Positions 1 through 26,978 of a stretch of DNA of 26,978 nucleotides are shown here, one piece after another. A program made the translations under genes and the position numbers. The notes under the pieces were generated by a model. It made no database searches. It was not told the DNA's origin and saw nothing but the letters and a program-made list of their open reading frames with translations. The DNA is from a virus, in the IMG/VR virus record IMGVR_UViG_3300030202_001659, positions 1 to 26,978 of that record, one strand, 5' to 3'. Position 1 is the stretch's first letter; each line of letters opens with the position of its first letter.

Positions 1-338
1 AAACTCGTATAAATACTTGATGTCTGTATGTTATGTAAAACTGGCTGACTCTTATCACTTCTCCAATCCCAAGGATTTTTGTATTTAGAATGTCCCCATC
101 CTTGCACAAATGCATATGCTTGATACATCAACGATTCCGGCTTTCTTGCTTTACCTGACTTTTTACCTTGATAATCTAATTGATGAAAACCATCCTTCTT
201 AACCTGCATACAAAGTTTTTTTGTACTAGATGGTATTTTAAATTTCTTACCAGTTTCCTTCTCAGCTCTCCTAATCTCCTTCATAAATTTATCTGGAAAT
301 ACAATATCTTCCGTAATTAAGTCTCTCAGTTTAATCAC
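1..338 (-). CDS. Partial hypothetical protein with capsid-targeting-like leader, GTG start
   Basis: This minus-strand reading frame is open from a GTG at 336-338 to the left edge, giving 112 codons with the C-terminus missing. The GTG overlaps the stop of the preceding gene (331-333) and has an AGGAG Shine-Dalgarno (347-351) with 8 nt spacing, which makes the start convincing. The protein begins MIKLRDLITE, nearly the same leader as the 94-residue protein two genes upstream (MIKLKELIKE), then continues as a Lys-rich, soluble-looking sequence with an aromatic stretch (FVQGWGHSKYKNPWDW). I do not recognise a family. The leader ends in Ile-Thr-Glu and resembles a T4 capsid-targeting sequence ending at a gp21 cleavage site, so an internal head protein is my inference. 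Its place in the head operon agrees with that. Confidence 0.7.
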   Translation of the reverse strand, partial: MIKLRDLITEDIVFPDKFMKEIRRAEKETGKKFKIPSSTKKLCMQVKKDGFHQLDYQGKKSGKARKPESLMYQAYAFVQGWGHSKYKNPWDWRSDKSQPVLHNIQTSSIYTS

Positions 339-1134
339 GCTTACTACTCCTATTCCAAGAACGAATCATACTGTAAAGAGGGGGGAGATGTTTTTTAAGT
401 GTTTTTATCATAATTCTCTCATCAGCTTTATTATCGTTTGCTCTTCCAGCTTGAGCTGATAAACTAATAAACTCTTTTTCAAAGTCTCTTAATAGAACTT
501 CGAAATCACCATATACTTTATCGATTTCTCTATTCTCATTTACAGATTCATTAACATCACGTTTACCAGTAAGCTTATATCCTAGTTGTTCGGCATTTTC
601 TTTTCTAGCTCTTTCAAATTTTTTCTTTTTCGAACCCTTGAGTTCCCCACCAAAACCTTCAGTTGTACCACCAAACTGTCTTGCGTAAAAATTAGCATCA
701 GATTTAGATTGTTTTTTTGGTTCTTCTTTTTTCTTCTTTTTTGCTTTAGATAACATAGCTTTTGCTTTGTCTTTTATTCTACTAATGATACCCTTTGCTT
801 GTTTGTGTTGAGGATGACTTTTATTAGATAACGCTGTTTTGACTTTTACTTTTTTACCACCACCAACTGAAAGTTCTTTTTCTTTTGCCCTTGCCATAGC
901 TGCTCTAACACCAGCTGCAATAGCTGCAGGATTTTCAAAAAGTTTATTTTCACTCTTTACCTTAGTAGGTAAACCTTTATGTTTAGTAGAAGCATATTTC
1001 TTCACGTCTTTTCCTTTCATACTTTTTGCAACATCTCTAGCTTTCTTAGAAAACTTAGATGCTGGAGCATCACCTTTTTGTATAGCCCTAACAATACCCA
1101 TAAACTTTTGTTGTTTTTTAGATACAGAAGGCAT
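331..1134 (-). CDS. DUF3008-containing basic protein, possible internal head protein
   Basis: 267 residues. Residues 1-60 (start MPSVSKKQQKFMGIVRAIQK, including KKYASTKHKGLP) match what I know of DUF3008, a short Lys-rich domain of unknown function common in marine phages. An LFE/N junction (65-68) follows, then an Ala-rich helix (NPAAIAAGVRAAMARA), a poly-Lys stretch (about 118-145), and a C-terminal helical part after two VNE motifs (VNESVNEN, 194-201). LFE/N fits the T4 gp21 cleavage style ([L/I]xE), and VNE is a relaxed variant. The very basic composition would suit DNA binding inside a capsid. The ATG overlaps the stop of the 94-residue gene by one base and has no clear Shine-Dalgarno, so it is probably translated by coupling. 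The packaged-protein role is inferred. Confidence 0.85.
   Translation of the reverse strand: MPSVSKKQQKFMGIVRAIQKGDAPASKFSKKARDVAKSMKGKDVKKYASTKHKGLPTKVKSENKLFENPAAIAAGVRAAMARAKEKELSVGGGKKVKVKTALSNKSHPQHKQAKGIISRIKDKAKAMLSKAKKKKKEEPKKQSKSDANFYARQFGGTTEGFGGELKGSKKKKFERARKENAEQLGYKLTGKRDVNESVNENREIDKVYGDFEVLLRDFEKEFISLSAQAGRANDNKADERIMIKTLKKHLPPLYSMIRSWNRSSKRD
347..351 (-). promoter_or_regulatory. Ribosome binding site deciding a GTG start
   Basis: AGGAG on the minus strand lies 8 nt before the GTG at 336-338, inside the end of the upstream DUF3008 gene. It supports translation of the partial gene at the left edge from a non-ATG codon. Confidence 0.65.
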
Positions 1135-1418
1135 TATTTTAATTTTTTAGTTAGTTTAGCGGCCTCTCTCATAAAGTTAGTTACATTATCTTTATAAAGT
1201 TTTTTCAACTGTTTTGCAGCTTCACGATTCTCTGGTCTTGCATCTGCTAAAAAAGCCTGTTCTAACTTAAACATTTTATCTCTGAACCCACCCTCAAGTT
1301 TTGCAAGAGATTGAAATTTTTTCTTTGCTCTATTCTTATCTTCAATACTTTCGTTTATACCACAGCAAGAACTACCACAATTACATTTTTCTTTGATTAA
1401 TTCTTTTAATTTAATCAA
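1134..1418 (-). CDS. Small Cys-cluster protein with capsid-targeting-like leader, TTG start
   Basis: 94 residues, starting at a TTG (1416-1418) directly after the protease stop (1419-1421). A strong GAGGGG Shine-Dalgarno at 1426-1431 supports this start. The N-terminus MIKLKELIKE is a short amphipathic helix ending in Ile-Lys-Glu. A cysteine cluster follows (CNCGSSCCG, Cys12, 14, 18 and 19), then an INE/S motif (about 21-24) and a Lys-rich helical remainder. The two Glu sites would bracket the Cys cluster if the prohead protease cuts there. The cluster could bind a metal or form disulfides; I cannot tell. No family is recognised. The position directly after the protease suggests a head-assembly or internal head protein. 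Confidence 0.8.
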   Translation of the reverse strand: MIKLKELIKEKCNCGSSCCGINESIEDKNRAKKKFQSLAKLEGGFRDKMFKLEQAFLADARPENREAAKQLKKLYKDNVTNFMREAAKLTKKLK

Positions 1419-2030
1419 CTAACTTCCCCTCATTATGTCGTTGATTATCGATTCAACTTTACAATAATCACCACAGGTTCTACCAACTATTTTAGACTCA
1501 TTTATTGATTCATTTGTTGGATGTAAGAAAGCACCATGTGTAGATGGATTACTAACAAAGTCAAAAGCAATCAATTCAAAATCGTCTTGTACTTGTTGTG
1601 CATCTCCTTCGTTTACAGTCTCAACTGAACCCATACCACGAGAACTGATACCTAACTTAATACCACTCTTAAATAATTCTTTTAATATGTTACCACTTGG
1701 TGTTCCAAGAACTTCAACTGTACCTAGTAGATTGTCACCTTCCCAATGCATTTCCTTGACATTGTGAGAAACATTTTGTAAATTTACTACTGATGATTCA
1801 GGATGATCTAACTCACCCATTGCTCTTCTTTGTTTTATAAACTCCGTTGTATACTTATCTGCTTCACGTTCTAGTATTTCACGAGGATAAATTCTACCAT
1901 TTTGATTTTTAGCTTCTGCTCTTTGTAAAACACCCTTAACAATTAACTTACCACTATTTTCTTTCATGGATTCGTTTATTTGTTCTGGTCTTACCTCAAA
2001 AGGTAAATAATCTACTATTAGTTGTTTCAT
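1419..2030 (-). CDS. gp21: Prohead core protease (T4 gp21-like)
   Basis: 203 residues, close to T4 gp21 in length. Family hallmarks visible: NGRIYP (44-49), MGELDHP with the likely catalytic His76, GISSRG (127-132) with the likely nucleophile Ser129 or Ser130, and an acidic AFDFVSNPS segment (Asp157). These belong to the herpesvirus-assemblin-type phage maturation proteases. The enzyme would sit in the prohead core and cut scaffold, internal proteins and the capsid protein after [L/I]xE. It has INE/S motifs at 18-21 and near 176-179, plausible self-processing sites that would release a leader and a Cys-containing tail. Its ATG overlaps the 62-residue gene by 4 bp (ATGA), with a GGAAGAG-type Shine-Dalgarno. 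Confidence 0.92.
   Translation of the reverse strand: MKQLIVDYLPFEVRPEQINESMKENSGKLIVKGVLQRAEAKNQNGRIYPREILEREADKYTTEFIKQRRAMGELDHPESSVVNLQNVSHNVKEMHWEGDNLLGTVEVLGTPSGNILKELFKSGIKLGISSRGMGSVETVNEGDAQQVQDDFELIAFDFVSNPSTHGAFLHPTNESINESKIVGRTCGDYCKVESIINDIMRGS
1426..1431 (-). promoter_or_regulatory. Strong ribosome binding site for a TTG start
   Basis: GAGGGG on the minus strand ends 7 nt before the TTG at 1416-1418. It lies inside the last codons of the protease gene, so the two genes are translationally linked. The site is the main reason to accept TTG as the start. Confidence 0.6.
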
Positions 2031-2215
2031 TTGTCTCTTCCCATCATTATTTCGTGTTTAAGACTTTCCAATTGTTCTATCCATTGGTTAAGTCTTCTTA
2101 ACATATAATTTTTATCCACATCTTTATTTTGTATTTCTACTTGCCATCTCTTTAACAATGTAGCAATACTAAAAAGAGTATCCATATAGGATTTCTTTTT
2201 ATCTTCAAAAGGCAT
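2027..2215 (-). CDS. Small helical hypothetical protein
   Basis: 62 residues, charged and predicted all-helical (a Trp-containing amphipathic stretch followed by RRLNQWIEQLESLKHEI). The ATG has an AGG ribosome binding site, and the gene overlaps the protease start by 4 bp. No family is recognised. Its place just before the protease is where T4 carries the small prohead-core genes 67 and 68, so a prohead core peptide is possible but rests on position only. Confidence 0.7.
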   Translation of the reverse strand: MPFEDKKKSYMDTLFSIATLLKRWQVEIQNKDVDKNYMLRRLNQWIEQLESLKHEIMMGRDK

Positions 2216-2223
2216 ATCTAAAC

Positions 2224-2661
2224 CTACTGTAGTTGTCCGACCTTGTTCGCTAACTTTACTAACCTTTCACTAATCTTGTTTAGAGCCTTATGTGTGTTTT
2301 TCCAATATGACCTAGAATCTACGTTCAATTCATTTTTAAGACGAACATTCATCTTTACTAATCTATTTAATTCATTGAGACTATCTCTAATCTCTCTCAT
2401 AGAACGACCTATTTTTTGTTTAGGTGTCATTGTTTCATCGTTTCTATAGTCGTGATATCTACCTTCATTTACTTTTTCATATCCACTTGCTTGAGTTATC
2501 TTTTTCTCTTTATCTTTATCTTTCTTTCTACCACCACTAAATGCGTAAGGTGTTCTAGGTGGGCCTTCGCCACCATCAATAGCACCTGTTACAGATACTT
2601 CTTCAAGTTCTTGTCTGATTAACTCTTTGATAATTTCTTTAAGTTTATCCCTTGTGGACAT
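2224..2661 (-). CDS. Hypothetical head-module protein, possible prohead core component
   Basis: 145 residues. An N-terminal amphipathic helix (MSTRDKLKEIIKELIRQELE) leads to LEE/V (19-22) and a VSVTGAIDGGEGPPRTPYAF segment (22-41). That Gly/Pro-rich piece ending TPYAF resembles one I associate with head-module proteins of marine T4-like phages, but I cannot name a family. A KVNE/G motif (63-67) precedes a coiled-coil-like C-terminal half. The [L/I]xE site after the leader fits prohead protease processing. The start has a textbook AAGGAG site 7 nt upstream and overlaps the end of the 289-residue gene by 17 bp. Role inferred from position: prohead core or scaffold-like. Confidence 0.8.
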   Translation of the reverse strand: MSTRDKLKEIIKELIRQELEEVSVTGAIDGGEGPPRTPYAFSGGRKKDKDKEKKITQASGYEKVNEGRYHDYRNDETMTPKQKIGRSMREIRDSLNELNRLVKMNVRLKNELNVDSRSYWKNTHKALNKISERLVKLANKVGQLQ

Positions 2662-3514
2662 TCTTGATCTCCTTAATAAGTTCGTAATACCTCATTAAAG
2701 TTAAAACTTGTTTTTCATCAACAACTTTACCTTTTGTCAAATTTTCAACTTGATTTATGGCTTCTGTTAATTTAATATTTGTAATCTTATCATCTACGTT
2801 TGGTAAATGACTTTCTAATTCTTCTTTAATTTTTACAACCTCTGTATCAACATACTCTCTTAAAGAATTTGTATTACTAATATTATTTATATAATTCTTT
2901 AATAATCTCTTTTGTGATTCGTTTAAGTTCTTATATTTAGAATTAAATTTATCTACAAGTATTTGATAAGCAAGAAGTCTTAAATCTTTATCTTCTTTGT
3001 TGTATTCCTTTAATACTTTTTCTTTTATTTGTTTTTCATCTACCTTTTTATGAGTGATGTGTTCTAACACGGTAAATCTAGAATTGACTATGTGGTCAGC
3101 TTTAAATTTCTCACTTGTAGTTTCTGATTGGAATACATTATAGATTGAAGCAAGTAATCTATAATTAGGAATACGACCATTAAAGAAATCATTTACATTA
3201 TAATTTTCTTTAATAGAACTTATTAAATTATACTTCTCTCTACGAAGATTAGAGTTACTAAGTTTTTGACGTTGTTTAATTACAACATTCAATAAATCAT
3301 TAGCCTTAACCTCTGATGTATAATTTTTTTCAGAAAGTAACTTGTATAGTTCAAGCTCTTTTCCTAACTCAGTATTTTCATTGAAATACTTTTTTAAGAT
3401 TCCAACTGATTTGGTTGATTTACCAGCCAATACGTCAGCCGTTATCTGTCTTGTCAATAATTCGAAGAGAATACCAGTATTCTTAATCTTCGAGTGTTTT
3501 AATTTTCGAGCCAT
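2645..3514 (-). CDS. Conserved hypothetical helical protein between portal and protease
   Basis: 289 residues, Lys/Asn/Glu-rich and almost entirely helical, with no membrane segment or catalytic motif that I can see. The N-terminus (KIKNTGILFELLTRQITADV) looks like a family I recall from marine T4-like phages in the same portal-protease interval, without known function. An LNE/S motif lies near residue 200. The ATG has a GGAG site about 9 nt upstream, after a 60 bp AT-rich spacer, and the end overlaps the next gene by 17 bp. The helical composition and position would suit a prohead core or scaffold role, which is inference only. Confidence 0.8.
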   Translation of the reverse strand: MARKLKHSKIKNTGILFELLTRQITADVLAGKSTKSVGILKKYFNENTELGKELELYKLLSEKNYTSEVKANDLLNVVIKQRQKLSNSNLRREKYNLISSIKENYNVNDFFNGRIPNYRLLASIYNVFQSETTSEKFKADHIVNSRFTVLEHITHKKVDEKQIKEKVLKEYNKEDKDLRLLAYQILVDKFNSKYKNLNESQKRLLKNYINNISNTNSLREYVDTEVVKIKEELESHLPNVDDKITNIKLTEAINQVENLTKGKVVDEKQVLTLMRYYELIKEIKNVHKG

Positions 3515-3574
3515 TACAAATTACTCCATATGTATATATATTTACTCATAAATAAATATAAAGTTAAACAATAA

Positions 3575-5416
3575 TTAATCATTTGATTTGTCATTACTGA
3601 AAGAACTTACTTCGTTTTTGTACTCTTCTTCCAATTCTGACACCTCAGTTATGATTTCTCTCTCTTTTTTGTTAAAAGTCATTGACTTTTTGAGAGAATC
3701 ATAATGAGCCAACGCTAAAGCTTTACCATATTTTGGTGCACCACTACCACCTTTTTTCTTATCATGTGCACCTAGAGGATCTCTTCCTCTAACACCACTA
3801 TCTTTTCCATACTTATTAGGTTCATTTGGTCTACCAGCACCTTCAAAACCACCTTCTGGTGCTCCACCTTCATCACCAAGTTCATGACCACTTCTACCTA
3901 AAGCCAAATCGGATGGTGAACCAACAGATTGACCAGTCTTAGCAGGATCGTTACCCTCAGCTTCTATCTGTGAGCGACGATATTTACTCTTATAATCAAA
4001 TGTTATCTGTTCATCCATCTCTTTTATTTGTTCTTCAGTAAAATTAAATATATTTTTATAAATCCATTCTGTAGAAAGTAGACCATCCCTTACCATTGCA
4101 TCTGCAAGAGAAGTTTTATTATTCCATAATTCAATCTTTTCTTGTTCGTAAATAGTAGATGGGTTTGTAAGAGTCAATTCAAAATTAGTTAACTCTGAAT
4201 CTTGATATCCTTGTGCATATAAATGAACAATTGCAATTTTTGTTAACTCGGATAAAGTTATCCTTTGTATTCTTTCTATTGTTCTAGCAAAACGAACATC
4301 CTCAGCAGCTAAAGTAGCCTTAGAACCGATTTGGTCTTCATATCCTAAGAAAGCTTTTGGAATCCTAAGAGCAGATAGTAATTTATTTTTTAAATACTCA
4401 ATGTCTTCTGTTGCTTCATATGTTAAACCAGGTAAACTAGAAATATCTGTACCACTATCTCCACCACGAACTGGTAAGAAAAAATCTTCAGTAATATTTT
4501 GCATATTATATTTTAAATTATAATCACCAGTAGTTTCATCAACAACAGGAGCTTTTTTCATTTTATTAATTACTTGTTGCATATAATTATCAACTTCTGC
4601 TGGTGGTATGTTACCAATGTCTAATTTGAAAACTCTTTTTTCTGGTGCTCTCATTATTCTATGAATCAACATAGCATCTTCCATAAGAGTTAACTGCTTG
4701 TATATCTTACGAGCACCTTCTACTTGAGATTTACCATAAGGTAAGTAATTAGAATCAGAAAGTAATCTAAAATGAGCTACTTCATAATTTTCTAATTCCT
4801 CTTTAGTAGAAGATTGTTCTTGTTTATATCTATGTTCAGTTGTAGTTGATTCTATTAAAAATTTAACATACTCAGGATTTTCAGGATCTATTCCTTCTAA
4901 TCTTGATACATCATAAACAGGTAGAGGAACTACATTTGTAATACCATATTTTTCATGAATATCTAACTTTAAAAAGAAATCACCATACTTACACATATTA
5001 CGAATCCAAGGCCATAAATTAAATTCTATGTTAACAATGTCATAGAATAAATTATGTAATATTTCTTTTACTTGGTCATTGTCTGTGTTAATTTGTAATA
5101 CTTCACCATATTCAGATTTCATTGTAGACTCATCTGCGTATATATCAAGTGCTGATGATATAATTGCATCTGAATCCATCTGTTCGTAATCTTTAAACAG
5201 ATTAAGTCTCATCGATTTCGTCATCAATGCATCTGAATATCCACTAAGACCTGCACCTGTAAATATTTTTTGATATCTATCTATTAAATTACTTTTAGAA
5301 ATTGATTGTGTACGACTAGTATCACTAATCTTTAATTTTCTTCCACCAACGTTTCTAACAATAACGTTAGTTGAAAATAATCTTTGTAGTCTGCTAAATA
5401 AACTTGTATCAGCCAT
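3575..5416 (-). CDS. gp20: Portal vertex protein (T4 gp20-like)
   Basis: 613 residues. The body follows T4 gp20: an N-terminal part with SALDIYADEST (about 88-98), NLWPWIRNMCKYGDFFLKLD, VPLPVYDVSRLEG, then MRAPEKRVFKLDIGNIPP and the stem/crown segment LSALRIPKAFLGYEDQIGSKATLAAEDVRFARTIERIQ. Twelve copies form the ring through which DNA is packaged and to which the tail attaches. T4 gp20 has 524 residues; much of the excess is a Gly/Pro/Asp-rich tail (about 487-565), followed by a Lys-rich helix with an IITE/V motif that could be trimmed by the prohead protease. It lies 14 bp after the terminase gene, with an AGAGGT ribosome binding site. Unlike T4, no sheath or tube gene lies between them. 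Confidence 0.95.
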   Translation of the reverse strand: MADTSLFSRLQRLFSTNVIVRNVGGRKLKISDTSRTQSISKSNLIDRYQKIFTGAGLSGYSDALMTKSMRLNLFKDYEQMDSDAIISSALDIYADESTMKSEYGEVLQINTDNDQVKEILHNLFYDIVNIEFNLWPWIRNMCKYGDFFLKLDIHEKYGITNVVPLPVYDVSRLEGIDPENPEYVKFLIESTTTEHRYKQEQSSTKEELENYEVAHFRLLSDSNYLPYGKSQVEGARKIYKQLTLMEDAMLIHRIMRAPEKRVFKLDIGNIPPAEVDNYMQQVINKMKKAPVVDETTGDYNLKYNMQNITEDFFLPVRGGDSGTDISSLPGLTYEATEDIEYLKNKLLSALRIPKAFLGYEDQIGSKATLAAEDVRFARTIERIQRITLSELTKIAIVHLYAQGYQDSELTNFELTLTNPSTIYEQEKIELWNNKTSLADAMVRDGLLSTEWIYKNIFNFTEEQIKEMDEQITFDYKSKYRRSQIEAEGNDPAKTGQSVGSPSDLALGRSGHELGDEGGAPEGGFEGAGRPNEPNKYGKDSGVRGRDPLGAHDKKKGGSGAPKYGKALALAHYDSLKKSMTFNKKEREIITEVSELEEEYKNEVSSFSNDKSND

Positions 5417-5430
5417 TTTATACCTCTATA

Positions 5431-7011
5431 TTATAATAACCAATCTAATGATTCTTTTTCTTTTTTTATTTCCATTGTCCAAGAATCATTTTGGTTATTT
5501 GTTGGTGTATAAACACCTTGATTAGATGTTATACTATTCATTGCTTTCTTTTGTAGTTCTATACCTTCTGCTCTTAATCTCAAAGCTGTTTCTCGTATCC
5601 ACAATCCCATAGCGTAAGACATTACAAGGTCATCATTGTATCCTGACATTGCCTCTGCTCTGTTACCATTATATATAAATACAAACAACTCGTCAATTAA
5701 TCGATTTGAACGTACAGTCACTAACTTTTCTCTAAAAAATTCTTCTAATTTTGATATTACGAGTGGTCTTGTCTTTTGTGTTACGGTAAATCCTGGTACT
5801 AATTGTTTTTCAGCACGATTGATTTTATTATTTACCTGTCTATGTACATCAACCACTTGTAAATCTTTACTCATATAAAACAAGTTCTGATATTCCCTAT
5901 CAATACATTGTTGTATGGTAGCCCAACCAATATTGTTGTTCTCTATAACTAGTAAAGCATCATTATATTCAATAGAAATGTTCACTAGTAGGTTTCCAAA
6001 ATCTCTTGTAGACATTCTACCTTTATATTCTGCTACTTGTTCTAAACTTTCAATATCTAATATATGAAACGCTGAATAGTCTGTTGAATCTCCACGACTT
6101 ACATCAGCACATACTATATAATCTTTTGTATAATTTGGTGGTTCCCATATCCAAACGTTACTATCTATACCTCTTTTTTCAATTGGTTCTTTTACTTGAG
6201 TATTTTTATACTCTTCTAATATGATACCATCAACGACAGATTGACCAGAAGTGATGAAGTCACAATCACATTCTTGAGCAGCTAGTGAAGGACCTAAAAG
6301 TGTATCTTGTTCTTTTCTCCACTCATCTGCTCTATCAGGATGTACAGTCCAATGTAACTTAATAAAGTTAAAATCATTCAATCCATCTTCTGCATCCATC
6401 CATGTTCTATGAAACCAATTACCAACACCATTAGGTGTAGATAATGCAATACATTGACCACCAGTAGATAATGTCTGAGAAGCTGCAGCCCATATACCAT
6501 CAATCTTATCAATAAACGCCGCCTCATCTAGTACTAATAAAGATAATGCTTCTGAACGACCACTATCTTCACCACTCGATACAGCTTTTATTTGTGAACC
6601 ATTTTTGTATCTCAATGACAATTTGTTATCTTCAACACATTTTTGTTTTAACCAAGATGGTAAGTTGGCATGCATTACTCTTACCTTAGTTACTAAATTT
6701 TTTGCTACCTCTTGTTTTGTAGCAATAACCAATATGTTTTTGTCTTGATGAAATGTCATCATCCACAATGAATATCCAGCTGTAATTGTAGATATACCCA
6801 ATTGTCTAGCTTTTAAAATTATATTAAAACGATGTTGAACAAAATCTTCAATTGTTTTTTCTTGAAAATCATATAATGCAAACGGTATTTTACCTTTTAT
6901 TGGATGTTGTATAAAACAAAACTTTTTTAAGAAATAAGTAGGATCTGAAGCACACTTTATATACTCTTTCTTTATTACTTCCTTTAATTGTCCTTGTTTG
7001 TTTCTATTCAT
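5431..7011 (-). CDS. terL: Terminase large subunit (T4 gp17-like)
   Basis: 526 residues, the DNA-packaging motor ATPase and headful nuclease. N-terminal ATPase: Walker A-like ARQLGIST (68-75), Walker B LLVLDEAAF (Asp162, Glu163) and the coupling motif ALSTPNG (189-195). C-terminal RNase H-fold nuclease: Asp303 in CADVSRGDSTDYS, Glu357 in VIENNN, and Asp460/461 in NDDLVMSYAM. All key residues are present, so the protein should be active. It starts 1 nt after the zinc-ribbon gene with no obvious ribosome binding site, which suggests coupled translation. T4 gp17 is longer (610 residues). Confidence 0.96.
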   Translation of the reverse strand: MNRNKQGQLKEVIKKEYIKCASDPTYFLKKFCFIQHPIKGKIPFALYDFQEKTIEDFVQHRFNIILKARQLGISTITAGYSLWMMTFHQDKNILVIATKQEVAKNLVTKVRVMHANLPSWLKQKCVEDNKLSLRYKNGSQIKAVSSGEDSGRSEALSLLVLDEAAFIDKIDGIWAAASQTLSTGGQCIALSTPNGVGNWFHRTWMDAEDGLNDFNFIKLHWTVHPDRADEWRKEQDTLLGPSLAAQECDCDFITSGQSVVDGIILEEYKNTQVKEPIEKRGIDSNVWIWEPPNYTKDYIVCADVSRGDSTDYSAFHILDIESLEQVAEYKGRMSTRDFGNLLVNISIEYNDALLVIENNNIGWATIQQCIDREYQNLFYMSKDLQVVDVHRQVNNKINRAEKQLVPGFTVTQKTRPLVISKLEEFFREKLVTVRSNRLIDELFVFIYNGNRAEAMSGYNDDLVMSYAMGLWIRETALRLRAEGIELQKKAMNSITSNQGVYTPTNNQNDSWTMEIKKEKESLDWLL

Positions 7012-7012
7012 T

Positions 7013-7537
7013 TTATGTTAAACTATCCTCTAAACTCTGTAAATATTCTAATGCTTCATCAGCTTTTTCAACAATAGCAGCTTTGTCTATGTCCCATTTT
7101 TCTTTATCTATAGAATGACCATCTGGTCTAAATTGTTGATAAAATTCAGGTGCATCTTGTTTTTTAAATTCTTCTATACTTTGTTTTTGGTCACGTATCC
7201 ATGCTAATTTATTTTTTCTTTCTTTATCAGCTTTCCATTCATCTAACTTACCTTCTACTGAAAGTTTATTTTCAAACTCTATCTGACAATTGAAACAATG
7301 ACCATATGATAACCACATTTTATTATCATGTCTACTTTTCATTATCTTATCACACTTAGGACAAAACCAAGGCATACGAGCTTTTTTCATTACATCTGAT
7401 AGTGGACTTATTTGGTCACCACTAACTTGTTTCTTACCTTCGTAACCAACTTGTACTCTTTTTTCTGGTGCACCTCCGTCTAAAATTGATTTCAATGCAT
7501 CGTTTTGTCTTTTACTTTCTTTACTATATCCTGCCAT
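7013..7537 (-). CDS. Zinc-ribbon protein in the small-terminase position
   Basis: 174 residues. A four-Cys zinc ribbon is clear: Cys59 and Cys62 (FCPKC) and Cys81 and Cys84 (CFNC), spaced by a basic/aromatic loop. The flanks are charged helices, and the last 90 residues are Lys/Glu-rich. It lies immediately before terL (1 nt), where T4 has gene 16 (small terminase, 164 residues), so it may do the DNA-recognition job in packaging. However, I see no gp16-like sequence, and similar zinc-ribbon proteins in marine phages are, to my knowledge, uncharacterised. The start has a strong AGGAGAGG site. Confidence 0.8.
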   Translation of the reverse strand: MAGYSKESKRQNDALKSILDGGAPEKRVQVGYEGKKQVSGDQISPLSDVMKKARMPWFCPKCDKIMKSRHDNKMWLSYGHCFNCQIEFENKLSVEGKLDEWKADKERKNKLAWIRDQKQSIEEFKKQDAPEFYQQFRPDGHSIDKEKWDIDKAAIVEKADEALEYLQSLEDSLT

Positions 7538-7545
7538 AACCTCTC

Positions 7546-10500
7546 CTATACGAATTTTAACATTCCTAATATTTGATTTGCTGGAGCAAACGCTCCAGTA
7601 TACTTATACAATTTTCCTTTAAACACAAAAGTTATACCCTCTGATGGTACGACTGACTTTAAACCACCAATTGCATTTAATCTATCTAATTGAGTCTTTA
7701 ATGTGTTTAAAACTTTCGGGTCTTTTGATTTTTTTACCTTGTTTATTGCAGATTTTAAATCTTTTCTTATCTGTTGAGCTGATTTTGATGGGTTTGCTGC
7801 TATAAAGTCACTAAGATTAGACAATATTTCTGCCCCTAACTCAAAAAACAGAACTTCCCAATCTCTAATATGTTGTTTTTGTAATTTTGCGTGGTCAATT
7901 TTGTCTGTGGTTAAAATCCAGTTTAAAAATTTAGGATATTTTTCTAAATCTTTTCTAATTTGAGGAATTTTATAAGATTTATCAAAAAATGCCCATCTTT
8001 TTGTTAATTTTATAAGAATATCATTAGACGGATTCTTATAATCGGTCTGTTTTGCACCATTAAATATATATTCCATCCAATATGCTTGGTGATAATCAGA
8101 CAAAGTATCAGTATCACCTAAGTTATATTGATTTTGTAACTTTTTTAACTTACCTAAGAAGTAACTTTGTCTTTTTGAGAAGTCTTTTACTTTTGGTAAG
8201 TTAGTTATAAATGGTTTTGTGATACTATACGTCTTCTGTATATTTTGGTTTATCTGTTTTATCATACCAGCTAACATTCTAGCACTACCTCTATCCTCAC
8301 CAATAGGAGAACCAGCAGCATCGTATTCAATTGTACCATGAAATTGTAATAGTGATTTATCATAAGGTATAACATTTGCTGTTTTAGGATAAATTACTTC
8401 CAATGACATGAATTTTTTACCCTCACCAAATATTTTGTCTTTTTGTTTTTTACTTAAACCCTTTAAAGCTTTTTGTAAGTCTCTCATAGCAGATACAAAT
8501 GCATATTCTATATCACCCCTACCAGCAAACATACTTTTTATACCACTAATACTAAGAGCATTAGCACCATGATTTTTAATATGCCCTTTGTTACGAGCTG
8601 CGATAAGTTTACCATTCTTCCAACTTATCATTATATTCTGACCATCTGTTTTTTCTGTAACCGCTCCTTCACTATCAAGATTACCTTGTAATGTATTAAT
8701 AATTAGTGTCTTAAAATCTGAAAATGTAAGATTTTTATCATCGAAAGGATGGTTAAGGTGTCCATAAGCACCACCCTCTATTAGTAACTTTACCTCTTCA
8801 TTTAAATTAATTGATTCTTTTAGTTTTTTCTTTTCGGTATTACCTACGTTATCATCACCAACACCAGGTAATACAGGTGTTTCTACTGCTACACCAGTAT
8901 AACCTTTTCCATCTGGTGTAATACCCATCCATTTCACCAATTCATATCCTATATTATGTAATACAGTTCCTTCTATATAATTTTTGTAAGATTGTATTGG
9001 ATTATCTGTACCAAATCTAGTTCCATATTCACCAGATTGTTTGTGACCATATGCAACTGCAGGTACTACATTATAATTTAGAGTATAATCGAAATCTGGA
9101 TTTACAGCACCATCACTTAAAATATATTGTATGACTTCCCAACCAGTATCTCTGTACATATCATCTAACCATTTTTTAGAAAATTTCTTATAATCATTAA
9201 AACCTCTGTAAAAAGTAGGTGGGCCGTCATCAGTTGGATTTATTGCAGTAAAACTTCCCTCATTTATTATTTTTTTCAAATCAACATCTGATAAAAATCC
9301 ATCAATAGATTCAAACAATTTTCTAAATTTGTTAGTCATCATATTATAGATACCTTTATCATAGTATCCAAATACCTTTTTAAATCCTTTTACCCTTTGG
9401 TCATCCTTTACATCTGGATCTCCTAACAACTTTCTCATCATAGTTCCACTAACTTTACCAAATTGTGGAGCTGTTGTAAAGTATCCATGTGTTTCGTAAC
9501 CTTCTAAATTCTTTTTATTCTTTTCAAACTCTTGATAATAGGTTTTACCACCACTTTTTTTCTTACCACCTTTTAATCTACCAGCATCCTTTTCACCAAA
9601 AGCATAAACGACTGCTGTTGTTTTAGGATTAAATTTCTTTAAAACGTTATCAGCAACATAAGGTGTTCTTTCTTGTACAATTCTATTTTTTGGTATACCC
9701 ATTTTTACCATATGACGAACCTTTTCTTTAAAGTCCATTGGATGTCTTGGTAATTGTTTAATATTAGATGTAGTTATATAAGCTTCGTCAACTTGTTTTG
9801 CTAACCACTTGTATGTAGCTAGATGTCCACTATGAAATGGTTGAAATCTACCACCGAATATACCGATAACCTTTTTGATTTCTTTTTGTTCTATCAATCT
9901 TACATCAAATCTTTTCTTTGTCTTTTCGTCTCTGACATGAAAGATAGACTTACCTCTCTTTTTCATATGTCCTATGACTGTCCAAGCACCAGATTCTCTT
10001 TTCTTATCAAAACTTTTATTTGTTACTGTTTTTTGAACTTCTCCTATAACATCATACCCTATAAGGGCCACTGCTAAATCTCTATCAGAATCTCCTTTGA
10101 ATTTTTTTACTACTTTTTTATAATTCTTTTTAATCATAGCAGAAGCTTTCTTCGGAGACTTTCCAAGCATTACCAAAATTTTATGTATGGAATCAATTGT
10201 TTTTTTATTTTCATTTACTTTTTTATAACCACTACCATAAGGAACTGATGTGTTACCTTTCTTCTTCATCTTCTTTACCATCTTACGACTTGGTGATGGT
10301 AAGAATCCTTTAGGAGCTCCAAACTCCTCATTTTTCTTTTTGGTTTTCTTCTTCATCTTATTGATGTATGAACGATAGACAGCAGCTTGTGAAGCCTTAC
10401 CCATTTCTCTAGCTCTCTGTTCCATAGCGACAGCTGCTTGTATTTTATGAGCATGTGACCTACCACTATTTTTTATTTTAGATACAGAAGCTTTAGCATC

Positions 10501-11682
10501 TTTTACAGTAGCAAATTTCAATCCTTTGATTGTACCCTTTGGATTCTCATCAGTATACAAATCTGAATGAGACTTTGAACCACGGTGTTGTCCTTTCTTA
10601 CGAGGTACACGAGGAGCTTCTCTCATGCTACGATTTGGTTTTTTATGTAACTTTTTCATTTTTTTACGTTGAGCAAGAGATGTCGGTATCCAATCTGGCC
10701 CAAAGGTAAAGTTTTTATAACTTTCACCTTTTAGTAAACGAAATGTAGTAACCTTTTTACCATTAATAGTTGGCATACCGTGGTCATCTGTACCTATAGA
10801 TTTTACAATAACTTTTTTGTTTTTAAATCTACCTGTAAGGATAGTATCTCCTACTTTCACTGGTATCTTTATTGATTCAAAAAACTTAGATTGACCAGGA
10901 TCTTTAAATATCTTCTGATGTTTCTTTTCTCTTCTTATCCATTTTTTTGCTATTTTATTTTTTGGTGGTTTTTTAAGAAACTTATCTATTCCTTTACTAA
11001 CTAACATCTTAAAATGTTTTTTAATTTGAGCGTCTGATAACATTTTGTTGTTTTGAACAATCATAAAATTAGAACCACCAAATAAACCTTGAAAAGCACC
11101 TAAGTTAGCCTGTACATCTTCCCAACTTTTTCTTACGATACTATCGGGTACAACTCTATCTCTTTTTTCATTTCTTTCTCTAGCTATCTGTAGTGAAGTA
11201 TTTACAAAAACCATGTAGGTATCGTAACCCAAATCCATTAGTTCTTTTCTTCTTTTCTTTATTTTATCAAACTTATGACCAGTACCATCTATAATAACAC
11301 CCAACTTACCTTTTGTGTATAACCTTAATCTTTCTTGACTCAAATCCTTAGCAAATCTTCTTAATCCACTTGTATCATAGTCAACAGGTTTACCTTGTTT
11401 ATCAACACCAGTTAAATCTTGAAATAATTCATCAGGCATATTATCGATATCAGTAGTACCGAAATACTTTTTCAGTAACATCTCTAATTCAGAATCTTGG
11501 TTAACCATTTTTAGACCAGTCTTAGATACATTTATCTTTTCGGGTATACCGAATAGCTTTTGTGCTACAAAAGATTTACCACTACCAGGTCCTCCAGCTA
11601 AAAAGATAGCCTTAAAAATACCAGGATCTCTAACTCCTTCTTCTAAAAAAGGTTTTGTCAACCACTCTGTAAGTTTGTTCAT
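7546..11682 (-). CDS. Giant multi-enzyme protein: kinase, nucleotidyltransferase, ligase; candidate packaged polyprotein
   Basis: 1,378 residues. The leader MNKLTEWLTKPFLEE (1-15) looks like a capsid-targeting sequence ending in LEE/G. Residues 20-235 are a P-loop kinase of the zeta-toxin/polynucleotide-kinase type (Walker A AGGPGSGKS 29-37, IIDGTG 130-135, Arg-rich lid 168-179). A small beta domain follows (about 270-318), then two very basic segments (340-490) and a helical part (492-595). Residues 599-790 are a cytidylyltransferase/NMNAT-like domain (GGRFQPFHSGH 610-620, VSGTMMR 744-750). Residues 809-956 are unrecognised. Residues 970-1378 are a DNA/RNA-ligase-like nucleotidyltransferase (EKTDG with Lys1011 as likely nucleophile, SLEVIYP near 1093, EGITFVFKGK 1348-1357). 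[L/I]xE motifs fall at LIE/Q 596, LFE/S 789, INE/G 806, LKE/S 954, LNE/E 960 and LIE/G 967, all in linkers. It starts directly after the endolysin stop. Domain calls are firm; packaging and cleavage are inferred. Confidence 0.9.
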   Translation of the reverse strand: MNKLTEWLTKPFLEEGVRDPGIFKAIFLAGGPGSGKSFVAQKLFGIPEKINVSKTGLKMVNQDSELEMLLKKYFGTTDIDNMPDELFQDLTGVDKQGKPVDYDTSGLRRFAKDLSQERLRLYTKGKLGVIIDGTGHKFDKIKKRRKELMDLGYDTYMVFVNTSLQIARERNEKRDRVVPDSIVRKSWEDVQANLGAFQGLFGGSNFMIVQNNKMLSDAQIKKHFKMLVSKGIDKFLKKPPKNKIAKKWIRREKKHQKIFKDPGQSKFFESIKIPVKVGDTILTGRFKNKKVIVKSIGTDDHGMPTINGKKVTTFRLLKGESYKNFTFGPDWIPTSLAQRKKMKKLHKKPNRSMREAPRVPRKKGQHRGSKSHSDLYTDENPKGTIKGLKFATVKDAKASVSKIKNSGRSHAHKIQAAVAMEQRAREMGKASQAAVYRSYINKMKKKTKKKNEEFGAPKGFLPSPSRKMVKKMKKKGNTSVPYGSGYKKVNENKKTIDSIHKILVMLGKSPKKASAMIKKNYKKVVKKFKGDSDRDLAVALIGYDVIGEVQKTVTNKSFDKKRESGAWTVIGHMKKRGKSIFHVRDEKTKKRFDVRLIEQKEIKKVIGIFGGRFQPFHSGHLATYKWLAKQVDEAYITTSNIKQLPRHPMDFKEKVRHMVKMGIPKNRIVQERTPYVADNVLKKFNPKTTAVVYAFGEKDAGRLKGGKKKSGGKTYYQEFEKNKKNLEGYETHGYFTTAPQFGKVSGTMMRKLLGDPDVKDDQRVKGFKKVFGYYDKGIYNMMTNKFRKLFESIDGFLSDVDLKKIINEGSFTAINPTDDGPPTFYRGFNDYKKFSKKWLDDMYRDTGWEVIQYILSDGAVNPDFDYTLNYNVVPAVAYGHKQSGEYGTRFGTDNPIQSYKNYIEGTVLHNIGYELVKWMGITPDGKGYTGVAVETPVLPGVGDDNVGNTEKKKLKESINLNEEVKLLIEGGAYGHLNHPFDDKNLTFSDFKTLIINTLQGNLDSEGAVTEKTDGQNIMISWKNGKLIAARNKGHIKNHGANALSISGIKSMFAGRGDIEYAFVSAMRDLQKALKGLSKKQKDKIFGEGKKFMSLEVIYPKTANVIPYDKSLLQFHGTIEYDAAGSPIGEDRGSARMLAGMIKQINQNIQKTYSITKPFITNLPKVKDFSKRQSYFLGKLKKLQNQYNLGDTDTLSDYHQAYWMEYIFNGAKQTDYKNPSNDILIKLTKRWAFFDKSYKIPQIRKDLEKYPKFLNWILTTDKIDHAKLQKQHIRDWEVLFFELGAEILSNLSDFIAANPSKSAQQIRKDLKSAINKVKKSKDPKVLNTLKTQLDRLNAIGGLKSVVPSEGITFVFKGKLYKYTGAFAPANQILGMLKFV

Positions 11683-12165
11683 TTACACTTCCATTGTTCT
11701 ACGATACCAACCAAACAAGAACTTTTCTTGTTCAGGTTTTCTGTTTACTAAATCATAATAATGTTTCAGTCTATAGCAACGAACTCTAGGTAAAGATGGG
11801 TTGTATTTTTGTATTGCTGCCAATGTCATTGGCCCTAAACCACCATCTACCTTGAGGTCTGCTTTTTTGGAATTACAAGCTCTTTGTAAAACTTTGACTG
11901 CAGTTCCTTTACCTTGATTTACACACATATCAAAATATATGTGTCTGAGTTGTTCGGGCATTTTGTCTACTTTATTTTTATCCCAATAATCTCTTCTATA
12001 AATATCTTTAGCTTCATCTTTCGTTAAATTTTTTATATCTACGTCTGGATAGAAGCGTTTTGCAATACCAAAATTGGTTTCTCCGCCTAAATCATTCGGG
12101 TCATTTACATATCCACCCTCGTGATGTAAGGTTATTTCTATTATATCGTCAAATTCTGTTAACAT
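11683..12165 (-). CDS. Endolysin, N-acetylmuramidase-type (GH108 with peptidoglycan-binding domain)
   Basis: 160 residues from the ATG at 12163-12165. The N-terminal domain shows the glycoside hydrolase 108 signature EGGYVNDP...GGETNFGI, with Glu16 as the likely catalytic acid. The C-terminal half (VDGGLGPMTLAAI onward) matches the PG_binding_3-type domain usual in this family. It would cut host peptidoglycan at lysis or, given its place after the fibre genes, during entry; there is no signal peptide, so export needs a holin or a tail location. A longer reading from a TTG at 12184-12186 is possible, but the AGGAG site at 12174-12178 falls inside that extension and fits the ATG. Confidence 0.93.
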   Translation of the reverse strand: MLTEFDDIIEITLHHEGGYVNDPNDLGGETNFGIAKRFYPDVDIKNLTKDEAKDIYRRDYWDKNKVDKMPEQLRHIYFDMCVNQGKGTAVKVLQRACNSKKADLKVDGGLGPMTLAAIQKYNPSLPRVRCYRLKHYYDLVNRKPEQEKFLFGWYRRTMEV

Positions 12166-12173
12166 TTTTATTT

Positions 12174-12178
12174 CTCCT
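12174..12178 (-). promoter_or_regulatory. Ribosome binding site deciding the endolysin start
   Basis: AGGAG on the minus strand ends 8 nt before the ATG at 12163-12165. It shows that the ATG, rather than the in-frame TTG seven codons upstream, is the start. Confidence 0.7.
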
Positions 12179-12186
12179 TTTATCAA

Positions 12187-14262
12187 TTATCCACAATGAT
12201 ATGTACAAGCTACCAATACAGATTTATATCCTAAATCAGAATCAACAGATACAGTTGAAAAATCTATTGGTTGTGTAGCCTTTGCTACTGTATAGTTATG
12301 TAAAATATCATCGTCTTGTTTTTCAGTATGACCAGTTCTGGCTGATGAACATAAGTAATCTCCTGTTTCTATGTTTCCATTAGTATCTGTTACCAATACC
12401 ATACCCTCACCAACAGCGTTGTAATTTATCGCTGGTAATGTGTTATCCATATGAGCAAAATTATGTCCAGCTGCTGATGTTCTAGTAAACACACCCATTA
12501 CCGACTTATCCTTTTGACTTGTTGTTAAATCAACTACAGGCCAAGCCATAGATATACTACCTGTAAACATTCCTTGAGGTTGTATCACATCACCAGTTGA
12601 TTTCACAACCATACCCTGCTTCCAACCAGAAAACGAAGAACCGCTTGGTCTTTGTGAAATGTGACCACCTGTAAAGGTAGAGTAAACAACTTCTTGGTCA
12701 ATATGTCCTTGTATACCATGTACATTCTGAAATATGATATAGTTCTGACTATCCTCAATTAAACCATCATTTGTAAAATCTAAATCTAATATGATATCAT
12801 TATCAGAAATTGTACCTTGATGTTGCATTCTTACAACAGGAACACTACTATCCCTACCACCTGCAGCAAATTGAGCTACTGGTCTATCGTTGTTTGTAGT
12901 AGAACCTTCGTAAAATGAAAGTGCGGCTGTGGATGTAGAATGATTGGTAACAACACCCTCAACATAAAGATTTTTATCACCTGGATCTGTATTAGTTGTT
13001 CCAACCCTAAGAGCATCTATTCTAGCAAAGTCGTTTACTTTTAAATCATCGGTTACAGTTAAATCACCACCTATAGATACATCATCTGTAAATGTAGCTG
13101 TTGTTGGTCCTATAACTAACTTATCACCTAAAGTACCATTGTCCATAAGTTGAATATGAAAATCTGCATCCTCCGTAGTATTCGTTACATCGGTTGACCT
13201 TACATACATTCTCGCGTAATCAGTAGCGGTGTTGCCAGAGTCATGTCCTCTCCACCTTATGTTTCCTAACACATCGTTATCAGCTTCACCTGTAGTATCT
13301 TTTTCTAATAAAATAAGTGGGCCATTTGCATCACCATTGGTATTCTCAATATGTATTACCGGTAATTCACCTGCTGAATTATCGTAGAAATGTGCTCCAC
13401 CAGCAACAGATAAAGGTGAGTCTTCATTTGGTGCAACCCCAAATGATGTAGTACCTGAACCATTCAGTATTGAGAATTGGTAAGCTGCAAATGAATTTTG
13501 ATTTAACGTGGTGAAATTACTATAGAATATAGAAGTTAAAGCTCCACCTACATAAAATTCAAGTCCTGAAGCGTCTTCTGGATCGATATAGTTACCTACA
13601 AAATTTTTACCAGCAAATCTATGTGATTGTGTGAGATTAAAACTACCACTAGGTGAAGATATTGTATATCTGTCGGTAACATTATTATAACCAATAGACA
13701 TCCTAGTATTACTACCACTAACCCATTGTAAGAAACCCTCTCCAAAAGCATGATCCCAAACAAGATTACTTTGAACTCTTGCCTGTGGTGACATCTTAAA
13801 TCCTTTTTTCAAAGCTATTCTATCAGAAATAAATTCACCTGATATGTAGTTGGTTGTATCAGTAGAAGAATCTGATAATTTAAAATTTTCTGTGTATACT
13901 GGTACACCTTCTGGTAAACCTAAAACAGAACAAACTTTTGTCCCATAGAACTCATAGTGGTCAAGTCCACCATTAGTAGCAGTCTCTTTGTCCGTAAATA
14001 TTATACTACCTGTGTTTGGATGAGTAACGGATGCAGATAAAAACTTTATTCCCTCACTAGCATTATTATACTTAGTTGATGTCAAAGATGGTGCTTCAAT
14101 ACTTTCTATAAAGCTAGAAGCAGAAAACATATTATTTATTCTATCTACCATAACCGAAGAACTAACTACTGTATCAGCGTTTGTTGCTAGTGAAGCTGTG
14201 AAGAAAGATTTCTTTGTTCCGTCTTTAGTTGTTATGTTTATTTTAAATGGATAATCTGCCAT
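12187..14262 (-). CDS. Tail fibre / structural protein
   Basis: 691 residues, rich in Ser, Thr, Asn, Asp and Gly, as in beta-structured trimeric phage fibres. The N-terminus (MADYPFKINITTKDGTKKSFF) probably docks to the virion or to the giant fibre. The middle has fibre-like pieces such as SIGGDLTVTDDLKVNDF (about residue 400). The end (GEGMVLVTDTNGNIETGDYL, then DDDILHNYTVAKAT) resembles a C-terminal domain I have seen on tail fibres of marine and algal viruses; it is often followed by a chaperone domain, which is missing here. It finishes CTYHCG. The gene lies 25 nt after the giant fibre, with an AAGGAG site. Receptor binding is likely but not shown. Confidence 0.85.
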   Translation of the reverse strand: MADYPFKINITTKDGTKKSFFTASLATNADTVVSSSVMVDRINNMFSASSFIESIEAPSLTSTKYNNASEGIKFLSASVTHPNTGSIIFTDKETATNGGLDHYEFYGTKVCSVLGLPEGVPVYTENFKLSDSSTDTTNYISGEFISDRIALKKGFKMSPQARVQSNLVWDHAFGEGFLQWVSGSNTRMSIGYNNVTDRYTISSPSGSFNLTQSHRFAGKNFVGNYIDPEDASGLEFYVGGALTSIFYSNFTTLNQNSFAAYQFSILNGSGTTSFGVAPNEDSPLSVAGGAHFYDNSAGELPVIHIENTNGDANGPLILLEKDTTGEADNDVLGNIRWRGHDSGNTATDYARMYVRSTDVTNTTEDADFHIQLMDNGTLGDKLVIGPTTATFTDDVSIGGDLTVTDDLKVNDFARIDALRVGTTNTDPGDKNLYVEGVVTNHSTSTAALSFYEGSTTNNDRPVAQFAAGGRDSSVPVVRMQHQGTISDNDIILDLDFTNDGLIEDSQNYIIFQNVHGIQGHIDQEVVYSTFTGGHISQRPSGSSFSGWKQGMVVKSTGDVIQPQGMFTGSISMAWPVVDLTTSQKDKSVMGVFTRTSAAGHNFAHMDNTLPAINYNAVGEGMVLVTDTNGNIETGDYLCSSARTGHTEKQDDDILHNYTVAKATQPIDFSTVSVDSDLGYKSVLVACTYHCG

Positions 14263-14287
14263 TTTATTTTACTCCTTATTATTAACC

Positions 14288-17200
14288 TTATGTAGTTATC
14301 TGTCCACCACCTGGTGTACTTGCTGAACTATAATCACTACTAAATCTAATCGATGGTGGTGCATCTACTGGTGGTGCTACAGTAGCTACTCCAAAACTAA
14401 ATTTACCCTGCACTGTTTCTGTTGTGTGAACAGTATTTCCGTAACCTCTTATCGAAGTTCCTGGTTCTAACTTCAATCCTCTTTTTGAATTTGATGCATT
14501 AGAATCAATACTACCCGATGTTATTGAGAATGTAGCTATCTGACCACCAGCTGCCGTAACGTTACCTGACATCGACACATTACCAGTAGCATCTATATCG
14601 AAGTTGTCTGATGCTATTATTACTTTACTTCCATCAAACTTTACATGATTACCACTATTACCTACAAAAAGTCTTGCTGTTGAGCCAGCACCCCCAACAT
14701 CTAACTGAATACCATCATTACCAAATGTCGTATTATTTATAGATATTCTTTCATTATCACCATCAAGTGTTATTGAATCCGCACCAGTACTTCTTATCAC
14801 ATCTCCTATAACTTCCCAACCAGCTATCTGACCACTTGTAGCTGTAATTTTACCAGTTATCTGAGCAGCAGAAGCTGTGATTTGACCAGTAGAACCTTTT
14901 AACTTTAATGTTGAACCAGCTGAATTAGATAAATCATCTCCGAGTGTAAATCCACCAATCTCACCACTCGTAGCAGTAACCTTACCCTGCATAGTAACAT
15001 TACCATTAGCACCGTTTAAATGAAAGTTAGATGAACTAATATGTAATTCTTCTGCACTTGGTCTACCATTTAAAAATATATATGCTTTATCTCTTCTTCC
15101 TACAAAGAAACCTGGCATCCTACTACCATCACCTCTTCTTACGATATCGATTACAACCCCAACAGAGTTTTGATTATCGAATGCAGCTAAAGATGAACTT
15201 TGAGCGTTGCTGTATCCATCAACATATAGTCTTGAGAAAGGTTGGTTTATTACTCCGTTAGCATCTTGAAGGCCTCCGGCTATTACATTTTTTGTAGCGC
15301 CTGATTCAATTATCATTTTACTTGAATTATTATTTATCTGACCTACGACACTCATCTTTGAAGATGTAGTAGGAGCATCATTTCTTATCTGTATGTAACT
15401 ACCTGAGATTTCTTCAAACTCGTAAACCATTTTCAAACTGGAGTTAGAACTTCTTCTTAGATTACCAATTGCGGATGCCATAGTTAGTCTCTGTGGTTCT
15501 CCTGCGAAACCTGATTTTGGATGTACCACATCAAAGATTTGACCAGAACCAGAAAAATCACCTGTACTATCTCCTATACTTTCTAATCTAATCATCGCTG
15601 TATTGAAACTTCCTGTAGATGGTGTTAGTATCATTCTAGAAAATCCTTGAGAATGAGCTGCTGTGGATATAAACTTCGACCTAGCACCTTGTTTTACAAT
15701 ATCAAATCCACCTATCTCTCCACTATCAGCAGTAATCTTACCACTAATATTAGCATCAGATGCAGTTATCTGATTCATCACGACATCACCATCAGGTTGT
15801 ACATGAAACTTACTAGAACTTATTTCTATGTTACCATTACTACCACTAACAAATTGTGATTGTCCACCTAAGAAAAATCTTTCTCCTAAAATATTTACCT
15901 TTGAACCACTCAAGAAAACATTGTCTGATTTCAATACAAAAGACTTTGTACTACTTCCGTCACCACCACTAACTGACTGACCAAATGATATAAGATTGTT
16001 GTCGTCTGCTTTGAATAAGAAACCACCACTAGCAGAAATAAAAGCAGTAAACTCAGAGTTATCGTAGAATCCCATATGTGGATAATTTAAATACAGACCT
16101 GCTCCAGCTGGAGACGGTGTTATATCTAAAATAGAACCACTTACATCCGTCATAATTCTTTCTGCGGTAGACGAAGATACTACATTCAAGTTTGATTGCA
16201 ACTGGATTTGTACTGCTGATGAAGAAGCAGCTGCTCCTTCTCCAATACCCACAGCGTAATTCTGTGCATTGGTCTGAGCCGCTGACGCGGATGTTGCAGC
16301 TCCTGCTCCAACCCCAACAGCGTAACTTTCAGCGTTTGACTGAGCCGCTGAAGCTGATGCAGTTGCACCAACCCCAATGTTTGTTATGTTTGTCTGTAAT
16401 GAACCAGTAGCTGATTGTAATGATGCTGTCGCTTGACCTAAACTCGTGACACTAGATTCTAATGACGCTGTTGCTTGATTTAAAGAATTTAGTGAATCAA
16501 AAGAAGCTCCACTAGTTATTGTTATTGCACCTGAAATCTTAGCAGCAGAAGCAGTTATCTGACCATTTGATTTTAGTATTAAATCATCGTTAGTAGAATT
16601 TATTTGTGTACTAGCAAGTTCAAATCCACCAATAGTACCACCATCAAATAAAACTCTAGAACCAGTTATTTGACCAGTATTACCATCTAGAATTAATGGT
16701 GAGGTTTTATCAACTGTAATTGAACCACCCATTCCACCATGTGATGAACATCTATAGTATAATTGTGTTGGTGTTGCCTGTGTGACAGCAATCTGTGTGT
16801 AAGCACCACTTGAACCAGGTGAACCATTGACAGTAACTCCTGTGGTGTAGTAATCAGTACCACCAGATGTCTGTACAAATCTTAAAGGATGATTTTCATT
16901 ACTATCATCTGCTTGGTCAAATCTGTATGTATTACCAGGTATAAATGTTAAAGAAGCTTGTGCTACTCCGTCTATTACATATTTTGAACTACCATTAACA
17001 GTTACGGTATATATAGTAGTAGTACCATCACCAGCGTCAGCTGTACTTTCGATACTATTAGATTCTATTTTCATACCACCAATTAAACCACTTGTTGCTG
17101 TTATAGCGCCAGACATTGATACTGCTGATGCTGTTATTTGTCCTAGAGCTCCTTTTAATTTCAACGTACCACTTGTAGAATCTAAATCATCACCAATTGT

Positions 17201-20200
17201 AAAACCACCTATTGTACCACCAGCTGCAGTAATCTCACCTGACATTGTGACATTACCATCTGAAGTGAGATGAAAATTAGATGAACTTATCTCTATATTT
17301 CCGTTACTACCACTTACAAACTGACTACCACCACCTAAGAAAAATCTTTCTCCAAGTATGTTTACTTTAGAACCACTAAGAAAAACGTTATCTGATTTTA
17401 ATACAAATGATTTGGTTGATGAACCATCACCACCACTAATACTTTGTCCAAAAGAAATTAAATTATTGTTATCAGCTTTAAACAAGAAACCACCACTTGC
17501 TGATATAAACGCTTTATATTCTGAATTATCTACTATATTTACTTGTCCACCCATATTAGAATGAGCAGTACAATAGTAATATAAAGTTGATGGTGTGCTT
17601 GAAGTAATTGTTATATCTACATACCCACTACCAACAGTAACACCAGTTGTGTATTGTGAACTATTACCAGAATCTGTTGAAAATCTAAATGGGTGACTAC
17701 CTACAGCAGAAGTATCAAATCTATATGTAAATCCAACTTGTAGTTCTACTGTAGCTTGTTGTACACCATCTATGTAGTACGCACCACCAGCTGCTGTTAC
17801 AGCGTATGTTTTATCTGCTGGTTCTGCACTATCGTAAAATCCTAAGTGTGGAAAATTTAAATATAATCCACTACCGACTGGTGATGGTGGTGTATCTAAT
17901 ATAGAACCAGTTGCGTCTGTCATAATCCGTAATGCAGTTGAAGATGAAACTGTGTTTAAATTTGATTGTACTGCAGAGGATGACGCTGCAGCTCCTGCTC
18001 CAACCCCAACTGCATAGTTTTGAGCATTTGTTTGTGCAGCTGATGCTGATGCTGTTGCCCCCGCCCCTACTCCAACAGCGTAACTCTCTGCATTGGATTG
18101 AGCAGCTGAAGCTGACGCTGCTGCTCCTGTTCCTACATCTGACGCATAATTTTGAGCGTTAGTCTGAGCAGCTGATGCTGAAGCTGCAGCTCCTGTTCCT
18201 ACATCTGATGCGTAATTCTGTGCGTTTGATTGAGCCGCTGAAGCTGATGCTGCAGCACCAGTACCAACATCCGAAGCATACGACTGAGCATTAGACTGGG
18301 CTGCTGAAGCTGACGCAGCAGCTCCTGTACCGACATCGCTCGCATACGACTGAGCATTAGATTGAGCCGCTGATGCTGATGCTGTTGCACCGACACCAAT
18401 ATTTGTTATATTTGTTTGTAATGAACCTGTAGCATTTTGTAAAGAAGCTGTTGCTTCCCCTAAACTCGTAACACTAGACTCCAATGAAGCTGTGGCTTGT
18501 CCTAAACTTGTGACACTAGACTCTAATGAAGCTGTGGCTTGTCCTAATGCAGTAACACCTGATTCTAAATTATTTATTGTATCAAATGAAGCTCCAGCAG
18601 TTATCGTTATAGCACCTGATATCTTAGCAGCTGAAGCTGTTATTTGTCCATTAGATTTTAGTATTAAATTATCATTAGTAGAATTTATCTGATTTGTACT
18701 TACATCAAATCCACCAATAGAAGCTGATACAAACTTTGCATAACCTTGTGAAGTAATTTGTGCTAGTGGTGAACCACCAGTAGGTGTTGAAATACTATTA
18801 GCTGATAAGTCACCTTCTATTGTTACATCAGATGTAATAATACCACCTTCTAACTTAAATTTAGAACCAGTAATACCACCATCTGCATTAAGTACAAGTG
18901 TACCATTAGAACTAGATATCTGTGTTGAACCAATATCAAAACCACCAATAGAACCTTCTGTTGCATCTACCTTTCCTACAACTATATCACCATCTGGTTT
19001 TACGTGAAACTTACTAGAACTAATTTCTATGTTACCATTACTACCACTAACAAATTGTGAACCACCACCTAAGAAGAATCTCTCTCCTAAAATATTTACA
19101 TTCGAACCACTTAAAAATACATTATCAGATTTAAGTACAAATGATTTCGTAGAAGAACCATCTCCACCACTTACAGATTGACCAAATGATATGAGGTTAT
19201 TATCATCAGCTTTGAACAAGAAACCACCACTAGCTGATATGAAAGCTTTGTATTCACTACCACTATAGTAACCCATATGTGGAAAGTTAAGAAATAATCC
19301 TTGTCCACTTGGTGATGGTGGTGTTGATAATATTGAACCACTAACATCAGTCATAATTCTTTCTGCAGTAGATGATGAAACCGTATTTAAATTACTTTGT
19401 ACCGCAGATGATGATGCAGCTGCTCCTGCTCCTATTCCAATAGCATAATTTTGTGCGTTGGTTTGAGCAGCTGACGCTGATGCCGCAGCACCAGTACCAA
19501 CATCAGATGCATAGTTTTGAGCGTTGGTTTGTGCAGCTGAAGCTGACGCAGCAGCTCCTGTTCCTATATCTGATGCGTATGTCTGTGCATTAGACTGAGC
19601 AGCAGACGCAGATGCAGTTGCTCCCACTCCTATATTTGTTATATTAGTTTGTAAAGAACCAGTTGCTGATTGTAAAGAAGCTGTTGCTTCTCCTAAACTT
19701 GAAACACTAGATTCTAAAGAACCAGTTGCTGTATTTAATGCAGCTAATTGGTCTGCTACTGCACCACCACCTGTAATATTAATAGCTCCTTCTACTGTTA
19801 AGGTACTACCATCCCAAACTAACTTATCACCCAAACTAAATTTACTACCACTATCTACATAAAATCCTGTGTTTGAGTTTCCATGTGTTCCTACACCATT
19901 ATATAACTTACCAGATTCCATATTGATACCACCTATAGAACCTGTGTTTGCTACTATTCCACCCTCTAGAAAAACATTTTGACTATATAAACCAAAACCT
20001 GCATTTGCTGGATTTGTTCCATGTAATCTGTCTGTACTCAATCCACTTAAATCACCAAGTCTAGCTTTTAAATCTACATCATAAACTCCACTACCAGTTC
20101 TCTCTACTATATCTATATAAGGCGTGGTTGTATCTGTTGGATTTGCATTTAATCTTATATAACCAGTTCCAATTCTACCTGTTGAAGCTAATACTTGACC

Positions 20201-23200
20201 AGGTGCAAGAGATTGTGATTGATTTGCATTATCACCTAAGAAATCACCACTACTTCCACTTTGATAACCACGTACAACGTAAAGTTTTCCAGCAAAATTA
20301 GTATCACTAGATGGTTCGTCTCGTGAAGCACTCTGTACTAAAATATATTCTGTTGAAAATCCAGTATCACTAATTTTCTTTGCTACTAATATTTCTCCAT
20401 CATTGTTATAACTACCTGTAAAACCTGTAGCGTTGACTACACTCATTGTAGCTGCTGATGCTGATATGTTAAGTGAACCAGTTAGTGTGGTTGAATTTGC
20501 AACATATAACTGACCACCAACTGCGTTTACACTTTCCTTTTCAAATACAGTAGTTTTTAACGTACCACGAATTGATATGTTTTCAAATTCAGCAATACCG
20601 TTGTCTGCAGAATCTAATCTGAATCCTTTTGTACCACTAGCAAAATCATTTGTTTCTATAATACCACTAGAGTTTAATGTTAAGTTGGAACCAACTATCG
20701 TATTAGAACTTAATGTCCAACCACCGATTGTACCTGATGTTGATTTTAATACACCAGCTTTAGTTACACTAAACGGAGCACTACCAAATGTAGCGTGTCC
20801 TAACTGAATACCCTCATCACCATCAGCTATAAAAATATTATTACCAGTTCCTAAAGTAACTCTTTTACCACTAGCATCTAATGTGAAGTTGGTAGCTGTT
20901 AGAGTATTACCATCTATAGTGAACCCAGCTATCTGACCACTTGTTGCAGTTACCTTTCCTGTAATCTGAGCAGCTGATGCTGTTATTTGACCACTAGCTC
21001 CTTTTAATTTTAATGTACCAGCAGTAGAACTTAAATCATCTCCTATTGTGAAACCACCGATTGTTCCACCAGCTGCAGTAATCTCACCTGACATTGTGAC
21101 ATTACCTTCTGAGGTTAAATGAAAGTTAGATGAACTTATTTCTATGTTTCCATTAGAACCACTTATGTATTGTGATGATTCTCCAAAATAAAATTTTGGT
21201 GTTTGTAATGTGATGGAACTACCACTCATATGTACTGTTGCTGCAGATATATCTAATCCAGTTCCATTAAATTTTATATGACCACCACTACCTACGACTG
21301 AAAATAATGGTGTTGAGCCTCCCGCAACTGCAAGCATTATTCCTACCTCACCATAAGCTTTATCTGGAAGAGCTACACTTGGTTGTAAACTTATAAATGG
21401 ACTATTACTATTACCTCTTATGACAACTTCTTGACTAGTTCCCAATGACATCGAAGCTTGTGTTGATGAGAATTGAACAGAACCAGCTGAATCAGTAAAC
21501 CCATCAGGTGATATGTTCCAACCAGCTATTGATTGAGTAGTTGGTCCTATATACATAATATTATCGTAATTCGAAGCAGAAATTTGTTTTATTACTTGGA
21601 TACCATATTCATTATTTGCATGTAAATTAGTAGTATCACTTAATCCACCAACTCTGACTACTTTTACTCCACCATCAACTACATCTTCATCTTTTCTATA
21701 TAACTGTAAACCCTCTCCAATATTTTTAACATTATCTTGAGTAGCTGATAAATAAACTCTTGTAATATCTTGATGTGCAGCTGAACCACTTATGGATTTA
21801 AAGATAAACCCATCAGTTATATTCCAACCAGCAATAGAAGCTGAAACAGTTGTAGCAAATCCATCTGAAGTTATAGAAGCACTTGGTGTTGGAGCAGCTG
21901 ATGGAGTATTAATTGAGTTAGCAAATACTTCACCTTGTACAGTTAGAACTCCACTATTAAATTCTAAGAAATCACCTAAACCCTTATCACCTAATAATAT
22001 ATTACTAGCAGAAACATCTCCTTCTGGTGTTAAATGAAATCCACTTGAACTTATTTCTAAATTACCATTACTTCCACTTAAAAATTGTTGTGTACCACCC
22101 ATAAAAAATTTAGGAGTTTCTATGGTAACTTGACTTCCACTTAGTGTAGTTGTTCCTGTGTTAAATATTTCTATGTTTCCACCACTACCACTTATAAAAT
22201 TAGATGCATTTCCAAAAAAGAATTTAGGTGTTAATAATGAAACCTCACTACCACTAATAGTAGCTTTTAAAGTTTTAATATTTACACCATTACTGGAATC
22301 ATATCTTAAAAAGTTTTGAGCACCATCACCAACATAGAATCTTGGAGCTCCACTATTGAATCCTAATTGGATTCCTTCATTTCCAAAGGTGTGTGAGTTT
22401 ATGGATATTTCTGCACTATTTCCGTTTCCATTAAGTCTAATTCCACCACCTGTACTCGATATATTATTACCACTTATACTCCACGCAGCAATTTTACCAC
22501 CTGTAAGTAATGCATTCGAACCTGTTATCTGTCCACTTGATTTTAGTATTAAATTATCACCTGTATCATTTATCTGAGTTGATGATAATTCAAATCCACC
22601 TATCGTTCCACCTGTAAATAATACACTAGAACCAGTAATTTGTCCACTATCTTTTAGTTGTAAAACAGAACCAACAGAAACACTAGTTGCAGAAATATCT
22701 ATACCACCTATTTGACCACCAGTTAAGTCTAATGCAGAAGCGGTTACATCACCACTAGCCTTTACGTTAAAGTTAGATGATGATATAAAAAAGTTATTTC
22801 CTGTAGATGAACCACTTATAAAAAAATTATCAGATGATAACGCTCCACCACCTATAGAAAAACCACCTAATGTACCAGCAGTTGCTGTTATTGTTCCCTG
22901 CATAGCAACATTACCACTATTATCTAAATGAAAGTTTGATGAACTGATTTCTATATTTCCATTTGAACCACTAACAAATTGACTATCACTTCCAAGATAA
23001 AATTCGGAAGAACTTATACTTGTAGTTGTACCATCAAATTTTATATGACTTCCGTTAGCATCACCTATCAATGCAGCTGGAGAATTACCTCTAAGAAATA
23101 TTCCTTTATTTGTACCATCAATACCAGTAGGTCGTGGATTACCAGCAGATATAAATCCACCATCACTTGAACTTATGAATAAATTGTTTGCAGCTAATTT

Positions 23201-26110
23201 AAAAACATCCACATCTAACTCTGCAATAGATGCAGTAACATCAAAACTATCAGATTTTATACTTACACCAGTTGCATCTGCATGTATGTAAGAATCAGCT
23301 GAACCAACTGCAAATTTAAAAGTACCATCGGTGTCTATACCAACTCTAAAACCACCAGCTAAATCACCCTTGTTAAACGTAGAACCACTACCTATTGCTA
23401 TAATCTTATTTGCACTACTCATGGTAATTGCACTATTTTCAGTACCAGAAGTTAATGAACCTGCATTGATTGTGAATCCACCAACGTCACCACTAGTAGC
23501 ACTTATTGTACCACCCAAGTCTATGTTACTTGCAGTAATATTACCCTCATGGTCTACTTTAAACTTACTAGAACTTATAAATAAATCTTCTGACGAGTTT
23601 CCTAATATTATACCCGTTGTTGATATTGTTGTACTTGCAATATCAAATCCACCTATCGTACCACCTTCTGCAGTTATCTCACCAGACATGGTTACGTTAC
23701 CTTCAGGACTTAATTCAAAATTTGAAGATGATATCTGTAAATTTCCGTTTGAACCACTAATAAAGTTTGCAGGATTTGATTCTTTTCCTAAAAAGAATTT
23801 AGAAGTTTTTATATCTAGTTGAGATGGATTAGTTCTAAATTTTAAGAAACTTTCATTTGAACCTGTTACACCATCGTGGATTTCAATACCAGCACCTTGA
23901 TAATTATCAGGTGCATTTGGTAAAACAGAACCACTAAAAATCATGAATCCACCTTGACCACCTAATGAAGCACTTTGAAATCCTTCATATCCAACTGACC
24001 TAACAAATGCAGAATTAACACCTGCCATTTCTACACCAGAATCAACTGCGTTACTTAAAAATAAAGAACCAGTTAATAGATTACCATCACCATCTATCAC
24101 TAACGCAGAACCCACTATGGGTACATCTTGAATTACTGTAACTGTTTCTGCAACATTATTATTTATATCAAAATACTCTACTAAGAAATCAAATCTATCA
24201 GGTCTAGTAGAACGAGGTATTGGTACTTTTAATTTAAATTCATCTGGTGAAAAACCTGTGTCCATCGCAGGAGTTAATGATATATCACTAATAAACCATT
24301 CACCAGATTCAACTCTCAATTGAAGAATTGTATCTGTATTTATTGTTTTATCTAATTTAAAGCTTGGTTTAAATGTATGTTCTATTGTTTCAAAATTTTG
24401 TATACCATCGATATCACTATCCAATTGTAAAACCACTGCTTCACCACTACTATCCTCTGTTAACTCAGAACCAAAAAAATTATGAGAATTTATTAGTTTG
24501 GAAGTATTTAAATTAGAACCAGAAATGTTAAAATACAATTTACCTTGTTTTTCTACATTGTTAGAATCTAATGTTTTATTAGTAGGTCTACCTTTTACTT
24601 TTGCAGTCAATGTATAAGCAACATTTTTTCGTAATGTAAATGATTTAGTTGGTTTATTTTCTACAACTACACTTTCGTTTTGTCCATGAGTAGAACCACT
24701 TATAAAAATAGAATCTATAAATTCACTACCGGTGTGTGTTGTTGCAACATTAGAACCTTTCGTAATTCCATTTACAGAAAACTTATTCCAATATGTATTT
24801 ACATGAGACTGATTTATAAAATAACCTGTTCTTAATACACCAGAAGCAGAATCTGTATCTACAAGTAATTCTGGTGATTCAACTATTACATCTGTAAGAA
24901 CAGTAAAATCACTACCCGCAGATTCACTTTTTCCATGTACCCTAACTCTATATATGTCACCTGAAAACGTTCTCATATCCTTGATAGTCAAATCTAACAA
25001 AGAATCAAAATGTATATCTGATTGAGATACTGATGTATTGGTTGAATTAAATGAAGCAGTTAATGCAGTACTAGAAAAATCTTCGAGTGTAACCTCTGTA
25101 ATATCAGTTCCTATTGGATTACTACCAGTTGGTAATGTTATTGTTGGAGGTTCTTCAGGTACGATTGTAGTGTCATTTACAACCTCTAATATTTTTGTTT
25201 TAAATTTAGGTACTGTTACTGTTTCTTCGATTAATTTATTAGTGATAGTATCTAATTTTGTAATTGTAACTTGTCTCTCAGGTATTTCAACATCACCACC
25301 TTGCATGTCTGCAGTAAATAAAGGTGTACCTGATTTTATTACAAACTTAGGTTCTTCTTTAGAAGCATAAACTGTAGACAATCCCCTTCGTCTTATTATA
25401 GATGGTACTTTACCTCTCAATCCAGTCTTATACTTGTATTCATCTTTAAATCTTCTTAAATCTTTAAACGTATCAGAAACTTCACTAGGTAACGCTTCTT
25501 TTTCTAAACTACCAGTTTCAATTGGTATTATTTTTCCTTTTAAATCTCCACGAGCAAAACCATCAGCTGTACCAGTTACTATGGATTGACTTATTGCAGT
25601 TAATGCTGTTTTTGCTTGTACGACTTCTTGAAATTCAGTAGTTGGGTTTTTGAAAAATCTTATTGGTTGTGTATTTACTACTGTTGATAAATCTACATTA
25701 ATAGTTTTTGTATATCTTACATTATATGCATTTTGAAATTCAATAGGCACATCAACAACATCAGGATTTGCTTCACCTAATATTGTTAATGTTGCTAAAC
25801 CACCATAATTAACTGGTGGTGAATAAACTTCTATCGTAACGTATCTATAAGGTACATATGGTGGTGTTTCTTCACCAACAAAATCAACAGGTGATAAATA
25901 TATTGTATTACCTTCAGAGTCAATTAACTCTAACTTTAACTCTATACCATTTCTTAAAAAATCAGAGCCAAATATCTTAAATGCATATCTTCCCTGCGTT
26001 ATTGTCTCAGGTACTTCTTGTACATTAAAATATTCGTTATTTGTATCTTCAATAAAGACACTAACTTGGTCTAAGTTTTGTAGTGTTAATCGTTTAGGTA
26101 AAAATCCCAT
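14288..26110 (-). CDS. Giant repetitive tail fibre-like protein with embedded cupredoxin-like domains
   Basis: 3,940 residues. An Ig-like, non-repetitive N-terminal part (about 1-800) is followed by about twenty modules with the core G-x-I-G-G-F/W-x-I, each coupled to pieces like SGSNGNIEISSSNFHL and GQITAS. Three large internal repeats each hold a coiled-coil stretch (SLESSVTSLGQATA), an array of 22-residue Ala-rich units, a shared LNFPHMG...SEYKAFISASGGFLF block and ILGERFFLGG. Two copper-protein-like domains lie near residues 2765-2861 and 3024-3135. No transmembrane segment or S74 chaperone domain is visible; the end is TPGGGQITT. Composition suggests a long trimeric beta/coiled-coil fibre that makes host contact. 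An AAGGA site lies 11 nt before the ATG, a longer spacing than usual. The exact role (long fibre, whisker or tip) is not decidable here. Confidence 0.88.
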   Translation of the reverse strand: MGFLPKRLTLQNLDQVSVFIEDTNNEYFNVQEVPETITQGRYAFKIFGSDFLRNGIELKLELIDSEGNTIYLSPVDFVGEETPPYVPYRYVTIEVYSPPVNYGGLATLTILGEANPDVVDVPIEFQNAYNVRYTKTINVDLSTVVNTQPIRFFKNPTTEFQEVVQAKTALTAISQSIVTGTADGFARGDLKGKIIPIETGSLEKEALPSEVSDTFKDLRRFKDEYKYKTGLRGKVPSIIRRRGLSTVYASKEEPKFVIKSGTPLFTADMQGGDVEIPERQVTITKLDTITNKLIEETVTVPKFKTKILEVVNDTTIVPEEPPTITLPTGSNPIGTDITEVTLEDFSSTALTASFNSTNTSVSQSDIHFDSLLDLTIKDMRTFSGDIYRVRVHGKSESAGSDFTVLTDVIVESPELLVDTDSASGVLRTGYFINQSHVNTYWNKFSVNGITKGSNVATTHTGSEFIDSIFISGSTHGQNESVVVENKPTKSFTLRKNVAYTLTAKVKGRPTNKTLDSNNVEKQGKLYFNISGSNLNTSKLINSHNFFGSELTEDSSGEAVVLQLDSDIDGIQNFETIEHTFKPSFKLDKTINTDTILQLRVESGEWFISDISLTPAMDTGFSPDEFKLKVPIPRSTRPDRFDFLVEYFDINNNVAETVTVIQDVPIVGSALVIDGDGNLLTGSLFLSNAVDSGVEMAGVNSAFVRSVGYEGFQSASLGGQGGFMIFSGSVLPNAPDNYQGAGIEIHDGVTGSNESFLKFRTNPSQLDIKTSKFFLGKESNPANFISGSNGNLQISSSNFELSPEGNVTMSGEITAEGGTIGGFDIASTTISTTGIILGNSSEDLFISSSKFKVDHEGNITASNIDLGGTISATSGDVGGFTINAGSLTSGTENSAITMSSANKIIAIGSGSTFNKGDLAGGFRVGIDTDGTFKFAVGSADSYIHADATGVSIKSDSFDVTASIAELDVDVFKLAANNLFISSSDGGFISAGNPRPTGIDGTNKGIFLRGNSPAALIGDANGSHIKFDGTTTSISSSEFYLGSDSQFVSGSNGNIEISSSNFHLDNSGNVAMQGTITATAGTLGGFSIGGGALSSDNFFISGSSTGNNFFISSSNFNVKASGDVTASALDLTGGQIGGIDISATSVSVGSVLQLKDSGQITGSSVLFTGGTIGGFELSSTQINDTGDNLILKSSGQITGSNALLTGGKIAAWSISGNNISSTGGGIRLNGNGNSAEISINSHTFGNEGIQLGFNSGAPRFYVGDGAQNFLRYDSSNGVNIKTLKATISGSEVSLLTPKFFFGNASNFISGSGGNIEIFNTGTTTLSGSQVTIETPKFFMGGTQQFLSGSNGNLEISSSGFHLTPEGDVSASNILLGDKGLGDFLEFNSGVLTVQGEVFANSINTPSAAPTPSASITSDGFATTVSASIAGWNITDGFIFKSISGSAAHQDITRVYLSATQDNVKNIGEGLQLYRKDEDVVDGGVKVVRVGGLSDTTNLHANNEYGIQVIKQISASNYDNIMYIGPTTQSIAGWNISPDGFTDSAGSVQFSSTQASMSLGTSQEVVIRGNSNSPFISLQPSVALPDKAYGEVGIMLAVAGGSTPLFSVVGSGGHIKFNGTGLDISAATVHMSGSSITLQTPKFYFGESSQYISGSNGNIEISSSNFHLTSEGNVTMSGEITAAGGTIGGFTIGDDLSSTAGTLKLKGASGQITASAAQITGKVTATSGQIAGFTIDGNTLTATNFTLDASGKRVTLGTGNNIFIADGDEGIQLGHATFGSAPFSVTKAGVLKSTSGTIGGWTLSSNTIVGSNLTLNSSGIIETNDFASGTKGFRLDSADNGIAEFENISIRGTLKTTVFEKESVNAVGGQLYVANSTTLTGSLNISASAATMSVVNATGFTGSYNNDGEILVAKKISDTGFSTEYILVQSASRDEPSSDTNFAGKLYVVRGYQSGSSGDFLGDNANQSQSLAPGQVLASTGRIGTGYIRLNANPTDTTTPYIDIVERTGSGVYDVDLKARLGDLSGLSTDRLHGTNPANAGFGLYSQNVFLEGGIVANTGSIGGINMESGKLYNGVGTHGNSNTGFYVDSGSKFSLGDKLVWDGSTLTVEGAINITGGGAVADQLAALNTATGSLESSVSSLGEATASLQSATGSLQTNITNIGVGATASASAAQSNAQTYASDIGTGAAASASAAQTNAQNYASDVGTGAAASASAAQTNAQNYAIGIGAGAAASSSAVQSNLNTVSSSTAERIMTDVSGSILSTPPSPSGQGLFLNFPHMGYYSGSEYKAFISASGGFLFKADDNNLISFGQSVSGGDGSSTKSFVLKSDNVFLSGSNVNILGERFFLGGGSQFVSGSNGNIEISSSKFHVKPDGDIVVGKVDATEGSIGGFDIGSTQISSSNGTLVLNADGGITGSKFKLEGGIITSDVTIEGDLSANSISTPTGGSPLAQITSQGYAKFVSASIGGFDVSTNQINSTNDNLILKSNGQITASAAKISGAITITAGASFDTINNLESGVTALGQATASLESSVTSLGQATASLESSVTSLGEATASLQNATGSLQTNITNIGVGATASASAAQSNAQSYASDVGTGAAASASAAQSNAQSYASDVGTGAAASASAAQSNAQNYASDVGTGAAASASAAQTNAQNYASDVGTGAAASASAAQSNAESYAVGVGAGATASASAAQTNAQNYAVGVGAGAAASSSAVQSNLNTVSSSTALRIMTDATGSILDTPPSPVGSGLYLNFPHLGFYDSAEPADKTYAVTAAGGAYYIDGVQQATVELQVGFTYRFDTSAVGSHPFRFSTDSGNSSQYTTGVTVGSGYVDITITSSTPSTLYYYCTAHSNMGGQVNIVDNSEYKAFISASGGFLFKADNNNLISFGQSISGGDGSSTKSFVLKSDNVFLSGSKVNILGERFFLGGGSQFVSGSNGNIEISSSNFHLTSDGNVTMSGEITAAGGTIGGFTIGDDLDSTSGTLKLKGALGQITASAVSMSGAITATSGLIGGMKIESNSIESTADAGDGTTTIYTVTVNGSSKYVIDGVAQASLTFIPGNTYRFDQADDSNENHPLRFVQTSGGTDYYTTGVTVNGSPGSSGAYTQIAVTQATPTQLYYRCSSHGGMGGSITVDKTSPLILDGNTGQITGSRVLFDGGTIGGFELASTQINSTNDDLILKSNGQITASAAKISGAITITSGASFDSLNSLNQATASLESSVTSLGQATASLQSATGSLQTNITNIGVGATASASAAQSNAESYAVGVGAGAATSASAAQTNAQNYAVGIGEGAAASSSAVQIQLQSNLNVVSSSTAERIMTDVSGSILDITPSPAGAGLYLNYPHMGFYDNSEFTAFISASGGFLFKADDNNLISFGQSVSGGDGSSTKSFVLKSDNVFLSGSKVNILGERFFLGGQSQFVSGSNGNIEISSSKFHVQPDGDVVMNQITASDANISGKITADSGEIGGFDIVKQGARSKFISTAAHSQGFSRMILTPSTGSFNTAMIRLESIGDSTGDFSGSGQIFDVVHPKSGFAGEPQRLTMASAIGNLRRSSNSSLKMVYEFEEISGSYIQIRNDAPTTSSKMSVVGQINNNSSKMIIESGATKNVIAGGLQDANGVINQPFSRLYVDGYSNAQSSSLAAFDNQNSVGVVIDIVRRGDGSRMPGFFVGRRDKAYIFLNGRPSAEELHISSSNFHLNGANGNVTMQGKVTATSGEIGGFTLGDDLSNSAGSTLKLKGSTGQITASAAQITGKITATSGQIAGWEVIGDVIRSTGADSITLDGDNERISINNTTFGNDGIQLDVGGAGSTARLFVGNSGNHVKFDGSKVIIASDNFDIDATGNVSMSGNVTAAGGQIATFSITSGSIDSNASNSKRGLKLEPGTSIRGYGNTVHTTETVQGKFSFGVATVAPPVDAPPSIRFSSDYSSASTPGGGQITT
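15795..16500 (-). repeat. Macro-repeat copy 3 of the giant fibre
   Basis: Third copy in protein order. It contains the coiled-coil stretch, three 22-residue Ala-rich units (16205-16378), the LNYPHMGFYDNSEF block and FFLGGQSQF. It runs straight from YDNSE to FTAFISAS with no inserted domain. Copy boundaries are approximate. Confidence 0.75.
16205..16378 (-). repeat. Ala-rich 22-residue array, 3 units
   Basis: Units of the type GVGAGAATSASAAQTNAQNYAV, 66 nt each. The last unit in protein order ends in ASSSAVQ followed by an extra IQLQ. This is the shortest of the three arrays. The heptad-like Ala/Gln pattern suggests a tight trimeric coiled coil. Confidence 0.8.
16708..17042 (-). other. Cupredoxin-like domain 2 within the giant fibre
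   Basis: About 110 residues reading TVTVNGSSKYVIDG...NTYRFDQ...NHPLRFV...LYYRCSSHGGMGGSITV. Candidate type-1 copper ligands are His (16889-16891), Cys (16748-16750), His (16739-16741) and Met (16730-16732). The C-x2-H-x2-M spacing is that of amicyanin-type cupredoxins. Copper binding is inferred from the ligand pattern. Confidence 0.65.
17530..17818 (-). other. Cupredoxin-like domain 1 within the giant fibre
   Basis: About 95 residues reading TYAVTAAGGAYYIDGVQQ...FTYRFDTSAVGSHPFRFS...LYYYCTAHSNMGGQVNIV. Candidate copper ligands are His (17693-17695), Cys (17570-17572), His (17561-17563) and Met (17552-17554), again C-x2-H-x2-M. The beta-sandwich pattern and ligand order match plastocyanin/amicyanin-type folds. 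Confidence 0.65.
17968..18399 (-). repeat. Ala-rich 22-residue array, 7 units
   Basis: Seven units of the type GTGAAASASAAQSNAQNYASDV, 66 nt each. Amino-acid identity between units is very high, but codons differ at many positions, including switches between TCN and AGY serine codons. Confidence 0.85.
18995..19740 (-). repeat. Macro-repeat copy 1 of the giant fibre
   Basis: First copy in protein order: coiled-coil SLESSVSSLGEATASLQSAT, four Ala-rich units, then LNFPHMGYYSGSEYKAFISAS with no insertion, and ILGERFFLGGGSQF. Boundaries are approximate. Confidence 0.75.
19400..19632 (-). repeat. Ala-rich 22-residue array, 4 units
   Basis: Four units of the same 66 nt type, from GVGATASASAAQ to ASSSAVQ. 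It follows the coiled-coil stretch as in the other two macro-repeats. Confidence 0.8.
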
Positions 26111-26136
26111 AGATGATAAAATCCTTATATATCAAG

Positions 26137-26144
26137 TATAAATA
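26137..26144 (+). promoter_or_regulatory. Candidate T4-type late promoter
   Basis: TATAAATA, an exact match to the T4 late-promoter -10 element, lies on the plus strand in the only sizeable spacer, about 60-75 nt upstream of the plus-strand small gene. The region is AT-rich, so a chance match is quite possible. I found no exact copy on the minus strand in this spacer in front of the giant fibre. Confidence 0.3.
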
Positions 26145-26216
26145 TCTGCATGGTAAAATTATAAATTAAAAGTATCTAAAAAGTAGGTAAAAAAGGTGTA
26201 AGTGATAATTATAGAT

Positions 26217-26372
26217 ATGGAAGATAAATTTGTAAATATAAAAATCAGAGAAGAGTATCGTGATATGTTAAAAGATTATTCTAAACATCATGGATACAAG
26301 ATGTATGCTCTATTAGAAGAACTAATAAAACAAAAATGTACAAAAAGGATATTATACTCTAATCAAAAATAA
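26217..26372 (+). CDS. Small ribbon-helix-helix-like protein
   Basis: 51 residues on the plus strand, the only convincing gene on this strand: MEDKFVNIKIREEYRDMLKD, a HHGYKMYALLEELIKQ helix, then a short basic tail. The pattern of one beta strand (FVNIKI) and two helices with a Gly turn is that of Arc/MetJ/CopG-type DNA-binding proteins, which act as dimeric repressors. An in-frame GTG at 26202 has an AAAGG site 5 nt upstream, and may be the true start (adding five residues), because the ATG lacks a clear site. The end overlaps the convergent gp46-like gene by 14 bp. A repressor or transcription-switch role is inferred from fold only. Confidence 0.7.
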   Translation: MEDKFVNIKIREEYRDMLKDYSKHHGYKMYALLEELIKQKCTKRILYSNQK

Positions 26373-26978
26373 TATTACTATGTGAACTTGTTTTCTTTAC
26401 TTCTAACAAGGTGTCAACTGCATCTCTCATTGAATCTATATGTGATACAATCATAGTGAATTGAAATTGTGTTTTTAGGTATTGAAATAAACTATAAACA
26501 GAATTAATATTTTCACTATCCATCGTACCCCAACCCTCATCAATTGCCAAGAAATTAGAACGTGGTAAATTAGAAACATTTATCAAACCAACTCTTATTG
26601 CAAGAGAACTAATAAATCGTTCCATACCACTACTCAACTCAAGAGGCCATACTCTGTCATCATCATATACAATATGAGTATCAATAACTTTTCCATCCAT
26701 ATTAAATATGATACTAAAGTCAACAATCTGTGAAAGGATATCGTTTACAGCACCTTCAACAGTTGGAAGTGATTTACTAATTAAGTCATAAGGAACACCA
26801 TCACGTTTAATTGCTTCTAATAAATATTGATAAGCTTGATGGTCACCCTCAAGTTGTTCTACCTTAGTAATATTATCAGTAATCTGTTTTTCATTTGTTT
26901 TTAGAACTTGTATATCACCGTATAATGTAGTAAGTTTTTTAGTTAACATATCTAACTGATAATCTAAATCATCATTTT
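26359..26978 (-). CDS. gp46: Recombination endonuclease ATPase subunit, C-terminal part (T4 gp46 / SbcC / Rad50-like)
   Basis: The frame is open from the right window edge (206 codons visible), so the N-terminus with Walker A is outside. Visible motifs: ELSSGMERFISSLAIRVGL, the ABC signature region; FLAIDEGWGTMD, Walker B and D-loop; and IVSHID, the switch His. The preceding sequence is helical, the end of the long coiled coil. With gp47 this enzyme resects DNA ends for recombination-dependent replication in T4. A Met at 26947-26949 is internal, not the start. It is convergent with the small plus-strand gene. Confidence 0.92.
   Translation of the reverse strand, partial: NDDLDYQLDMLTKKLTTLYGDIQVLKTNEKQITDNITKVEQLEGDHQAYQYLLEAIKRDGVPYDLISKSLPTVEGAVNDILSQIVDFSIIFNMDGKVIDTHIVYDDDRVWPLELSSGMERFISSLAIRVGLINVSNLPRSNFLAIDEGWGTMDSENINSVYSLFQYLKTQFQFTMIVSHIDSMRDAVDTLLEVKKTSSHSNIIFD

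Follow-up and report, generated by a model that had tools for sequence, protein, structure and literature searches.

The 26,978-nt stretch analysed here (the window; IMG/VR record IMGVR_UViG_3300030202_001659) contains one very long reading frame that raises the question of whether a phage can pack several enzymes as a single chain and have its head-maturation protease separate them. The 1,378-aa frame had been noted in the initial annotation and is indeed present, although on the minus strand, with its ATG at 11682 and its stop ending at 7546; plus-strand coding was ruled out by the abundance of stops there. All the motifs previously quoted for it (the leader, the P-loop GGPGSGKS, GRFQPFHSGH, KTDG and the [L/I]xE linker sites) occur at the residues given for them. 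The uncut chain would be of about 156 kDa. Its source is a marine T4-like phage; a megablast against phages returned no match, and a scan of genome contigs retrieved only three, in MAGs of different phyla, which do not fix the host.

Modules of the polyprotein

The frame can be divided as follows (slashes mark predicted cuts).

7546..11682, minus strand: polyprotein ORF, 1,378 aa, with full-length homologues (L001, L002, L005 and others)
11638..11682, minus strand: capsid-targeting-like leader MNKLTEWLTKPFLEE, residues 1-15, predicted cut before Gly16
10897..11637, minus strand: module A, polynucleotide-kinase-like P-loop domain (Pfam and PDB profiles), residues 16-262
10618..10875, minus strand: module B, small basic domain, residues 270-355, after FFE/S 269 and ending MRE/A 355
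10312..10617, minus strand: module C, basic domain, residues 356-457
10210..10311, minus strand: module D, residues 458-491, ending GYKKVNE/N
10039..10209, minus strand: module E1, residues 492-548, ending DVIGE/V
9889..10038, minus strand: module E2, residues 549-598, ending LIE/Q
9310..9888, minus strand: module F, NMNAT-like nucleotidyltransferase, residues 599-791, ending LFE/S
9259..9309, minus strand: F-G linker, residues 792-808, ending IINE/G
8824..9258, minus strand: module G, domain of unassigned fold with conserved DDGPxT and WMG, residues 809-953
8776..8823, minus strand: G-H linker, residues 954-969, with three sites, LKE/S, LNE/E and LIE/G
7549..8775, minus strand: module H, RNA-ligase-like nucleotidyltransferase, residues 970-1378

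Module A matched AAA_33 (2.8e-9) and Zeta_toxin (9.4e-8) in Pfam; among PDB profiles the best match, a weak one (3.7e-4), was the kinase of bacterial Pnkp, together with PSTK. Its invariant positions (P-loop, N46, D48, R155-N156 and R159) were compared with the catalytic Asp and the RNxxR lid of Pnkp. Module F is, by profile and motif, an NMNAT-like nucleotidyltransferase of the HIGH superfamily, with matches to CTP_transf_like (PF01467; 5.4e-9) and archaeal NMNAT (3.9e-6) and with motifs HxGH (HSGH) and SGTxxR (VSGTMMR). The AlphaFold2 model of module G (pLDDT 39) has no readable fold. Module H keeps invariant EKxDG, containing the KxDG nucleophile, E127, EG (motif IV) and KxxK (motif V), and the top fold matches of its low-confidence model were RNA ligases, at weak scores (E 0.01-0.3); Pfam gave no ligase match for it, and the only sequence match in the PDB, ribosomal eS6, was dismissed as noise. 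The substrates suggested here for the kinase and the ligase come from weak profile or fold matches and are tentative.

Several modules have a life elsewhere. Module B is a separate gene in HTVC008M (AGE60462) and directly follows the leader in four homologues (L020, L024, L046 and L074), module C shares 70-80% identity with segments of mosaic proteins encoded in the head regions of S-SM2 and P-TIM68, varying modules occur among relatives downstream of the end of E1 (residue 548), and CCA-adding enzyme and HD domains are inserted in L073 and L077.

Position and conservation of the predicted cleavage motifs

The polyprotein contains eleven [L/I]xE motifs, as counted before; the earlier chance estimate was about ten, and composition gives 8.1. 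The earlier argument that the weight lies in their position is borne out: eight of the eleven are in the linkers or the leader, which make up 17% of the polyprotein (p about 7e-5, or about 0.009 conditioned on the positions of all Glu). The previously quoted linker motifs end at residues 598, 791, 808, 956, 962 and 969. The sites listed initially are all present, but the list lacked a ninth motif, ending at 548, which is likewise a module boundary among relatives. Motifs within folded cores (48 and 1129) probably escape cutting. Further boundaries show a relaxed motif (FFE 269, MRE 355, VNE 491), and some boundaries, those from C to D and from B to D, have no hydrophobic P3.

In a set of 36 non-redundant homologues, modules are shuffled, inserted or deleted and the cut motif is kept at their boundaries, so that the proposed check by alignment came out as predicted, with conserved sites amid varying linkers. 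[LI]xE was enriched 2.6-fold in linkers (314 vs. 121 in shuffled sequences) and depleted in domain cores (127 vs. 181, 0.70-fold), with no Asp enrichment in an [LI]xD control (0.75-fold in linkers). The enrichment persisted when similar linkers were collapsed at 50% identity (66 vs. 30.4, 2.2-fold; reached by 0 of 1000 shuffles; Asp control, 0.88), and ordinary proteins of two related phages gave 1.17-fold. The reversed motif Ex[LI] was also enriched in linkers (1.68-fold; 1.42-fold after collapsing), so that a charged-helix composition of the linkers explains part of the signal.

Individual boundaries are strongly conserved: LxE ends module F, [LIV]xE precedes module G and at least one [LIVMF]xE separates G from H, each in 35 of 35 proteins. 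The Glu after F and that before G are invariant in all 35, while P1', and also P2 before G, vary and the codons differ. Nine proteins without a site directly before H (LLLM/GG) retain one upstream in the same linker. Relatives at 31-39% identity retain the sites, including L109, where another module replaces G. The two-ORF form of L047 was rejected as a true split and looks like a frameshift within a module. Predicted cut sites are conserved at domain boundaries and avoided within domains, as in a protease-processed polyprotein.

Leaders, the protease, and relatives listed in virions

The polyprotein starts with MNKLTEWLTKPFLEE/G, a short leader ending in [LI]xE and followed by a small residue. 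Its consensus among homologues is MxKLTxxLxxPFLxE, unchanged whether module A, B or C comes next. Modules turned into separate genes bear leaders of their own: free-standing kinases begin MIPFILKE/G and MKTFAELQE/G, and a ligase that stands alone in a 462-kb phage begins MKFLKSYEEFLNE/NLILE/GGSYGH. The leader thus behaves as a portable, capsid-targeting-like element, in line with the earlier proposal. A gp21-like protease, which that proposal had invoked, is encoded in the same window, which also holds the other genes in this list:

1419..2030, minus strand: prohead protease (S77, gp21-like; Peptidase_S77, PF03420, E=3.7e-30; phrog_207, 2.5e-54)
1134..1418, minus strand: 94-aa protein with leader MIKLKELIKE/K, TTG start
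331..1134, minus strand: second mosaic protein, with DUF3008 and modules common to other mosaic proteins
3..338, minus strand: protein truncated by the window edge, leader MIKLRDLITE/D, GTG start
2224..2661, minus strand: head protein with a probable propeptide ending LEE/V

Capsid proteins of relatives bear similar sites (LIKE/A, NLME/A, LLTE/A and IVSE/A). Pfam and PHROGs revealed no peptidase embedded in the polyprotein, and self-cleavage by such a domain was therefore rejected. When N-terminal [LI]xE was counted generically on a genome-wide scale, it was only mildly above chance (21 vs. 15 and 24 vs. 19), and we therefore claim no genome-wide tally of cargo genes.

Table 3 of PMC10665884 places four S-CREM2 proteins (gp136, gp137, gp154 and gp160) in purified virions, although its authors note that co-purified protein from infected cells was not excluded. 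Among them, gp154 is NMNAT-like and has a T4-IP-style leader (MKNFSSFLTE/A), gp136 (leader MQTFSMFFSE/D) and gp137 are both encoded between TerS and TerL, and gp160 has modules that also occur in mosaic proteins from relatives of the window. Likewise, the cytidylyltransferase T4-GC190 is present in S-SM1 virions (PMC3037559), and its S-ShM2 member begins MKKFSTFISE/A. These cyanophage proteins are indirect evidence; a cut polyprotein appears in none of the cited data.

Proposed processing, delivery and role of the cargo

We consider it likely that the polyprotein is packed in the head, where the S77 prohead protease cuts it in trans, and that the products are delivered along with the DNA. This reading, first put forward in the initial annotation, is supported by the conserved boundary sites, the protease in the window, the portable leader and the virion relatives; packaging, cutting, injection and substrates are all points that we infer. 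The 15-residue leader would direct the chain, still uncut, to the prohead core, and during head maturation the protease would cut after [L/I/V]xE in leader and linkers, releasing a polynucleotide-kinase-like enzyme, several small basic proteins, an NMNAT-like nucleotidyltransferase, module G and an RNA-ligase-like enzyme. These products would stay alongside the DNA and follow it into the cell. Their most likely job would be nucleic-acid (probably tRNA) repair, with possible NAD(+) supply, ahead of phage gene expression, against a host RNA-cleaving or NAD-depleting defence.

It is conceivable, but improbable, that only the leader is removed and one multidomain chain acts, the linker motifs being fortuitous or vestigial. 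Multidomain polyvalent proteins injected as one chain have been described (PMC5512222), the N4 virion RNAP is packaged without processing, folded context can shield [LI]xE from prohead proteases and, self-cleavage aside, cuts in SPN3US remove N-terminal propeptides only (PMC10052503); however, the conserved F-G-H boundaries, the depletion in cores and the substitute sites present where one has been lost are hard to explain without cutting. We give almost no credence to linker DNA serving as homologous crossover points, with Glu motifs kept by gene shuffling and not by cutting: the linkers GYKKVNE and KLKEQKE do recur near-verbatim at differing junctions, but sites also occur in unrelated linkers with different codons, at several junction types, in the relatives of 31-39% identity and in free-standing modules with differing leaders, with no Asp enrichment in place of Glu. 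Very unlikely, too, is a cytoplasmic multi-enzyme protein of the early or middle phase, not carried in virions, whose leader is an unrelated amphipathic tail. The T4 RNA-repair enzymes Pnkp and Rnl1 are made after infection, as separate proteins, and this polyprotein family is known here from sequence, virion detection being limited to relatives; against this, its gene immediately precedes TerS and TerL in the block of late head and packaging genes, a position shared with relatives, and its leader matches the T4-IP-style leaders of virion-detected proteins.

Compatible with packaging and cutting, though doubtful, is that the cargo serves NAD supply instead of RNA repair; kinase and NMNAT would then act as a NadR in two pieces, converting nicotinamide riboside to NMN and on to NAD, and the ligase-like domain would be an NAD user. 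Module F is NMNAT-like, phage NadR-like kinase-NMNAT fusions are known (PMC9503650, PMC7824862) and systems against NAD depletion are widespread. Yet the profile search with module A found Pnkp and PSTK, not NadR-type nicotinamide riboside kinases, polynucleotide kinase is among the PHROG matches of the polyprotein, the domains inserted in relatives are CCA-adding and HD enzymes, and a search for NadV found none in six related contigs, although these may be incomplete.

Among known systems, T4 IPI-IPIII and Alt share with the polyprotein a leader of ~10-15 residues ending in [LI]xE, an S77 protease, basic cargo and a gene in the head region. T4 processing is blocked when P1 is Asp (PMC9026906), paralleling the absence of Asp enrichment at our sites. 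The T4 proteins are, however, encoded one per gene and trimmed N-terminally (Alt also C-terminally), whereas the polyprotein has several enzyme modules in one chain with sites between them. Polyvalent proteins (PMC5512222) are similarly large and variable in architecture, with several catalytic domains including conflict-related enzymes, and are predicted to be injected; those that are processed contain embedded peptidases, whereas cutting is predicted here in trans. Pfam and PHROGs detected no polyvalent hub domains (zincin metallopeptidase, ART, DdrB-ParB and others) in the polyprotein, and a sub-threshold ParB match appeared in L112 only. The cyanomyovirus T4-GC190 is also a HIGH-superfamily nucleotidyltransferase with a T4-IP-like leader found in particles (PMC3037559, PMC10665884), but is a separate gene without a kinase-ligase polyprotein; module F is distant from the S-CREM2 NMNAT-like protein (27% over about 90 residues). 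The pairing of kinase-like and ligase-like domains, to which some relatives add CCA-adding and HD enzymes, recalls T4 Pnkp-Rnl1 repair and bacterial Pnkp, although the T4 enzymes are unfused.

We lean, with less assurance, towards a class of cargo polyproteins in which the maturation protease frees an RNA-repair and NMNAT kit in the head and the cut motif acts as a universal joint. The kit would comprise kinase and ligase, joined in some relatives by CCA-adding and HD enzymes, and the joint would let modules be exchanged, across marine T4-like phages, between polyproteins and single genes with a leader. If true, head-maturation proteases unpack multi-enzyme cargo, beyond propeptide trimming, and a leader plus boundary sites would be a sequence rule for predicting which of the numerous unknown genes in marine T4-like phages have products delivered into cells; tRNA repair and NAD supply could then also be at work from time zero of infection.

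The reading frame, its surroundings and its modules

The frame that the initial annotation proposed as an injected polyprotein exists, on the minus strand: its ATG is at 11682, its stop ends at 7546, and it encodes 1,378 aa. The motifs quoted from it were each found at the residues given. The viral window, of 26,978 bases, carries this gene within a T4-like late block:

Genes of the minus-strand late block
SbcC/gp46-like fragment (identified by eye)
Very long fibre genes
Endolysin, between the fibre genes and the polyprotein gene
Small protein at the expected TerS position, between the polyprotein gene and TerL
TerL, portal, head proteins and S77 (gp21-like) prohead protease, after the TerS-position gene

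The closest TerL proteins are those of Microcystis phage Mel-JY01 (55%) and the Flavobacterium immuto phages (54%). Within the same block, a 3,940-aa fibre ORF (14288–26110) contains two cupredoxin-like insertions (16730–17017 and 17552–17809, minus strand; HPxRF ... YYxCxxHxxMGG, by eye), which may be copper sites carried by a tail fibre.

The protein comprises modules A-B-C-D-E1-E2-F-G-H. Module A (residues 16–262) is a P-loop kinase, matching AAA_33 and Zeta_toxin in Pfam and bacterial Pnkp and PSTK among PDB profiles; the PDB chains matched, labelled metallophosphoesterase, are the kinase domain of Clostridium thermocellum Pnkp. Small, very basic pieces (pI >10) make up the middle third. 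Module F (residues 599–791) is NMNAT-like (CTP_transf_like in Pfam; archaeal NMNAT as PDB profile), and module G (residues 809–953) is conserved across homologues. In module H (residues 970–1378), the motifs typical of covalent nucleotidyltransferases (EKxDG, E, EG and KxxK) are all invariant; an AlphaFold2 model of mediocre quality (pLDDT 72) gave only weak fold matches, headed by archaeal RNA ligase, T4 Rnl2 and T4 Rnl1 (E 0.01–0.3).

Module shuffling and predicted cut motifs at the joints

A single scan of IMG/VR yielded 341 stretches that code for a relative; 80 loci were retained from them. Module content and order differ among the 36 non-redundant complete homologues compared: the order is C-B-A-D-...-F-G-H in L076 and starts B-A- in L063 and L023, one whole group is without the kinase, and L073 and L077 include a CCA-adding enzyme (PF01743, PF12627) and an HD domain (PF01966). 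L012 has an additional module between G and H, which recurs in another leader-bearing gene of a related genome (G001, 63440–64054). Because four different modules can follow E1, which ends in [VL][IL]GE, residue 548 of the window protein is also a joint.

The eleven [LI]xE motifs of the initial count were recovered, about 8 being expected from composition. In linkers, [LI]xE occurs at 2.6 times the shuffled frequency, against 0.70 in domain cores and 0.75 for [LI]xD in linkers; since we placed the linker borders ourselves from module profiles and the homologues share kinship, z-scores make the effect look too strong, and the fairer figure comes from 55 representatives obtained by merging similar linkers, with 66 motifs versus 30.4 in shuffled sequence (0 of 1000 shuffles reach 66) and an Asp control of 0.88. 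The ratio in ordinary proteins of two related genomes is 1.17. The reversed motif, Ex[LI], is also mildly enriched in linkers (1.68; collapsed, 1.42), so part of the signal is charged-helix composition; such composition accounts for neither the contrast with Asp nor the invariant Glu.

As the proposal of cutting at the linkers anticipated, the motif is kept at the joints of the 36 homologues while modules move. Module F ends in L-F/Y-E (35/35) and module G is preceded by [LIV]xE (35/35); P1' varies at both sites, as does P2 before G, and synonymous codons differ. Between G and H, each protein carries one or more [LIVMF]xE motifs, and nine with LLLM at the site adjoining H have an alternative upstream in the same linker. 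In relatives at 31–39% identity (jumbo phages, a Lake Baikal contig) the joint sites persist, even where another module replaces G.

Leaders, and relatives in virions

The leader of this family is portable, as MxKLTxxLTxPFLxE stands ahead of whichever module is first: the kinase, B or C. Free-standing relatives start with leaders of their own:

Leaders of related proteins (slash, predicted prohead-protease cut)
MIPFILKE/G, free-standing kinase, HTVC008M
MKTFAELQE/G, free-standing kinase, Melnitz
MGNLIKEWIKGILVE/E, NTase-first protein, Baikal
MKFLKSYEEFLNE/NLILE/GGSYGH, free-standing ligase, 462-kb phage

Further genes of the window and two relatives begin MIKL[KR][DEK][IL][LI]xE. Counted generically across whole genomes, N-terminal [LI]xE exceeds expectation only mildly; leaders are therefore to be judged by family and not by the motif alone. 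The relatives' major capsid proteins (MCPs) carry the expected propeptide sites (LIKE/A, NLME/A, LLTE/A, IVSE/A), which supports [LIV]xE as the specificity of this protease group.

The virion proteins listed for S-CREM2 include gp136, gp137, gp154, gp155, gp156 and gp160, with co-purification considered possible by the authors (PMC10665884, Table 3). The leader of gp136 is MQTFSMFFSE/D; gp136 and gp137 are both encoded between TerS and TerL, an interval that holds mosaic proteins in S-SM2 and S-SM1 and is near the place of the window gene. NMNAT-like gp154 has the leader MKNFSSFLTE/A, and gp160 is a mosaic of modules common to S-SM1, S-SM2 and a 554-aa mosaic of the related genome G002. Residues 21–44 of gp160 are a copy, 75% identical, of residues 61–84 of the S-CREM2 MCP, the region of the mature N-terminus, and adjoin the likely cut site of gp160 itself. 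The T4-GC190 cytidylyltransferase was detected in S-SM1 virions (PMC3037559), and its S-ShM2 member begins MKKFSTFISE/A. The kinase-bearing protein of Atu_ph07 is CDS 53, in a cluster (CDS 31–76) with 29 members detected in virions, a figure for the cluster and not for CDS 53 individually (PMC6102473).

AUZ94865 of Agrobacterium phage Atu_ph07 (L085, 7254–9590) joins a YRGMK-type N-terminus, possibly ADP-ribosyltransferase-like, to the window-type kinase family, with VTE/GV at the joint. Protein 183 of Flavobacterium phage immuto_2-6A (L108, 7132–9855; 907 aa, annotated NadR) resembles a polyvalent protein on inspection by eye, with a Pol-beta-like N-terminus, an NMNAT-like middle (PF01467, E 0.03) and two HExxH-like motifs. 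Mosaic head-region proteins of marine T4-like phages form a wider family made of small modules with xxE joints that different genes and phages have in common. The DUF3008 protein of the window (331–1134) has modules in common with relatives' mosaics (L020, 14783–16525; G001, 64653–65510).

Examples of the mosaic family
L097, 5081–6745 (G002, 45081–46745)
L102, 5992–8118
L107, 38537–40024

Proposed processing and function of the cargo

Virion NMNATs and polyvalent proteins are already known, as are the internal proteins of T4. Processed polyvalent proteins have been described with embedded peptidases (PMC5512222), and prohead-protease cuts in SPN3US take off N-terminal propeptides (PMC10052503). 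In the open-access literature searched, we found no report of a multi-enzyme cargo polyprotein split at its joints by a prohead protease.

The sequence itself shows the leader, the modules, the predicted cut sites and the prohead protease. The leader would carry the polyprotein into the core of the prohead, the S77 protease would cut it at the leader and joints, and the products would leave the head with the DNA on ejection. T4 internal proteins are a precedent for such a packaging leader and protease cutting: the first ten residues of IPIII are enough for packaging, residues 8 and 10 control cutting, which Asp at position 10 blocks, and Alt is cut C-terminally as well (PMC9026906).

HTVC008M also encodes, free-standing, an NT5C-type phosphatase that begins with a leader-like sequence. 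No NadV was found in six related contigs, which are possibly incomplete. The NMNAT module suggests NAD supply, and the cargo set (kinase and ligase; in some, CCA-adding and HD domains; the NT5C-type phosphatase) suggests a role in the repair of RNA, probably tRNA.

Follow-up and report, generated by a model that had tools for sequence, protein, structure and literature searches.

The locus studied here raises the question whether two short motifs in a giant phage fibre belong to copper-binding cupredoxin domains and what such domains would do on a phage particle. The window, by which we mean the whole stretch of DNA analysed, is a virus record of 26,978 bases, and its largest open reading frame encodes a fibre-like protein of 3940 residues (Table 1). 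The phage is judged to be T4-like from its portal, prohead protease and terminase, and the terminase is nearest to those of Microcystis phage Mel-JY01 and Flavobacterium phage immuto. The PHROG profile phrog_30742, 'tail fiber protein', matches the whole reading frame (E 6.1e-41). Its best-scoring stretch, residues 2942-3134, consists of the second of the two domains, D2, and its flank, and the profile also covers the single domains (E 1.2e-20 for D1 and 3.5e-31 for D2). Our preferred reading is that D1 and D2 are cupredoxin domains which hold copper and have an accessory role, loosely taken, at the virion surface, and we give this joint statement a probability of about 0.5.

Fold and ligands of the two domains

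The first-pass annotation had described two domains with complete ligand sets and the motif spacing of amicyanin within positions 16708-17818. Both sets are present in the sequence, each with an upstream His-Pro and a C-x2-H-x2-M motif that is spaced as in amicyanin loops. The interval does span D1 and D2, but it also takes in about 160 residues of ordinary fibre lying between them. With the borders set by alignment and model, each domain has a length of about 105 residues.

Table 1. Features of the fibre reading frame and their positions in the window
Feature	Window position	Strand	Fibre residues	Basis or remark
Giant fibre-like reading frame carrying D1 and D2	14288..26110	-	3940 aa	
D1, cupredoxin-like domain	17516..17821	-	2764-2865	AlphaFold model in context; PDB cupredoxin matches
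D1 upstream ligand (SHPFRF)	17693..17695	-	H2806	sequence; invariant in the 67-copy alignment
D1 motif CTAHSNM	17552..17572	-	C2847, H2850, M2853	sequence; invariant in the 67-copy alignment
D2, cupredoxin-like domain	16697..17029	-	3028-3138	AlphaFold model, pLDDT 95.3; PDB cupredoxin matches
D2 upstream ligand (NHPLRF)	16889..16891	-	H3074	sequence; invariant in the 67-copy alignment
D2 motif CSSHGGM	16730..16750	-	C3121, H3124, M3127	sequence; invariant in the 67-copy alignment
Empty D1-type fibre module, without the domain (GLFLNFPHMGYYSG-SEYKAFISASGG)	19178..19300	-	2271-2311	coordinates derived from residue positions; natural empty site
Second empty D1-type module (GLYLNYPHMGFYDN-SEFTAFISASGG)	15977..16099	-	3338-3378	coordinates derived from residue positions

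The whole fibre contains only 2 Cys, next to 38 His and 37 Met, and both cysteines sit in the C-x2-H-x2-M motifs. When the residues of the fibre were shuffled 20,000 times, at least one such motif arose in 5 shuffles and two motifs in none. Together with the conservation of the ligands described below, this rules out a chance origin of the motif.

D2 was folded by AlphaFold with a 67-row alignment, and the model has a mean pLDDT of 95.3 and a pTM of 0.88. D1 was modelled in its fibre context, where the blocks at about residues 30-130 of the segment reach pLDDT values of 90-98 and the flanking blocks stay at or below 57; this drop on both flanks gives the boundaries of D1. Foldseek searches of the PDB returned 11 matches for D2 and 32 for D1 at E<=1e-3, with rusticyanin first in both cases (6e-5 and 1.1e-4). 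In the rows that follow we find plastocyanin (near the top for D1), AcoP, pseudoazurin, amicyanin and multicopper enzymes; a pseudoazurin with an amicyanin loop is listed for D2 together with AcoP. A beta-sandwich that is not a cupredoxin, semaphorin, appears in the D2 list at E 3.8e-3. With VIA-align the top match of both domains is the N-terminal domain of Hyphomicrobium nitrite reductase (2dv6_A), with Z 9.8, rmsd 2.5 and 98 aligned residues for D2 and Z 10.1, rmsd 2.1 and 89 aligned residues for D1, and for each domain the best 50 rows are copper proteins. D1 and D2 are thus predicted to have the Greek-key beta-sandwich of the cupredoxins, as seen in high-confidence models and PDB matches. 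The annotation had proposed this fold and had named a different predicted fold beforehand as the outcome that would speak against it; cupredoxins lead the matches of both domains.

The ligands are also found at the canonical places. In the D2 model C94 ends the strand 89-94, the motif loop is followed by the strand 101-106, and H47 lies just before the strand 49-52. Judged from these strand and loop positions, the predicted places of the ligands fit the cupredoxin arrangement. HMMER aligns the Cys and the His of the domain with those of pseudoazurin and plastocyanin. We regard the identity of D1 and D2 as cupredoxin domains, taken on its own, as nearly certain.

The nearest folds are electron-transfer cupredoxins, which might suggest that the domains transfer electrons or do redox chemistry at the surface of the cell. 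Among the reading frames of the window that were scanned, none showed a redox domain that could serve as a partner; the site is isolated in a fibre with no evident electron path, and copies of the domain persist without the ligands. Of all the functions considered we find this one the hardest to believe.

Relation to known cupredoxin families

The sequence models of the known families do not recognise the window domains. D1 reaches Pfam PF00127 (Copper-bind, plastocyanin/azurin) at E 0.068 with 14 bits, below the cut-off of 21.2, and D2 matches no copper family in Pfam or NCBIfam. Among the 67 aligned copies, three reach PF00127 at E<=0.01 and a single one matches the NCBIfam amicyanin model TIGR02657 at this threshold (E 3.4e-6); D2 does not. 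In a phmmer search of the PDB sequences D2 finds plastocyanin at E 0.62 or worse, and the profile of the 67-copy alignment finds pseudoazurin at E 0.0071. Membership in the amicyanin or plastocyanin family can therefore be rejected for the window domains on these sequence models. The domain family has no name in the libraries searched, and its window copies go unrecognised as copper domains by Pfam and NCBIfam.

The closest parallel in fold and ligand spacing is given by the C-x2-H-x2-M cupredoxins, namely amicyanin (1sfd) and the engineered loops of 2ux6 and 3fs9, all of which are in the D2 Foldseek list. The phage copies differ from amicyanin in the near absence of TIGR02657 matches, in having His-Pro instead of His-Asn and in belonging to a virion protein. 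Identity to D1 and D2 is low (13-18% in the matching rows) for the best structural matches, rusticyanin and the nitrite reductase domain, which are enzymes or electron carriers, not virion parts.

Conservation and variation of the ligand set

Conservation of the ligands across homologues, which the annotation had asked for as a check, was examined in an alignment of 67 copies, comprising the two window domains and 65 cluster representatives at about 80% identity, with one copy that is cut at its contig end (L179) left out. Only six columns are invariant in this alignment (H47, P48, Y92, C94, H97 and M100), and four of these are the ligands, kept in 67/67 copies. The search pattern used for IMG/VR contained the Cys and His, and that for GTDB the Cys, His and Met, which biases the selection, and for this reason scans with N-terminal patterns excluding C, H and M were run. 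These fetched 80 loci with 52 distinct copies, 51 of them complete and one with gaps at H and M. A profile with the ligand columns masked found 162 distinct copies in 189 loci, counted without identical copies and without L002, which overlaps L001. In this set the upstream His is present in 162/162 copies, the Cys in 161, and the second His and the Met in 160 each, the remainder having a gap at the column.

A wider set, including scans built on gp9 and on a protein of cyanophage PSS2, comprises 286 distinct copies from 291 loci; here only identical copies were dropped, and the window copies present in L001 and L002 were counted once. Of its copies 237 have the HCHM set, five HCHQ and one C-x2-H-x3-M, and the motif is missing from the other 43. 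As judged by eye, about 11 of the 43 are truncated or split and about 31 are cases of motif loss; one more (L279) has C-x4-H-x2-M. Among the copies with motif loss about 24 resemble a single domain encoded by the gene after gp9, and another four are the small protein of the PSS2 type, which in PSS2 itself is a single-domain protein of 112 residues that has lost C, H and M. A few of the copies with motif loss retain the upstream His, and one (L195) retains a Cys. The S-ShM2 copy in the gene after gp9 still has CYNHANM. The ligand-free copies keep a recognisable domain sequence. The five HCHQ copies come from cyanophages and have the motif CHYHTGQ, with Gln at the axial place. This is the ligand set of stellacyanin; the likeness is limited to these five copies and does not extend to the window copies, and the C-x2-H-x2-Q loop spacing differs from that of stellacyanin. 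In most of these sequences the ligand set is retained, and in others it has been retuned to Gln or its members have disappeared together.

These observations bear on the question whether the domain is a structural spacer or stiffener of the fibre, in which any metal merely stabilises the fold. Such a role would agree with the persistence of copies without C, H and M in or beside virion proteins, as in the PSS2 protein and the gene after gp9, and with the fact that both window domains are inserts in repeats. That some phages keep the domain although its metal site is gone (by eye, in about 31 of the 286 copies) counts against our preferred reading. The strictness of the ligand set speaks against a domain that is only a spacer, since the ligands make up most of the few invariant columns and change at the axial place or disappear jointly instead of drifting one by one. 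We hold a purely structural role to be possible but rather unlikely. To judge from the ligand-free copies, the role can in part be filled without the metal.

A further question is which metal the sites would hold. Free copper is scarce in the cytoplasm of the host, the place where phage proteins fold, and this counts against copper. Azurin-type proteins are known to take zinc when made in the cytoplasm, and for virion proteins, which are made there, we have to consider a type-1-like site whose native metal, acquired in the host cytoplasm, is zinc or some other metal. An intradomain disulfide is ruled out by the single Cys per domain, which is likewise in line with zinc. Cys, two His and Met or Gln form a copper set, however, and Met is a poor zinc ligand, which makes zinc or another such metal quite improbable. 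We consider it somewhat probable that copper is the native metal of the sites. The invariant Pro after the first His stands where plastocyanin has Asn in the HMMER alignment. A change from His-Asn to His-Pro would remove the usual backbone hydrogen bond to the Cys, and with this bond lost the predicted site might differ from the norm in its colour and potential.

Distribution among phages and beyond

The annotation had expected similar domains in other marine phages, and this is borne out by tblastn and IMG/VR matches in cyanophages, pelagiphages and Methylophilales phages, fibres included. Among 50,697 phage records, tblastn at E<=1e-3 finds D2 in 60 and D1 in 354. The names are those of Synechococcus, Prochlorococcus and other cyanophages, of Pelagibacter or Methylophilales phages and of marine viruses. 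The exceptions are an uncultured fosmid phage, present once in each search, and an unnamed seawater phage among the D2 matches. In IMG/VR a scan with one pattern gave at least 581 relatives among the 600 matching stretches listed, and in the GTDB contigs 36 of 47 stretches from a pattern scan are relatives, many of which resemble phage pieces when their sequences are read. Each scan covers the best 80 only, and distant copies are under-sampled. The domain was not found in the plasmid collection.

Read in the same way, some GTDB relatives are cellular-looking lipoproteins (L112 from SAR86, L106 and L107), and others are large extracellular-looking proteins (L096, L103, L120 and L127).

On the virion side it is fibres, the baseplate connector gp9 and further baseplate or virion proteins that contain the domain. 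For many cyanophages the stretch matched by tblastn is the C-terminal part of gp9, a domain of this connector between baseplate wedge and tail fibre. The isolates P-SSM2, P-SSM4, S-ShM2, Melnitz and HTVC028P, all of them cultivable, carry the domain.

Insertion into fibre repeats and lineage history

D1 and D2 are each an insert in a fibre repeat that is also present without the domain in the same protein. The host module of D1 occurs twice more in the fibre without D1, around residues 2276 and 3343, and D2 sits in a GGFEL-type repeat. In L003, a related fibre, the D1 type is present twice and the D2 type once. When 76 copies were placed in a tree, the partner of D1 was its L003 counterpart, and the same held for D2 (support 100); the two window domains did not group together, and most inner forks of this tree are unresolved. 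An HMM search found no domain in the stretches of immuto (41.6 kb), Mel-JY01 (37.4 kb) and LR756508 (49.9 kb), and no Flavobacterium or Microcystis name appears in the tblastn tallies of either domain over the 50,697 phage records. With the domain absent from the stretches of the terminase-nearest phages, its ancestral presence in the lineage of the window phage is unsupported. We read the setting and the phylogeny as a probable lateral gain of a mobile module.

In the 2794 visible residues of L003 there are only 3 Cys, all of them motif cysteines, and Cys poverty might thus be thought a general mark of such proteins. It holds for the window and L003 and fails across 173 virion reading frames of at least 400 residues with the motif, 88 of which have no other Cys (contigs L094-L129 left out).

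Possible role on the virion

The first-pass annotation had offered greater stability, adhesion to a metal-containing receptor or cell-surface redox chemistry as conceivable uses of the domains, and all three are conjectures. In our preferred reading D1 and D2 would be domains of the blue-copper type that form loop-like insertions in the repeat modules of the giant fibre of this T4-like marine phage. In each of them His, Cys, His and Met would most likely bind a single copper ion. The family, common to marine phages, would be exchanged among virion proteins such as fibres, gp9 and other baseplate proteins. As an exposed accessory module the domain might form a compact beta-sandwich on the particle, made rigid by the metal, and a module displayed in this way could make weak contacts with the host surface. 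Phage Ig-like decoration domains, for which weak contacts with the host surface have been proposed, are likewise mobile beta-sandwich inserts in many kinds of virion proteins, but they have no metal site. For the cupredoxin domains, surface contact is a tentative suggestion about the role, one that we favour but hold to be less likely than not.

Metal sites in phage fibres are themselves not new. Iron at HxH motifs is described for T4 gp37 and alterophage R22Y, and a Trojan-horse role has been proposed (PMC11705849); in the available part of that article the iron is octahedral and the cupredoxin fold is absent. A copper version of this proposal, in which the metal-loaded domain docks on a metal receptor of the host outer membrane, could draw on the gp37 iron sites and on the marine restriction of the D1 matches, where 375 of 376 records at E<=0.01 are named cyanophage, Pelagibacter/Methylophilales phage or marine virus and one is an uncultured fosmid phage. 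We find such docking very unlikely, as the domain is found beyond fibres in gp9 and other baseplate proteins, no receptor is known, and D1 and D2 are internal to the fibre sequence and not at its end. A broader reading, similarly improbable if somewhat less so, is that the virions of marine tailed phages generally display metal-loaded domains of the blue-copper type in fibres, gp9 and baseplate, that these domains were gained and exchanged laterally, and that their metal-loaded face docks on the host outer membrane.

Our search of open-access full text for cupredoxin or plastocyanin in phage virions, a scope that excludes subscription papers and most preprints, found no description of such a domain. 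In the available parts of PMC9004378 and PMC10436341 copper is mentioned for EM grids only, and in that of PMC10436341 plastocyanin appears only as the gene petE. What we describe is a known fold that turns up in a phage lineage and a setting new for it. The domain is real, and it is both conserved and widespread; copper and function are predictions.

If the sites hold copper, marine phage particles contain a metalloprotein in the form of a widespread and unnamed domain, and the part of metals in phage adsorption becomes testable in cultivable isolates, with the natural ligand-free and Gln variants as ready-made controls. The idea of iron in fibres would, if our reading is true, extend to copper. 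Should the general reading of metal-loaded marine virions be true, released virions would hold strongly bound copper in the ocean, as a pool that has so far gone unrecognised. That phage particles carry copper is a possibility open to direct testing.

Other domains encoded in the window

The 1378-aa ORF (see table) begins with an N-terminal AAA_33/zeta-toxin-like kinase domain; its central part holds a cytidylyltransferase-like domain. In the related phage immuto, a NadR-annotated ORF lies upstream of the terminase. The alanine-rich repeats of the giant fibre match the Apolipoprotein model short of that model's cut-off, with an E-value of 3e-10, and probably form a coiled coil separating fibre modules.

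Coordinates of the additional features
Feature	Position	Strand	Remark
Multi-domain ORF, 1378 aa	window 7546-11682	-	two domains recognised
Alanine-rich repeats (ASASAAQTNAQNYA)	aa 2529-2721 of ORF window 14288-26110	-	Apolipoprotein model match

Relatives of the cupredoxin-like domain

Relatives of the two fibre domains differ in their ligands. At five loci (L255, L257, L286, L289, L290) the gene downstream of gp9, the baseplate wedge-tail fibre connector, encodes a virion protein with a CHYHTGQ copy, in which Gln occupies the axial position, giving the ligand set of stellacyanin. The same protein also contains copies in other ligand states. Cyanophage PSS2 and its relatives (L190, L200-L203) possess the domain as a stand-alone gene for a one-domain protein of about 112 aa, the sequence still being recognisable and the ligand set absent.

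In BFVD, small Marseillevirus and Pithovirus entries named 'beta-sandwich proteins' (A0A481YVH3, A0A481Z7Q7, A0A481Z6J5) match the fold of the second fibre domain, D2, at about 1e-6. Full-ligand copies also occur in lipoproteins, of SAR86 and others, that look cellular judging from sequence, and within large, extracellular-looking marine bacterial proteins (both among loci L112, L106, L107, L120, L127, L096 and L103).
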